Shown: piece after piece, positions 1-51,100 of the stretch
How positions within the stretch are numbered: the stretch's first letter is position 1
Layout of the letters: every line of letters begins with the position of its first letter
Source of the DNA: Oscillospiraceae bacterium
Lineage (GTDB): Bacteria > Bacillota > Clostridia > Oscillospirales > Oscillospiraceae
DNA: 51,100 nucleotides
Direction of reading: 5' to 3'
NCBI GenBank assembly: GCA_017515345.1
Contig: JAFWFZ010000006.1
Span: 1-51,100, forward strand
Notes under the pieces: generated by a model
Seen by the model: the letters and a program-made list of their open reading frames with translations, nothing else
What the model was told of the DNA's origin: nothing
Databases searched by the model: none
Made by a program: the position numbers and the translations under genes

Positions 1-65
1 TCAGTTGGTAGAGCACCTGACTCTTAATCAGGGTGTCCAGGGTTCGAGTCCCTGAAGGTGTACCA
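1..65 (+). tRNA. tRNA-Lys (CTT), 5' end cut by the window
   Basis: The window opens inside the D arm. The anticodon stem CCTGA/TCAGG encloses the loop CTCTTAA, giving anticodon CTT (23-25), which reads AAG. The T arm with TTCGAGT and the 3' acceptor strand AAGGTGT are intact. The discriminator A is followed by an encoded CCA (63-65). About ten 5' bases lie outside the window. Confidence 0.93.
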
Positions 66-66
66 T

Positions 67-104
67 CTCGACAGGATGTGTACATGAGTATACATCCTGT
101 TGAG
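67..104 (+). repeat. Hairpin downstream of tRNA-Lys
   Basis: CTCGACAGGATGT is complementary to ACATCCTGTTGAG across a short loop, with one G-T pair. No T tract follows, so it may be a processing or 3'-end-protecting hairpin rather than a full intrinsic terminator. Similar hairpins follow each RNA gene in this cluster. Confidence 0.6.
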
Positions 105-112
105 AGAAAGAC

Positions 113-141
113 TTGACAGAAGAGCGAAAAGGTAATACAAT
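113..141 (+). promoter_or_regulatory. Sigma-A promoter of the 5S-tRNA cluster
   Basis: TTGACA (113-118) and TACAAT (136-141) are separated by 17 bases, close to the sigma-A consensus. The predicted start lies some 20 bases before the 5S gene, so this 5S and the following tRNAs can be transcribed without a 16S/23S operon. Confidence 0.8.
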
Positions 142-170
142 CTGGATGCTGCAGCGAAAGCTGTGACATA

Positions 171-287
<117 letters not shown>

Positions 288-289
288 TC

Positions 290-309
290 GAGCCTGTAAT
301 AACGGGCTC
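290..309 (+). repeat. Hairpin between 5S and tRNA-Asn
   Basis: GAGCCTGT (290-297) pairs with ACGGGCTC (302-309) around a 4-base loop, just after the 5S 3' end. It is probably a processing element. Confidence 0.5.
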
Positions 310-315
310 TGACAT

Positions 316-391
316 TCCTCAATAGCTCAGTCGGTAGAGCATTCGGCTGTTAACCGAAGGGTCGTAGGTTCGAGTCCTACTTGAGGAGCCA
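316..391 (+). tRNA. tRNA-Asn (GTT)
   Basis: The acceptor TCCTCAA/TTGAGGA is fully paired. The anticodon stem TTCGG/CCGAA carries the loop CTGTTAA with anticodon GTT (349-351). The discriminator is G and CCA is encoded at 389-391. Confidence 0.95.
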
Positions 392-392
392 C

Positions 393-425
393 GTATTGCC
401 GTCACGATTTCGTGGCGGCAATACT
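393..425 (+). repeat. Hairpin between tRNA-Asn and the CAU tRNA
   Basis: GTATTGCCG...CACG pairs with CGTG...CGGCAATAC around a short loop. It fills nearly the whole spacer between the two tRNA genes. Confidence 0.5.
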
Positions 426-439
426 TTCATAAACGATAT

Positions 440-516
440 GGGCCTTTAGCTCAGTTGGTTAGAGCTCCCGGCTCATAACCGGATGGTCCTGGGTTCGAGT
501 CCCCGAAGGCCCACCA
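440..516 (+). tRNA. tRNA with CAT anticodon (elongator Met or Ile2)
   Basis: The acceptor GGGCCTT/AAGGCCC is perfect and CCA is encoded (514-516). The anticodon is CAT (474-476) in the loop CTCATAA. The paired first acceptor position (G-C) argues against an initiator tRNA. An Ile tRNA whose C34 is modified to lysidine cannot be excluded. Two stem positions are not canonical: C467 faces A483 in the anticodon stem and T490 faces C504 in the T stem. Confidence 0.85.
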
Positions 517-549
517 TTCCCATCAGATGCTCCCGCATCTGATGGGAAG
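517..549 (+). repeat. Hairpin between the CAU tRNA and tRNA-Trp
   Basis: A 13-14 base perfect stem (CCCATCAGATGC with GCATCTGATGGG at its core) closes a TCCC loop. It lacks a clear T tract. Confidence 0.55.
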
Positions 550-561
550 ATAAAAATAAAT

Positions 562-637
562 AGGGGTTTAGCTCAGCTGGTAGAGCAGCGGTCTCCAAAA
601 CCGCGTGCCGAGGGTTCGAATCCTTCAACCCCTGCCA
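562..637 (+). tRNA. tRNA-Trp (CCA)
   Basis: The acceptor AGGGGTT/AACCCCT is paired. The anticodon stem GCGGT/ACCGC holds the loop CTCCAAA with anticodon CCA (595-597). The discriminator is G and CCA is encoded at 635-637. One G-T pair lies in the T stem. Confidence 0.95.
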
Positions 638-642
638 GGAAG

Positions 643-691
643 ACGCTCAAAAGTCCTGATTTTACAAGGCTTTTGGGCGTTTTCTTTTTTT
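643..691 (+). terminator. Intrinsic terminator of the RNA cluster
   Basis: ACGCTCAAAAG (643-653) pairs with CTTTTGGGCGT (670-680) and is followed directly by a T-rich run to 691. It ends the 5S-tRNA transcript. Confidence 0.8.
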
Positions 692-731
692 GGCCCCCCG
701 CCTGTCTAACACTTTTCCGGTTTTATTGAAA

Positions 732-779
732 CAGCGGCTGCCGACGTTCTTTTCGTCCGGCAGCCGCTGCTTTTGTTTG
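732..779 (-). terminator. Hairpin terminator, possibly bidirectional
   Basis: CAGCGGCTGCCG pairs with CGGCAGCCGCTG. T-rich bases follow on the plus strand and a weaker run follows on the minus strand. It lies just downstream of the minus-strand nitroreductase gene and probably terminates it. Confidence 0.6.
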
Positions 780-820
780 TTCGGATATGCCGCTGTATCG
801 CAGCAGAGCGTTTGCGCTTC

Positions 821-1342
821 TTACTTGATATAGGTGACCTCGATGCGCTGCTCTTCGGCCTTGAGCTTGGGGAAATCTTTGGCAGCGTAGCCGAGGGCCA
901 TCGTGCCCACGCAGGTGAAGCCCTCGGGGAAGCCCAGACGGCTGATGAGTTCCGGGTCGTTGTTGATGCCGAACATGGACATCCACAGATAAATGCTGTC
1001 GATCCCCAGATCGGTCGCCGCGAGCATCATATTCTGGATGATGCAGCCCGCGTTTGTGAATTCAATGTTCGGAAGGATACTCGTTTTGGAGGCCAGCACC
1101 ACCAGTGTTGGGGCGCCGTACAGGGGGTGGCTGCCGGGGCGCGCCTTGGCGGAGGCCGCGTCGATGGCTTGCAGAAGCTCCGGGTTCTGCACCGCGTAGA
1201 GCTTCAGGCTCTTAAAGTCCGCACCGCCCACGGCGGCCTGACCGCCGGCGAAGAGGATGGCTTCCAGGTCGGCGTCGCTGATCTGTTTGTCAGAGAAGCC
1301 GCGAGTTGAGCGTCTGGTTTTGATGGCGTCCAAAGTATTCAT
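821..1342 (-). CDS. Nitroreductase family protein
   Basis: A 173-residue flavoprotein of the nitroreductase fold, expected to bind FMN and reduce nitro compounds, quinones or similar acceptors with NAD(P)H. The N-terminal RRSTRGFSDKQIS segment is the typical FMN-phosphate contact, and the C-terminal third (GFPEGFTCVGTMALGY) matches the usual end of the fold. It is slightly short for the family but complete. The start is supported by AGGAGG seven bases upstream. It stands alone: the next gene is on the other strand and a hairpin terminator follows. The substrate cannot be inferred. Confidence 0.88.
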   Translation of the reverse strand: MNTLDAIKTRRSTRGFSDKQISDADLEAILFAGGQAAVGGADFKSLKLYAVQNPELLQAIDAASAKARPGSHPLYGAPTLVVLASKTSILPNIEFTNAGCIIQNMMLAATDLGIDSIYLWMSMFGINNDPELISRLGFPEGFTCVGTMALGYAAKDFPKLKAEEQRIEVTYIK

Positions 1343-1629
1343 GACAGAACCTCCTAGAATAGTGTATTGCCTGAACGGGAGCGTGCAACCTTACCTGCGG
1401 TTATATCAAGTCAGAGCGATAATGTCAAGCGGTTCTTTCCATTATTCTGACCGTAAGGCGCTGACGGTGATGGGGACGGCGCTGGAAAAAAGGAAAAAAA
1501 CGGGTGCGCGTATCCCCCGGGGAGGCTTGTTGAGGGATGCGGGGCGTGGTATCGTTTACGTGATCGAACATAATTGCCGACCGCAATGATCGGCTTGAAA
1601 CCGCAGCGGCGCAAACGAGGAGAAAACGC

Positions 1630-2421
1630 ATGCAGCTTATAGAGAAAAAAGACCGGATCATGGAGGGGCTCACGTCCTACTGGACGGATCGGGCCCACAG
1701 CTATTCCGCGCAGAACGTGGCGGAGATGAACGACTGGCGCTGCGGCGCTTGGCGGGAGCTGATCCTTTCCCACGCGCCGGGGAAGGATCGGCTGCGTGTG
1801 CTGGACGTGGGCACGGGGCCGGGCTTTTTCGCCATCAATCTTGCCCTTGCCGGACACGAGGTCACCGCTGTGGATGTGACGGACCATATGCTGTGGCACG
1901 CGGCGGACAACGCCCGCGCCTACGGGGCGGAGGTTTGCTTCCTGCTCCACCGGGGAGAGTTCCTGCCCTTTGAGGACGGCTGCTTTGACCTGGTGGTCAG
2001 CCGCAACGTGCTGTGGAATCTGGAGTATCCGGAGAGCGCCCTGTCCGAGTGGGCTAGGGTGCTGGCGCCCGGCGGACGCATGGTCTATTTCGACGCGAAC
2101 TGGTATCTGTATCTGTATGACGGGGAACTGCGGAAAAAGAGAGACGCGGTGCACAAGGCGTTCCGGGAAAAGCATCCGGACTTCACCGGGGGCGGCGATC
2201 TGAGCCCGGAACGGGTCCGGGACCTTGAGAGGATCGCCTTGTCCCTGCCGCTGTCCAGGGAGCACCGTCCCGAATGGGACCGGGATAAGCTCACGGGCCT
2301 CGGCATGAGGATCGTCCGCGTCAACGAGAATATCGGCATGAACGTCACGGATCCCTCCATGTGGGAGCATGACGACGCGACGCCCATGTTCATGGTCTGC
2401 GCGGAAAAGGAAACGTTTTGA
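1630..2421 (+). CDS. Class I SAM-dependent methyltransferase (paralogue 1)
   Basis: A 263-residue Rossmann-fold methyltransferase. SAM motif I is VLDVGTGPGFF (about 58-67), the acidic residue of motif II is near D82, and FDLVVSRNVLWN (119-130) and FDANW (154-158) follow. It is clearly paralogous to the gene at 7921-8688, sharing the VVSRNV, FDANW and terminal ATP-(M/L)-(F/Y)-M signatures. GAGGAG precedes the ATG. A weak promoter (TTGTTG, 17 bases, TATCGT at 1527-1555) may drive it. It lies directly before the riboswitch-like leader of the ABC transporter operon with no terminator between. Linkage and paralogy suggest it acts with the transporter, perhaps on a transported ligand or metallophore, but the substrate is unknown. 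Confidence 0.88.
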   Translation: MQLIEKKDRIMEGLTSYWTDRAHSYSAQNVAEMNDWRCGAWRELILSHAPGKDRLRVLDVGTGPGFFAINLALAGHEVTAVDVTDHMLWHAADNARAYGAEVCFLLHRGEFLPFEDGCFDLVVSRNVLWNLEYPESALSEWARVLAPGGRMVYFDANWYLYLYDGELRKKRDAVHKAFREKHPDFTGGGDLSPERVRDLERIALSLPLSREHRPEWDRDKLTGLGMRIVRVNENIGMNVTDPSMWEHDDATPMFMVCAEKETF

Positions 2422-2458
2422 CAGGCGCCGAAAAGCATAAGGCGCAATCAGCTGACTA

Positions 2459-2545
2459 GCGGAAAGGGGCTGCCCGTCCGGGCAGCAAGGAAACGGGTGC
2501 AGATCCCGTGCGGAGCCGTGAGCCGGAAGACTGACCTTTCCGGCG
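2459..2545 (+). promoter_or_regulatory. Compact cobalamin-riboswitch-like aptamer
   Basis: P1 forms between CGGAAAGG (2460-2467) and CCTTTCCG (2535-2542). Inside are a GCTGCCC/GGGCAGC hairpin (2469-2486), GGAAA, and a hairpin with the GGTGCAGATCC motif (2494-2508). A B12-box-like AGCCGGAAGACTGACC (2521-2536) runs into P1. These match the order of conserved parts of a cobalamin riboswitch and resemble the canonical copy at 36530-36712. The usual peripheral region with the CCACTG and GGGAAGG motifs is missing, so this is a reduced variant. The ligand is inferred, not shown. Confidence 0.6.
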
Positions 2546-2608
2546 GCTCTCCCCTCCGCGGACTTCGGAGGGGGAGACAGCAGGGACGTGCCGTGCTGCG
2601 GGGAAGCG

Positions 2609-2642
2609 GGCTGCTGCCGCATCATGCGGGAGCAGTCTTTTT
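2609..2642 (+). terminator. Intrinsic terminator of the riboswitch-like leader
   Basis: A 14-pair stem with one mismatch (2609-2622 with 2624-2637) is followed by TTTTT (2638-2642), some 65 bases before the first transporter gene. A further strong hairpin lies at about 2549-2576 between aptamer and terminator. This fits control by premature termination. Confidence 0.75.
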
Positions 2643-2708
2643 GCCTGCCGGGTCCGTCACGGCGCCGTCGAGCGTCTGAGGTCAAGTGCTGAAAAGGAAG
2701 TGATACGG

Positions 2709-3686
2709 TTGAGCAAATCATCGCCCCGTTTGGGTCAGGGCGCCGTGCTGCGGTATGTGCTGCGGCGGCTCCTCAGCCTGATCCCGGTGCTGCTTGGCGT
2801 GACGCTTTTGACTTATGCACTGATGTATATTTCGCCCAAGGACCCGGTGGAGATGATGCTTCAGGCCCAGGGCACCGCCCCCTCCCGGGAGGTGGTGGAC
2901 GCCATGCGGCACCAGCTCGGACTGGACCGGCCCTTCGTCATTCAATATCTCGACTGGCTGTGGAGATTCATCCGCGGCGACATGGGCGTATCCTATGTGG
3001 ACGGGATCTCTGTGGCTGGCAAGCTGCTGACGGCCCTGCCCAATACCCTGAAGCTGGCGGCCTCCTCGGTGATCGTGACCGTGGTGTTCTCCGTGCCGCT
3101 GGGGATCCTGACGGCGGTGTATCAGGGGCGGCCCGTGGACGCGGTGATCCGATTTCTGAGCTTTATCGGCAACAGTCTGCCCAACTTCGTGGTATCCCTG
3201 CTGCTGCTGTATTTCTTCGCGCTCAAGCTGGGCTGGTTCCCGATCCTGTCCTCCCGGTCGCTGATCTCCCTGGTGCTGCCCACGCTGGCGCTGGCGATCC
3301 CCATGACGGGCAAATACGTCCGGCAGGTCCGGGCGGCGGTATTGGAGCAGCTTGGGAGGCCCTATGTGGACGGGGCCGTTTCCCGCGGCCTGAAAACGCG
3401 CACCGTGCTGTTCCGGGATGTACTGCGCAACGCCATGATTACCATCGTGACGCTTATGAGCATGTCCATCGGGTCCCTCCTGGGGGGTACCGCCGCCATT
3501 GAGATGATCTTCGTGCTGCCCGGGCTGGGCTATATGGTCACCAGCGCCGTGACGGCCCGCGACTACCCGGTGATTCAGGGCTTCGTGGTGTGGATGAGCG
3601 TGATCTATCTCGTCATCAATCTGCTTACCGACGTCTCCTACTACTATATGGATCCCCGCGTCAGCGCAGGCATGGGGGTGGAATGA
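2709..3686 (+). CDS. ABC transporter permease, DppB/NikB family
   Basis: An inner-membrane subunit of a nickel/peptide-type importer of about 325 residues. The N terminus YVLRRLLSLIPVLLGVTLLTYAL is the usual first membrane segment of this family. The cytoplasmic coupling (EAA) loop is recognisable as SRGLKTRTVLFRDVLRNAM. The end PGLGYMVTSAV...DYPVIQGF is also typical. I place the start at TTG 2709, eight bases after AAGGAAG; a GTG at 2700 would overlap that ribosome binding site. It is the first gene after the riboswitch-like leader and overlaps the next permease by ATGA. Cargo could be peptide, nickel, cobalt or a metal chelate; the leader favours something linked to cobalt or corrinoid. Confidence 0.9.
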   Translation: MSKSSPRLGQGAVLRYVLRRLLSLIPVLLGVTLLTYALMYISPKDPVEMMLQAQGTAPSREVVDAMRHQLGLDRPFVIQYLDWLWRFIRGDMGVSYVDGISVAGKLLTALPNTLKLAASSVIVTVVFSVPLGILTAVYQGRPVDAVIRFLSFIGNSLPNFVVSLLLLYFFALKLGWFPILSSRSLISLVLPTLALAIPMTGKYVRQVRAAVLEQLGRPYVDGAVSRGLKTRTVLFRDVLRNAMITIVTLMSMSIGSLLGGTAAIEMIFVLPGLGYMVTSAVTARDYPVIQGFVVWMSVIYLVINLLTDVSYYYMDPRVSAGMGVE

Positions 3687-4516
3687 TGGGCGTTTCTTCA
3701 GGGGCAAAGCGGAAAATGGCCGTTTATCTGGCCATATTTATCGCGCTCTGCATTTTCAGTCTTGTCTCAGGCAGGCTGGCGCCCCATGACGCCGAATTCG
3801 TGGATCTGCTCGCCGCCAAGCGTGCGCCCGGCGGGGAATACCCCATGGGCACCGACTGGCTGGGGCGGTGCATCTGGTCCCGGATCCTGGCCGGCGCATC
3901 CAGCTCGATCTTCGCATCTCTCGTCATCGTCGTGCTGTCCATGCTTGTGGGCTGTGCCATCGGGATCGTCAGCGGCTACGCCGGCGGCGCGGTGGATGAG
4001 GTCGTCATGCGGATCGTGGATATCTTCCTGGCCTTTCCGGGCATCGTGCTGTCCATCGCTGTGGCCGGGATGCTGGGGCCGGGGCTGAAAAACGGCATCC
4101 TGGCGCTGGCCGCTACGAGTTGGACCCAGTACGCCCGCCTCATCCGAAGCTACGTGCTGTCACTCCGGCAGGAAAACTTCGTCAAGGCCGCCCGGCTCAA
4201 CGGACAGAGCGGACTGTCGATCCTCGCCCGCCACATCTTTCCCAACGCCATCCGGCCCGTGGTGGTCACTGGGACCCTGCACCTGAGCGGCGCCATGCTG
4301 AGCATTTCCGGCCTCAGCTTTCTGGGGCTCAGCTCCTCCTCCGCGGAGTGGGGCAGCATGCTGTCCGAGGGGCGCAGCCTCATGCAGCAGTGCCCGTGGG
4401 TGGTGCTGTATCCGGCCATCGCGATCTTTCTGGTGACTATCCTGTTCAATCTTTTGGGCGACAGCGTCCGCGACGTGCTGGACCCCAATGGCAAGAATAA
4501 AGTGCTGAATGACTAA
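3683..4516 (+). CDS. ABC transporter permease, DppC/NikC family
   Basis: The second membrane subunit, about 277 residues. An N-terminal membrane helix is followed by the family motif APHDAEFVDLLAAKRAPGGEYPMGTDWLGR. The transmembrane core follows, with an EAA loop RLNGQSGLSILARHIFPNAI. The start at ATG 3683 overlaps the stop of the upstream permease. A tandem ATG at 3686 is the alternative, and an upstream in-frame extension to 3590 would lie inside the first permease and is rejected. It should pair with the preceding permease and the two ATPases encoded downstream. Confidence 0.9.
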   Translation: MMGVSSGAKRKMAVYLAIFIALCIFSLVSGRLAPHDAEFVDLLAAKRAPGGEYPMGTDWLGRCIWSRILAGASSSIFASLVIVVLSMLVGCAIGIVSGYAGGAVDEVVMRIVDIFLAFPGIVLSIAVAGMLGPGLKNGILALAATSWTQYARLIRSYVLSLRQENFVKAARLNGQSGLSILARHIFPNAIRPVVVTGTLHLSGAMLSISGLSFLGLSSSSAEWGSMLSEGRSLMQQCPWVVLYPAIAIFLVTILFNLLGDSVRDVLDPNGKNKVLND

Positions 4517-4527
4517 GGAGGTAAAAA

Positions 4528-6159
4528 ATGAAAAAGGTCATCGCACTGCTTCTGGTGCTGGTACTGGTCCTCGGCCTGGCCGCCTGCGGCTCCGGGACCT
4601 CTTCGAACGATACGCCGGGCGCTGCCCCGGCGGCAGACGCATCCCCGTCATCCGGCGGCGCGCCTGCGTCCGACGGCGCCCCGGCCGCCTCGTCAGAGCC
4701 TGCCCCCCAGGAGGATACCCGGGGAACGTTCGTCTTCGGCGACTATGTGGGAAGTGTGGACCCCGCCTCCGGCGCCTACGCCTGGGTGGGCATCCGCACC
4801 GGCGTGATGGAGTCCCTGTTCAAATTCGACGAAAATCTGAACGTCCGGAAAAACCTGGTGGACGATTACTCCATCTCCGACGACGGTATGACCTGGATCA
4901 TCGTGCTGAAGGACGGCATCACTTTCCAGAGCGGCAACGCCTGCGATGCCGAGGCCGTCAAGGCGTCCCTTGAGCGCACCTGCTCCATGCAGGCCAGGGC
5001 CGACGGGGAGCTGAAGATCGCCTCCATGGAGGCCGACGGCCTGACCCTGAAGGTCACCACCAGGGAGCCCAACCCCGCCCTCCCCAACTGCATGTGCGAT
5101 CCCTACTCCGGCATCGTGGATGTAAAGAGCCTGGAGGCGGACGGCAGCGCCGTGATCGGCACAGGCCCCTTCAAGCTGGTGGAATACGTGGAGAACGAGC
5201 GCATGGAGCTGGACGCCTATGACGGCTACTGGCAGGGTATGCCCGCCAGCAAGCACGTGACGATCCGGTCCATCGGCGATCTGGACTCCTCCAGCCTCGC
5301 GCTGCAGAAGGGCGAGCTGGACGCCTGCTACGGCCTGAGCTACGACGCGCGGGATCTGTTCGACGGGGTCGGCGGCTTCAAGATCTCCCAGGCCGCCACC
5401 AGCCGCGTATATAAGATCTACTTCAACCACGAGCATGAATTCACCGGCGACCCCAACTTCCGCAAGGCGGTCTGCATGGCGGTGGACCGGGTGAATTACG
5501 CCGCCGTCCTGGTGAACGGCGCGGGCACCGCGACGAAGTCCACCTTCCCCGCGGCCACTGCGTTCGGCGGCGATGAGCTGGCCCCCAACGTGCCCGACTT
5601 CGATATGGAGGGCGCGAAGGCGCTGCTGGCGGAGAACGGCTACGTGGACTCCGACGGCGACGGTATCCTCGATAAGGACGGCAAGCCCGTCTCCCTCCAG
5701 ATCATCACATACGGACGCACCGGCCTGCCCCAGTCCTCCCAGGCGCTGCAGTCCGCGCTCAGGCAGCTGGGCATGGACGTGTCCTTCGAGCAGCTCGACT
5801 CCACCGAGGAGCGGGCCAACGCGGGCGCCTATGACCTGAGCGTCTACGCCGAGGTCACCCTGCCCACCGGCGATCCGTACTCCTATATCATGAACAATTA
5901 CAAGACCGGCGGCACCCAGAACTTCGGCAAGTTCAGCGATCCCCAGGTGGACAGGCTGGCCGACGAGCTCGCCGCGGAGTTCGATTCCGCAAAGCGCGCC
6001 GAGCTGGCAAGGGAGATCGACACCCTGGTGCTGGCGGAGAACCACGTGTGCAATATGTACCATCTGAACATGTACATGGCCATGAAGGATACCGTGGAGG
6101 GACTCGTGCAGTCCCCGGTGGATTACTATCACATCACATATCTCACCTGCGTGAAGTAA
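4528..6159 (+). CDS. ABC transporter substrate-binding lipoprotein, family 5 (DppA/NikA-like)
   Basis: A 543-residue extracytoplasmic solute-binding protein. The signal peptide ends in a lipobox LAAC (C20), so the protein is lipid-anchored, followed by a Ser/Ala/Pro-rich linker to about residue 65. The family 5 body then begins: FVFGDYVGSVDPASGAY, the DGMTWIIVLKDGITFQSG segment, FRKAVCMAVDR and the terminal LAENHVCNMYHLNMY. A TAAGGAGG sequence lies just before the ATG. It sits between the permease and ATPase genes. The ligand could be a peptide, a nickel or cobalt complex, or a corrinoid-related small molecule. The sequence alone does not decide. Confidence 0.92.
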   Translation: MKKVIALLLVLVLVLGLAACGSGTSSNDTPGAAPAADASPSSGGAPASDGAPAASSEPAPQEDTRGTFVFGDYVGSVDPASGAYAWVGIRTGVMESLFKFDENLNVRKNLVDDYSISDDGMTWIIVLKDGITFQSGNACDAEAVKASLERTCSMQARADGELKIASMEADGLTLKVTTREPNPALPNCMCDPYSGIVDVKSLEADGSAVIGTGPFKLVEYVENERMELDAYDGYWQGMPASKHVTIRSIGDLDSSSLALQKGELDACYGLSYDARDLFDGVGGFKISQAATSRVYKIYFNHEHEFTGDPNFRKAVCMAVDRVNYAAVLVNGAGTATKSTFPAATAFGGDELAPNVPDFDMEGAKALLAENGYVDSDGDGILDKDGKPVSLQIITYGRTGLPQSSQALQSALRQLGMDVSFEQLDSTEERANAGAYDLSVYAEVTLPTGDPYSYIMNNYKTGGTQNFGKFSDPQVDRLADELAAEFDSAKRAELAREIDTLVLAENHVCNMYHLNMYMAMKDTVEGLVQSPVDYYHITYLTCVK

Positions 6160-6177
6160 GCGCGTGAAGGAGGCCGC

Positions 6178-7143
6178 ATGGAACGGGAAACGCTGCTGGA
6201 GGTCAGGGATCTGACCGTCCGCTATCCCGGCGCTGAGAGACCGACGCTGCGGGATGTGGCGCTGACGCTGCACCCGGGGCAGATCACGTGCGTCATCGGG
6301 GAGTCGGGCTGCGGAAAGAGCACGCTCTTTCACGCGATCATGCAGCTCCCCGGCCGTGTGGAGATCACAGAGGGAAGCGTGTCCTTTCGGGGACAGGACC
6401 TGCGGGACATGACAAAGCAGCAGCTCCGCGAGCTGCGGGGCAATGGGATCGGCGTCGTTTTTCAGGAGCCGGGCGCGTCTCTCGACCCGATCCGTCGGAT
6501 CCACGTGCAGTTTTACGAGGCGATGCGCGCCCACAGCAGACGGGTGACGAAGCAGGCCGCCCGCGAAAAGGCGGCGGAGCTCCTTCGAAGCATGGAATTC
6601 CCCGATCCGGACCGCATCCTTGCAAGCTGCCCCGCGCAGCTCTCCGGCGGGATGAATCAGCGTGTCGCCATTGCGCTGGCCATGGCGCTGGAGCCGGATA
6701 TCCTGCTGTGCGACGAGCCCACCAGCGCGCTGGATGTGACGGTGCAGGCCCAGATCGTGGACGAGCTCCTGCGTTTAAGGGACGAGTACAGGACCTGCAT
6801 CATGCTCATCACCCACAATATGGGCGTCGTTTCCAAAATGGCCGACCGGGTGGCCGTCATGTACGGCGGGCGGATCGTGGAGTACGGACCGAAGGCCGAT
6901 GTGCTTCATCATCCGGCGCACCCGTATACCCGGGCGCTGCTGGAGGCGATCCCGACGCTGGACGGGCAACCGCCCAGGGGCATTCCGGGGAAGCGCCCCG
7001 ACGTGTTCCCGGCGGCTGGCTGCGCCTTTGCCCCGCGCTGCGCCTGCGCATCCCCCGACTGCGGGACCTGCGCCATGGAAAAGCATCTGATCCTGGAAGC
7101 GCATTGGACGCTCTGCCCGAAGGGGGTGACCGACGGTGTCTGA
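6178..7143 (+). CDS. ABC transporter ATP-binding protein, DppD/NikD family
   Basis: A 321-residue ATPase energising the importer. Walker A is GESGCGKST (41-49), the signature is LSGGMNQRVAIA and Walker B is ILLCDEPTSALD, so it should be catalytically competent. The C-terminal oligopeptide/dipeptide-transporter extension is present with several cysteines (GCAFAPRCACASPDCGTCAM), which in DppD-type proteins can bind an Fe-S cluster. AGGAGG precedes the ATG. The 3' end overlaps the next ATPase gene by 8 bases. Confidence 0.92.
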   Translation: MERETLLEVRDLTVRYPGAERPTLRDVALTLHPGQITCVIGESGCGKSTLFHAIMQLPGRVEITEGSVSFRGQDLRDMTKQQLRELRGNGIGVVFQEPGASLDPIRRIHVQFYEAMRAHSRRVTKQAAREKAAELLRSMEFPDPDRILASCPAQLSGGMNQRVAIALAMALEPDILLCDEPTSALDVTVQAQIVDELLRLRDEYRTCIMLITHNMGVVSKMADRVAVMYGGRIVEYGPKADVLHHPAHPYTRALLEAIPTLDGQPPRGIPGKRPDVFPAAGCAFAPRCACASPDCGTCAMEKHLILEAHWTLCPKGVTDGV

Positions 7144-7903
7144 GCCTGTTTTGGACGTGAAAAACGTGACGAAGACATTCCGGGAGCGGGGCGGGAGACG
7201 GTTCAGGGCGCTGGACGACGTGTCTCTCACCGTCCGGGAGGGCGAGTGCGTGGGCGTTGTCGGGGAATCCGGCTGCGGTAAATCGACGCTGGCGAGGATC
7301 ATCACAAGGCTGATCCTCCCGGACAGCGGCTCGGTGCGTTTCTGCGGCACGGAGCTGACGGAGGCGGGCGGCGCTGCCCTGCGGCGCGCGTACCGCGATA
7401 TGAAGATGATCTTTCAGGAGCCGCGATCCTCCTTCGATCCCCGGCTGACCCTGGGCGTGAGCATTCGGGCAGCGCTCAAGCCCGTCATGCGGGGGAGAAG
7501 GGAGCAGGAGGCGGAGGTCCGGCGGCTGCTGCATGTGGTGGGACTGGAGCCGCGCTTTGCCCAGGCGTATCCCCGTCAGGTCAGCGGGGGCGAATGCCAG
7601 CGGGCCGCCATCGCCCGGGCGATCGCCCAGAAGCCCCGGCTCCTGATCTGCGACGAGGCCACCAGCGCCCTGGACGTATCCGTGCAGGCCCAGGTCATTG
7701 AGCTGCTGACGGCGATCCGCCGGGAGACGGGGATATCCTATCTGTTCATCTCCCACGATCTGGCGCTGGTGAGCAGCTTCTGCGACAGAACGTACGTTCT
7801 CTGCGGCGGGCGGGTGGTGGAGCAGGGCCCGACAGCGCAGATCATCCGCGAGCCGAGGGAGGCGTATACGAAACGGCTACTGTCCTCGGTGCTGACGATA
7901 TGA
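7136..7903 (+). CDS. ABC transporter ATP-binding protein, DppF/NikE family
   Basis: The partner ATPase, 255 residues, starting at GTG 7136 inside the end of the previous gene. Walker A is GESGCGKST (43-51), the signature is VSGGECQRAAIARAI and Walker B is LLICDEATSALD, with Ala instead of the usual Pro after the catalytic Glu. It stops soon after the core, so it lacks the long C-terminal extension of larger DppF proteins, as in NikE. Short spacing from the first permease through this gene indicates one transcript, continuing into the methyltransferase that follows. Confidence 0.92.
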   Translation: MSEPVLDVKNVTKTFRERGGRRFRALDDVSLTVREGECVGVVGESGCGKSTLARIITRLILPDSGSVRFCGTELTEAGGAALRRAYRDMKMIFQEPRSSFDPRLTLGVSIRAALKPVMRGRREQEAEVRRLLHVVGLEPRFAQAYPRQVSGGECQRAAIARAIAQKPRLLICDEATSALDVSVQAQVIELLTAIRRETGISYLFISHDLALVSSFCDRTYVLCGGRVVEQGPTAQIIREPREAYTKRLLSSVLTI

Positions 7904-7920
7904 CAGAAGGAGAAGAAAGC

Positions 7921-8688
7921 ATGCTCACACAGGAACAGATCAATGCGGACTGGACGGTCCGCTCGGACAACTACAACAACTACGTGGAGGAGGAACTCGC
8001 CACCGATCGGCCGGAGAAGTGGCTCCGGATCATTGAGGAGAATGCCCCGGCCGCCCGGCCCCTGCGGATACTGGACGCCGGCTGCGGCCCCGGGTTCTTC
8101 TCCGTGCTTCTGTCCCGCGCGGGGCACCGGGTCACGGGCGTCGACGGCTCGGAGGGGATGCTTGATCACGCGCGGGAGAACGCGGCGCGCTTCGGCGTGT
8201 CTCCGGAGCTGATCAGGGGGGATTTCGGTGCTCTGCCCTTCGGTGACGAGACCTTCGATCTCGTTGTCAGCCGCAATGTGACCCACATCATCCGGGAGCA
8301 TCTGAAGGTCTATGGCGAGTGGCTGCGGGTGCTGAAGCCCGGCGGCGTGCTGCTGATCTTCGACGCCAACTGGCACCTGCCCTACCAGCCCGGCCCTGTC
8401 CGGGAGGAGGCCATCCGCCGGGAGCGGGAGGGCCTTCGGAAGTACGGCCGGGGCTTTACCTTCGACGGCTCCTTCGAATATATCGACAGCGGGCTCGAGC
8501 CGGAGAATTACCGGGTTTTCGGAAAAGCACAGCGCCCCGATTTCGACATGGGCGTACTCAGGCAGCTCCCCTGCACGGACGTGTCCTTCGACCGGGATGT
8601 GACGGAGGAGCTGTGGAGCGAGAAGGAAAAGCTCTTTTACGGGGCGACGCCCCTCTACATGCTGCGGGCTGTGAAGCCGGAAGGCTGA
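7921..8688 (+). CDS. Class I SAM-dependent methyltransferase (paralogue 2)
   Basis: A 255-residue Rossmann methyltransferase: SAM motif I ILDAGCGPGFF (about 50-60), FDLVVSRNVTH, then LLIFDANWHLPY. It aligns along its whole length with the gene at 1630-2421, and the two share unusual SRNV and FDANW motifs. The start at 7921 is supported by AAGGAG nine bases upstream; an ATG at 7900 overlapping the ATPase stop is the alternative. It is the last gene of the transporter operon and is followed by a hairpin terminator. Placement suggests it modifies the imported ligand or a secreted chelator; no direct evidence identifies the substrate. Confidence 0.88.
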   Translation: MLTQEQINADWTVRSDNYNNYVEEELATDRPEKWLRIIEENAPAARPLRILDAGCGPGFFSVLLSRAGHRVTGVDGSEGMLDHARENAARFGVSPELIRGDFGALPFGDETFDLVVSRNVTHIIREHLKVYGEWLRVLKPGGVLLIFDANWHLPYQPGPVREEAIRREREGLRKYGRGFTFDGSFEYIDSGLEPENYRVFGKAQRPDFDMGVLRQLPCTDVSFDRDVTEELWSEKEKLFYGATPLYMLRAVKPEG

Positions 8689-8733
8689 GGCGGAACGCAC
8701 CGTCCGGGGATGGAAGAAAACTGAAAACGATCA

Positions 8734-8770
8734 AAGGAGCCGCGAGTGCCGGGACCTCGCGGCTCCTTTC
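8734..8770 (+). terminator. Terminator of the transporter operon
   Basis: AAGGAGCCGCGAG (8734-8746) pairs with CTCGCGGCTCCTT (8756-8768) around a 9-base loop, followed by a short T/C run. It lies 45 bases after the second methyltransferase. Confidence 0.65.
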
Positions 8771-8863
8771 TTACGGCGGATGAAGGCGGCCGCTTTTTTA
8801 GCACAAAATGGCAGAAGAATCGCCGGTATTCTTATACGAATCTGAAAAAGCGGCTCGAAAGCC

Positions 8864-8893
8864 TTGTAATTTGCCCCGGAATTATTATATAAT
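8864..8893 (+). promoter_or_regulatory. Sigma-A promoter of the Ig-like repeat gene
   Basis: TTGTAA (8864-8869) and a perfect TATAAT (8888-8893) are separated by 18 bases. The leader to the ATG at 8971 is about 70 bases and ends with AAGGAGG. Confidence 0.75.
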
Positions 8894-8970
8894 GTACTGA
8901 AGGAAAAACAATTTTTGGCAGAATCGGGCTTGAACGATAAATGGAGAAGATCTGAAAAAGGAGGAACGAT

Positions 8971-11900
8971 ATGAGAAAGCGTCTTTTGAGTATCCTGCTG
9001 ACGCTGGTGCTGGTCATGACCCTGCTGCCGGCTGTCGCGCTGCCGGCGGCTGCAGAGCAGTCGGACACCGGTGTGGAGATCACGAAGCAGCCCAGCGACG
9101 CATACCGCTTTGTGGGGGCTGACGCCACCTTCACGGTGGAGGCCGAGGGCAATGGCCTCACCTACCAGTGGCTCTATGTGGACCGCTCCGGCACCACAGA
9201 AGTCAACCGTGCGATCGAGGGTGAAACGTCGCCCACCCTGGTGCTGGAAAACGTCGATATGAGTATGAGCCGCAACCAGTATCGCTGCGCGATCACGTCA
9301 TCCGATGCCCCGAATCTTTTTGAGCTTTCCGATAAAGCCACGCTGTATTTCACCACGGACGTCGGCAGCGGGACCCTGCGCATTACGGGCGGACAGTACG
9401 ACACAGAGGTAGGCGGCCACATTGCCGCCGCGCTCTGGGAGAACGTGAACACCGGCGCCATCGCGGTGATGGGTGAGAACGCCAACGAATACGGCGCCGT
9501 TTTTGACCTGGACAAGGACGGCACGGCGGATATCGAATACTATACGCTTACGCCGACCCAGGACAGCGGCCTCTGGTTCTACTTCGCGCAGCACGTCACC
9601 TGCTCCGTGACCTCGCATATCACCCTCACGGCGGGAGGCGCCCCCAGATTCTCCTGGTTTGACGATCAGGCACTGAGCAGCCTGCTTATCATGTATTTCC
9701 CCAACATTACGTCGCAGCCGCACTCAGTCGTCTGGTTCCCCGGGACCGTAGCGACCTACTCGGTGGAGGCCGAGGGAGAATGTCTCACCTATCAGTGGTA
9801 TACCTGGGACGTCACGGGCGCTGAAGTGCCCATCGAAGACGCCACGGAAGACACCCTTTACCTGCCTGTCACTGAGGAGATGAATGGAAGCCGGTACTAT
9901 TGCCGAGTAGGTACGACGCTTGATCCGGAGGTGTATACGGAAAGCAACCGCGCCACCCTGTATGTGGCCACGGACGCAGGGGCCGGCACGCTGGATCTCA
10001 GCGACGGCAATGAGCTTGTCTTCGAACGTGACGAGGGCGCCGACTACGTGGGAGTGATCGAGTGGCACGCCTATGAGCTCGGCGACATCGACGTTTCTGG
10101 AGATATCGAACAGGGCGTTCTGGTGGACCTGGATCAGAACGGCGCTGCGGATCTGATGTATCGCTATGAGCTTGACGAGAACCAGAATATGCTCTGGTTC
10201 TTCAGCCGGTGCGATACCTATTCCCTTGCCGAGACCACCCTCACGGCGGACGGCTTTGGCATTGCGCCCTGGGAGGATAACAAGGGCTACAGCACACTGA
10301 ATATCCTGCTGCTGTCGGGGCCCCCGGTGATCAATGTCCAGACCGAAGACATGACCGTGACCGCCGGAAGCACGGCCGTCTTCGGCGTGGAGGCCACGGG
10401 AGCGGACAGCTATCAGTGGCAGTACAGCAAGAACGGCGGCAGCACCTGGTCGAACTGCAGCTGCCAGGAGCCGACGTTCGTATTTACCGCCAAGGCAAAT
10501 TACAACGGATGGCAGTACCGGTGCAAGGTTACGAACGCGTACGGGAGCACCACGTCGATCCCGGTGACCCTGACAGTGGTGGCGCCTCCTGCCATCACCG
10601 CCCAGCCCGCGGATCAGACCGTGGCGGCCGGCGAAACAGTGACGTTTACAGTGGCAGCCACGGGAGCGGACAGCTACCAGTGGCAGTACAGCAAGAACGG
10701 CGGGGCCACCTGGATGAACAGCCCCACCGGTAAGGCGGCCACATTCAGCTTCACGGCGACAGCCGCGATGAACGGGCGGATGTACCGCTGCATCGTGACG
10801 AACGGCGCGGGCGACACCCCGTCGAACGCGGCGACGCTGACCGTTGCCTCGAAGCCTGTCATCACGACTCAGCCCACGTCGCAGAGCGTGAATGCCGGCG
10901 AAACGGTGACCTTCACGGTAGCAGCCACGGGAGCGGAGAGCTACCAGTGGCAGTACAGCAAGAACGGCGGGGCCACCTGGACGAACAGCGCGAGCGTCAG
11001 CGGTAAGAAGGCCGCGTTCAGCTTCAAGGCGTCTGCGGAGATGAACGGCCGGATGTACCGCTGCATCGTGACGAACGGCGCGGGCAGCACCACATCGAGC
11101 GCTGCGACGCTGACCGTGGCTACCAAGCCTGTCATCACGTCCCAGCCCGCTGATCAGACCGTAAATGTCGGCGAAACGGTGACGTTTGCGGTGACGGCCA
11201 CGGGAGCGGAGAGCTACCAGTGGCAGTACAGCAAGAACGGCGGCAGCACCTGGCTCAACAGCGCGAGCGTCAACGGCAGGAAGGCTGCGTTCAGCTTCAA
11301 GACGTCAGCAGCGATGGACGGTCGGATGTACCGCTGCGTCGTGACGAACGGCGCGGGCAGCACTACGTCGAGCGCGGCGACGCTGACCGTGGTTTCCAAG
11401 CCTGTCATCACGTCCCAGCCCGTGTCGCAGAGCGTGAATGCCGGCGAAACGGTGACCTTCACGGTAGCAGCCTCGGGAGCGGAGAGCTATCAGTGGCAGT
11501 ACAGCAAGAACGGCGGGGCCACCTGGACGAACAGCGCGAGCGTCAACGGCAGGAAGGCCGCGTTCAGCTTCAAGGCGTCAGCGGAGATGAACGGCCGGAT
11601 GTACCGCTGTATCGTGACGAACGGCGCGGGCGACACCACGTCGAACGCGGCGACCCTGACAGTCCTGTCCAAGCCCAGGATCACGGCCCAGCCCGCGTCG
11701 CAGACCGTGACTGCCGGCGAAACGGTGACCTTCACGGTAACAGCCGCGGGTGCGGAGAGCTACCAGTGGCAGTACAGCAAGAACGGCGGGGCTACCTGGG
11801 CGAACAATTCGGCCACGGGGAGCAATACGAATACATTCAGCTTCAAGACGACAGCGGCGATGAACGGTCGGATGTACCGCTGCGTTGTGACGAACAGCGC

Positions 11901-12270
11901 GGGCGACACCACGTCGAACGCGGCGACCCTGACAGTCCTGTCCAAGCCCAAGATCACGGCTCAGCCCACGCCGCAGACCGTGAATGCCGGCGAAACAGTG
12001 TCCTTTTCGGTAACGGCCACGGGCGCGGAGAGCTACCAGTGGCAGTACAGCAAGGACAACGGGAGCACCTGGCTCAACAGCACAAGCTCCAGCGGAAAGA
12101 AGGCCGTGTTCACCTTTACGGCTACAACGGCGATGAACGGTCGGCAATACCGCTGCGTCGTGACGAACGGCGTGGGCGACACCACGTCGAATGCGGCGAC
12201 GCTGACGGTGATCATCAGAGAATCAGATCCCGACAGGAATACCACTGAGGAGCTGCCATTTTTAGGCTGA
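8971..12270 (+). CDS. Large secreted protein with seven tandem Ig-like domains
   Basis: A 1099-residue exported protein. The N terminus is a signal peptide with basic start, long hydrophobic core and likely cleavage near ALPAAAEQ. Residues about 30-450 form two related, divergent units, each with an Ig-like part (Y-x-W and Y-x-C patterns) and a linker containing VDLDQNGAADL-type segments. From about residue 450 come seven repeats of 88-91 residues with the core QPxDQTVxxGETVTFxV, SYQWQYSKNGG, MNGRMYRC and ATLTV. Conserved Trp and Cys mark an Ig fold. The repeats fit adhesion or surface display. The protein ends in TTEELPFLG with no LPxTG motif, hydrophobic anchor or SLH domain, so cell attachment is unclear. 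Confidence 0.88.
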   Translation: MRKRLLSILLTLVLVMTLLPAVALPAAAEQSDTGVEITKQPSDAYRFVGADATFTVEAEGNGLTYQWLYVDRSGTTEVNRAIEGETSPTLVLENVDMSMSRNQYRCAITSSDAPNLFELSDKATLYFTTDVGSGTLRITGGQYDTEVGGHIAAALWENVNTGAIAVMGENANEYGAVFDLDKDGTADIEYYTLTPTQDSGLWFYFAQHVTCSVTSHITLTAGGAPRFSWFDDQALSSLLIMYFPNITSQPHSVVWFPGTVATYSVEAEGECLTYQWYTWDVTGAEVPIEDATEDTLYLPVTEEMNGSRYYCRVGTTLDPEVYTESNRATLYVATDAGAGTLDLSDGNELVFERDEGADYVGVIEWHAYELGDIDVSGDIEQGVLVDLDQNGAADLMYRYELDENQNMLWFFSRCDTYSLAETTLTADGFGIAPWEDNKGYSTLNILLLSGPPVINVQTEDMTVTAGSTAVFGVEATGADSYQWQYSKNGGSTWSNCSCQEPTFVFTAKANYNGWQYRCKVTNAYGSTTSIPVTLTVVAPPAITAQPADQTVAAGETVTFTVAATGADSYQWQYSKNGGATWMNSPTGKAATFSFTATAAMNGRMYRCIVTNGAGDTPSNAATLTVASKPVITTQPTSQSVNAGETVTFTVAATGAESYQWQYSKNGGATWTNSASVSGKKAAFSFKASAEMNGRMYRCIVTNGAGSTTSSAATLTVATKPVITSQPADQTVNVGETVTFAVTATGAESYQWQYSKNGGSTWLNSASVNGRKAAFSFKTSAAMDGRMYRCVVTNGAGSTTSSAATLTVVSKPVITSQPVSQSVNAGETVTFTVAASGAESYQWQYSKNGGATWTNSASVNGRKAAFSFKASAEMNGRMYRCIVTNGAGDTTSNAATLTVLSKPRITAQPASQTVTAGETVTFTVTAAGAESYQWQYSKNGGATWANNSATGSNTNTFSFKTTAAMNGRMYRCVVTNSAGDTTSNAATLTVLSKPKITAQPTPQTVNAGETVSFSVTATGAESYQWQYSKDNGSTWLNSTSSSGKKAVFTFTATTAMNGRQYRCVVTNGVGDTTSNAATLTVIIRESDPDRNTTEELPFLG
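10411..12214 (+). repeat. Coding tandem repeats (264-273 bp units)
   Basis: The TA(T/C)CAGTGGCAGTACAGCAAG block recurs at 10411, 10675, 10942, 11215, 11488, 11761 and 12034. The spacing is 264, 267 and then 273 bases four times. The middle units are near-identical over long stretches, which suggests recent duplication or gene conversion within the gene. Confidence 0.9.
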
Positions 12271-12313
12271 CGCCTGAAGCACGGCAGGAGACAGCGCGAG
12301 GGAGGAGTATCCT

Positions 12314-12796
12314 ATGAGCAGGATGATCGTGTTTTATTATACGCTTGAGGGGAACAGCGGCTTTGCTGCTGAGACAGCGGCGGAGCTCGCCGGAGCGGAG
12401 ATCGAGCAGCTTCAGGTGGGAAAGGAGCCGCCGAAGAAAGGACTGGGAAAATTCCTCGTGGGCGGCGGCGCGGCCATCCGCGGCACGGACCCGGGGCTCC
12501 TGCCGGTGGCGGCGCAGCTCCGGGAGTACGACGCCGTTATCCTGGCGTACCCCATCTGGGCCGGCAAGTTTCCGCCGGCCATCGGGGCGTTCCTGGAGCG
12601 GTACGATCTTACGGGGAAGGACGTGTATGTGATCACCAGCTCCTCCAGCGGGAATCCCGGTAAATCGGTGCAGCAGGTGGCCGCGAAAACGGGCGGCGTC
12701 AGGGCTTATCTGAGCCTGCTGAACCCGCTGAAGCACCGGGAGGAGGCTAAGGAGCAGATCAAAGCCTTCCTCGAGCAGAATCAGCTGAACGGATAA
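12314..12796 (+). CDS. Flavodoxin-family protein
   Basis: A 160-residue flavodoxin fold. The first strand MIVFYYTLEGNSGFAAE replaces the classical T/S-rich FMN-phosphate loop with TLEGNS, and AYPIWAGKFPPAIGAFLERY matches the second FMN loop. It should carry FMN as a soluble electron carrier or reductase. GGGAGGAG precedes the ATG. It follows the Ig-like gene by 44 bases and could be read through from it, although the two have no evident functional link. A strong terminator follows. Confidence 0.85.
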   Translation: MSRMIVFYYTLEGNSGFAAETAAELAGAEIEQLQVGKEPPKKGLGKFLVGGGAAIRGTDPGLLPVAAQLREYDAVILAYPIWAGKFPPAIGAFLERYDLTGKDVYVITSSSSGNPGKSVQQVAAKTGGVRAYLSLLNPLKHREEAKEQIKAFLEQNQLNG

Positions 12797-12803
12797 CACA
12801 AAA

Positions 12804-12841
12804 CCTGCCCTCCATGAAACCGTGGAGGGCAGGCGCTTTTA
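12804..12841 (+). terminator. Intrinsic terminator, probably bidirectional
   Basis: CCTGCCCTCCA (12804-12814) pairs with TGGAGGGCAGG (12823-12833), followed by CGCTTTTA. A-rich sequence lies upstream of the stem. It separates convergent flavodoxin and LysR genes. Confidence 0.8.
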
Positions 12842-12861
12842 TATCCGTGAGCCGCTGTGAC

Positions 12862-13731
12862 TCAATCCATATCCTTGGAGAACTGGTCGATAAAGCTGAA
12901 ATCCCGTGAGGATACAAAGGTGCGGAACCGGTCGAACGTTTCGTTGTACTCCACCGCCTTGTTCCAGAGCAGGTATACCTTTGCCTTGAGCGGCGGCGTA
13001 AAGTGTGTCCGGCGGATGTCCTTCCACCCGCTGGTCAGATCCATGGGGAGCGTGGCGTAGGCAAAGCCGTTGGCGATGGCCATGTGGAGCAGATCCGGCT
13101 GCTGGGTCATGAGCACCACATTGTGTTCATAATAAATGGTGGGGAGCACATTCCCGAAGATCCCGATGGGCAGGTCCTTCAGATCCTCCAGCGTTACCGC
13201 GTCCCTCCTGTTCTCCGGGGAGCTGCACAGAGCGCACTCCACATCGTACAGATGCTGTTTGCCGATCAGTCGGGAGAACTCCTCGCGGATGGGCGAGATA
13301 GCGCAGTCGAGCTCCATATGCAGGAGCGCGTCGGGCACTTCCTCCACCGTGACGCTCTCCACATGGAGCGTCAGATCGGGATTCTCCTCGGAAAACGGGG
13401 TGAGGATATGGGGATAGAACCAGACGCCGCCGGAGTTGATGATCCCGATGCGGAAGGGACGGTGTTCCCTGGCGGCCTCCCCCTTCAGGCGCTTGACCGT
13501 ATCATTGAAGGTGGAGGTGAGGGCGCTGATCGTCTCATAGAGGGAACGCCCCTGCTCCGTGGGCTCCACACCGTTGGTCGTGCGGATGAACAGGGTCAGC
13601 CCCAGTTCCTTTTCGAAATCGATCAATGCGCGGGAAAGCACAGGCCGCGAGACGTAGAGCCTGTCGGCGGCCTTCGTCATATTCTTGCACTCATAGATGG
13701 CAGTGAAATACTGGATTTGTTTTATCGTCAT
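12862..13731 (-). CDS. LysR-type transcriptional regulator
   Basis: A 289-residue regulator. The N-terminal winged helix-turn-helix spans about residues 1-60 (IQYFTAIYECKNMTKAADRLYVSRPVLSRALIDFEKELG). A linker helix and a periplasmic-binding-like effector domain from about residue 90 follow. It should bind DNA as a tetramer and respond to a small molecule. LysR proteins often control a divergent neighbour, but the adjacent upstream gene here (GDSL hydrolase) is on the same strand and separated by a hairpin, so the target is not evident. Confidence 0.9.
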   Translation of the reverse strand: MTIKQIQYFTAIYECKNMTKAADRLYVSRPVLSRALIDFEKELGLTLFIRTTNGVEPTEQGRSLYETISALTSTFNDTVKRLKGEAAREHRPFRIGIINSGGVWFYPHILTPFSEENPDLTLHVESVTVEEVPDALLHMELDCAISPIREEFSRLIGKQHLYDVECALCSSPENRRDAVTLEDLKDLPIGIFGNVLPTIYYEHNVVLMTQQPDLLHMAIANGFAYATLPMDLTSGWKDIRRTHFTPPLKAKVYLLWNKAVEYNETFDRFRTFVSSRDFSFIDQFSKDMD

Positions 13732-13768
13732 GCTGTCCTCTGCTTTCAGCGGTTCGTGGATTCGTCAG

Positions 13769-13797
13769 AGTATAATTGCAATCAAATAAGTTTACAA
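13769..13797 (-). promoter_or_regulatory. Promoter of the LysR gene
   Basis: On the minus strand TTGTAA (13797-13792) and TATACT (13774-13769) are 17 bases apart in an AT-rich stretch, about 40 bases before the start codon. Confidence 0.65.
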
Positions 13798-13841
13798 AAT
13801 ATTATAAATGACAGCGCGGGAAGAGTAAAGAGCAAATAGCA

Positions 13842-13873
13842 TTTTCGCCGTAGCATAGCAGCTACGGCGAAAA
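13842..13873 (-). terminator. Inverted repeat between the GDSL and LysR genes
   Basis: TTTTCGCCGTAGC (13842-13854) is perfectly complementary to GCTACGGCGAAAA (13861-13873) with a 6-base loop. The A/T ends of the stem may serve as part of an intrinsic terminator for the GDSL gene. Confidence 0.6.
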
Positions 13874-13903
13874 AACCACGTACTGATTCAGTCCGCTGAA
13901 CGC

Positions 13904-14578
13904 TTACAGCGCCAGAGAGCGGATCTTCTCCGCCAGGGCATGGGCTGCGGCGGCGTGGGACTCCTCCGTGAGGTGGACGCCGTCCACCAGCTCATGGCAG
14001 GGGATGGTGTTCAGGTCGAAGAAATCGCAGGCCAGCTCCTCGGCCAGTTTTTCATATTCGCCCGCCAGCTCGGCGGAGCGTTTGAGCGCGCCCTCATCCG
14101 TCATCATGGCGTCCTTCATGGCGAGCGGGCTCAGGGGGACGGGAGCGATGATGAGGATCCTGGGCGTGGGGAAGACCATGACCGGCGGCTTTGCGCGGAC
14201 GATCTCCACCAGCGTGCGCATACCCTCTACGATGTCGGGGGTGCCGAGACCGAAGAGCTTCGTGGAGTCGTTGGTGCCCAGGTTGAGGATGACGAGGTCC
14301 AGGGGACTGTGGCTCTCCAGGCACATGGGCAGGAATGCTGCGCCGTTGCGGCTGGCGAAGTTGGGCGCGTCAAAGAGGGGCGGCGTGTCCGAAGCGGGCA
14401 CGTCATAGGCGGTAGTGCGGCCGTTCAGGCCTTCCTCGATGATCCGGTACTCCGGCCCCAGCTCCTTCTGGAGAAGGCAGGTCCACCGGTGCTCCTCATC
14501 CAGCCGGTAGGGGCCCTTTTCCGGAGAAAAGGCCAGCCCGTAGGTATTGGAATCGCCAAAACATAAGATCCTTTTCAT
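13904..14578 (-). CDS. SGNH/GDSL-family hydrolase
   Basis: A 224-residue esterase/lipase-type hydrolase. Block I is CFGDSNTYG with the nucleophile Ser10. The block II Gly lies in the GLNGRTT region, block III is NLGTNDS, and block V DGVHLT supplies the catalytic Asp and His. There is no signal peptide, so it is probably cytoplasmic and may remove acyl or acetyl groups from small molecules. The start follows AAGGAGG. A hairpin lies downstream. The substrate is not evident. Confidence 0.88.
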   Translation of the reverse strand: MKRILCFGDSNTYGLAFSPEKGPYRLDEEHRWTCLLQKELGPEYRIIEEGLNGRTTAYDVPASDTPPLFDAPNFASRNGAAFLPMCLESHSPLDLVILNLGTNDSTKLFGLGTPDIVEGMRTLVEIVRAKPPVMVFPTPRILIIAPVPLSPLAMKDAMMTDEGALKRSAELAGEYEKLAEELACDFFDLNTIPCHELVDGVHLTEESHAAAAHALAEKIRSLAL

Positions 14579-14732
14579 CGTGTTCCTCCTTATATCATGT
14601 CCCGCGTGGGCGGGGTGGATTACTTGCTCCGTTTGCGGGCGGTCCGCGCTCCGGCTTGTGCAGGACGCTTCGGCCCGCTGATGTTACACTAGCACGGAGG
14701 AGGCCGCAAGTCAACAGATACGGCGGTTTTCC

Positions 14733-14761
14733 TTGATTCGCCGCGCCGGAGGGTGTACACT
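14733..14761 (+). promoter_or_regulatory. Promoter of the DUF3237 gene
   Basis: TTGATT (14733-14738) and TACACT (14756-14761) are 17 bases apart and end about 20 bases before the ATG. On the other strand TTGACT (14714-14709) may drive the divergent GDSL gene with a weak TAGTGT -10. Confidence 0.55.
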
Positions 14762-14782
14762 GGCAAAAAGGGGGAGGAGACT

Positions 14783-15205
14783 ATGGAGAAGAAGCTCATT
14801 CTGGAAATCAAGGTGACCTTTGACCCGGAGGATATCAGCAGCCTCAGCGGACCGGGGGGCGACGTGCTTCTGATCCCCTTTGGCGGGACAGTGACGGGGG
14901 AGATCTTCCACGGCGTGGTCCGGCCCGGCGGAGTGGATGTGCAGCGGGTGAATCTGAGCGGCGTACGCCACATGCTGGCCCGTTATATGCTGGAGGGGAC
15001 AGACCGGGCGGGCAAGCCGTGCCGCATCTATATTGAAAACAACGGCTGGTTCACCGACGGGGAGGCCGCCGTACCCTTCAAGACCGTGCCCGCCTTCATG
15101 ACGGACAGCGCGGAGCTGGCGCCGTATCTTCATCAGAACAAGTTCGTGGGAGAGGGAACTCCCTGGGAGGGCGGCGTCATCATAAGACTGTACGAAGTGC
15201 TGTAA
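14783..15205 (+). CDS. DUF3237 family protein
   Basis: A 140-residue protein matching the DUF3237 beta-barrel family: GGTVTGEIFHGVVRPGGVDVQRV, an ARYMLEGTDRAGKPCRIYIENNGW core and a C-terminal KFVGEGTPWEGGVIIRLYEV. The biochemical role of the family is not established. The start is ATG 14783 after GGGGGAGG; an earlier in-frame ATG at 14753 has no ribosome binding site. It is monocistronic, with its own promoter upstream and a strong bidirectional terminator just after the stop. Confidence 0.8.
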   Translation: MEKKLILEIKVTFDPEDISSLSGPGGDVLLIPFGGTVTGEIFHGVVRPGGVDVQRVNLSGVRHMLARYMLEGTDRAGKPCRIYIENNGWFTDGEAAVPFKTVPAFMTDSAELAPYLHQNKFVGEGTPWEGGVIIRLYEVL

Positions 15206-15236
15206 AAAAACGAGCCGGGAGACCGGCTCGTTTTTC
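15204..15236 (+). terminator. Bidirectional intrinsic terminator
   Basis: AAAAACGAGCCGG pairs with CCGGCTCGTTTTT around GAGA. It has A-rich and T-rich flanks on both strands, so it can end both the DUF3237 gene and the convergent small-gene cluster. Confidence 0.85.
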
Positions 15237-15241
15237 TGTGT

Positions 15242-15439
15242 CTATTCCTTCGGGAGATGCTTATACCGGTCGGCCAGGTTTTCGGTCTTTCCCGGCGGCT
15301 CCTGATTCTGCTTCCGCACCGCTTTGTTGCGGATGGCGTCGGCACCCTTGTCCACCACCTTGTTGCCGATATAGCCCACGCCGATCACCAGCACGGCGAC
15401 GATGGCGATGAAAATGATCCAGATCGCGGTCGTTGACAT
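15242..15439 (-). CDS. Small single-pass membrane protein
   Basis: A 65-residue unrecognised protein. Residues about 5-24 (AIWIIFIAIVAVLVIGVGYI) form one membrane helix, followed by a basic, polar tail. GAGGAGGGAG precedes the ATG. It is the last of four small same-strand genes that appear to be co-transcribed from 16498 and ends at the terminator shared with the DUF3237 gene. No function is assigned. Confidence 0.65.
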   Translation of the reverse strand: MSTTAIWIIFIAIVAVLVIGVGYIGNKVVDKGADAIRNKAVRKQNQEPPGKTENLADRYKHLPKE

Positions 15440-15450
15440 AGGCTCCCTCC

Positions 15451-15930
15451 TCAGAACAGGTGGTGCTTCGTTTTGAGCTCCAGGGGGCGGGAGCGGACCT
15501 GGGTGTTCCCGTCGATGGAGAGGAACAGCTTTTCCACCGCCGTCAGCAGCATGTTCATCTGGAGCGCACAGGTGGGGATGCCGTTGCGGGTGCTCCAGTT
15601 CGTGAACTCGAAACGGTACTCCGCGGGTTCCTCCTCCCCGGAGGTGCGGAACAGCTTCGCGCCCCAGGAGGAGGCGGTGAAATTGAACCGCTGCTCCGTG
15701 CTGCTGCCCTTGAGGTCCGTGCCGATCTCCCCGTAGTTGAATGACTTCACACCCTCGGTCACCAGGCTGAAATCCGGGACGTTCAGGGTGAAGATCTCAG
15801 CGCTTTCCGCGAAATCCGGCTTCCGGCTGATGATCTTACCCTCGCCCACCAGCTGCCTGTTCTTTTTCAGCCCGTACCAGATCGCCGCGGCGAGGATGGC
15901 GACGCCGATGAGGATGGCGACGAAGACCAT
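15451..15930 (-). CDS. Membrane-anchored hypothetical protein
   Basis: A 159-residue unrecognised protein with an N-terminal membrane helix (VFVAILIGVAILAAAIWYGL) and a beta-rich extracytoplasmic domain. The end carries an LLTAVEKLFLSIDG helix and a polar tail. GAAGGAGTG precedes the ATG. It begins only three bases after the lipoprotein gene stop and 11 bases before the next small gene, so the cluster is likely a unit. It may be an envelope protein with its partners; no family is recognised. Confidence 0.65.
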   Translation of the reverse strand: MVFVAILIGVAILAAAIWYGLKKNRQLVGEGKIISRKPDFAESAEIFTLNVPDFSLVTEGVKSFNYGEIGTDLKGSSTEQRFNFTASSWGAKLFRTSGEEEPAEYRFEFTNWSTRNGIPTCALQMNMLLTAVEKLFLSIDGNTQVRSRPLELKTKHHLF

Positions 15931-15933
15931 GGT

Positions 15934-16254
15934 TCACTCCTTCTCGAACAGGGTGCCGCCGATGATGATGTCCTTGCCGGAGCGGCGGAACGACTGATCC
16001 CAGGTGTACTCGAAGCCCAGCAGGGAATAGGTGATGTAGATCTTGTCGCCCTTGATCTCATAGGTGCCGTCGGCCTCGATGCCGAAGGCGGACATGGTGA
16101 CGCTGTCCCCGCTGAAGGTGAAGGTCTGGGGCACGAGGCCGGAGGCCTTGTAGGTGCCCTTCGGCTTGCCGCCGCAGCCGGACAGCAGCGCGGCGATGAG
16201 CACGGCCGCCAGGGTGAGGCAGACGAGCCTTCTGATGAGTTTATTCGTTTTCAT
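15934..16254 (-). CDS. Small lipoprotein
   Basis: A 106-residue exported lipoprotein. The signal peptide LVCLTLAAVLIAALLSGC ends in a lipobox with Cys27. The mature part contains GTYKASGL..., TFTFSGDSVTMSAFGIEADGTYEIKGD and IYITYSLLG, a short beta pattern seen in many small DUF-type lipoproteins. Its start overlaps the end of the upstream small gene by 14 bases, indicating co-translation. The function is unknown. Confidence 0.7.
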   Translation of the reverse strand: MKTNKLIRRLVCLTLAAVLIAALLSGCGGKPKGTYKASGLVPQTFTFSGDSVTMSAFGIEADGTYEIKGDKIYITYSLLGFEYTWDQSFRRSGKDIIIGGTLFEKE

Positions 16255-16498
16255 TGCTGCCGTTCTCCCTTTCCTGCTTCTGTTCTCTTCTCTTCTGGAT
16301 GGCGCGGGCGGCGGCGTCCACCCCCGCGTCCACGCCCTTGCTGATGGCCTTCTCGATGGCGCGGATGATGATGAAGCCGACCACGGACACGGCGATGAGC
16401 ACCAGGATGCCCAGGATCAGCTTATCGCTTTTCAGCCAGACCAGAAGGCCCAGCAGAAAGCCGATGATGATGGAATTGTATGCGTAGGTCCTTCTCAT
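16241..16498 (-). CDS. Small two-helix membrane protein
   Basis: An 85-residue unrecognised protein with two predicted membrane helices (SIIIGFLLGLLVWL and LILGILVLIAVSVVGFIIIRAI). A charged Arg/Lys/Glu-rich C-terminal tail follows. I choose ATG 16498, preceded by GAGAAGGGGG; an in-frame ATG ten codons upstream includes that ribosome binding site. It is the first gene of the small envelope cluster. Confidence 0.65.
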   Translation of the reverse strand: MRRTYAYNSIIIGFLLGLLVWLKSDKLILGILVLIAVSVVGFIIIRAIEKAISKGVDAGVDAAARAIQKRREQKQERENGSNENE

Positions 16499-16588
16499 GT
16501 TACCCCCTTCTCTCTTCTGTGATTCCACGCGTGTGTGTTCAGTGGGAGTATACCATTTTCTTCCGGATGTTGCAAATGATTTCGCGCG

Positions 16589-16915
16589 TCAGCCCAGTGC
16601 GGGCAGGAGGTACGTGATCACGAGATAGGCGCACAGCACGCCGGCCACTGCGCCGGCCGCCACCACGATCAGGCTCTTTTTCCGCCAGGACAGCACCAGC
16701 GCCACGGCCACACCCACGGCGGCGGTGGCGAGGCTGCCCGTGGCGTAGAGGCTCGCGGGGATGGTCATCACGCTCAGCACCGCGTAGGGGATGTAGTAGA
16801 GGAACGACAGGAGGAACCGGTTGGTGATCTTTTTCTTCACCAGCACCAGGGGCAGCATGCGCACGAGATAGGTGACGCCCGCCATAACGAGAAGGTAGAT
16901 CCAGAAGCTATGCAT
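16589..16915 (-). CDS. azlD: AzlD-family branched-chain amino acid exporter subunit
   Basis: A 108-residue protein with about four membrane helices. The FWIYLLVMAGVTYLVRMLPLVLV opening and FLYYIPYAVLSVMTIPASLY core are typical of AzlD, the small partner of AzlC in export of branched-chain amino acids or similar compounds. The start ATG 16915 lies inside the end of azlC, an 8-base overlap that couples translation. An upstream in-frame extension covering azlC is rejected. It is the first of two azlCD pairs in this window. Confidence 0.85.
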   Translation of the reverse strand: MHSFWIYLLVMAGVTYLVRMLPLVLVKKKITNRFLLSFLYYIPYAVLSVMTIPASLYATGSLATAAVGVAVALVLSWRKKSLIVVAAGAVAGVLCAYLVITYLLPALG

Positions 16916-17642
16916 CCTCGGCCACCTCCGATTCCCCCTGCGCTTTCTCCGGTATGGGGGAGACGATCGCCATGACCACGCTGGCTGCAACGGCGCAGAT
17001 GATGATGACGAAGCCCGAGGGCACGCGGCTGAGCAGCGGCACATACCGGAACAGGCAGCTCAGCACAGCGGCCAGCACCACGCAGACGGCGGTCGGCCGG
17101 TCCTCCCGCGCCTTGGGGATAATGATGGCGAGGAACATACCGTAGATGGCGATGCCCAGAGCGCTGGTCAGGAACGCGGGCAGCAGATCGCCCACGGCTG
17201 CCCCTACCAGAGTCCCGGTGCTCCAGCCCAGATAAGGCGTCAGGATGAGCCCGTACAGGTACCTTTTCCCCACGAGCTCCGGCCGGGATGCGGCCACGGC
17301 GAACACCTCGTCCGTGTTCACAAAAGCCACGGCAAGCCGATGGGGCAATGTCATGGAGCCGTCCAATCGCTGGGACAGGGAAATGGACATGAGCGCGTAT
17401 CGCAGGTTGATGACGAACTGGGAGGAGGCCAGCTCCGCCAGGGTGCCCCCCAGGGTGATGATGGGCACGGCGGCAAGCTGCCCCGCGGAGGTGACGTTCG
17501 TCATGGAGATGAACAGCGTCTCCCATACGGTCAGCCCGCTGCCCACGGCGAAGATGCCGAAGGCGAAGGAGACGGAGAGATAGCCGAAGCAGATGGGCAG
17601 CCCGTCCACCAGCCCGGCCATGAATGCGCTTTTCTTTTTCAT
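16908..17642 (-). CDS. azlC: AzlC-family amino acid exporter permease
   Basis: A 244-residue permease with several hydrophobic helices. FMAGLVDGLPICFGYLSVSFAFGI and TSAGQLAAVPIITLGGTLAELASSQFVINLRYALMSISLSQRL match the AzlC signature region. I use ATG 17642 (MKKKSAFM); a longer reading from 17690 adds a basic, non-conserved stretch. It forms an exporter with AzlD. The substrate, probably branched-chain amino acids or analogues, is inferred from the family. Confidence 0.87.
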   Translation of the reverse strand: MKKKSAFMAGLVDGLPICFGYLSVSFAFGIFAVGSGLTVWETLFISMTNVTSAGQLAAVPIITLGGTLAELASSQFVINLRYALMSISLSQRLDGSMTLPHRLAVAFVNTDEVFAVAASRPELVGKRYLYGLILTPYLGWSTGTLVGAAVGDLLPAFLTSALGIAIYGMFLAIIIPKAREDRPTAVCVVLAAVLSCLFRYVPLLSRVPSGFVIIICAVAASVVMAIVSPIPEKAQGESEVAEDA

Positions 17643-17724
17643 ACCGCGCCTTCTTTTCCGAAAATCTGCCGCTTGCGCGGCGTGACACATTATAAATCAG
17701 TCCGGGGCTGTTGGCAACACCGGA

Positions 17725-18570
17725 TCAGTCCCCGGCCGCGAAAGCCCGGATGGCGGCGGCGTCCTCATACCCGCGGGCATAAAGCCGCTCCATGGCGTCC
17801 CGGTCCTTCTTGAGGGTGTCCATCCCCTCGGTGTCCTCCGGCGCGATGATAAGGACCTTTCCCTCCGCCTCCAGCTTTTTTGCCAGGGCGACGCCCTCGT
17901 TGTATCGCTTTGCCCGGGTGCGCAGCCGCTCCGCCGCGACCGGCCAGCGGCGCTTCACAAAGCGGGCGAGGAACACATCCTTGTCCGCCTTGCGCAGGGT
18001 ATCCTTCGGCTTTGTCAGCACCAGCACCACCCGGTCGCATCCCTCGTCAAAGGCCTTCTGCAGGGGGATCGTATCCCCCAGGGCGCCGTCGAAATACCGG
18101 CGGCCGTCGATGGGATAAGGCAGGCACACGGCCGGTATGGCGGAGGAGGCCATCATGGGCCGGTAATCGTCCCGCGCCACGTCCTTCTTTTCAAAATACC
18201 GACTCTCCCCCGTGTCCGCATCGCAGGCGATCACGATGAGCTCTGCGGGGTTCGCGGCGAAGGCGTCGTAATCCAGGGGACACTCGCCCCCCGTATTGCT
18301 CAGCGTGCCGTAAATATAGTCCAGATCCAGGTAGGAGCCGATCCGAAGGAAATTTCCCAGGCTCATGTACTCCTTCCGGAAGGGATAGGTTTCGTAAAAA
18401 AAGCGGTTCCGCCCCCGCTGGCCGGCCAGATAGGACGATACGTTGGCGCTTCCGGCGGATATGCCGATACACAGATCGAAGCGGATATCCTCATCCATGC
18501 AGCGGTCGAACACCCCCGCCGCGTAGATGCCCCGCATTCCGCCTCCCACGTCGATGATGCCAGTTTTCAT
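17725..18570 (-). CDS. Patatin-like phospholipase
   Basis: A 281-residue serine hydrolase of the bacterial patatin family. The oxyanion motif is GGGMRGIYAAG (9-19), the nucleophile elbow GISAG has Ser38, and the catalytic Asp is in DGALGD (D161), completing a Ser-Asp dyad. It should hydrolyse acyl esters of phospholipids or related lipids. No signal peptide is seen. The start at 18570 gives the normal N terminus of the family; the longer frame to 18717 would run into the divergent promoter region. Confidence 0.9.
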   Translation of the reverse strand: MKTGIIDVGGGMRGIYAAGVFDRCMDEDIRFDLCIGISAGSANVSSYLAGQRGRNRFFYETYPFRKEYMSLGNFLRIGSYLDLDYIYGTLSNTGGECPLDYDAFAANPAELIVIACDADTGESRYFEKKDVARDDYRPMMASSAIPAVCLPYPIDGRRYFDGALGDTIPLQKAFDEGCDRVVLVLTKPKDTLRKADKDVFLARFVKRRWPVAAERLRTRAKRYNEGVALAKKLEAEGKVLIIAPEDTEGMDTLKKDRDAMERLYARGYEDAAAIRAFAAGD

Positions 18571-18716
18571 TTTCCGGACCTCCCGCAGATATTCTTGCCC
18601 CAAGTATATCACAGGATCACGCCGGTGAAAACGGCAACTTTTCCGGGCATAAAGAAGAACCCTCCGGAAAAACAGGAAGAAATCATGAAAACTTACGCTA
18701 AAATGCGCACAGCTCA

Positions 18717-18745
18717 TTGACGGAAGCGGGGCGCTGGGGTATAAT
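18717..18745 (+). promoter_or_regulatory. Sigma-A promoter of the sugar-type ABC operon
   Basis: TTGACG (18717-18722), 17 bases, TATAAT (18740-18745). The leader of about 80 bases to the ATG at 18833 contains a GC-rich inverted pattern (GGCGCCG and CGACGGCG) and ends in AAGGAGG. Confidence 0.8.
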
Positions 18746-18832
18746 TGCGCCGACGGCGATACCTGCGCCGTGCAACCTTCGGCGCCGTCCCCGATTCGGG
18801 ATAGTGTCTCAAATTATCAAGGAGGAAAGAAA

Positions 18833-19999
18833 ATGAAAATCAGAAGAATCATCGCAGTGCTGCTCGTTCTGGTGATGGCCCTTTCCCTGGCCGCCTGCGG
18901 CAGCAAGGATTCCGGCGGAAGCGCAAGCCCCGCCCCGGCCGCTTCCGATTCCGGCAGCGCGGACGCCGGCAAGACCTACACCATCGGCATCAACACCTGG
19001 GGCTCCGGCGTGCCCGTGCTCGATATGTTCGGCGACGCCGTGGAGTACACCCTCACTACACTGGGCCACAAGGTCAACCGCATGAGCGACGACTTCACCG
19101 CCGACAAGGAGCTCCAGAACGCCCAGAACATGTGCGCCGCCGGTGTGGACGGCATCGTGTTCCAGGCGGCCGCCGTCTCCACCGTTCCCCAGATCGGCGT
19201 GGAGTGCGCCAAGGCCAAGATCCCCTTCTCCTTCGACGTGTTCGTGGGCGAGGATCCCGACCTGGAGAAGCTGGCGGAATCCAATGAGTTCTACTGCGGC
19301 GCCATCGACCTGGACATGGTCTCCGACGGCGCGGCCATCGCCCAGATGGCGTTTGACAACGGCTGCCGCAAGGCCTGCATGATCGGCGGCAACATCGGCG
19401 ACAACAACATGGATCAGCGCAGCCAGGGCTTCACCGAGAAGTTCACCGCCCTGGGCGGCGAGGTCCTCGCCGAGGCGCGCTGCACCGACAACTCCGAGTG
19501 CCCCACCAAGGCGCTGGATATGCTCTCCGCCCATAAGGACGCCGACTGCGTCTACTGCTTCGTGGGCGACTATATCGAGGGCTCCCTCACCGCCATCGGC
19601 AACCTTGGCCTGAAGGACAACATCCAGGTCTACGTCTCCTGCGTGGACGAGGGCACCGCCAAGTACATCAAGGAAGGCACGGTCATGGGCGGCAACGACG
19701 GTATCTCCCTGGCCTGCTACATCTCCAGCACCTTGGTGCTGAACTATCTGGCCGGCCACAAGATCGTGGACGCCAACGGCAAGGCCCCCCGCCTGAGCAC
19801 CCATCCCTTCCGCGTGGATCAGAACAACGTGGACAACTACATGAAGGTGTTCTTCTCCGACTCCGCTGCGCCCTTCACCAAGTCCATGCTGGAGGAGCTG
19901 GTCTACACCTACAATCCCGACGTGAGCTATCAGGACTATGTGGATCTGATCGCGAATATCAACCTGGACTACATGCTGGAGTCCAACGGCCTCAAATAA
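18833..19999 (+). CDS. Sugar-type ABC transporter substrate-binding lipoprotein
   Basis: A 388-residue solute-binding lipoprotein: signal peptide with lipobox LAAC, then a Gly/Ser/Ala-rich linker to about residue 45. The periplasmic-binding type 1 domain follows (YTIGINTWGSGVPVLDMFGDAVEYTL, AAGVDGIVFQAAAVSTVP, ALDMLSAHKDADCVYCFVGD). This class binds monosaccharides, nucleosides or autoinducer-2-like ligands. ATG 18833 follows AAGGAGG; an earlier in-frame ATG at 18770 is not supported. An intercistronic hairpin after the stop probably raises expression of the binding protein over the permeases. Confidence 0.9.
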   Translation: MKIRRIIAVLLVLVMALSLAACGSKDSGGSASPAPAASDSGSADAGKTYTIGINTWGSGVPVLDMFGDAVEYTLTTLGHKVNRMSDDFTADKELQNAQNMCAAGVDGIVFQAAAVSTVPQIGVECAKAKIPFSFDVFVGEDPDLEKLAESNEFYCGAIDLDMVSDGAAIAQMAFDNGCRKACMIGGNIGDNNMDQRSQGFTEKFTALGGEVLAEARCTDNSECPTKALDMLSAHKDADCVYCFVGDYIEGSLTAIGNLGLKDNIQVYVSCVDEGTAKYIKEGTVMGGNDGISLACYISSTLVLNYLAGHKIVDANGKAPRLSTHPFRVDQNNVDNYMKVFFSDSAAPFTKSMLEELVYTYNPDVSYQDYVDLIANINLDYMLESNGLK

Positions 20000-20032
20000 G
20001 CGCTGAGCCATCTGCCGCGCTGCGGCGTTATG

Positions 20033-20067
20033 GGAAAACAGTCTGCCCTTCCGGCAGACTGTTTTCC
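20033..20067 (+). terminator. Intercistronic stem-loop after the binding-protein gene
   Basis: GGAAAACAGTCTGCC (20033-20047) is perfectly complementary to GGCAGACTGTTTTCC (20053-20067). No T run follows, so partial termination or 3' stabilisation of the binding-protein mRNA is likely. Confidence 0.7.
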
Positions 20068-20099
20068 AAACCTCAATAACGATCAGAGAGGGTCTGTCT

Positions 20100-21068
20100 A
20101 TGGCGACAACAGAACAAAACACGAAGCGGCGGCCCTGGCTGTTCCCGGTGGTTTTCGTGCTGGTGCTCGCAGCCGTCCTGCTGCTTTTCAATATCATCTC
20201 CAAGGGGCTGTTCCTGGAATGGACCAACCTCAAGGTCATCATATCCCATCTCATCTATCCCTGCTTCATCGCGTGGGGCTTCTGCTTCCTGTTCGCCTGC
20301 GGCTACACCGATATGTCCATCGGCGGCGTGGTTGTGCTGGGCTCCTTCGCGTCGTGCATCTTCGGCAACTGGTACGGGCTTTCCGGCGTGGTGCTGGGCG
20401 GCCTCATCACCGGCATGCTGCTCATCTTCATCAATTTCCTCATTTTCACATATACGAAGATCCCCTCCTGGATCGCGGGCATCAGCCTCGCCATGATCTA
20501 TGAGGCCATCGCCGTGTTCCTCAAGCTGGGGAAGACCACGAAGCCGCTGGTCTCCACCGCCCTGGCTACGGAGTACCGGACCCTGGGCCAGCTTCCCTGG
20601 AGCCTCGTGTTCCTGGCCGTGGGCCTCGTGGTCATCTACTTCCTCTATAACCGTACCACCATCGGCCTCAACATCCGCTCCCTGGGCGGCAACCGGGACG
20701 TGGCGGAGAAGCTGGGCATCAACGTGAGCAAAACGCTGCTGGCTGTGGGCCTCATCACCGGCGTGCTTATCGGCATCGCCTGCTTCCTGCAGCAGAGCTA
20801 CGCCGGCCAGACCACCGTCAAGACAGGTCTGACCAGCATCAACCTGATTTTCCAGCCGCTGGCCATCTACCTGCTGGCCCAGATCATCCAGAAGAGGATC
20901 AACATCATCATCTGCGTGCCCATCTGCTCCTTCATCCTCTATGCCGTGTTCAATATCCTCACGGTGCTGGGCGTGCCCTCCGGCACACTGCAGGAGGCGT
21001 TCCTGGGCGCGTTCATCATCATCTTCGGCGTCATCGGACAGCGGAAGGCAAAGGGGGTCGTGAAATAA
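20100..21068 (+). CDS. ABC transporter permease, RbsC/BPD type (1)
   Basis: A 322-residue inner-membrane permease with about eight helices. It carries the family pattern GYTDMSIGGVVVLGSFASCI, IPSWIAGISLAMIYEAIA and the cytoplasmic NRDVAEKLGINVSKTLLAVGLITGVL loop that contacts the ATPase. GAGAGGG precedes the ATG. It overlaps the ATPase gene by one base. Together with the permease at 22567-23523 it probably forms a heterodimeric channel, unlike ribose systems that use two copies of one permease. Confidence 0.88.
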   Translation: MATTEQNTKRRPWLFPVVFVLVLAAVLLLFNIISKGLFLEWTNLKVIISHLIYPCFIAWGFCFLFACGYTDMSIGGVVVLGSFASCIFGNWYGLSGVVLGGLITGMLLIFINFLIFTYTKIPSWIAGISLAMIYEAIAVFLKLGKTTKPLVSTALATEYRTLGQLPWSLVFLAVGLVVIYFLYNRTTIGLNIRSLGGNRDVAEKLGINVSKTLLAVGLITGVLIGIACFLQQSYAGQTTVKTGLTSINLIFQPLAIYLLAQIIQKRINIIICVPICSFILYAVFNILTVLGVPSGTLQEAFLGAFIIIFGVIGQRKAKGVVK

Positions 21069-22570
21069 TGGGCGAGAATTTTCTTGAGATCCGCGGCCTT
21101 GACAAGTTCTTCGGCCCCACCCATGCCAACCGGGGCATCGACCTCACCGTAAAGCGCGGCGAGATCCACGGCCTCATCGGGGAGAACGGTTCGGGCAAGT
21201 CCACCCTCCTCAGCCAGATCGCCGGCCTCTACCGGCGGGACGGCGGCGAGATGTTCGTGGACGGGGAGCCCTATGACCCACACAGCCCCATCGACGCCAA
21301 CCGCCGCCGCATCTCCATGGTCATGCAGGAGTTGGGCGTGGTGGGCAACCTGCCCGCCGGGGTGAACGTATACCTGGGCAGAACGGGGCAGTTCTCGAAA
21401 TTCGGCATCATCAACATGCGCAAAATGCGGAGGGAAGCCGCCGGGCAGTTTGAAAAGTGGGGGCTCGACGCGCCGCCTCTCGGCCAGATGACCGACGGCA
21501 TGATGATCGAGTCGAGAAAAATGATCGAGCTGGCCCGGGCCCTGTCCGTGGACCCGGAGCTGCTTCTCCTGGACGAGGTGACCCAATCCCTCTCCCTCAA
21601 CAACCGCAACAAGCTCTATGAACTCATCCGACGGTTCAAGGACATGGGCCGGAGCGTCCTTGTCATCACCCACGACATCGACGAGATGGTGGAGATCACG
21701 GATACCATCACCGTCCTGCGGGACGGGCAGGTCATCGGCACCGTGGACTCCCGGAAGACCACGCCGGACGAGATCCGCATGATGATGGTCGGCCGCGAGC
21801 TCAGCGGCGACTATTACCGGGCGGACAACGCCCCCAGCTACGAGGACGAGGTGGTGCTGGAGGTCAGCGGCGTTTCCGTCCCCGGCGAGCTGGAGGATGT
21901 GTCTTTTGAGCTGCACAGGGGCGAGATCCTGGGCTTCTGCGGACTGAGCGACTCCGGCATCCACGCCGTGGGCAAGGCGGTCTACGGACTGAGCAAAAGG
22001 AGTGCCGGAGACGTATATCTGAAGGCGAACGACGCGCACATCGTAAACCCGACCCAGGCTATGCAGAGCAACATGGGCTACGTCCCCAAGGACAGGGACA
22101 ACGAGGCGCTGATGATCCACGCCAGCATCCGCGACAACTTCTGCCTGCCGTCGCTGACAGAGCTGAAGGGCGCCGCGGGATTCCTGAACCCGAAAAAGCT
22201 GGGGAAGCTGGCCGGTGAGATGCGGGATAAGCTCTCCGTCAAGTGCACCGGAATCTTCCAGCCCATGGATGCCCTCTCCGGCGGCAACAAGCAGAAGGTG
22301 AACCTTGGCCGGTGGCTTGCCAAGGATCTGAAGCTGCTGATCCTGGACTGCCCCACCCGAGGTGTGGATGTCGGCGTCAAGGCGTATATCTACTCCCTGA
22401 TGAACGAGGCCAAGCGCCAGGGCATCGCCACCATCCTGATCTCTGACGAGCTCACCGAGGTGCTGGGCATGGCAGACCGGCTCATGGTGATGAAGGACGG
22501 GAAAGTGACGAAGACCATCGACCGCGGCCCGGACTTCACCGAGCAATCCGTGATAGGGGTGATGATATGA
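21068..22570 (+). CDS. ABC transporter ATP-binding protein, RbsA/XylG type (two fused domains)
   Basis: A 500-residue tandem ATPase. NBD1 has Walker A GENGSGKST (38-46) and Walker B LLLLDE (D169, E170), but its signature is degenerate (MTDGMMIESRKM instead of LSVAQQQM). NBD2 has a degenerate Walker A (CGLSDSGIH), as is normal in this family. It keeps a good LSGGNKQKVNLGRW signature (403-416), but Walker B reads LLILDCPTRGVD, with Cys428 where the catalytic Glu is expected. One composite site, NBD1 Walker A/B with the NBD2 signature, should remain competent. The gene overlaps both permease genes. Confidence 0.88.
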   Translation: MGENFLEIRGLDKFFGPTHANRGIDLTVKRGEIHGLIGENGSGKSTLLSQIAGLYRRDGGEMFVDGEPYDPHSPIDANRRRISMVMQELGVVGNLPAGVNVYLGRTGQFSKFGIINMRKMRREAAGQFEKWGLDAPPLGQMTDGMMIESRKMIELARALSVDPELLLLDEVTQSLSLNNRNKLYELIRRFKDMGRSVLVITHDIDEMVEITDTITVLRDGQVIGTVDSRKTTPDEIRMMMVGRELSGDYYRADNAPSYEDEVVLEVSGVSVPGELEDVSFELHRGEILGFCGLSDSGIHAVGKAVYGLSKRSAGDVYLKANDAHIVNPTQAMQSNMGYVPKDRDNEALMIHASIRDNFCLPSLTELKGAAGFLNPKKLGKLAGEMRDKLSVKCTGIFQPMDALSGGNKQKVNLGRWLAKDLKLLILDCPTRGVDVGVKAYIYSLMNEAKRQGIATILISDELTEVLGMADRLMVMKDGKVTKTIDRGPDFTEQSVIGVMI

Positions 22571-23523
22571 AGCGGATCAAGGTTTCGGATATCGTGCCCT
22601 TTGCGGCGTTTATCGTGCTGTTTGTGTTCTTCACCATCGTGAGCAAGGGGAAGATGGTTTCCGCCTATTCCCTGAAAATGCTGCTGGAGCAGTCCATCCT
22701 GACGATCATCACCGCCTGCGGCGTGCTGTTCGTGGTGGCCCAGGGCTCCATTGACCTGAGCGTGGGCGTAAACGTGGCTCTCTCCGGCGTGGTGGGCATG
22801 CACATCGCCACGGTCACAGGGCAGGGCTGGCTCATGATCCCGTGCAGCATGGTCATCGGCCTGATCGTCGGACTGTTCAACGGCGTGATCGTCAGCAAGT
22901 GCCATGTGCCGTCGTTCACGCTGTCCATCGCCATGCTCATCGGCGTGAGGGGCGTGGTGAACTATATCCAGACGATCATCGGCATCGAATATATCCCGGA
23001 GTCAATGCTTTTCGTCACTACGTCGACCTTCCGCATCATCGCGTTTATCGTCATCGCGCTGATCGTGCTGTTCGTGTTCGAGTTCACCCGCGTTGGCCGC
23101 TACAGTCAGGCCATCGGCGAGAACGAGACCACCGCCCGCTTCGTAGGCATCCCGGTGGATAAAATGAAAATACTGGTATTTGCCATCGCCGGGCTCATGG
23201 CCGGCATCGGCGCCGTGTTCTCCATGGCCACCGTGGGCGGCACCACCATGACCATGGGCGCGTTTTTGGAGATGAAGGTGGCCATGGCCATCTTCTTCGG
23301 CGGCGTCCTGGTCACCGGCGGCAGCTCCGCCAGGTTCTACAAGGTGATCCTGGGCTCCCTCTCCATCACCGTCATCGTCTACGGCCTGTCCCTCATCGGC
23401 ATGTCGGACAGCCAGATCTCCGAGTCGGTGGAGGGCGGCCTGCTGCTCATCATCCTGTTCATTACCATCCTGACGAACCGGCACAGGGCAAGCCGTAAAA
23501 AGGCGGCAGAAGCAGAGGAGTAA
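22567..23523 (+). CDS. ABC transporter permease, RbsC/BPD type (2)
   Basis: A 318-residue permease starting within the ATPase stop codon (ATGA overlap). VAQGSIDLSVGVNVALSGVVGMHIA is the hallmark substrate-path segment. GENETTARFVGIPVDKMKILVFAIAGLMAGIGAV is the ATPase-coupling loop with the next helix. It is paralogous but clearly distinct from the permease at 20100-21068. The gene ends the operon before a bidirectional terminator. Confidence 0.9.
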   Translation: MKRIKVSDIVPFAAFIVLFVFFTIVSKGKMVSAYSLKMLLEQSILTIITACGVLFVVAQGSIDLSVGVNVALSGVVGMHIATVTGQGWLMIPCSMVIGLIVGLFNGVIVSKCHVPSFTLSIAMLIGVRGVVNYIQTIIGIEYIPESMLFVTTSTFRIIAFIVIALIVLFVFEFTRVGRYSQAIGENETTARFVGIPVDKMKILVFAIAGLMAGIGAVFSMATVGGTTMTMGAFLEMKVAMAIFFGGVLVTGGSSARFYKVILGSLSITVIVYGLSLIGMSDSQISESVEGGLLLIILFITILTNRHRASRKKAAEAEE

Positions 23524-23544
23524 GCTGAAAAATCCGCGTAATAA

Positions 23545-23580
23545 CAAGGGACAAGCCAATCCGGCTTGTCCCTTGCTTTA
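23545..23580 (+). terminator. Bidirectional intrinsic terminator
   Basis: CAAGGGACAAGCC (23545-23557) pairs with GGCTTGTCCCTTG (23563-23575), followed by CTTTA. It separates the convergent sugar-type transporter and the second azlD. Confidence 0.75.
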
Positions 23581-23907
23581 TTTGAATACGAACTGTACCA
23601 GCAGCATATAGCATACGGTGCCTCCCGCGATGGAGAGGAGCGTCTGCCGCTTCCAGAGATGCAGCGCGACGACCGCCGCGATAGCGATGAACTCCGGGAG
23701 ACCGTGGCTGCCGGACACGATGCTCACGTTTTTGAGACAGTAGATCACCAGCATCCCGAACACGGCGGCGGGGAGCACCTTCCCAAGATACCGGACATAG
23801 CCCGGCGTGGGTTTCCCCGCGGGGAAAAGGAGGAACGGCAGGAACCGGGTGAGGATGGTGGCTCCGGCGATGATGCCGATGGTGATGAGGCTTTGGGCCG
23901 TGGTCAT
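23578..23907 (-). CDS. azlD: AzlD-family amino acid exporter subunit (second copy)
   Basis: A 109-residue protein with four membrane helices. [21 protein letters not shown] and [22 protein letters not shown] are characteristic of AzlD. Its ATG overlaps the azlC stop by 4 bases. It is not a close copy of the pair at 16589-17642, so the two systems may have different substrates. Confidence 0.85.
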
Positions 23908-24629
23908 ACCGCATCACCCGCCCTTCTCTCCAGCGGACGCCTCAGCAGGGTCAGCGAAAGGAGGATCGCACCCATGGCGGGCAGCAAAAATCGGTCCGGC
24001 CCGAAGACGATCAGGCATACCAGCGTCAGCCCCAGGCCAAGAAGGGCGGAAATATGGCTCTTTTCCTTGAGCCACCGATCCAGGAAGATGACCACGAACA
24101 TGGCTGTCATGACGAAATCAAGCCCCCTGGTGCTGAATGTGACCAGGGAGCCCAGTACGCCTCCCAGCGTGGCCCCCGTGACCCAGTAGCAGTGATCCAG
24201 CACCGTCACCAGGAGGTAAAACAGCCCCCGGTCCACGTTTTCCGGCAGCTCGGCGGAGCAGTTGACAGAGAACGTCTCATCCGTCAGAGCGTAAATGAGG
24301 TACAGCTTTTTCAGACCCAGGCCCTTGTACTTATCCAGCATGGAGATGCCGTAGAACAGATGCCGGGCATTGAGCATCAGGATCACCAGGAATGCCTGGA
24401 GCGGCGCGAAGGGTCCCAGCAGCAGGCTCACCGCCACGAATTCCGCGCTCCCGGCGAAGACCACGATGCTCATGAGCATGGGGTACCAGAAGGGAAAGCC
24501 GGAGACGTTCATGTAAACGCCGTAGGTCATGCCCAGAAACAGGTAGCCCGTCAGCACGGGCAGGGTGCGGGGGAGGGCGGCTCGCAGCGCGTTTTTCAGG
24601 ACGGGGCCGTTCGGCGGCTCCTTTTTCAT
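23904..24629 (-). CDS. azlC: AzlC-family amino acid exporter permease (second copy)
   Basis: A 241-residue permease. [44 protein letters not shown] and [37 protein letters not shown] are canonical AzlC segments. It should form a branched-chain amino acid or analogue exporter with the downstream AzlD. The pair is followed by the terminator shared with the sugar-type transporter. The upstream spacer to sigE is only about 70 bases and on the same strand, so read-through from the sporulation genes is possible. Confidence 0.9.
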
Positions 24630-24699
24630 GTGCGATCACTCCCTAGCAGGGGATAGACAGCACTATAGCACAAGGCCGGGGCCGCGTCCAGTTTTTTTC

Positions 24700-25407
24700 C
24701 TAGATCTTCTTTACGAGCTCGCGCCGCAGCTTCAGAATGATCCGCTTTTCCAGACGGCTGATGTAGGACTGGGAGATGCCCAGCCCCTCTGCCACTTCCT
24801 TCTGGGTGCGCTCCCGCCGCCCGCCCAGGCCGAACCGCATCTGGATGATCGTCCGGTCCCGGTCGCTGAGCTTCGACACAGCCTCCCGGAGCAGCTTCAC
24901 CTCCGCGTCGTCCTCCAGAGGGCGCATCACCACGTCGGCGTCGGTGCCCAGCACGTCGGAGAGGAGAAGTTCATTCCCGTCCCAGTCGGTGTTCAGGGGC
25001 TCATCCAGGGAGATCTCGATCTTCCGGTTCGCCGCCTTCCGCAGGAACATGAGGATCTCGTTTTCGATGCAGCGGGAGGCGTAGGTGGCCAGCTTGATCT
25101 TCTTTCCCCGGTCATAGGTGCTCACCGCCTTGATGAGCCCGATGGTGCCGATGGAGATCAGATCCTCTATGTTGATGCCTGTATTCTCAAAACGCTTGGC
25201 GATGTAGACGACGAGACGCAGGTTTCGCTCGATCAATTCCCTCCTGGCCCCCTCGTCGCCGGCGGCCAGTCGGTCCAGGCAGTCCTGCTCAGCGTCCTTT
25301 TCCAGCGGTGGGGGCAGGGTGTCGCTCCCGCCGATGTACATGATCCCCTGGGGGCGCAGGGCCCCCGAGCGGATGAGCATCCGCCGGATAGTAAGTATCA
25401 GGTTCAT
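24700..25407 (-). CDS. sigE: RNA polymerase sporulation sigma factor SigE
   Basis: A 235-residue sigma-70 factor closely resembling pro-sigma-E. The N-terminal pro-sequence ([20 protein letters not shown]) precedes [13 protein letters not shown], which corresponds to the known processing region. Region 2 reads [41 protein letters not shown]. Region 4 ends in [25 protein letters not shown]. It directs early mother-cell transcription after cleavage by SpoIIGA, encoded just upstream with an ATGA overlap. The usual downstream neighbour sigG is not present; azlC follows. Confidence 0.96.
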
Positions 25408-26228
25408 GGTCCCTCCTCCGCGCCGATGAGCGCGCGGTATGCGCCGCCGTCAGATACGCTGTTGGGCGACACGGCGACGAGCAGTGATCGTTTCGGCCTT
25501 CCGTCCAGACGAGCCTCGTCCGGGCGGAAGGCCAGCAGCAGGCCGTCCTCCACTCCCACGGCGCTGTAAGGAACCAGACGGAAGCGGCTGTCCTCCAGCG
25601 CCTCGAAGGCGGCCACGGCGCCGCGCTCCCGCACAAGGACGGCCGGGTTGGGGGATTCCCCCTCGAACAGGGGCATCAGGTCGTCCGCCCCGGCCACGGC
25701 CACGCCGGAGCCTGTCAGCGGGTCGGTGAGGCTGTTCCCCGTGTCCGCCATGGCTGACAGACGCACACACCGGCCGCCCCGGATAAGGGTGAGCTGGGCG
25801 ATCGCGCCGCCCCGCCGTCCGGCCCGACGGAAGACGATGGAAAAGATGCCGCAGCAGCAGAGAAGCGCGGGAATGAGCACCTGCGGCTCCGCCAGCCGCC
25901 CGCCGGTGAAGAGGGCAAGAGCCCAGGCCACGCCGCCGAATGCCGCCGCCACAGCAAAAAGCGTCAGCGTCGGCCGCAGGAGCGAGCGAGGTCCCCCGAA
26001 GGCGGCCAGAGCGATCAGGATGCCGAAGGCGACCCGGAGCAGAGGCGACAGGAGAAAACCCATCCCCGGCAGATACCCCGCGGCGGCGTAAAGTCCGCCC
26101 AGCGCCGCCGAAAGGATGAGCCGCGCCCGCCGCACCCGGACGCCGCAGATACCGCCCGTGGCCAGCAGCAGGAAACAGTCGATGAGCGCGTTGACGAAAA
26201 ATACGGAATCTATGTAGACGACCTGCAT
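25404..26228 (-). CDS. spoIIGA: Sigma-E processing peptidase SpoIIGA
   Basis: A 274-residue membrane aspartic protease. The N-terminal half has about five membrane helices ([24 protein letters not shown] onward). The C-terminal half holds [16 protein letters not shown], with the catalytic Asp in the DTGN motif. It cleaves the pro-sequence of sigma-E at the forespore septum during sporulation. The true start is ATG 26228, matching the conserved N terminus; a 410-residue reading of the frame extends backwards over the next gene and is rejected. GGGAGG lies upstream. It is translationally coupled to sigE. Confidence 0.93.
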
Positions 26229-26311
26229 CACGTTGCCTCCCACCCGCCGGGAGCGCCAGCCCACCGGCCGCGTCCATCTTACGCCGGGAGCGGCGTGAAA
26301 AAGGTCAAAAC

Positions 26312-26584
26312 CTACCAGCCGCGCAGGATCTTTTCCCGTCGATAGGCGCCCTCCACGTCGATGAGGATGATATCGTCCCCGATCCGCCGGATGCACTCCC
26401 AGGGCAGCACATAGTCGTCCTCCCGGCCCAGAAGCCCGAAAAACCGCCGGGGCCCCGGCGCGATCAGGGCGACCACCCGGCCCCCCGGCGACTCCAGCAC
26501 CACGTCGGCCACAAGGCCCAGGCGCAGCCCGTCCCGGATGTTCACGATCTCCTTGCACCGGAGCTCCCCGATGCTCACCTGCAT
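26312..26584 (-). CDS. YlmC/YmxH family sporulation-associated protein
   Basis: A 90-residue PRC-barrel-like protein. MQVSIGELRCKEIVNIRDGLRLGLVADVVLES, GPRRFFGLLGREDDYVLPWECIRRIGDDIILID is the family core. In Firmicutes, relatives are encoded near sporulation or cell-division genes; the molecular role is not established. GGGGGTGG lies before the ATG. The gene is 84 bases upstream of spoIIGA and probably belongs to its transcript. Confidence 0.85.
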   Translation of the reverse strand: MQVSIGELRCKEIVNIRDGLRLGLVADVVLESPGGRVVALIAPGPRRFFGLLGREDDYVLPWECIRRIGDDIILIDVEGAYRREKILRGW

Positions 26585-26633
26585 ATCGCCACCCCCTTTG
26601 TTCCAGCCTATGCGACGCCTCGCCGAAATAGGA

Positions 26634-26667
26634 CAAAAAAAGACCGGAGGGCGCCGCCTCCGGTCTT
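26634..26667 (-). terminator. Terminator of the tetrapyrrole operon
   Basis: AAGACCGGAGG (26640-26650) pairs with CCTCCGGTCTT (26657-26667). On the minus strand the stem is followed by a run of six or more T residues, just after the stop of the precorrin-2 dehydrogenase gene. Confidence 0.85.
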
Positions 26668-26670
26668 GTC

Positions 26671-27123
26671 TTATTCCTTTTCCAGGAGTTCCCGAACCGC
26701 TTCGGTCAATCGTTTGGCCTCCTCGTGGTCCTTTCCGCTGGCGGTGACGCCGATAACCGCGTTCTCCTTCACGGCTACGCCGGGGAAGTAGAAGTCGCTT
26801 TTTCCCTTGTCGCTGGCCACGTTCACCGGTATGCCCAGCCGCTTGCAGTCCTCATATACCCGGTCGTTCACCGCCGGGTCATTCGTAGCGGCGAATACCA
26901 GGTCCGCGCCGTCGAGGTCCGACGGGGCGTAGGGCTTTTTCAGGAGTTCTACGCCCGGCAGCGCCTCCAGCTCCGGCAGCGCCCCGACTGCGACCACGGC
27001 GACCCGGGGGGCGAAGCGCAGCAGCGTCCTGATCCGCCGGTACGCAATGCGTCCCGCACCGACGACCAGGAGCTTTTTTCCGCTCAGGTCCACGAACAGG
27101 GGGAAATAGGGGTAGTCCGCCAC
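26671..27123 (-). CDS. Precorrin-2 dehydrogenase (siroheme synthase N-terminal type)
   Basis: A protein of about 150 residues that should oxidise precorrin-2 to sirohydrochlorin with NAD. It opens PYFPLFVDLSGKKLLVVGAGRIAYRRIRTLLRF, an NAD-binding Rossmann motif with GAGRIA. It continues with DLVFAATNDPAVN and GIPVNVASDKGKSDFYFPGVA, as in CysG-N and Met8. I start at GTG 27123, 9 bases after AAGGAAG; a reading from 27162 overlaps the previous gene. It is the last gene of the operon, so the operon can feed both siroheme and cobalamin. No separate chelatase domain is evident. Confidence 0.85.
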   Translation of the reverse strand: MADYPYFPLFVDLSGKKLLVVGAGRIAYRRIRTLLRFAPRVAVVAVGALPELEALPGVELLKKPYAPSDLDGADLVFAATNDPAVNDRVYEDCKRLGIPVNVASDKGKSDFYFPGVAVKENAVIGVTASGKDHEEAKRLTEAVRELLEKE

Positions 27124-27127
27124 GGGC

Positions 27128-28198
27128 TCACTTCCTTTTCTTCTTGATGAAATGGTTGGCAACGCCGCCCAGCACGATGATCCCCGCCGCCAGATACAGC
27201 ACCTTCATCGCCGCGTTTTGGGGGATCTGGGACTTGGAGCCGATGGACTCGGCGTAGAAGGTGAGCACGTATTCGATCTCCACCGGGTCGCCCATGGCAG
27301 TGGTGTCCGCAATGACGGGGATCCCCTCATCCATAACGGTGATGGGGATCTCAAAGGTGGAGTTGCCCCCGTCGGTGGTCTGATTGTGATAGACCTCGTC
27401 CTCCAGGATCATATAGTCGTAATAGCTGCTGCTCCACAGGAGACGGGCGTATGCCCGCCCGTCCCGCACGATGAGCAGGGTGGGAGAGGAGATGCTTGCC
27501 CGGCCGCTGCCGCCGGTCATGTTCACCTCAATGGAGTACTCCCCGTCGGAGCGGGGCACCGTCACCGCCTCCGGCGGCTCATGCGGCTCCATATGCGCCG
27601 GGGTGACGGGCGCCGCTTCGTAAGCGCGGATGGCGGCCTCGATCACGTCCAGATCGGGCAGGTCGATGGCCACAGCCCCCTCCGGCAGGGAGGAGGCGTA
27701 GAACACCAGCGTCCGGTCATACCACCGCTTGCGCCGCTTGCTGTAGGCCGCGCAGGGGACGCCCTTGTCCAGCGCCTCCACCGGGATGGTGAACACGCCG
27801 TGGCCGCTGCTGTCCGTGTAGCCGATGTAGTTCTCTTTTTTGTCGTTTTCCGCCTGCTCGCCGGAGCCGGGGTAGACCCATTGATAGCTGAGACTCGATA
27901 CAGTGATGCGGGCGGACATGACATGGTCCTCCACGATGAGCTGCGCCTCCAGGATCTTGAAGAACGGAGAGGAGGAATCCACCTTCACGTCGTATACCCC
28001 GTCGGCCACGTCCCGCCCGTAGACGGGGACCATGCCGTAGCGCCCCACGTCCATGGAGCGGATCTCCTTCTGCGCCTGGGCCGCTCGGGCGGAGAGGTCA
28101 TCCTCCTCCGCGAAAGCGGGGGTCGCGTCGCAGAGGATCACCGCAAGGCAGAGCGCATAGCAGAAAACACAAGCGAGTATTCGTTTCAGTCTTCCCAT
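27128..28198 (-). CDS. Membrane-anchored surface protein with two NEAT-like domains
   Basis: A 356-residue protein. The signal peptide ends near PAFA (residue 30). Two related beta-rich domains cover about 61-172 and 214-318. Each has a DG-(V/E)-Y-(D/S)-(V/I)-(K/E)-V opening, an (A/T)-x-LIV-x-(D/R) strand, a middle SSLSYQWVYP or SSSYYDYMIL block, then F-(T/E)-IPV-type strands and LVFY/LTFY ends. A C-terminal helix (331-349) with a KKKRK tail anchors it outside the cell. This pattern resembles NEAT domains, which bind heme or related tetrapyrroles. Its place in a B12-controlled tetrapyrrole operon supports tetrapyrrole or corrinoid binding. The family call is by pattern only. ATG 28198 is preferred over a longer frame that covers the permease gene. 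Confidence 0.65.
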   Translation of the reverse strand: MGRLKRILACVFCYALCLAVILCDATPAFAEEDDLSARAAQAQKEIRSMDVGRYGMVPVYGRDVADGVYDVKVDSSSPFFKILEAQLIVEDHVMSARITVSSLSYQWVYPGSGEQAENDKKENYIGYTDSSGHGVFTIPVEALDKGVPCAAYSKRRKRWYDRTLVFYASSLPEGAVAIDLPDLDVIEAAIRAYEAAPVTPAHMEPHEPPEAVTVPRSDGEYSIEVNMTGGSGRASISSPTLLIVRDGRAYARLLWSSSYYDYMILEDEVYHNQTTDGGNSTFEIPITVMDEGIPVIADTTAMGDPVEIEYVLTFYAESIGSKSQIPQNAAMKVLYLAAGIIVLGGVANHFIKKKRK

Positions 28199-28206
28199 GG
28201 CGCACC

Positions 28207-28938
28207 TCACAGATTCTTCTTCCGGTAGATGAACCAGACTGCGAGCCCGCCGAAAACTACGAGATACGCCGCCAGCACGGCAAAGCCGAAAAGCCCCGGC
28301 TCCTCCGCGTTGGCAATGGCGCGGATCATGGAGCTGGCCTGGGAGAGGGGCAGCAGGCTGATGACCTGCCGGAAGCCGGAGGGCATCTGGTCCGTGGAGA
28401 AGAAGGTGTTGCACAGAAACGACATGGGCATGATGATATAGGAGGTGAACCGGGGGGCGTCGGTATAGCTTTTGGCCAGAAAGGACAGCACCAGCGCGAT
28501 GGTGGCGAACACGGTGCCGTTCAGGAACATGATGAGCACGGAGATGAGATTGAACGTCAGATCCGTGCGGATGGGCAGCGTCAGCAGCAGGATGATGCCT
28601 CCGGCGTACATGCCCCGCAGCGCGCCGCCGATGACCTGGCCCAGGATGAACTGCCACAGGGGCGTGGGCGAGACCATCACCTGGTCCAGCGCCTTTTCGT
28701 ACAGGCGCTGCACGCTCATATTCTGGGCGATGGCGCTGAAGCTGCCGGTCATGGTGGCCATGGCCACTACGCCGGGGATGAGGAAATGGAGATAGGGCTC
28801 CCCGTGGGAGGTGGTCTGGATCCCCATGCCGAAGATGATGAGGTACATGAGGGGGGAGATCATGGCCGCGACGGTGATCTTGTAGAAGTCGCGCCGGAAC
28901 TCCACCCATTTTTCCCATAATACTGTAATGATCCCCAT
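28207..28938 (-). CDS. ABC-2 type transporter permease
   Basis: A 243-residue membrane protein with six predicted helices in the ABC-2 arrangement. AMISPLMYLIIFGMGI is the first helix, then PGVVAMATMTGSFSAIAQNMSVQRLYEKALDQVMVSP, and MPMSFLCNTFFSTDQMPSGFRQVISLLPLSQASSMIRAI is the typical late segment. Such permeases usually export drugs, lipids or polysaccharides. GAGGAG lies just before the ATG. It is placed between its ATPase and the NEAT-like protein, 10 bases from either. The cargo is unknown; tetrapyrrole handling is suggested by context only. Confidence 0.85.
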   Translation of the reverse strand: MGIITVLWEKWVEFRRDFYKITVAAMISPLMYLIIFGMGIQTTSHGEPYLHFLIPGVVAMATMTGSFSAIAQNMSVQRLYEKALDQVMVSPTPLWQFILGQVIGGALRGMYAGGIILLLTLPIRTDLTFNLISVLIMFLNGTVFATIALVLSFLAKSYTDAPRFTSYIIMPMSFLCNTFFSTDQMPSGFRQVISLLPLSQASSMIRAIANAEEPGLFGFAVLAAYLVVFGGLAVWFIYRKKNL

Positions 28939-28948
28939 ACTGCTCCTC

Positions 28949-29791
28949 TCAGCCGTTCGTCAGCTTCCGCCCGGCGCATTCCACGAATACGTCCTCCAGG
29001 GTGGTGGCCCGGAGGCTGGCGTCCTGCCCCGCCGTGCGCAGGTAGGCGATGGCCGCTTCCCGGTCGGGGAAATAACGGCTTTTCAGCCCATCCTCCCCGG
29101 TCTCATCCACGGCGAAGCCGCCCAGCTCCGCGATCAGGCCCGCCGGGGAGTCCAGTTTCTGGAGCTTTCCCCGGTTGATCAGGGCCACCCGGTCGCAGAG
29201 GGCCTGGGCCTCCTCCATATAGTGGGTGGTGAGGATGATGGTCATGCTTCTGCCGTTGAGCCGCCGCAGAAGGTTCCACATCTGCCGGCGCGACAGAGCA
29301 TCCATCCCGGCGGTGGGCTCGTCCAGCAGAAGGATCTCCGGCTCGATGAGCAGGGCGCGGCAGATCATCAGCTTCCGCTTCATGCCGCCGGAGAGGTGAC
29401 GCACCGTGCGCCGCCGGTACTCCAAAAGTCCCGCGAAATCCAGAAGCTCCTCTGTTTTTTGACGGATCACCTTCATTGGCAGCCGGTAGAGCCGCCCCTG
29501 ATACTCCATCACCTCGTCCATGCTCATATCCTGCCGCATGGAGTATTCCTGGGTGATGACGCTGAGCTTCCGCTTCTGGGCGGAGGACTTGCGGGTGAGC
29601 CGCTGTCCGTCGATGAGGATCTCGCCGGAGGTGGGCAGCAGCACCGTGGAGAGCATGCTGATGGTGGTGGTCTTGCCCGCGCCGTTGGGTCCCAGCAGGC
29701 CGAAAAACTCCCCCGTTTCCACCGTGAGGCTCAGCCCGTCCACCGCGGTAAAATCCTCGAACCGCTTCGTCAGCGATCGAAGCTCGATCAT
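28949..29791 (-). CDS. ABC-2 type transporter ATP-binding protein
   Basis: A 280-residue ATPase of the DrrA/NodI-like group. Walker A is GPNGAGKTT (34-42), the signature is LSGGMKRKLMICRAL, and Walker B is ILLLDEPTAGMD, followed by the H-loop TTHYMEEA. All catalytic residues are present. The C-terminal region (ATTLEDVFVECAGRKL) is typical of ABC-2 exporters. The start overlaps the cobI stop by ATGA, linking it firmly to the tetrapyrrole genes. It should power the permease encoded next. Confidence 0.9.
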   Translation of the reverse strand: MIELRSLTKRFEDFTAVDGLSLTVETGEFFGLLGPNGAGKTTTISMLSTVLLPTSGEILIDGQRLTRKSSAQKRKLSVITQEYSMRQDMSMDEVMEYQGRLYRLPMKVIRQKTEELLDFAGLLEYRRRTVRHLSGGMKRKLMICRALLIEPEILLLDEPTAGMDALSRRQMWNLLRRLNGRSMTIILTTHYMEEAQALCDRVALINRGKLQKLDSPAGLIAELGGFAVDETGEDGLKSRYFPDREAAIAYLRTAGQDASLRATTLEDVFVECAGRKLTNG

Positions 29792-30477
29792 GATCTGTGC
29801 TCTTTTGCGATGATGAGGGAGAAGTAGCCCGCGTCGTCGGGGATCTCATCCAGGCTGCGGCAGATCTGCTCCGTCTCCATGCCGCAGTCGATGACGGCGC
29901 AGGCCTCCCGGCCGCTTGAGCGCAGGAGCTCCTTGACCTCCCTCATGTGGCTGGCGGATTTCATCAGCACGTAGTTGCCGTCCCGCTCCAGCCGGTCCTC
30001 CGTCTTGTGGACGGCGGGCACGACGTGCAGAGGCTCGTCCCACTCCGCCAGGGGGAGGTTCAGCCGCGCCGCCGCCGCGCAGAAGGAGGTGATGCCGCTC
30101 ACCAGCTCCACGGGGTAGCCGTCCGCCTCCAGATAGTGCTGGAGATAGCTGAACGTACAGTAAACGGTGGGATCGCCCAAGGTTATGTAAACCACATTCT
30201 TCCCCTGATCCAGATACTTTTTCAGCAGCTCGGCGCCCTTTTTGTGCTCCTCGTCAATGAGGGCGCGGTCCTTCACCATGGGCATATAGACCGGCACCAG
30301 TTCCTTTTCCGCCAGCTCCGGCACCGCCTGTACCGCGATCTTGTAGGCGACGGATTCCCGGGCGTCCTTCCCAGCCACGGCGATCACATCGTTCTCTTTG
30401 ATGAGCCGGATGGCCTTGAGCGTCATGAGCTCGGGGTCGCCTGGGCCCACGCCCACGCCGTATGCGATTCCTTTCAT
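29788..30477 (-). CDS. cobI: Precorrin-2 / cobalt-factor-II C20-methyltransferase
   Basis: A 229-residue tetrapyrrole methylase. GVGVGPGDPELMTLKAIRLIKENDVIAVAG is the glycine-rich N-terminal loop specific to CobI/CbiL. TLGDPTVYCTFSYL and LVSGITSFCAAAARLNLPLAEWDEPLHVVPA complete the family signature. It transfers the C20 methyl group from SAM to precorrin-2 or its cobalt form, the first step committed to cobalamin. It overlaps the cobA-hemD and ABC ATPase genes by 4 bases each. Whether the aerobic (CobI) or anaerobic (CbiL) substrate is used cannot be read from the sequence; an anaerobe would use the cobalt form. No other corrin-ring genes are in the window. Confidence 0.92.
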   Translation of the reverse strand: MKGIAYGVGVGPGDPELMTLKAIRLIKENDVIAVAGKDARESVAYKIAVQAVPELAEKELVPVYMPMVKDRALIDEEHKKGAELLKKYLDQGKNVVYITLGDPTVYCTFSYLQHYLEADGYPVELVSGITSFCAAAARLNLPLAEWDEPLHVVPAVHKTEDRLERDGNYVLMKSASHMREVKELLRSSGREACAVIDCGMETEQICRSLDEIPDDAGYFSLIIAKEHRS

Positions 30478-32000
30478 TTCTTTTCCTCCTTCTTCAGCTC
30501 CGCCGCGGCGCGCTCCGCGCAGTCGGCCAGAGATTCCAGCGTCGCTTTTTCGCTAACCCAGGTGCGCATACCCAGCGCCTCCGCCGCCGACCGGGTCTGG
30601 CGGCCGATGCACACGGCGTTCACCTTTGAAAAGTCCATGTCTCCCATGCTCTCCGCGAAGCCCCGCACCGTGGACGCGCTGGTAAACAGACACAGGTCCA
30701 CGTCGCCGGACTCCACCGCGGCCCGCTCGTCGATGACGCGGGAGCGTATATAGACCGTATCATAAGTGGGGAGATCGGTGATCTCCAGCCCGTCGCCGCC
30801 CCTGAGTCCTTCGATGAGGGCCCGGTTCCCGATGGCGGCCCGGGGTATGAGGAGCCGCGCGCCCTTTTCGCAGACGGCGGCCAGCTCCCGGCCAAGGGTC
30901 TCCCCGTCGTACACCGAGGGGACGAAATCGGGTCTCAGCCCGTATTTTCTCAGGGCCTTTGACGTTCCCTGTCCGATGGAGGCGATGCGGACCCGCCCCA
31001 GGGCGCGCACGTCCAGCGCCTCCAGCAGTTTGTCGAAGAAGATGCGCACGCCGCTGGGGCTCGTGAACACCAGCCAGTCGTACCGGCCCTGCGCCAGCGC
31101 CGCAATGGCCGCCTCCACAGGGGCCTGATCGTCCACCGGCACGGTGGCGATGGCGGGCAGCTCCAGGACCTCCGCCCCGCGCTGCCGCAGCAGATCCGCC
31201 AGACCGGAGACGAGCTCCCGCGGCCTTGTCACCAGCGCCTTCACACCGCCCAGGGGCCGCTTTTCATACCAGGAGAAGGTGTCCGCCAGGGAGCAGACCG
31301 GCCCCACCACGATGATGGCGGGCGTCTCCACCCCCTGCCTTTCGCACTCCGCCTCCAGAGTGTCCAGGGTGGCCACGATGCGCTTCTGGGCGGCGGTGGT
31401 GCCCTTCTGCAGTACAGCCGCCGGGGTGCCCGGGTCCATGCCGGCCTCCAGCAGCCCGGCGCGGATATGGGGCAGCGCCGCGATGCCCATGAGGAAGATG
31501 AGGGTGCCCTTTGTTTTCACCAGGGCCCCGAAGTCGATGTCGTACTCGCTCTCGCCCCGTTTGTGTCCCGTGATCACGTGGACGCTGGAGGTATAGTCCC
31601 GGTGGGTCACAGGGATGCCGCTGTAGGCGGGCACCGCAAAGGCGCTGGTCACGCCGGGCACCACCTCGAAGGGGATCCCGTGCTCCGCCAGCAGCTCCAG
31701 CTCCTCGCCGCCCCGGCCGAAGAGGAAGGGGTCGCCCCCCTTGAGCCGCACCACCCGGTATCCCTTCCGGGCTTCCTCCAGCAGCAGCCGGTTGGTGTCA
31801 TGCTGCTTCATATAGTGGTTGCCGGAGCGCTTCCCGGCAAAGACGAGCCGGGCGGAATCGGGGATCATGTTCAGAACGCCCTGTCCCACCAGCGCGTCGT
31901 AGACCACCACCTCCGCCTCGGAAAGGACCTGTTTTCCGCGAAGCGTAAGCAGTCCGGCGTCACCGGGGCCAGCGCCCACCAGCCAAACTTTTCCGGTCAT
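30474..32000 (-). CDS. cobA-hemD: Fused uroporphyrinogen-III methyltransferase / uroporphyrinogen-III synthase
   Basis: A 508-residue bifunctional protein. The N-terminal domain (about 1-240) is SUMT: VWLVGAGPGDAGLLTLRGKQVL, VVRLKGGDPFLFGRGGEE and VVPGVTSAFAVPAYSGIPVTHRDY. It methylates uroporphyrinogen III at C2 and C7 to give precorrin-2. The C-terminal domain (about 255-500) is HemD: VKALVTRPRELVSGLADLLRQRGAEV, DWLVFTSPSGVRIFF and LCLFTSASTVRGF. It closes and inverts the D ring. This fusion order is common in Firmicutes and channels uroporphyrinogen III toward siroheme and cobalamin. The gene has 4-base overlaps on both sides. Confidence 0.95.
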   Translation of the reverse strand: MTGKVWLVGAGPGDAGLLTLRGKQVLSEAEVVVYDALVGQGVLNMIPDSARLVFAGKRSGNHYMKQHDTNRLLLEEARKGYRVVRLKGGDPFLFGRGGEELELLAEHGIPFEVVPGVTSAFAVPAYSGIPVTHRDYTSSVHVITGHKRGESEYDIDFGALVKTKGTLIFLMGIAALPHIRAGLLEAGMDPGTPAAVLQKGTTAAQKRIVATLDTLEAECERQGVETPAIIVVGPVCSLADTFSWYEKRPLGGVKALVTRPRELVSGLADLLRQRGAEVLELPAIATVPVDDQAPVEAAIAALAQGRYDWLVFTSPSGVRIFFDKLLEALDVRALGRVRIASIGQGTSKALRKYGLRPDFVPSVYDGETLGRELAAVCEKGARLLIPRAAIGNRALIEGLRGGDGLEITDLPTYDTVYIRSRVIDERAAVESGDVDLCLFTSASTVRGFAESMGDMDFSKVNAVCIGRQTRSAAEALGMRTWVSEKATLESLADCAERAAAELKKEEKK

Positions 32001-32890
32001 ATGCCGCCCTCCCTGAAGTGATCCCGCAGCCTGCGGGCAAGACTCACGCCCAGCTCCCGGGCGTCGGAAGCCGTGCCCTCCGCCTCGCCGGTCACGTGGC
32101 GGCCGGCAGCCTCGTCATAGTACAGGGCGCGAAGGCGGATCGTCCCGTCCTCCACCCTGGCGTAGGCGCAGACGGGCGACGTGCAGCCGCCGTTCAGCTC
32201 AGAGGTGAAGGCCCGCTCGCAGATCGCGGCGGTCTCCGCGTCCTTATCCAGGAAGCCGGAAAGATAGCTGTGATCCTCCCCGGCGCGGCCCTGGATGGCC
32301 AGAATGCCCTGCCCCGCCGCGGGGATCATCTCCTCCGGCTCGAAGAACCGGCTGATGCGGCTCTCCAGTCCCAGCCTTTTGAGACCGGCGGCCGCCAGCA
32401 CCAGGGCGCCGAACTGCCCCTCGTCCAGCTTCCGGAGCCGGGTCTGCAGGTTGCCCCGGACGGGCTCGATCCGGTATCCGGGATACAGCGCCCGGAGCTG
32501 CAGGCTCCTGCGCAGGCTGGCGGAGCCAATGGGCTTTGCCGGGTCGGGGACGGTCGCCCCCTCAGGCAGCACCAGCACGTCCCGGGGATCTTCCCGCTTT
32601 GAAAAGCCCAGCAGGGGCAGATCCGCCGCCACCTCCATGGGCACATCCTTCAGGCTGTGCACCGTGATGTCCGCGCGGCCGTCCCGCAGGGCGGCGTCCA
32701 GCTCCTTGACGAAGAGCCCCTTCCCGCCCACCTGGTCCAGGGTGCGGTCCAGGATCTTATCCCCGGTGGTCTTCATGGTGACGAGCTCGACCTGCGCATC
32801 CGGCACTTCGGCGCGGAGATAGTCCACCACCATCATGCTCTGCCTGACAGCCAGGACGCTCTCCCGGCTGCCGACGATGATCCGCCTCAT
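31997..32890 (-). CDS. hemC: Hydroxymethylbilane synthase
   Basis: A 297-residue porphobilinogen deaminase. [12 protein letters not shown] and [32 protein letters not shown] form the substrate-binding start. [20 protein letters not shown] and [15 protein letters not shown] are conserved. The dipyrromethane cofactor cysteine is C236 in NGGCTSPV, where many homologues have GGCQVP. It polymerises four porphobilinogens into hydroxymethylbilane for the HemD domain encoded next. It overlaps hemL and cobA-hemD by ATGA. Confidence 0.95.
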
Positions 32891-34158
32891 GGCCGGAACT
32901 CCCGCGCCGCCGCCAGCGTCCGCGCCAGATCCTCCTCCGAGTGGGCGGAGGAGAGAAACATGGCCTCAAACTGGGAGGGGGCCAGGTACACGCCCCGCTC
33001 AAGCATGTGCCGGAACCAGGCGGTGAAGCGCGATGTACTGCTTTTTTTGGCGGAGGCGTAGTCTGTCACGGGATCGCCGGTGAAAAACACGCAGCCCAGG
33101 GAGCCCACGCGGTTGAGGGTATGAGGCACGTCCCGCAGGGCGCCGTCCAGCTCGGAGAAGAAACGCTCCGCCGTCCTGTTCAGGGCGCCGTAGAAATCGG
33201 GGGTGTTTTTCAGAACCGTGAGCTGGGCGAGCCCGGCGGCCATGGCCACCGGGTTGCCGGACAGGGTGCCCGCCTGATACACGGGGCCCAGGGGGGCCAC
33301 CGTCTCCATCACGTCCCGGCGGCCGCCGTAGGCGCCCACGGGCATGCCGCCGCCGATGATCTTGCCGAAGGTGCACAGGTCCGCCCGCACACCGTAATAC
33401 TCCTGGGCGCCGCCCAGGGCCAGCCGGAAGCCGGTGATCACCTCGTCAAAAATGAGGAGGGCGCCGTTTTTGTCGCACAGGTCCCGCAGCCCCTCCAGAA
33501 AGCCGTCGGCAGGGGGTACCACGCCCATGTTGGCCCCCACGGGCTCCACGATCACGGCGGCGATCTCGCCGGGATTCGCATCGAAAAGGGCGGCAACGCC
33601 CGCAAGGTCGTTGTACTCCGCGGAGAGGGTGTCCTTCGTGCACCCGGCGGGCACGCCGGCGCTGCCGGGGATGCCCTGGGTCATGAGACCGGAGCCGGCC
33701 GCCACCAGCATGGCGTCGCTGTGGCCGTGGTAGCAGCCGGAGAATTTGATGAGCTTGTCGCGTCCGGTGAAGCCCCTGGCCGCCCGGACGGCGCTCATCA
33801 CCGCCTCGGTGCCGGAGTTCACCATGCGGATCATGTCGATGTTTGGGACGATAGCGCAGATGAGCTCCGCCATCTGCACCTCCCGCTCGGTGGCCGCGCC
33901 GAAGCTGAGGCCGCCGCGGACCGCCCGATCCACCGCATCCCGCACCGCGGGGTGGCCGTGGCCCAGGATCATGGGGCCCCAGGAGCATACGAAGTCGATA
34001 TATTCGCGCCCGTCCGCGTCCGTGATCCGGTCGCCCTCGGCGCTGGCGATGAAGGGGGGCGTCATACCCACGGAGCCGAAGGCCCGCACGGGGCTGTTGA
34101 CGCCGCCGGGGATGCGCCGCCTGGCCCGGTCAAAAAGCTCTTGAGAGGTTGAAGTCAT
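32887..34158 (-). CDS. hemL: Glutamate-1-semialdehyde 2,1-aminomutase
   Basis: A 423-residue PLP enzyme that converts glutamate-1-semialdehyde to 5-aminolevulinate. [15 protein letters not shown] is the family N terminus, [22 protein letters not shown] binds the cofactor phosphate, and [10 protein letters not shown] precedes the PLP lysine in [12 protein letters not shown] (K266). The length is normal. It overlaps hemB upstream and hemC downstream by 4 bases, so translation is coupled. Its product feeds HemB. Confidence 0.96.
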
Positions 34159-35138
34159 CCGATTTTTCCCTCCCGCATGTATTTTGCCAGCTCCTCGGCG
34201 AAATAGGTGATGTACAGGTCCGCTCCGGCGCGATAGGCGGAGGCGGCCATTTCGCAGACGATCCGCTCCTCATCGATCCAGCCGTTTGCCGCGGCGGCCT
34301 TCACCATGGCATATTCGCCGCTGACGCTGTAGGTAGCCATGGGCAGATCGGTGGCGTCCTTGATCTCCCGCACCATGTCGAGGTAGCTCATGGCGGGCTT
34401 CACCATGAGGATGTCCGCGCCCTCCTCCACGTCCAGGAGCGCCTCCTTCATGCCCTCTCTGCGGTTGTGGAAGTCCATCTGATAGCTCTTCCGATCCCCG
34501 AAGGCGGGCGCGGAGTCGGCGGCCTCCCGGAAGGGGCCGTAGAAGGCGGAGGCGTATTTCACCGCGTAGGACATGATGGGAATGTTCGTGAAGCCGTTCG
34601 CGTCCAGCTTCTCCCGGATGGCGCGGACGCGGCCGTCCATCATATCGGAGGGGGCCACCATATCCGCGCCGGCCTGGGCGTGGGAAAGGGCGGCCCGGCT
34701 CAGCAGCTCCAGGGTGGCGTCGTTGTCCACCTCCGTGCCGCAGAGCTGGCCGCAGTGGCCGTGGGAGGTGTACTCGCACATGCACACGTCGGTGATGAGG
34801 CAGAGGTGGGGATACTGCTCCTTCATATGGCGCAGGGCCCGCTGCACCGCGCCGTTTGCGTTCCAGGCGCCGCTGCCGATCTCATCCTTCTTTTCCGGGA
34901 TGCCGAAGAGGAGGATATTCCGCACGCCCGCCTCGGAGAGGGAGTCCAGCTTCTCGTCCATCCTGTCGATGGAATAGCGGTACTGCCCGGGGAGGGACGG
35001 GATCTCCGATTTGATGTCCGTCCCGTCCGTGAAAAACATGGGGTAGATGAGAGTGGAGGGGTCGACCCGCGTCTCCCGCACCATCTTGCGCAGCTTCTCA
35101 CTGCTGCGAAGCCTTCTCGGCCTGACTGTAAGATCCAT
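34155..35138 (-). CDS. hemB: Porphobilinogen synthase (5-aminolevulinate dehydratase)
   Basis: A 327-residue enzyme condensing two 5-aminolevulinates into porphobilinogen. The zinc-type cysteines are C119, C121 and C129 in [14 protein letters not shown]. The Schiff-base lysines are K194 in SYAVKYAS and K247 in LMVKPAMSY. It is therefore the Zn-dependent class. The start is ATG 35138, eight bases after AAGGAG; a GTG at 35159 precedes that site and is rejected. It follows hemA by 31 bases and overlaps hemL by ATGA. Confidence 0.96.
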
Positions 35139-35169
35139 TTCCGATCTCTCCTTTGTCACTTTTTATAGG

Positions 35170-36405
35170 TTACGCCTGGTCGCGGAAAACATGCTCCATG
35201 GCCTGCACACATTCCGAAAATACACTGTCCGGCAGACGGGCCCGCAGTCCGAACAGCAGCCGGTTCATCATCCGCTGGGCAGCGCCGTCCACCTCCTTCA
35301 CCAGGTTTTCCTTCTGGTCGCCGGTGAGGGGGATGCCCCGATAGACCGGGGTGAGCCGGGCGTCCACGTCCTTTGCCGCCGTTTCCTTCAGGGACTGGAT
35401 GCGGGGAATCATGTCCTGCCCGTTATACCAGGAGTAGAACTCCCGCTTCTCCTCCTCCAGGATCGACTCCGCCAGGGCGATATTGCGCCGGAGCCTGTCG
35501 CTGGAAACGTCGATATGGAAGGCGTCGATATCATACAGGGTGAAGCCGGGGAGCGCGCCCGCCTCCACCTCGATGTCCCGGGGTACGGCCAGGTCCACCA
35601 GGCAGATGGGCCCGTGGGGCGCCATGGCAGTGAGCTCCGGCACGGTGAGAGTGTAGTTGGGGCTGCTGGTGGCGCTGACCACCAGGTCGCAGGAGGGGAT
35701 GAACCCGTAGCGGTCGGTGTAGTTGATGCGCTTGCAGCCGAAGGGGATGTCCACGATGCCGCTGTGGTACTGTCGAACGGTGACGGTCACGTCCGCGCCT
35801 TTCTGGATGAGGGCGTTGGCGGAGAGCCTGCCCATCATGCCGTTGCCGATGACAAGACATTTCCGCCCTTTCACGTCGAATCCCTGCGCCTCCAGCGCGC
35901 GGAGGGCGGCGTGGATCACGGAGCTGTCCGCGGTGGAGAGGTCCGTCTCCGTCCTGACCCGCTTGCCCGCGGTGACGGCCAGCCGGAACAGCACCTCCAG
36001 CACATGGTCCGCGGCGCAGCAGACTCGGGCCGTCTTCAGGGCGTCGCCCACCTGGGTGAGGATCTGGTCCTCGCCCACGATGCGGGACTCCAGCCCGGCG
36101 GTGAGCCGGAACAGATGCTCCACCGCCTCGTCGTCCCGCCGCTCCACAAAAAACGGCCGGTACGAGTCCGCGTCCACCCCCAAAAAGCCGCACAGCAGCT
36201 CCAGAGGCTTCAGCCCCCGCTCGTGGGGCACGCTGAGCCACCACTCCATGCGGTTGCAGGTGGAGAGGATCACGCTGCCGCTGACGGCGGAGAGCTCCCG
36301 CGCGCGGGCGTATGCCTCTTCCATCATCTTTTTTGTAAAGGAGAAGACGCCGCGCACGTCCAGATTCGCCCGGTTGTGATCCACGCCGATCATCATGACT
36401 GACAT
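35170..36405 (-). CDS. hemA: Glutamyl-tRNA reductase
   Basis: A 411-residue enzyme that reduces glutamyl-tRNA to glutamate-1-semialdehyde with NADPH, the first step of C5 tetrapyrrole synthesis. The catalytic Cys50 is in ILSTCNRME. The substrate domain continues with LFRLTAGLESRIVGEDQILTQV. The NADPH domain has KCLVIGNGMMGRLSANAL (GNGMMG instead of the commoner GAGEM). A C-terminal dimerisation helix region is present. ATG 36405 follows GGAGG at 9 bases; a longer frame from 36483 runs through the riboswitch terminator. It is the first gene of the riboswitch-controlled operon. Confidence 0.95.
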   Translation of the reverse strand: MSVMMIGVDHNRANLDVRGVFSFTKKMMEEAYARARELSAVSGSVILSTCNRMEWWLSVPHERGLKPLELLCGFLGVDADSYRPFFVERRDDEAVEHLFRLTAGLESRIVGEDQILTQVGDALKTARVCCAADHVLEVLFRLAVTAGKRVRTETDLSTADSSVIHAALRALEAQGFDVKGRKCLVIGNGMMGRLSANALIQKGADVTVTVRQYHSGIVDIPFGCKRINYTDRYGFIPSCDLVVSATSSPNYTLTVPELTAMAPHGPICLVDLAVPRDIEVEAGALPGFTLYDIDAFHIDVSSDRLRRNIALAESILEEEKREFYSWYNGQDMIPRIQSLKETAAKDVDARLTPVYRGIPLTGDQKENLVKEVDGAAQRMMNRLLFGLRARLPDSVFSECVQAMEHVFRDQA

Positions 36406-36433
36406 AGCACTGCCTCCACTGTCGTATTTGCGC

Positions 36434-36463
36434 AAAAAAATAACGATGACCAAATGGTCATCG
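36434..36463 (-). terminator. Intrinsic terminator of the hemA leader
   Basis: CGATGACCA and TGGTCATCG (36444-36452 and 36455-36463) form a perfect stem. On the minus strand TTATTTTTTT follows, about 30 bases before hemA. It is the likely expression platform of the upstream cobalamin riboswitch. Confidence 0.85.
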
Positions 36464-36529
36464 CTACAGCCGGCTGTTCCCATAGCGCGATGGAAAGGCG
36501 GACTGCCGGTCCGTCCGATCCGTCATCCG

Positions 36530-36712
36530 CAGCAGGTCTTCTGACTCGCGCCCCTCGGTCTCCCGGCTGGCCGATCGAGCCTTCTCGGGTCACCCCAATG
36601 GCAGACTTGCGTCTCCGATCGACCATAGGCGCTCACAGCGGCGGTACCGTCCGTGGATTGCACACGGTTCCCTATTCTCCCTCGCCGGTCATGACCGGCT
36701 AAGGCACTGCGG
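36530..36712 (-). promoter_or_regulatory. Cobalamin riboswitch upstream of hemA
   Basis: Read on the minus strand the element has all conserved parts in order. They are the P1 strand CCGCAG, a GCCGGTCATGACCGGC hairpin, AATAGGGAACC, GTGTGCAATCCACGG, CCGCCGCTGTGAG, the GCCATTGGGGTGACCCGAG and AAGGC block, and the B12 box AGTCAGAAGACCTGC running into CTGCGG, which closes P1. Family knowledge says adenosylcobalamin binding turns expression off. Here it would shut the tetrapyrrole operon through the terminator at 36434-36463. Confidence 0.92.
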
Positions 36713-36751
36713 CTTATATACGCCGCCCAGGGGCGGCGGTTTCTGCCAGAT

Positions 36752-36780
36752 ATTCTAACACCGCGGCGGGGCCTTGTCTA
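36752..36780 (-). promoter_or_regulatory. Promoter of the tetrapyrrole operon
   Basis: On the minus strand TAGACA (36780-36775) and TAGAAT (36757-36752) are 17 bases apart. The start would fall about 30 bases before riboswitch P1, with a GC-rich hairpin (CGCCGCCC/GGGCGGCG, 36721-36738) between. Confidence 0.7.
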
Positions 36781-36879
36781 CCGGTTTCGGGGAAAAGATA
36801 CGGTTTTTGAGGCAAAAGGGGAACTTTTTCGCTGCCGGAGCGTCCTAATGGACATAGAAAGAGGAAAGGAGCGATCCCC

Positions 36880-37971
36880 ATGAAAAGATTATCTGCGATC
36901 CTTCTCTGTATCGTGCTCCTCCTGGGCCTGTGCGCCTGCGGCGGCAAAGCCGCGAACAGCTCCGCGCCCGCGGCGCCTATGCCCAGCAGCGCGCCTGCCG
37001 CCGCCAGCTCCGCCCCCGCCTATGACAGCGGCTACTATGAGAGCGCCGACAGCGCGCCCATGGAGAGCGCGGAGGCGGAAAAGGGCGAATCCGGCCTCCT
37101 GACCGTCATCACCCGGAACGACGCCCTCTCCGACAAGATGATCTACTCCGCCAGCGCCCGGGTAGAGACCACGGATTTTGAGGGCAGCGTGCAGAAGACT
37201 TACGACCTGGTGGAACGGTTCGGCGGATTCTTTGAGGACTCTTACATCCGGGGCGCCGACTACCGCAGCGAGTATTACGGGTACCAGACCTATCGGGAGG
37301 CACAGTTCACCATCCGGGTCCCAAAGGACAATTACACCGGCCTCACGGAGAGCCTGGAGAGCCTGGGCAGCGTCACGAGCCTGCAGTCTACGGCGGTGAA
37401 CATCTCCCCGCAGTACACCGATGCCCAGGCGCGTCTGTCCGTCTATGAGGCGGAGGAGCAGCGGCTCATCGCCATGATGGACAAGGCCGACACGGTGGAG
37501 GACCTCATCACCATCGAGAGCCGCCTGGCGGACGTGCGCTATGAGATCGAGGCGATCACCAGCACCCTGCGCAACTGGCAGAACGAGATCGACTATTCCA
37601 CCGTGACCCTGACCATCAAGGAGGTGGAGGAGATCCGCGAGCGGGTGGAGTATCAGCGCACCTTCGGAGAAGAGCTGCGGGACGGCTTCCTGTCCACCCT
37701 GAAGGCCACAGGGCGGTTCTTCAAAAACCTCTTCAGGTGGATCGTGGTGAACCTGCCCGTACTGGTGGTGCTGGCGGTGGTCGTTTTCCTGCTGGTGCTG
37801 CTCATCCGGGCTCTGCGCCGCCGCGCCCTCCGGAGGCGGACGGAGGAGTGGGGCGCCGAAACGCCCCCGGCGAAGGTGAAAAAGGAGAAGAAGCGGAAGG
37901 GCCGCGGCCGGAAGAACGCGGAGCCGACGCTTCCGGAGTCGGATCAGCCTCCGGAGCCGCCCGCGGAATGA
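36880..37971 (+). CDS. DUF4349 domain lipoprotein
   Basis: A 363-residue membrane-associated protein. The signal peptide with lipobox LCAC (Cys20) is followed by an Ala/Ser/Pro-rich linker. The DUF4349 region follows from about residue 85 (MIYSASARVETTDFEGSVQKTYDLVERFGGFFEDS, FTIRVPKDNYTGLTESLESLGSVTSLQSTAVNIS). A coiled-coil hairpin (about 185-260) comes next, then a membrane helix (VVNLPVLVVLAVVVFLLVLLI), and a Lys/Arg-rich cytoplasmic tail. The combination of lipid anchor and membrane helix is typical of the family, whose function is not established. AAGGAG lies before the ATG. It is divergent from the tetrapyrrole operon. Confidence 0.85.
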   Translation: MKRLSAILLCIVLLLGLCACGGKAANSSAPAAPMPSSAPAAASSAPAYDSGYYESADSAPMESAEAEKGESGLLTVITRNDALSDKMIYSASARVETTDFEGSVQKTYDLVERFGGFFEDSYIRGADYRSEYYGYQTYREAQFTIRVPKDNYTGLTESLESLGSVTSLQSTAVNISPQYTDAQARLSVYEAEEQRLIAMMDKADTVEDLITIESRLADVRYEIEAITSTLRNWQNEIDYSTVTLTIKEVEEIRERVEYQRTFGEELRDGFLSTLKATGRFFKNLFRWIVVNLPVLVVLAVVVFLLVLLIRALRRRALRRRTEEWGAETPPAKVKKEKKRKGRGRKNAEPTLPESDQPPEPPAE

Positions 37972-38002
37972 GCCGCTGTTCGGCAGATCCACAGACATGA
38001 AA

Positions 38003-38039
38003 ACCGGCCCGAACGAATGTTCGGGCCGGTGCTGTTTTT
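38003..38039 (+). terminator. Bidirectional intrinsic terminator
   Basis: ACCGGCCCGAAC (38003-38014) pairs perfectly with GTTCGGGCCGGT (38019-38030), followed by GCTGTTTTT. It separates the convergent DUF4349 and URO-D family genes. Confidence 0.85.
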
Positions 38040-38061
38040 GCAGCGGAAAAGTATCAGCCGA

Positions 38062-39042
38062 TCAGTGGGTCTTGTACCAGTTGCGGACGTGATCCTCGTA
38101 ATACTGCTTGATGAGCTCGCCCTGGGGATTGGGCTTGCCGCCGAAGCCGCCGGCGTGGACGGAGAAGGTGGCGCGGCCGCCGGGGAGGAAGGTGTTGCAG
38201 TACTCGTCCATGTGGGCGATCAGCTCGTCGTCGGTGTAATGGGCCGCGGCCAAGTTGTCCCAGCCGCCCTCAAGCGTCAGGCGGTCGCCGTACTTTTTCT
38301 TGATCCCGGCGCAGTCATTGGAGGTCTGGAAGGGGTTCCAGCCCACAACGCCGATCTCCAGCCAATCCTCCACGAACTGCTCGGACCGGCCGCAGTCGTG
38401 GCGGACGATGCGGCAGCCGTTCTCACGGACGATGTCGCAGTGGAGCTTGTGGAAGGGCTTGAAGATCTCATGGTAGATATCCAGGGAGAAGAAGGGCGCG
38501 CGGTAGGCGGCGTCGTCGTCCATGAGGATGTAGATATCCGGCTTCAGATACTGCATCTGCTTTTTCAGCACCATGGTGTAGAACTTGGAGATCTCGGTCA
38601 GCAGGGCGATGACCTCCTCCGGCTCCTCATAGCAGGCCAGAAGAGCGCCCTCGAACCCCATGAGGCTCACCAGGGATAGGAAGTAGTCGCCGCCGTCCAC
38701 GCAGAGGCACATCTTGCTCCGGTCCACGGTCTCCTCGCGCTTTTTGTAATAGCCCTCCCAGTCGCGGCCGGTGGTGTCACGGATCTTGAGGATATCACGC
38801 CACTTGGTGATATCGTCGATCAGGATCTCGCCGGGCTTGGGCATGGCGCCGTAGTTGATCTCCGCGGAGCCCACGTAGGTGACGCCCAGGCTGGTGACGA
38901 AAGGCTTACCGTCGGGGAGGCTGTTGGGAGTCAGCATCTCGTCGGTAACCGGCATCATGTAGGGGTCGAAGAACGAGGGGACATACTCAGGAATCTCCCC
39001 GTCCAGGGTGCGGATATAGTTTTCTTTCGGTGACAGTGTCAT
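38062..39042 (-). CDS. Uroporphyrinogen decarboxylase (URO-D) family methyltransferase
   Basis: A 326-residue TIM-barrel protein of the URO-D superfamily. It lacks the N-terminal RQAGRY motif of true HemE. It instead resembles corrinoid-dependent methyltransferases (MtaA/MtbA-like) that move methyl groups between a corrinoid protein and a thiol. A possible metal site is IVRHDCGRSEQF (His-x-Cys-Gly). The last cysteine seen in MtaA relatives is not obvious: FSVHAGGFGGKP occurs at the expected place. ATG 39042 has GGAGG at 7 bases; ATG 39045 is the alternative. No corrinoid protein or methyltransferase partner is adjacent. The promoter region carries two direct repeats. Confidence 0.82.
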   Translation of the reverse strand: MTLSPKENYIRTLDGEIPEYVPSFFDPYMMPVTDEMLTPNSLPDGKPFVTSLGVTYVGSAEINYGAMPKPGEILIDDITKWRDILKIRDTTGRDWEGYYKKREETVDRSKMCLCVDGGDYFLSLVSLMGFEGALLACYEEPEEVIALLTEISKFYTMVLKKQMQYLKPDIYILMDDDAAYRAPFFSLDIYHEIFKPFHKLHCDIVRENGCRIVRHDCGRSEQFVEDWLEIGVVGWNPFQTSNDCAGIKKKYGDRLTLEGGWDNLAAAHYTDDELIAHMDEYCNTFLPGGRATFSVHAGGFGGKPNPQGELIKQYYEDHVRNWYKTH

Positions 39043-39149
39043 CATCAATCCTCCATTCGTTTTCTGTCGCGCCGTCCACAGAGCAGGCCGCTTTCGGCAG
39101 GCCTGTACGGAAATGAACACAACTTCACATTTTATAAAAATATATTAAC

Positions 39150-39177
39150 ATTGTAGTATTTTTATCATCACTTGTCA
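39150..39177 (-). promoter_or_regulatory. Promoter of the URO-D family gene
   Basis: On the minus strand TGACAA (39177-39172) and TACAAT (39155-39150) are 16 bases apart in an AT-rich stretch, leaving a leader of about 100 bases. The -35 is poor, which suits activator-dependent transcription. Confidence 0.55.
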
Positions 39178-39226
39178 CTATGCTTTCAGTACAGCTTATG
39201 TAATTGAATTCTATGCTTTCTGCACA
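39178..39226 (-). repeat. Two direct repeats, putative activator sites
   Basis: On the minus strand TGTACTGAAAGCATAG (39193-39178) and TGTGCAGAAAGCATAG (39226-39211) match at 14 of 16 positions and are 33 bases apart, about three helical turns. The proximal copy abuts the -35 element of the promoter at 39150-39177. Confidence 0.6.
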
Positions 39227-39290
39227 AAAGACGCCCCAGACAGAAAACCGCGGAGAGAAACTCGTCTCCCCGCGGCCGTATTTGCGCTGC

Positions 39291-40463
39291 TCAGCTTCGG
39301 ATCGCTGAAAGGATCCGCCAGGCCTCCCCGTCGGGCGTGTCGGAGCCCAGATAGAGCCGGACGCAGTACCCGTTCCAGCGGAAGGTGATGTGCTGGCTCG
39401 CCTCAAAGGCGCTGCGCACCGTCTCCTCCGTGAGCTCAGAGAGCTCGTACTCCGCCTCCGCCAGCTCATAGGCATCCGGCCGGGCGTCCACCCGCCACCA
39501 GATGCGCCGGATCTCCGGCCCCTCGTAGCCGTACAGCACCTGTCCCGGAGCGAGCCCGGCTGCGTAGGCCCCCTCGAACCAGAGGAAGGAGCCGTCCTCC
39601 AGGGCGCCGTTCCCGTCGGTGAGCAGATAGCCCAGCGCTTCCAGATCGGGGACGCAGGCCGCAGCCTCCGGCGGCAGCTCGTCGGCGCCGATCCAGGTGA
39701 TGACGCTGCCGCGGTACATCCCGAACCGGCTCAGGTCGATGGGATGATCCCAGAACCAGTCCAGGAGCGCGACCACGTCCTCATAGCTGTCGTTCCAGGA
39801 ACCGGCGACCCGGGTCCAGACCCCGTCCCGCTCCCAGGTGAGATACTTTCCGCCCCCCGGTTCCAGGGCAGCCTCGACGGAGATGCCGTCCCGCACCGTT
39901 ACGGTGACTGCGTCGGACAGGGGCAGGCCGTTTTCATCCACGACCACTACGTCGCTCGCCTCCCGCACCGGCTGCGGTGCGGCGATGACGGTCAGGTCGC
40001 TGTAGTCATCCATGCTGCCCCGCCTGTGCCAGCTCAGCCGCGCCGCGTAGAGGCTGCCGTCCTCCATGTACTCGCCCTGGGCGGAGAACAGGGGGTGCTC
40101 CGGCATATCCGGGATCACGCCCTCCGCCTCCAGCGCCTCCCGCTGGTCATCAAAGGAGCGGGTATCCGCAAAGGGGGCGATCATGGTGGCCATGTCTGAG
40201 GAGACGCCGGAACCGTCCGGTGCAACGCAGTTTTTAAAGTAATCGGCGGCGGCAGAACCTTCCGACTGCCCCGCCTGCTGCCCGTTCCCCGGGCCGCCGA
40301 AGACGCGGGGGATCAGCAGTACCCCCGCGAGGATGCACACGCAGGCCGCTGCCGCGACCCAGCCGATGCTGCGCTTCCGCCTTTTCACAGGCTCGCAGTC
40401 CGCCTCCGCAATGAGGCTCTCGTCCACGAAGCCCACCGCCTCCAGCATCACAGTGCCGTTCAT
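39291..40463 (-). CDS. Membrane protein, probable anti-sigma factor of the adjacent ECF sigma
   Basis: A 390-residue protein with a short cytoplasmic N terminus (1-32) containing charged KRRKRS. One membrane helix follows (about 33-55, SIGWVAAAACVCILAGVLLIP), then a large extracytoplasmic domain. The domain is rich in acidic and aromatic residues, with no recognised enzyme motif. The single-helix layout and the 4-base overlap with the ECF sigma gene indicate an anti-sigma or sensory partner. A zinc-binding HxxxCxxC motif is not present, so it is not a ZAS-type anti-sigma factor. Confidence 0.65.
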   Translation of the reverse strand: MNGTVMLEAVGFVDESLIAEADCEPVKRRKRSIGWVAAAACVCILAGVLLIPRVFGGPGNGQQAGQSEGSAAADYFKNCVAPDGSGVSSDMATMIAPFADTRSFDDQREALEAEGVIPDMPEHPLFSAQGEYMEDGSLYAARLSWHRRGSMDDYSDLTVIAAPQPVREASDVVVVDENGLPLSDAVTVTVRDGISVEAALEPGGGKYLTWERDGVWTRVAGSWNDSYEDVVALLDWFWDHPIDLSRFGMYRGSVITWIGADELPPEAAACVPDLEALGYLLTDGNGALEDGSFLWFEGAYAAGLAPGQVLYGYEGPEIRRIWWRVDARPDAYELAEAEYELSELTEETVRSAFEASQHITFRWNGYCVRLYLGSDTPDGEAWRILSAIRS

Positions 40464-41014
40464 ATCCTATATCCCTCCTTCTCCAGGAACGCGCGCAGCT
40501 CCTTCCGGCAGCGGTGGAGCGTGGTTTTTACCTTGCTCTGTCCGATGCCGAGCCGCCGGGCGATGTCCCCGATCGTGTCCATGTACCAGTATCGCCGCAG
40601 GAAGATGATCCGCTTTTCCGCGGTCAGCGTCCGGAGCCAGCGGCCGATCGTCTCCCCCAGGAGCCGGGCGTCCGCCGCCTCCTCCGGTCCGCCGGAGGCG
40701 GGGATGCATTCCGCCATCTCGTCGGTGAGTTCCGTGAGGGACTGCTTTGCCCGCGCGCGGCTCCGGCACCGGTCAATGGCCAGATGCCGCGTGATGCGGG
40801 CCAGGTAGGGGTAGAGGTACGATGCCGGCTCGTGGGGCGGGATGGAATTCCACGCGGCAAGGTATGTCTCGCTGACGCATTCCTCGGCGTCCTTCTCGTC
40901 TTCCAGGATCCGGTCCGCCAGCAGACGCAGGCGCGCGCCGTATTTTTCCGCGGTCAGCTCGATGGCGTCCTCGCTGCGGGCAAAGTACAGCGCCACGATC
41001 TCCCGATCCTCCAT
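40460..41014 (-). CDS. ECF-type RNA polymerase sigma factor
   Basis: A 184-residue sigma-70 factor. Region 2 runs DREIVALYFARSEDAIELTAEKYG to EDEKDAEECVSETYLAAWNSIPP. The linker RITRHLAIDRCRSRARAK follows. Region 4 is LTAEKRIIFLRRYWYMDTIGDIARRLGIGQSKVKTTLHRCRKELR. ATG 41014 has GGAGG at 8 bases; the longer frame starts before this site. It overlaps its partner gene by ATGA, and a likely self-regulated promoter lies upstream. The signal is unknown. Confidence 0.92.
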   Translation of the reverse strand: MEDREIVALYFARSEDAIELTAEKYGARLRLLADRILEDEKDAEECVSETYLAAWNSIPPHEPASYLYPYLARITRHLAIDRCRSRARAKQSLTELTDEMAECIPASGGPEEAADARLLGETIGRWLRTLTAEKRIIFLRRYWYMDTIGDIARRLGIGQSKVKTTLHRCRKELRAFLEKEGYRI

Positions 41015-41052
41015 GACTCCGCCTCCTTTCGCTTTTCTGGGAGCTCTCACCC

Positions 41053-41084
41053 ATTATAGCGAGAAAACCGGCCGAAGGGTTACA
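41053..41084 (-). promoter_or_regulatory. Candidate ECF and sigma-A promoters of the sigma gene
   Basis: On the minus strand TGTAACC (from 41084) is followed after 16 bases by CGCTAT, a spacing and GTAAC-type -35 seen in ECF self-promoters. A perfect TATAAT (41058-41053) overlaps it. Confidence 0.45.
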
Positions 41085-41186
41085 AAAAAGAGACGCCGGA
41101 TGCTTTTCGCGTCCGCCCGCTCCATTTGCCGATGATCGCCCGCCAATGACGCCGCGCCCTGTTTACCCGCGCCGCGGTCCGGCGCA

Positions 41187-41215
41187 TTGACTTCTTCCGA
41201 AAAAAATGGTATAAA
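41187..41215 (+). promoter_or_regulatory. Sigma-A promoter of the SDR gene
   Basis: TTGACT (41187-41192) and TATAAA (41210-41215) are 17 bases apart, near consensus. A structured leader of about 120 bases separates it from the ATG. Confidence 0.8.
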
Positions 41216-41346
41216 AGCAACAGGTTTTTGCCGCCGCCGGGGGAGAGCAAAAGTCCCGCGCAGCGGAAAGCGCGGCAGCGGACGAGTCCCCGCGGCGCCA
41301 GTCTGACAGAGCGGGGCGGCAGGACTATTGAACGGGAGGTTTTAAA

Positions 41347-42246
41347 ATGTTTGATCTATCCAACACATGTCTGAAAAAGGGCTCGCTGACCGGTGAGGTC
41401 GCTGTGATCACCGGCTCCACCAGCAACGTGGGCAAGGGCTTTGCCCAGGCGCTGGCCTGGGCGGGGGCCAAGGTGGTCATCGTGGGGCGCAGCGCGGCTC
41501 GCGGCGCCGCGGTGGCCGAGGAAATCAATGCCGATAACGGCGCCGGCACCGCGATCTTCGTGCAGGCCGATGTGGCCGTGGAGGAGGACGTCGCCCGCCT
41601 GAAGGAGGAGGCCGTCGCCGCCTTCGGCAAGGTTGACATCCTCATCAACAACGCCATGGACATGTCCCTGAACGGGTCCATCCTGGAATCCACGGTGGAG
41701 GAGCTTGACCGGGCCTGCGCCATCTCTGTCCGGGCCTTCATGCTGACTGCCCACGCCTTCGTTCCCGATATGATCGGGCGCGGCCACGGGACCGTCACCT
41801 ATTCCACCACCCAGTTCCACTATGTCCCCGGCATGCTGGGCGGCAGCGTTTACACCGCGTCCAAGGCTGCGGCCACCTCCGCCGCCATGTCCCTCGCCAA
41901 CGAGGTGAAGGGAACCGGCGTCAACGTGTTCTGCTTCTGCCCCGCCGGCGTCGGCGCGGTGAATCCCGCGTCCCAGAAGGAGATCACCGAGGAGATGAAG
42001 AACATGCGCATGCCCGGCTTTGCGGGCATGATCACGCCGGAGGCCTCCGGCGCCGCCATGGTCTGGATGCTCCTCCGCGCCGCGGAGATGCACGGCACCG
42101 GCACCATGGTGGGCGACGTTCTGATGGCCATGGATTATCCCTTCCCCTGCCCGGAGACGCTGAATAAGGGGCCGCGCCATTATGTGGAGGAGATGCCGCT
42201 TACGCTGACCTTCTGCTATATGGGCCACGGTTTCCCGGAGAAGTGA
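41347..42246 (+). CDS. Short-chain dehydrogenase/reductase
   Basis: A 299-residue SDR oxidoreductase. The cofactor loop is ITGSTSNVGKG (21-31), NNA begins at 101, a serine lies in the TYSTTQFHY stretch, and the catalytic pair is Y169 and K173 in YTASK. The C-terminal extension (PFPCPETLNKGPRHYVEEMPLTLTFCYMGHG) is longer than in classical SDRs and may shape the active site. GGGAGG precedes the ATG. It is monocistronic between a strong promoter and a terminator. The substrate is not evident. Confidence 0.9.
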   Translation: MFDLSNTCLKKGSLTGEVAVITGSTSNVGKGFAQALAWAGAKVVIVGRSAARGAAVAEEINADNGAGTAIFVQADVAVEEDVARLKEEAVAAFGKVDILINNAMDMSLNGSILESTVEELDRACAISVRAFMLTAHAFVPDMIGRGHGTVTYSTTQFHYVPGMLGGSVYTASKAAATSAAMSLANEVKGTGVNVFCFCPAGVGAVNPASQKEITEEMKNMRMPGFAGMITPEASGAAMVWMLLRAAEMHGTGTMVGDVLMAMDYPFPCPETLNKGPRHYVEEMPLTLTFCYMGHGFPEK

Positions 42247-42294
42247 GCCGGAGAGGGAAATAAACCCTTCAAAGCATAAAACAGGAAGCCGGAG

Positions 42295-42330
42295 GGAGGC
42301 GCTTTACAGGGAAGCGCCTCCTTCTTTTTG
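42295..42330 (+). terminator. Palindromic terminator of the SDR gene
   Basis: GGAGGCGCTT (42295-42304) pairs with AAGCGCCTCC (42312-42321), followed by TTCTTTTTG. The palindrome closely resembles an inverted repeat at 45678-45705. Confidence 0.8.
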
Positions 42331-42344
42331 AGAAAGCGGGCGGA

Positions 42345-42373
42345 TTGAAAGCGCCGCTCAACAGTGGTATATT
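42345..42373 (+). promoter_or_regulatory. Promoter of the hypothetical gene at 42408
   Basis: TTGAAA (42345-42350) and TATATT (42368-42373) are 17 bases apart. The ATG at 42408 follows GCGGAGGGG. Confidence 0.7.
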
Positions 42374-42407
42374 CTATTCAGCGAATCATAATTAGCGGAG
42401 GGGTAAG

Positions 42408-43115
42408 ATGAAGATCCATTGCGTATGGGAACACAATGGCAATGATAGTATCCTTTATGCTGTTGATTTTGTTGGAGCCTTTACAAGAGGCGCATCCAAA
42501 GAGGAAACAATGCTGAAAATGCCGGAAGAAATCCGGCAGTTCCTACTATGGCGAAACCAAATGCCGCCTGATGAGTATGATATTGAGATCGTTCAGGAAA
42601 AGGAATCTGCGCTCCAGATTCGAGATGCGGACAGTGACGTTTTGTTTGCGGCAGAAGAAAAGCCATTGACTGCGGAAGAATACCGGTATCTCAAGCTTTT
42701 GGCTTTGAAATCCGCCGAAGATTTTCACACACTTTACAGTTCGTTTCCCGATAAGAATACAAGCGCCCTTCCTTATCGCAAGACATTTTACGGCTCTGTT
42801 CCCCGTACTGCGGAGGAGATGTATCAGCATACGAAAGATGTAAACGCGTATTATTTCTCCGAAGTCGGCGCGAAGGCAGATAACGAAGGAACGATCGTTT
42901 CTTGCAGGGCAAGGGGATTTGAAGCGCTTGAATCCATCACGGGTTATTTATCCCTTGAAACCGTAACAGGCAGTTACGATGAACAGTGGTCCGTACGAAA
43001 GGTTTTGAGACGCTTCATTTGGCATGACCGGATCCATGCCAAAGCGATGTACAGAATGGGGATACGGACATTCGGGGCGGACGTCATACCTGATATCTTC
43101 GGGTTTTCCCGATAG
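42408..43115 (+). CDS. Hypothetical protein with HicB-like N terminus
   Basis: A 235-residue protein I do not recognise. The first 45 residues (WEHNGNDSILYAVDFVGAFTRGASKEETMLKMPEEIRQFLLW) follow the pattern of HicB-like partial RNase H folds. The C-terminal part ends in RRFIWHDRIHAKAMYRM, which resembles the last helix of DinB-like metal-binding bundles. The DNA is markedly richer in A and T than its neighbours, and codon use differs, suggesting recent acquisition. It has its own promoter, a good GGAGG site and a terminator. No HicA-like toxin is adjacent, so a toxin-antitoxin role is not supported. Confidence 0.7.
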   Translation: MKIHCVWEHNGNDSILYAVDFVGAFTRGASKEETMLKMPEEIRQFLLWRNQMPPDEYDIEIVQEKESALQIRDADSDVLFAAEEKPLTAEEYRYLKLLALKSAEDFHTLYSSFPDKNTSALPYRKTFYGSVPRTAEEMYQHTKDVNAYYFSEVGAKADNEGTIVSCRARGFEALESITGYLSLETVTGSYDEQWSVRKVLRRFIWHDRIHAKAMYRMGIRTFGADVIPDIFGFSR

Positions 43116-43200
43116 ATCCCTGTCAATCAGAAGGCCTTTTACTGTCCACGGGTCTTGCGGGCATCGGGTTTTGCACCCCAAAATCCAGACAAATAAGGCA

Positions 43201-43233
43201 AAACCGGCGTGACCATTGCGGTCACGCCGGTTT
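43201..43233. terminator. Hairpin terminator between convergent genes
   Basis: AAACCGGCGTGAC (43201-43213) pairs perfectly with GTCACGCCGGTTT (43221-43233) around a 7-base loop. A-rich and T-rich ends allow use on both strands. A spacer of about 130 bases to the next stop codon shows no gene. Confidence 0.7.
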
Positions 43234-43361
43234 CATGTCGTTTTGAGCAGGTAACTGCCGCCTCAAAGCAGCGTACTTGTGAAGCGCCGCAGAGGGCTGC
43301 CTCTTTTTTTGGTTTGCAGCAGCCGTGCGCTCTGCGCCTTCTGAAAGCGGGCGGCGCAGTT

Positions 43362-45374
43362 TTACATATACACCGTGGCGTTGAAGGCGGTATGAACGGC
43401 GTTGGCCACGTTGGCGGGCTCCTTCGCGTCTCCAACGACCCACACCTCGGTGGCGGGGGCGCAGCCGCGCAGTTCGTTCACCACGTCCTTACGGGAGCGC
43501 ATGCCGGTGGCCAGGAGGACCGTGTCGGCGGGGAACTCCACCGTCTCGCCCGTTTCGCCGCTGACGCAGACCACCGCGTCGGGCCTGATCTCCGTGAGAC
43601 GGTGATCCAGCCGGTATTCCACCCCGGCCTCCTTCAGCGCGGCGCCGATGATGGTGATGGAGCCGGAGAGCCCGCCACGCAGGCCGCCCCTGGCGGAGCT
43701 CAGATCCTTTTCCATGGCGACGATGGTGGGGACGATCCCCTTCTTCACCAGCCCGTATGCGCACTCCAGCGCCACGGAGCCGGCGCCCACGATCACCACG
43801 CGGCCTTTCGGCTCCACCGTGCCAAGATCCGCCTCCGGCGCCCAGTGGACGTGGGGCAGGTCCGTGCCCGGCACTGGCGGCACGACCGGGACGGCGCCGC
43901 ACGCGAGGATGATCCCGTCGTATTCGTTCTTCTCCAGCTCCTCCGCCGTGGCGGGGGTGTTCAGACGGATGTCCGCGCCGGACGCCTCCGCCCGCCGGAT
44001 GATGAAATCCAGATAGCTTTTCAGGTCCTGCTTGAGAGGCTGCACGCCGATGGCGTTGTGGAGGTTGCCGCCCAGCCGGTCCGACGCCTCGTACAGGGTG
44101 ACGCTGTGTCCCCGTTGAAGAAGGGTGTCCAGCGCCTGGAGGCCGGCGGGGCCGCCGCCCACCACGGCGACGCGCTTTTTCTCCTCCGCCCGGGGAATGA
44201 TGCCCGCGGGGAATTCGGTCGTCCGCCCCAGTACGGGGTTCACCGCGCATTCGGTGGGCCGCCGTGCCACGAGCCTTGCGGTGCAGAAGGAGCAGCGGAG
44301 GCAGGGCCGCACTGTCTCCGGCTTGCCCAGTGCGTATTTGCGGGGCATTTCCGGATCGGCCATGAAGGGCCGGGTCATGCAGACGATGTCCGCCCAGCCG
44401 TTTTGCAGGATCATCTCCGCGTTGTCAATGTTCATGATGCCCGCCACGGCGGAGACCAGCACGGATTTGGGCAGCATCTCGCGGAAAATACGGGCGTAGT
44501 TCACGTTGGCCATACGGGGGGAGGCGTAGGGGTTCACCCAGTAGTGCATGGCGTCGATTTTGCCCCGGATGCCGGCGGAAACATTCAGCACGTCGATCTT
44601 GTCCTGCAGGAGGCGGACATATTCCTTTGTTTCCTCCAGGTGCATGCCGCCCTCGATCATCTCGTCGGCGGAAATGCGGAAGACGATGACGAAATCCTCC
44701 CCGCAGCGGGCGCGGATGCCGTCCAGGATCTCGATGGCGAACCGGGCGCGATTCTCCAGGCTGCCGCCGTATTCGTCGGTGCGGTGGTTGAAATAGGGGG
44801 AGGAAAACTGACCGATCAGATTGGCGTGGCCGCCGTGGACGATGACCCGCCGCACCCCGGCCTGCTTGCAGCGGACTGCGGCAGCAATGTACTTCTCGAT
44901 GACGTCCTTCACCTCGTCGTGGGTCAGCGCGCGGGTCATCACCGGTTCTCGCCCCTCGGCGGCCGCACGGGCCAGCTCGAAGTCCGAGACGCAGACGGAG
45001 GCGGAGACGGGCGCGTGGCCGGTCTTCTGCCAGTTGGCGTCGTTGCCGGTGTGGTTCAGCTCAATGCAGGGCTCGCACCCGAACTGGTGGCACATATCCG
45101 TGAACTTGCCCAGGGGCTGGATCATCTCGTCCGTGTCCAGCCGGAGCTGCCGCTCCTCATCGTGGCCCATGTCGTAATCCACCAGGGCGTTGCCGAGAGC
45201 GATGACGCTGACGCCTCCTTTCGCGATGGGGCGGAAGAAGTCCACGCACTCCCGGGTCATGAAGCCGTTGATGTCGACCAGGCCGGGCGACGACGGCGTC
45301 ATGACGAGCCTGTTCTTGAACTCGATCCCCCGGATCGTCATGGGGGAGAGGGACAGAGGATAACGCTGCTTCAT
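43362..45374 (-). CDS. Old Yellow Enzyme-type NADH:flavin oxidoreductase with Fe-S and FAD domains
   Basis: A 670-residue enzyme of the 2,4-dienoyl-CoA reductase / BaiCD-BaiH type. The FMN TIM barrel (about 1-340) has HGGHANLIGQFSSPYFNHR, DEYGGSLENRARF and a 4Fe-4S cysteine set at 358, 361, 364 and 376. An FAD Rossmann domain begins VAVVGGGPAGLQAL (about 402), and a second nucleotide loop is VVIVGAGSVALECAYGL. Such enzymes reduce activated C=C bonds of enoyl compounds, steroids or bile acid intermediates. The middle cysteine spacing (C-x2-C-x2-C) is one residue tighter than usual. ATG 45374 has AAGGAG at 8 bases. It is a single gene; the substrate is open. Confidence 0.9.
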   Translation of the reverse strand: MKQRYPLSLSPMTIRGIEFKNRLVMTPSSPGLVDINGFMTRECVDFFRPIAKGGVSVIALGNALVDYDMGHDEERQLRLDTDEMIQPLGKFTDMCHQFGCEPCIELNHTGNDANWQKTGHAPVSASVCVSDFELARAAAEGREPVMTRALTHDEVKDVIEKYIAAAVRCKQAGVRRVIVHGGHANLIGQFSSPYFNHRTDEYGGSLENRARFAIEILDGIRARCGEDFVIVFRISADEMIEGGMHLEETKEYVRLLQDKIDVLNVSAGIRGKIDAMHYWVNPYASPRMANVNYARIFREMLPKSVLVSAVAGIMNIDNAEMILQNGWADIVCMTRPFMADPEMPRKYALGKPETVRPCLRCSFCTARLVARRPTECAVNPVLGRTTEFPAGIIPRAEEKKRVAVVGGGPAGLQALDTLLQRGHSVTLYEASDRLGGNLHNAIGVQPLKQDLKSYLDFIIRRAEASGADIRLNTPATAEELEKNEYDGIILACGAVPVVPPVPGTDLPHVHWAPEADLGTVEPKGRVVIVGAGSVALECAYGLVKKGIVPTIVAMEKDLSSARGGLRGGLSGSITIIGAALKEAGVEYRLDHRLTEIRPDAVVCVSGETGETVEFPADTVLLATGMRSRKDVVNELRGCAPATEVWVVGDAKEPANVANAVHTAFNATVYM

Positions 45375-45597
45375 ACGATCTTCTCCTTTGCTTTCTTTCG
45401 TTTTCTCTTTTCCCGCGCGGATTTGCCGTCCCCGCGCCATGCTTTCCATGAGTATACCACAACGGCGCGCCAAAAAACAGAACATGGCGCGAAATCGGCC
45501 GTGCAAAGTTGAAATAGTAAAGCAGGGGAGGCCTTGGGCGCCCTCCCTTGGGGATCCTGCTGCCGCAGCGGCACATTTATTTGTGAAATACTGCGGT

Positions 45598-45636
45598 GCA
45601 GGGGTCGGATATCCGTCAGGATGATCCGGCCCCTGC
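45598..45636. repeat. Intergenic inverted repeat
   Basis: GCAGGGGTCGGAT (45598-45610) pairs with ATCCGGCCCCTGC (45624-45636), with one G-T pair, around a 13-base loop. No T run follows, so it may be a dispersed repeat rather than a terminator. Confidence 0.55.
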
Positions 45637-45677
45637 GCCTTGCCTTTCGCAAAAACCGCATCCGCTTATAAGTGAAG

Positions 45678-45705
45678 GGAGGCGGCTTCCTTACGAAGCG
45701 CCTCC
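45678..45705 (-). repeat. GGAGGCGCTT-type palindrome
   Basis: On the minus strand GGAGGCGCTTCGTAAGGAAG is followed by CCGCCTCC. It folds into a hairpin nearly the same as the one at 42295-42321. It lies 16 bases after the YwaF-like gene stop and may act as its terminator, although the following T run is weak. Confidence 0.6.
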
Positions 45706-45720
45706 CCGGCTGCTTTTGTA

Positions 45721-46512
45721 TCATGCTTTCTTTTGTTCCGTTCCGGAGCCGTGGGCAGAGCGGGGCCTCAGGAGCTGGAGGACAGCCCGCACCAGGAGCT
45801 CCGCCGCGAAGAAGATCGCGATATTGAGAAACGGCATCACGTACGGGGCAATGCTCCGATCCAGTATCCCGAAGGGGTCGCCGGTGACGAAGAACCAGTT
45901 GAACCGGTGGTCATAGCTTCCCGCCGCGCCGTTGTAGAGGGCGTTGCCCAGGACCGCCCAGAGGGTCATCCCGGCCAGAACGGCCAGGTCCCTCCGGCAG
46001 CTTTTGGCCGAAAGGCCCTCCCCGTCGGCGACCAGAGTAAGCAGGCAGCCGACCGTCATCATTGCGTGGAATGTCAGCGTCTGGACCACCCGGTAGCACA
46101 GGGGGTCCACCCGGTACCACATGACCCCTGCGGGATAGATGAGATAAACGAGATTGGACACGAACCCCAGCAGGGCGAAATTGGCCCGGTATTTCTCCAG
46201 AAACCGGACATGCCGGCTCAGAAAGCACATCACGCACATGGCGGTGCACACGTGGAAGGGCAGCTTCTCCATGTCGATCTGTTCATAGGCGAAGGGCATG
46301 AGGAAGAAATCCGCGATGTACAGGCCAAAGGCGATGTGGGTGAACACCGACGCCGCCTTCTCCCTGGCCCGGCTCCCGTTCTTCGTCAGGAGCAGGACGA
46401 GAGCGGCGATTACGGCCGCGCCGATGATAGTGCGGATGTGCCAGGGGCCGAAGCAGGTGAAGGGCGCGGCTGAGCCCCGGTCGGCCAGCAGCCCGTGTAT
46501 CAGCGCGTACAC
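45721..46512 (-). CDS. YwaF/TMEM164-like integral membrane protein
   Basis: A 263-residue protein with seven predicted membrane helices. FGPWHIRTIIGAAVIAALVLLL is the first and KLPFHVCTAMCVMCFLS carries a conserved His-Val-Cys. Then NLVYLIYPAGVMWYRVDPLCYRVVQTLTFHAMM and a late FNWFFVTGDPFGILDRS segment match the TIGR02206/YwaF pattern. Distant eukaryotic relatives (TMEM164) are acyltransferases using a Cys, so an acyl-transfer role is possible but not shown. It starts five bases after the M42 peptidase stop, suggesting co-transcription. Confidence 0.75.
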   Translation of the reverse strand: MYALIHGLLADRGSAAPFTCFGPWHIRTIIGAAVIAALVLLLTKNGSRAREKAASVFTHIAFGLYIADFFLMPFAYEQIDMEKLPFHVCTAMCVMCFLSRHVRFLEKYRANFALLGFVSNLVYLIYPAGVMWYRVDPLCYRVVQTLTFHAMMTVGCLLTLVADGEGLSAKSCRRDLAVLAGMTLWAVLGNALYNGAAGSYDHRFNWFFVTGDPFGILDRSIAPYVMPFLNIAIFFAAELLVRAVLQLLRPRSAHGSGTEQKKA

Positions 46513-46516
46513 GGCG

Positions 46517-47551
46517 TCACCGCAGCATGTACGCCGTCAGCAGGGCGTAGGTGTTCCGGAGTCCGTCCATATGGGTGCGCTCGTACCCGTGGCTGTTCAG
46601 GGTGCCGGGACCGATGGCCGCGTGGCGGATGTCGTAGCCGGCGACGACGCTGGGGTCGCAGTCGGTGCCGTAGTGAGGGGTGAAGACATCCGTCACGAAG
46701 TCGATCCCGGCGGCGATGGCCGTCTCCCGCAGCTCGTTCGTCATGGCCCAGTGGTAGGGGAAGCGGGAGTCCTTGGCAAAGATCGTGACCTTCCGCTCGT
46801 CGGAGGTCTGATCCGGGCCTACAGGCGCGATGTCCACCGCCAGCATGTCGCAAACGTCCTCAGGCAGCACCACGGTCCCGTGGCCGATCTCCTCATACAT
46901 TGCGAAATAGAAGTAGACCCGGCGCTTCGGCTCCGTCCCGGTCTCCCGCAGCTTACGCAGGGCGGTGAGCAGCAGGGCGGCGCAGGCCTTGTCGTCGATG
47001 AACCGGCTCTTGATATAACCGTTCGAGACAGTGAAGCGCGGCTCCAGGGCGATCATGTCGCCGGTCCCGATCCCCAGGGCGGCCACGTCCTCCGCGGTTT
47101 TCACGTTCTCATCCAGCACCACGCAGACGTTCTTGCGGAAATCCGGGAGCGTGTCCCGCAGCTCCTCCTCCGTAACATGGATTGAGCCGGGCGTGCGGCA
47201 GACGGAACCGGTGAAAACCTTCCCGTCCCGGGTGTGGACGCGGACGTTCTCCGTGACGCAGTAGAAGGGGTAGAGCCCGCCCACGGCGCACACGTTCAGG
47301 GTGCCGTCGGCGTTCACCCGCCGCACCATGAGGCCGATATCGTCCAGATGCGCCGTGACGCACAGGGGTTCCCCCTCCCCGCCCAGGGAGGCGATGACGC
47401 CGCCCTTCCGGGTCACGTGGTAGCCGAAGCCCAGCTCGTCCAGCAGGTCGCACAGGAGCCGCTGGATCTCCTCATACTGGCCGGTGGTGCTGTCCACCGC
47501 CAGGAGCTTCTGAAAATAGTCCAGAAAGACCTTCTCGTCAAATCCGATCAT
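46517..47551 (-). CDS. M42 family metallopeptidase
   Basis: A 344-residue cytosolic aminopeptidase of the M42 (glutamyl aminopeptidase/TET) family. The metal ligands are recognisable: CVTAHLDDIGLMV, IDDKACAALLL, the catalytic Glu in YEEIGHGT, LAVDIAP, and the last His in YERTHMDGLRN. These form dodecameric peptidases that trim peptides after proteasome-like or Clp degradation. GAGGAG precedes the ATG. The gene is downstream of the aldo/keto reductase but separated by hairpins, and is likely co-transcribed with the YwaF-like gene. Confidence 0.92.
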   Translation of the reverse strand: MIGFDEKVFLDYFQKLLAVDSTTGQYEEIQRLLCDLLDELGFGYHVTRKGGVIASLGGEGEPLCVTAHLDDIGLMVRRVNADGTLNVCAVGGLYPFYCVTENVRVHTRDGKVFTGSVCRTPGSIHVTEEELRDTLPDFRKNVCVVLDENVKTAEDVAALGIGTGDMIALEPRFTVSNGYIKSRFIDDKACAALLLTALRKLRETGTEPKRRVYFYFAMYEEIGHGTVVLPEDVCDMLAVDIAPVGPDQTSDERKVTIFAKDSRFPYHWAMTNELRETAIAAGIDFVTDVFTPHYGTDCDPSVVAGYDIRHAAIGPGTLNSHGYERTHMDGLRNTYALLTAYMLR

Positions 47552-47578
47552 TGCTTCTCCTCGATTCCTTCACAGAAG

Positions 47579-47603
47579 TCCGGCCGGCGAAATGCCGGCC
47601 GGA
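47579..47603 (-). terminator. Hairpin between the aldo/keto reductase and M42 genes
   Basis: TCCGGCCGGC (47579-47588) pairs with GCCGGCCGGA (47594-47603). A second hairpin TGAAGCCCGC/GCGGGTTCA (47624-47646) overlaps the reductase stop. T runs on the minus strand are short, so termination may be partial. Confidence 0.6.
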
Positions 47604-47643
47604 AGTTTTTCGGTCCATTCAGATGAAGCCCGCCAGAGCGGGT

Positions 47644-48783
47644 TCATTTTGAAGGCATTGCCATGGGCGGGAACAGCTCCGCGCCTTTTTGGAGCTCGTC
47701 CCGGATGCTGATGTGCTGGGGGCAGACCTCCTCGCACTGGCCGCACTGGATGCACTCCGACGCGTGCTTGTGTCCGTGGCCGCCCACGAGCCAGTTGGCC
47801 TGGAACTCCGCCTCCCGCCGCTCGTTGTACAGGGTCAGCATGTTCATGGCGGTGAAGGTGCCGGAAATGCCGATGTCCATGGGGCAGACCTTGGCGCAGT
47901 AGTTGCAGGTGGTGCAGGGGATCAGAGGGATATCGGTCAGCGCGATCCGCGCCTTCTCCACCGTCTCCCGCTCCTCGGGGGTGAGCCTCTTGAAGTCCTT
48001 CATGTAGGAGAGGTTGTCCTCCATCTGCTCCAGGGTGCTCATGCCGGAAAGAACGGTGATGACACCCTCCAGATCCGCGGCGAAGCGGATGGCCCAGGAG
48101 GCCGCGCTGTGCGCCGGATCGGCAGCATGCAGGATCTCCGCCACCCTCTCGGGCGGATTCGCCAGCAGGCCGCCCTTCACGGGCTCCATGATGACGATGG
48201 GCTTGTTGTGCTTCCTGGCCACCTCATAGCAGCCCCGGGCGGAGAAGGCGGGATTCTCCCAGTCGGCGTAGTTGATCTGAAGCTGAACGAACTCCGCCTC
48301 GGGGTGCTTCGTCAGCACCTCGTCCAGCTCCTCGGGCTTGGAGTGGAAGGAGAAGCCGAAGTGCTTGATGAGTCCCTCCTCCTTCTTCTTCGCCACGAAG
48401 TCCCAGATGCCGAAATCCTCAAAGAAGTGGGTCTTGTGCTCCCCGATGTTGTGGAGCAGGTAGAAATCGAAATACCCGGCCCCCGTGCGCTCCAGGGACT
48501 GGTCGAACTGCCGGAGGGAACCCTCCTTCGTCCGGTCGCCCATCCATGCGGCACACTTGGTGGCGAGCTGGAAGCTCTCCCTGGGGTACCGCTCCACCAG
48601 CGCCTGGCGGATAGCGTCCTCGCTGCCCGTGTAGGCCCAGGCGGTGTCAAAGTAGGTGAAGCCGGCGGCCATGAATTTGTCCACCATGGCCTTGACCTGC
48701 TCCACGTCGATCGCATCGTCCTTCCTCGGCAGACGCATGAGGCCGAAGCCCAGCTTGCCGATCTCTTCTCCCAGATATGCCAT
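47644..48783 (-). CDS. Aldo/keto reductase with C-terminal ferredoxin domain
   Basis: A 379-residue protein. The N-terminal TIM-barrel (about 1-280) has the AKR tetrad D46, Y51, K76 and H111 (FDTAWAYTGS, ATKCAAW, LLHNIG). A 4Fe-4S domain follows, with cysteines 290, 293, 296, 300 and 344, 347, 350, 354 (CTTCNYCAKVCP and CIQCGQCEEVCP). This AKR-ferredoxin layout is common in anaerobic Firmicutes and suggests electrons pass through Fe-S clusters. The native substrate is unknown. GGAGG precedes the ATG. It lies 13 bases after the flavodoxin gene stop and may be co-expressed with it. Confidence 0.92.
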   Translation of the reverse strand: MAYLGEEIGKLGFGLMRLPRKDDAIDVEQVKAMVDKFMAAGFTYFDTAWAYTGSEDAIRQALVERYPRESFQLATKCAAWMGDRTKEGSLRQFDQSLERTGAGYFDFYLLHNIGEHKTHFFEDFGIWDFVAKKKEEGLIKHFGFSFHSKPEELDEVLTKHPEAEFVQLQINYADWENPAFSARGCYEVARKHNKPIVIMEPVKGGLLANPPERVAEILHAADPAHSAASWAIRFAADLEGVITVLSGMSTLEQMEDNLSYMKDFKRLTPEERETVEKARIALTDIPLIPCTTCNYCAKVCPMDIGISGTFTAMNMLTLYNERREAEFQANWLVGGHGHKHASECIQCGQCEEVCPQHISIRDELQKGAELFPPMAMPSK

Positions 48784-48796
48784 GTTCTCCTCCTTC

Positions 48797-49279
48797 TTAC
48801 TCCGCCATGGGGACGGCCCACTCCCGGATGCCGCCCGCTGTCTGTCTGCCGTTCAGGAGCCTGCCCCGGACCACCTCGGCGCCGGGGGCGGAGGCGCTGA
48901 CCTCCCGCTCGCTGTGTCCCATGCCTCCGCCGCCGGAAGTGGCGAAGGTGATGATCTTCTTCCCGCTGAGATCATACCCCTCCAGGAACGTCTGTACGAT
49001 GGTGGGTACCGTCTCACACCACACGGGGAAGCCAAGGAAGATCACGTCATACTGACTCATGTCCTCCACATGGCTCGTCACCGGCGGGCGCATCCCCGGG
49101 GTCATCATCTCCACGATGCTGCGGCTGTTCCGGTTCATCCAGTTCAGGTCCGCCCGGGTGTAGGGCGTCTCCGGTCTGATCTCAAAGAGATCGCCGCCGA
49201 CCGCCTCGGCCACCAGCGCCGCCAGCTTTGCCGTGCGCCCTCCCGCGGAAAAATAAGCGACCAGTATCTTCTTGCTCAC
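48797..49279 (-). CDS. Flavodoxin
   Basis: A 160-residue flavodoxin. KILVAYFSAGGRTAKLAALVAEAVGGDLFEI carries the FMN-phosphate loop SAGGRT, DVIFLGFPVWCETVPTIVQTFLEGY the second loop and ITFATSGGGGMGHSE the third. I start at GTG 49279 with AAGGAAG 6-7 bases upstream; the ATG at 49354 adds 25 non-conserved residues. It could donate electrons to the Fe-S aldo/keto reductase encoded next. Confidence 0.88.
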   Translation of the reverse strand: MSKKILVAYFSAGGRTAKLAALVAEAVGGDLFEIRPETPYTRADLNWMNRNSRSIVEMMTPGMRPPVTSHVEDMSQYDVIFLGFPVWCETVPTIVQTFLEGYDLSGKKIITFATSGGGGMGHSEREVSASAPGAEVVRGRLLNGRQTAGGIREWAVPMAE

Positions 49280-49366
49280 TATGATCTTCCTTTCCGTTAT
49301 TGCGATTTGAATTGTTCTTCTCCTGATTATAGCAGGCGGCAGGAGCGTTTTCAATAATAAGAAGGC

Positions 49367-50185
49367 CTATGTTTTGCGGTAAATGAAGACGCGGAACTGG
49401 GCCGTCACCGCGAGCTCCTCCACCGACGCGAGCCGCGCGGCCCCCTCCCGGGGCGTTTTCCAGGTGTAGGGGGTCATGTGGTACAGAGCGGCGATATCCT
49501 CCGGCGCTGTCAGGGTGAAGCGCGTCTCCACCGGCTCCGCGCCAAGCAGACGGAAGCCGGGGTACTCCTCCGTCTTCTCCGGGTTTTCGTAGGGATCGTC
49601 GTAGAGGATCTCCTTCAGCTCCCACAGGTGGCGCGGCCCAGGCACCGCGTAGAGGAACAGCCCGCCGGGCCGCAGCACCCGCGAAAACTCCTCCGCCGCC
49701 AGGGGCGAGAAGCAGTTTACCAGGATATCCGCGGCCCCGTCCGCCAGAGGCAGCCGGTATACCGACGCCACGGCGATCTCCGCGTCCCGGCAGAGGCGCG
49801 CCGCACGCTTCGCAGCCGTTTTCGAAAGATCCACGCCGGCCGCCGCCCCGCCCCGCTCCGTGACGAGCGCGCTGAGAGCCTGGGTGTAGTACCCCTCGCC
49901 GCAGCCGGCGTCCAGCAGCACGGGCCGCTCCGCCTCCGAAGCCCCCGCCAGCCGGCACAGCGCCTCCCGCAGGGGTCCATACCACCCTCCGGAGAGGAAG
50001 CGCCTGCGGGCGTCCACCATCTCCCGGTCGTCGCCGGGGGAGCGGGAGTGCCGCCGGTTCACCGGCAGCAGGTCCACGTACCCCTCCCGCGCCACGTCGA
50101 AGCTGTGGTCGGCGGGGCAGCGGTACCGCCGCGCCTCCCGGATGAGGCCCGCCCCGCACAGGGGACAGGAAAATACCGTCGTCAT
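49367..50185 (-). CDS. RlmA-type 23S rRNA (guanine-N1)-methyltransferase
   Basis: A 272-residue SAM methyltransferase. The N-terminal zinc site is C7, C10, C23 and H27 (CPLCG ... CPADHSFD), then AREGYVDLLPVNRRHSRSPGDDREMVDARRRFL, the RlmA hallmark. SAM motif I is LLDAGCGEGYYTQAL and ILVNCFSPLAAEEFSRVLRPGG follows. RlmA enzymes methylate N1 of G745 or G748 in 23S rRNA, and some give macrolide resistance. Which position is used cannot be told here. ATG 50185 has GGAGG at 7 bases; ATG 50191 overlaps that site. Confidence 0.9.
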   Translation of the reverse strand: MTTVFSCPLCGAGLIREARRYRCPADHSFDVAREGYVDLLPVNRRHSRSPGDDREMVDARRRFLSGGWYGPLREALCRLAGASEAERPVLLDAGCGEGYYTQALSALVTERGGAAAGVDLSKTAAKRAARLCRDAEIAVASVYRLPLADGAADILVNCFSPLAAEEFSRVLRPGGLFLYAVPGPRHLWELKEILYDDPYENPEKTEEYPGFRLLGAEPVETRFTLTAPEDIAALYHMTPYTWKTPREGAARLASVEELAVTAQFRVFIYRKT

Positions 50186-50242
50186 GTGCATCCCTCCGGG
50201 GGACAGTATACCGCAGTCCCCGCGGTTTGAAAAGCGGCCGTG

Positions 50243-50270
50243 TTGACATTGACGGCGGATGTGATATAGT
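50243..50270 (+). promoter_or_regulatory. Promoter of mnmA with an overlapping inverted repeat
   Basis: TTGACA (50243-50248) and TATAGT (50265-50270) are 16 bases apart. TAGTT (50267-50271) and AACTA (50278-50282) form an inverted repeat over the -10 and start site, a possible operator. Confidence 0.7.
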
Positions 50271-50310
50271 TGGATTTAACTACTATGTTGGTACAAAGGG
50301 TGGTGAGAGA

Positions 50311-51100
50311 TTGCAAAAGGCACTGATCGCCATGAGCGGCGGGGTGGACTCCTCCGTGGCGGCGCTGCTCATGCTGGAGCGGGGCTTCGACTGCGTGGGC
50401 TGCACCATGGTGCTATGGAGCGGCGACTCCCGGTGCTGCTCCGCAGACGACGTGGAGGACGCGCGGTATGCCGCCCGGCGGCTGGGCATCCCCCACTATT
50501 CCTTCAATATGAAGGACGATTTCAGCCGTGAGGTCGTTGAGCCGTTCGCGGCGGAATACCTGGCGGGCAGGACGCCGAACCCCTGCATCCGCTGCAACAG
50601 GGAGATGAAATTCAAAAAGCTCCTGGAGCGGGCGGAGCTGATGGGATGCTCCCACATCGTCACCGGGCACTATGCCCGGACGGAGGAACGGGACGGGCGA
50701 TTCATCCTGCGCCGGGGAAGGGACGAAAGCAAGGATCAGAGCTACGTCCTCTATTTCCTGGGGCAGGACGAGCTGAGGCGCGCGGCGTTTCCCCTGGGGG
50801 AGCTCACGAAGCCGGAGGTGCGGGCCATCGCCGAGGAAAACGGCCTCCTGAACGCCCGCAAGCCCGACAGCCAGGACATCTGCTTCGTGCCAGACGGGGA
50901 CTACGCCCGCTTCATCGAGGAGCAGCTTGGCCGCACTGCGGAGCCGGGGGACTTTGTGGACCGGGACGGCCGGGTGCTTGGCCGCCACCGGGGCATCATC
51001 CGCTATACCGTCGGCCAGCACCGGGGACTTGGCCTGAGCCTGCCGGAGGCCATGTACGTCTGCGCCGTCGACGCGGGGAGCAACCGGGTGGTGCTGGGCA
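50311..51100 (+). CDS. mnmA: tRNA-specific 2-thiouridylase MnmA, 3' end beyond the window
   Basis: The first 263 codons of MnmA, which thiolates U34 of Lys, Glu and Gln tRNAs. The PP-loop ATP site is SGGVDSSVAA (9-18). The two catalytic cysteines are C92 in NPCIRCN and C191 in SQDICFVPDGDY. HIVTGHYAR and DQSYVLYFLGQ are also conserved. I start at TTG 50311 (MQKALIAMSGG), giving the normal N terminus; a ribosome binding site GGGTGGTGAG lies just upstream. The gene runs off the right edge, where about 100 residues are missing. Confidence 0.95.
   Translation, partial: MQKALIAMSGGVDSSVAALLMLERGFDCVGCTMVLWSGDSRCCSADDVEDARYAARRLGIPHYSFNMKDDFSREVVEPFAAEYLAGRTPNPCIRCNREMKFKKLLERAELMGCSHIVTGHYARTEERDGRFILRRGRDESKDQSYVLYFLGQDELRRAAFPLGELTKPEVRAIAEENGLLNARKPDSQDICFVPDGDYARFIEEQLGRTAEPGDFVDRDGRVLGRHRGIIRYTVGQHRGLGLSLPEAMYVCAVDAGSNRVVLG

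Follow-up and report, generated by a model that had tools for sequence, protein, structure and literature searches.

A cobalamin-riboswitch operon suggests that sirohydrochlorin may leave the cell, receive cobalt at its surface and be taken back up

In the usual picture of the anaerobic pathway to vitamin B12, all steps take place in the cytosol and cobalt enters the cell as an ion. In the window (the whole stretch of 51,100 nucleotides analysed here), genes for tetrapyrrole synthesis run directly into genes for an ABC-2 transporter and a putative surface protein. Why should an operon that builds a ring also encode an exporter-type transporter and a protein that would sit outside the membrane? 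The reading that we consider best, and on which our own opinion is evenly balanced, is that the cell exports sirohydrochlorin, inserts cobalt into it at the surface, and takes the product back in; this reading is drawn from sequence comparison.

The operon comprises ten minus-strand genes (36405-26671), downstream of a cobalamin riboswitch. The aptamer (RF00174; 36514..36721) scores 79.1 bits in Rfam (E 6.3e-18), above the gathering score. A promoter-like site lies upstream of it (36780-36752), and a hairpin followed by a T run, likely the expression platform acting as a terminator, lies between aptamer and hemA (36440..36467). The first six genes all score above the cut-offs of their models: hemA, glutamyl-tRNA reductase (35170..36405; TIGR01035); hemB, porphobilinogen synthase (34155..35159; PF00490, NF006762); hemL, glutamate-1-semialdehyde aminomutase (32887..34158; TIGR00713); hemC, hydroxymethylbilane synthase (31997..32890; TIGR00212); a cobA-hemD fusion joining uroporphyrinogen-III methyltransferase and synthase (30474..32000; TIGR01469, PF02602); and cbiL/cobI, the (cobalt-)factor II C20-methyltransferase (29788..30477; TIGR01467). 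The ABC-2 pair and the surface protein follow. The last gene is sirC, the precorrin-2 dehydrogenase that leads to sirohydrochlorin (26671..27123; TIGR01470, 85.9 bits against a cut-off of 62.3), behind which stands a strong intrinsic terminator, an 11-pair stem followed by a T run (26640..26667). Thus the operon proposed in the initial annotation, from hemA through cobI, the transporter and the NEAT-like protein to precorrin-2 dehydrogenase, is real, with a riboswitch in front and a terminator behind. Its suggestion that all ten genes serve corrinoid supply also fits, many of the later corrin genes lying in a second operon behind a B12 riboswitch. At two related loci that hold hemA (L002 and L010), no riboswitch above the gathering score was found.

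The DrrA-like ATPase (28949..29791) and the permease (28207..28938) pass the Pfam cut-offs for their domains (PF00005, 114.8 bits; PF01061, 77.3 bits), and fall short of the curated cut-offs for particular exporters: 256 of 312 bits for drrA (TIGR01188), 172 of 424 for nodI, 59.5 of 223 for drrB, and 60 of 207 for nodJ. Members of ABC-2 families generally work as exporters, and by analogy with the family outward transport is likely here.

The next gene (27128..28198) encodes a protein of 356 amino acids with a signal-peptide-like N-terminus and a C-terminal membrane helix followed by a basic tail. It matches no family in a Pfam search and does not reach the gathering score of PF05031; related NEAT lipoproteins reach an E-value of 1e-4 against that model, still under the cut-off, and a PDB search with the protein's sequence profile found no NEAT entry. 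A predicted structure nevertheless contains two domains with the NEAT fold (approximately 28006-27680 and 27556-27236), so that the label ‘NEAT-like’ holds at the level of the model. NEAT domains bind heme iron through a pair of tyrosines, YxxxY, in the last beta hairpin. In an alignment of 60 sequences neither domain shows this motif conserved in its last hairpin; only at 105/109, outside that hairpin, do at least half of the sequences have the tyrosines of a Y-x3-Y pair. Since the classic heme-iron tyrosines are not conserved, we set heme supply aside as the role of this protein. The family is large: 2,211 proteins were found, and 119 of the 120 listed members carry no Pfam domain.

A second operon of the same genome (G000; locus L112) supplies the remaining parts of our proposal. 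Behind a cobalamin riboswitch (2394-2596, 89.9 bits) it encodes a lipoprotein with two CbiK domains, a NEAT lipoprotein, and FecB, FecC and FecE, which form a FecBCD-type importer; the further genes are cbiB, cbiD, an aminotransferase, cbiP, cbiA, cbiC, cbiF, cbiG and cbiH. Both CbiK domains score above the cut-off of PF06180 (265.8 and 264.4 bits) and keep the histidines aligned with positions 145 and 207 of Salmonella CbiK (1qgo), and the protein has a lipoprotein-like signal with the lipobox LAAC. The best PDB match of both domains is 9b86, the heme-binding FetB (E 1.5e-44 and 4.5e-46), presumably the same protein as IhtB; 2xvx, which we take to be CbiKP, matches with an E-value of 1.4e-32. 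Searches of this genome, which is 82% complete, for CbiK and CbiX found no chelatase besides this lipoprotein, and a search for CbiM gave no match. Because the assembly is incomplete, it may have missed a cytosolic chelatase, whose absence could be due to chance alone.

Taken together, the two operons suggest a cycle. The window operon would make sirohydrochlorin, the ring that receives cobalt on the way to vitamin B12. The ABC-2 transporter would probably export it, and the membrane-anchored protein with two NEAT folds would probably hold it at the cell surface. There the predicted surface CbiK would insert cobalt, and the FecBCD-type importer would likely return cobalt-sirohydrochlorin to CbiL and the later corrin enzymes. 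Since a biosynthetic intermediate would then serve as the cobalt carrier, free cobalt import would be needless. The initial annotation had said that the transporter and surface protein may export, store or recover an intermediate; the direction was right but the statement vague, and a reason for both export and recovery emerges from the sole CbiK/CbiX found in this genome being predicted to lie outside the membrane. Sirohydrochlorin can take up cobalt in vitro without an enzyme, according to the part of PMC7689651 consulted, and this counts against our reading.

How general is the association? We surveyed the best 80 of 142 confirmed loci, a survey set beforehand as the test that could refute the link; a tetrapyrrole, corrin or chelatase gene was found near the homologue in 72 of the 80, and the link stood. 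Among the 58 loci with at least 4 kb of upstream sequence, such a gene was nearby in 55, which bears out the annotation's view that the transporter and surface protein belong to the pathway. ATPase and permease stand beside the NEAT gene in all 58, cbiL is near it in 52, and a CbiK gene lies just upstream of it, inside the operon, in 32. In an even sample of 398 genomes, 17 contain relatives of the NEAT protein; by eye, 15 of these 17 have CbiK next to NEAT, and the adjacent CbiK is predicted to be secreted in 13 of the 15 and is cut by contig ends in the other two. Both modules are behind B12 riboswitches within one genome in three cases (G000, L049 and L137), and the NEAT/ABC-2 module and the secreted CbiK/FecBCD module often lie on separate contigs. 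Not all of the 51 genomes with a NEAT gene (our own and 50 others) showed the ABC-2 pair; at L069 none was seen.

The permease is 70-91% identical among the compared related loci where it is present, and 13 rows of the window type form one clade with support of 100/100. The cobalamin-context permeases do not form a single clade, in a tree whose long branches and open forks do not show a single origin for them. Among 51 permease rows collected by eye, as were the full-length CbiK rows (65 genomes), 37 have no full CbiK within 15 kb. Distant ABC-2 pairs, with permeases 32-37% identical, sit without NEAT in the same gene run as secreted CbiK, FecBCD and CbiL (L300, L310, L311, L312); another such pair shares a run with secreted CbiK, FecBCD and cbiA/C/D (L302), and one stands directly before hemA-sirC-hemC-cobA/hemD (L318). 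Two further observations count against our reading: in G119 the ABC-2 genes are beside CbiL, yet CbiK is cytosolic and CbiM and CbiN are present; and ABC-2 genes are near 7 of 31 secreted versus 3 of 28 cytosolic CbiK genes (p 0.31, where p values are uncorrected and serve as a guide only, because the genomes are related).

The location of CbiK is central to our reading. We call a CbiK ‘secreted’ when its start has a ribosome-site-like stretch and is followed by a positive N-terminus and a hydrophobic stretch, a definition independent of SignalP. By this definition, applied to 96 of 103 rows after omission of 7 fragments, 43 of the 51 NEAT genomes have a secreted CbiK: 36 have a cytosolic CbiK in addition, and 6 have a secreted copy alone. 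Eight lack a complete secreted CbiK (7 have a cytosolic copy only, and one has a further copy that is cut off); an apparent SirC-CbiK fusion in G436 was counted by hand as not secreted, which leaves the figure of 43 as it is. Given cytosolic CbiK in 36 of the 51 genomes and CbiK within the operon at 32 of the 58 loci, export is not forced in many genomes. The figure of 6 secreted-only genomes is about what incomplete assemblies could give, and therefore more weight falls on four genomes that are 95-100% complete and belong to three families (G189, G352, G287, G269). Each has HemC, corrin genes, and a single CbiK, which is secreted; their CbiX matches fall within that same gene. A search for the window-type permease at E 0.001 gave no match in three of them and a weak one (8e-5) in the fourth, and none has an ABC-2 permease beside its hem genes. 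Since these four have no ABC-2 pair of the window type, their exporter would have to be something else.

The genes around CbiK differ with its predicted location. In a tally of 59 CbiK genes from regions that we chose, 17 of the 31 secreted copies have FecC within 8 kb, versus 2 of the 28 cytosolic ones, and CbiM is near 0 of 31 versus 4 of 28; this tally drops L234 and L235, whose starts are cut off, counts two double proteins by their first domain only, and includes L231, whose start is doubtful, and L300 and L304, which as query sources match themselves. When the rows adjacent to NEAT are omitted, the counts become 7 of 19 versus 2 of 27 for FecC and 0 of 19 versus 4 of 27 for CbiM. G315 and G419 have identical coordinates and are apparently a single genome. 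Against our reading, CbiM has a strong match in 16 of the 51 NEAT genomes and a match above the cut-off in 18.

These patterns must be weighed against other explanations. The ABC-2 pair could export surplus or reactive ring intermediates, or give corrinoid precursors to neighbours, with the NEAT protein as its partner and secreted CbiK/FecBCD as a separate uptake system. Cobalt could then go in inside the cell, since CbiK so often lies just upstream of the NEAT gene and a cytosolic copy exists in most genomes, and the frequent separation of the modules on different contigs agrees with this. We nonetheless think it unlikely: in the three genomes named above both modules stand behind B12 riboswitches, and a valve would hardly be shut off by its own pathway's switch; moreover, distant ABC-2 pairs share one run with secreted CbiK, FecBCD and CbiL. 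In another alternative, the cargo of the ABC-2/NEAT pair is cobalt or a completed corrinoid instead of a ring intermediate. It draws on the failure to find CbiM in our own genome and the lack of a strong CbiM match in 35 of the 51, which may call for another cobalt route. It seems to us highly improbable, given that the NEAT protein at 90% conservation retains no histidine and one cysteine, that ABC-2 families are usually exporters, and that the pair sits beside cbiL and sirC. We also considered a metallophore ending at factor III, without later corrin genes, and rejected it, CbiD being present in our own genome and 48 of its 50 relatives.

It is also conceivable that NEAT proteins, surface CbiK and FecBCD catch tetrapyrroles from outside, such as heme, siroheme or metal-sirohydrochlorins, and that CbiK strips out or exchanges the metal, in the way suggested for IhtB of P. 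gingivalis, with the ABC-2 pair as an uptake or disposal part. IhtB is described as probably removing the iron of heme (PMC10913741, in the part consulted), heme-binding FetB is the best structural match of both surface CbiK domains, and many of the NEAT entries in the fold-match lists of our model are heme complexes. Moreover, HemC was not found in 11 of the 51 NEAT genomes or in 6 of the 17 of the even sample; those 11 seem unable to make the ring and still retain the NEAT gene and, as far as the available sequence shows, the ABC-2 genes in most cases, which counts against our own reading. The B12-riboswitch control, the adjoining corrin genes, the retained catalytic residues of the chelatase, and the lack of a conserved heme-iron pair in either last hairpin all speak against salvage, which we regard as improbable.

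If sirohydrochlorin export and reloading is the right reading, then cobalt uptake and ring synthesis would be one process, and outside loading would be a new route for cobalt into vitamin B12. It would explain why some CbiK enzymes are secreted, why cobalt chelatases occur where no cobalt importer is known, and why operons for de novo B12 synthesis contain FecBCD importers, which are otherwise taken as vitamin salvage; it would also give this NEAT-fold family its first testable role. Sirohydrochlorin would be one more compound that could pass between microbes of the gut and rumen. With slightly less confidence, falling a little short of an even chance, we suggest that in a large set of anaerobes sirohydrochlorin, exported by an ABC-2 pump devoted to it, acts, via NEAT proteins, surface CbiK and FecBCD, as a cobaltophore that could be shared with ring-less neighbours possessing the outer half only.

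The literature we searched contains no paper using the term cobaltophore, and, judged from titles and abstract openings, none on such an arrangement; nothing on ring export appears in the consulted portions of PMC13227078, PMC11348799, PMC7755780, PMC4285132 and PMC11301274. Partial precedents do exist. In Desulfovibrio the cobaltochelatase CbiKP lies outside the cytoplasmic membrane (PMC4063343), with a riboswitch near cbiKP (PMC11124144), and cbiK-bearing delta-proteobacteria place cbiK-cbiL and btuCDF under one B12 element, have no known cobalt transporter, and were proposed to use CbtX as such (PMC545781; all three as far as the consulted parts go). A chelatase outside the membrane (here predicted), a nearby riboswitch, the link to cbiL, and importer genes are shared with our system; those parts mention no ABC-2 exporter or NEAT protein, whereas here the genes that make the ring and those of the ABC-2 pump form one operon. 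The Iht system of P. gingivalis (IhtB, IhtC-E) combines a CbiK-like lipoprotein at the surface with an ABC importer that depends on a binding protein, in a heme/iron system with a TonB receptor (PMC10913741, same part). Our surface CbiK resembles it in its similarity to FetB, its closest solved structure, and its lipoprotein-like signal, but its gene follows a B12 riboswitch and precedes corrin genes. Like the Isd/IsdX hemophores of Gram-positive bacteria, the window protein has tandem NEAT folds, a signal-like N-terminus and a C-terminal membrane helix, but it lacks their Pfam match and a conserved tyrosine pair in the last hairpin and is partnered by an ABC-2 pump in a B12 operon. The combination of CbiMNQO with cytosolic CbiK likewise supplies cobalt for the early-insertion pathway, whereas CbiM was not found in this genome or in the surroundings of the 31 secreted CbiK genes examined. 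In the cycles of metallophores, such as siderophores and zinc-binding coproporphyrin, a ligand goes out, is loaded with metal outside, and returns as the complex. The predicted logic of the window system is the same, except that its carrier would be loaded by an enzyme and would itself be an intermediate on the way to the cofactor for which the metal is needed.

The ten-gene operon of the window is headed by a cobalamin riboswitch (36721-36514, minus strand), with a terminator-like hairpin (36467-36440, minus) between it and the first gene, and is closed by a clear terminator (26667-26640, minus); no strong internal terminator was found among the ten genes. Their order is hemA, hemB, hemL, hemC, cobA-hemD, cbiL, ABC-2 ATPase, ABC-2 permease, the NEAT-like gene and sirC. 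Going by the names, their products carry glutamyl-tRNA through to sirohydrochlorin (sirC); the series then resumes at cbiL, which follows cobalt insertion in the pathway order given by PMC7242693. The chelatase expected between the sirC and cbiL steps is absent from the operon. Directly downstream (24700-26636, minus) lie a sporulation-type sigma factor and a SpoIIGA-like gene, from which the organism is presumably a spore former; also nearby, the product of 38065-39120 (minus) matches the URO-D family (PF01208, 31.8 bits) and may be a corrinoid methyltransferase.

A chelatase-like protein is found in a second riboswitch operon of the same genome (G000; 1.76 Mb, 82% complete). There, in locus L112 on contig C26, a cobalamin riboswitch (2394-2596) precedes a lipoprotein with two CbiK domains (2768-4645), which is followed by a NEAT lipoprotein, a FecB-like lipoprotein, FecC and FecE, and then by cbiB, cbiD, an aminotransferase, cbiP, cbiA, cbiC, cbiF, cbiG and cbiH. 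CbiK and CbiX searches of this 82%-complete genome gave no match besides the lipoprotein, and CbiM was not found in it. Both CbiK domains have the histidines of Salmonella CbiK positions 145 and 207, and the best solved relative of both is FetB, a heme-binding protein. Two-domain lipoproteins are common among secreted CbiKs (L135, L137, L166, L172 and L165 are further examples). The FecE-type ATPase (L112 7973-9106) has 378 residues, of which the Pfam ABC match covers none beyond residue 174; the remaining C-terminal part has no Pfam match of its own. When eight loci were scanned for cobalamin riboswitches, L112, L122, L147 and L075 had one each, L049 and L137 had two each, one ahead of the ring or cobA genes and one ahead of the secreted CbiK, and none was found in L002 or L010.

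Linkage was counted in the best 80 of 142 NEAT loci, 58 of which have at least 4 kb upstream of the NEAT gene. In all 58 the ABC-2 permease and ATPase both lie near it; cbiL is near in 52 of the 58, a tetrapyrrole, corrin or chelatase gene of any kind in 55, and CbiK, which the window lacks there, stands immediately upstream in 32. Across all 80 of these best loci, 72 have such a tetrapyrrole, corrin or chelatase gene within 10.5 kb. Where a locus has the permease, it shares 70-91% identity with that of the window. Part of the loci come from Eggerthellaceae and Coriobacteriaceae assemblies: six of these (L058, L062, L065, L066, L071, L079) have the window-type NEAT protein, with ABC-2 genes beside it in the four that extend far enough upstream, by either inter-phylum transfer or misbinning. 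Several relatives have, next after hemB, a gene for a membrane protein of the DUF819 family (PF05684; L076 14999-16204; also L056, L068, L077 and L078).

Gene content was counted in G000 and in 50 relatives drawn from the 80 loci. CbiD was found in 48 of the relatives and CbiK in all 50; in a tally with one row set by hand, 43 of the 51 have a predicted secreted CbiK (36 with a cytosolic one too, six secreted only, one with a cut-off copy besides) and eight have no complete one. Strong CbiM matches occur in 16 of the 51 and HemC in 40. An even sample of the phylum, 398 genomes in size, gave relatives of the NEAT protein in 17; CbiK adjoins the NEAT gene in 15 of these, 13 of the adjoining copies being predicted secreted and the other two cut by contig ends. 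HemC and corrin genes are present in four genomes of 95-100% completeness (G189, G352, G287, G269), where the secreted copy is the sole CbiK/CbiX found; should this copy act as their cobalt chelatase, the ring would have to make two membrane crossings. Apparent single-frame fusions join CbiK to a HemA-like part (L186, G433) and to SirC (L160, G436).

We compared the neighbours within 8 kb of 59 CbiK genes. For these hand-chosen regions of related genomes, FecC lies near 17 of 31 secreted versus 2 of 28 cytosolic copies (Fisher test, 8e-5), CbiM near 0 of 31 versus 4 of 28 (0.045), and ABC-2 near 7 of 31 versus 3 of 28 (0.31). With NEAT-adjacent rows removed, FecC and ABC-2 each stand at 7 of 19 versus 2 of 27 (0.022), and CbiM at 0 of 19 versus 4 of 27 (0.13).

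The even sample holds 51 ABC-2 permease rows with E ≤3.4e-37. One is the window's permease itself, one is its close copy in G315 (84%), and the remaining 49 are 31-40% identical to it. A full CbiK lies within 15 kb of 14 of the 51, among them the one of G315. Among 20 fetched regions, CbiK is near the ABC-2 pair in ten; the short contig of L301 has FecC-FecE directly before the pair; and the remaining nine gave no CbiK, cbi or hem match, three of them (L305, L306, L308) having FecC or FecE matches at greater distance. The order is secreted CbiK, FecB, FecC, FecE, CbiL, ATPase, permease in L300, and secreted CbiK, CbiL, FecB, FecC, FecE, ATPase, permease in L311 and L312; L310 has the latter set in another arrangement, and L302 has cbiA, cbiC and cbiD in addition, with no CbiL seen. 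In L318 the pair directly precedes hemA, sirC, hemC and cobA-hemD, and a distance of about 8-12 kb separates it from secreted CbiK and FecC/FecE. None of these regions gave a NEAT match. Within one genus, G151 (L310) has secreted CbiK and FecBCD, whereas G119 (L304) has cytosolic CbiK, CbiM and CbiN; in both, CbiL and the ABC-2 pair adjoin CbiK. The permeases of B12 context are not one clade in the permease tree. Secreted CbiK is also near the pair in L319 and L313, and in L319 genes that on inspection of the sequence look ExbB/ExbD-like, as in outer-membrane bacteria, lie between them.

From gene content, the simplest single account that would use every gene is cobalt loading from the outside in, to which we give about an even chance. 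Sirohydrochlorin would leave the cell through the ABC-2 pair and be held by NEAT proteins; surface CbiK would metallate it with cobalt, and FecBCD would bring the metallated ring back, to be passed to CbiL. Against this stand the cytosolic CbiK of many of these genomes, the 11 of 51 in which HemC was not found, the likeness of surface CbiK to FetB, and the four secreted-only genomes, in which no such ABC-2 pair was found. Two loci whose genomes gave no HemC match (L137 8570-11263, G400; L155 8652-11405, G407) carry directly after the NEAT gene a longer SirC-like gene and, by tblastn and inspection, a second lipoprotein, FecC-like and FecE-like set, possibly an importer for ready-made ring.

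Literature searches found no paper describing the whole arrangement. Its single pieces have precedents in other bacteria. Passages of the sources describe a periplasmic cobaltochelatase in D. vulgaris (PMC4063343); a single B12 element over cbiK-cbiL and btuCDF in Desulfovibrio, and cbiK-bearing delta-proteobacteria from which known cobalt transporters are missing (both PMC545781); a cobalamin riboswitch near cbiKP in Oleidesulfovibrio alaskensis (PMC11124144); CbiK beside BtuC, BtuD and BtuF in the Sulfurospirillum cobamide operon (PMC7755780); and P. gingivalis IhtB, a CbiK homologue thought to remove iron from heme (PMC10913741).
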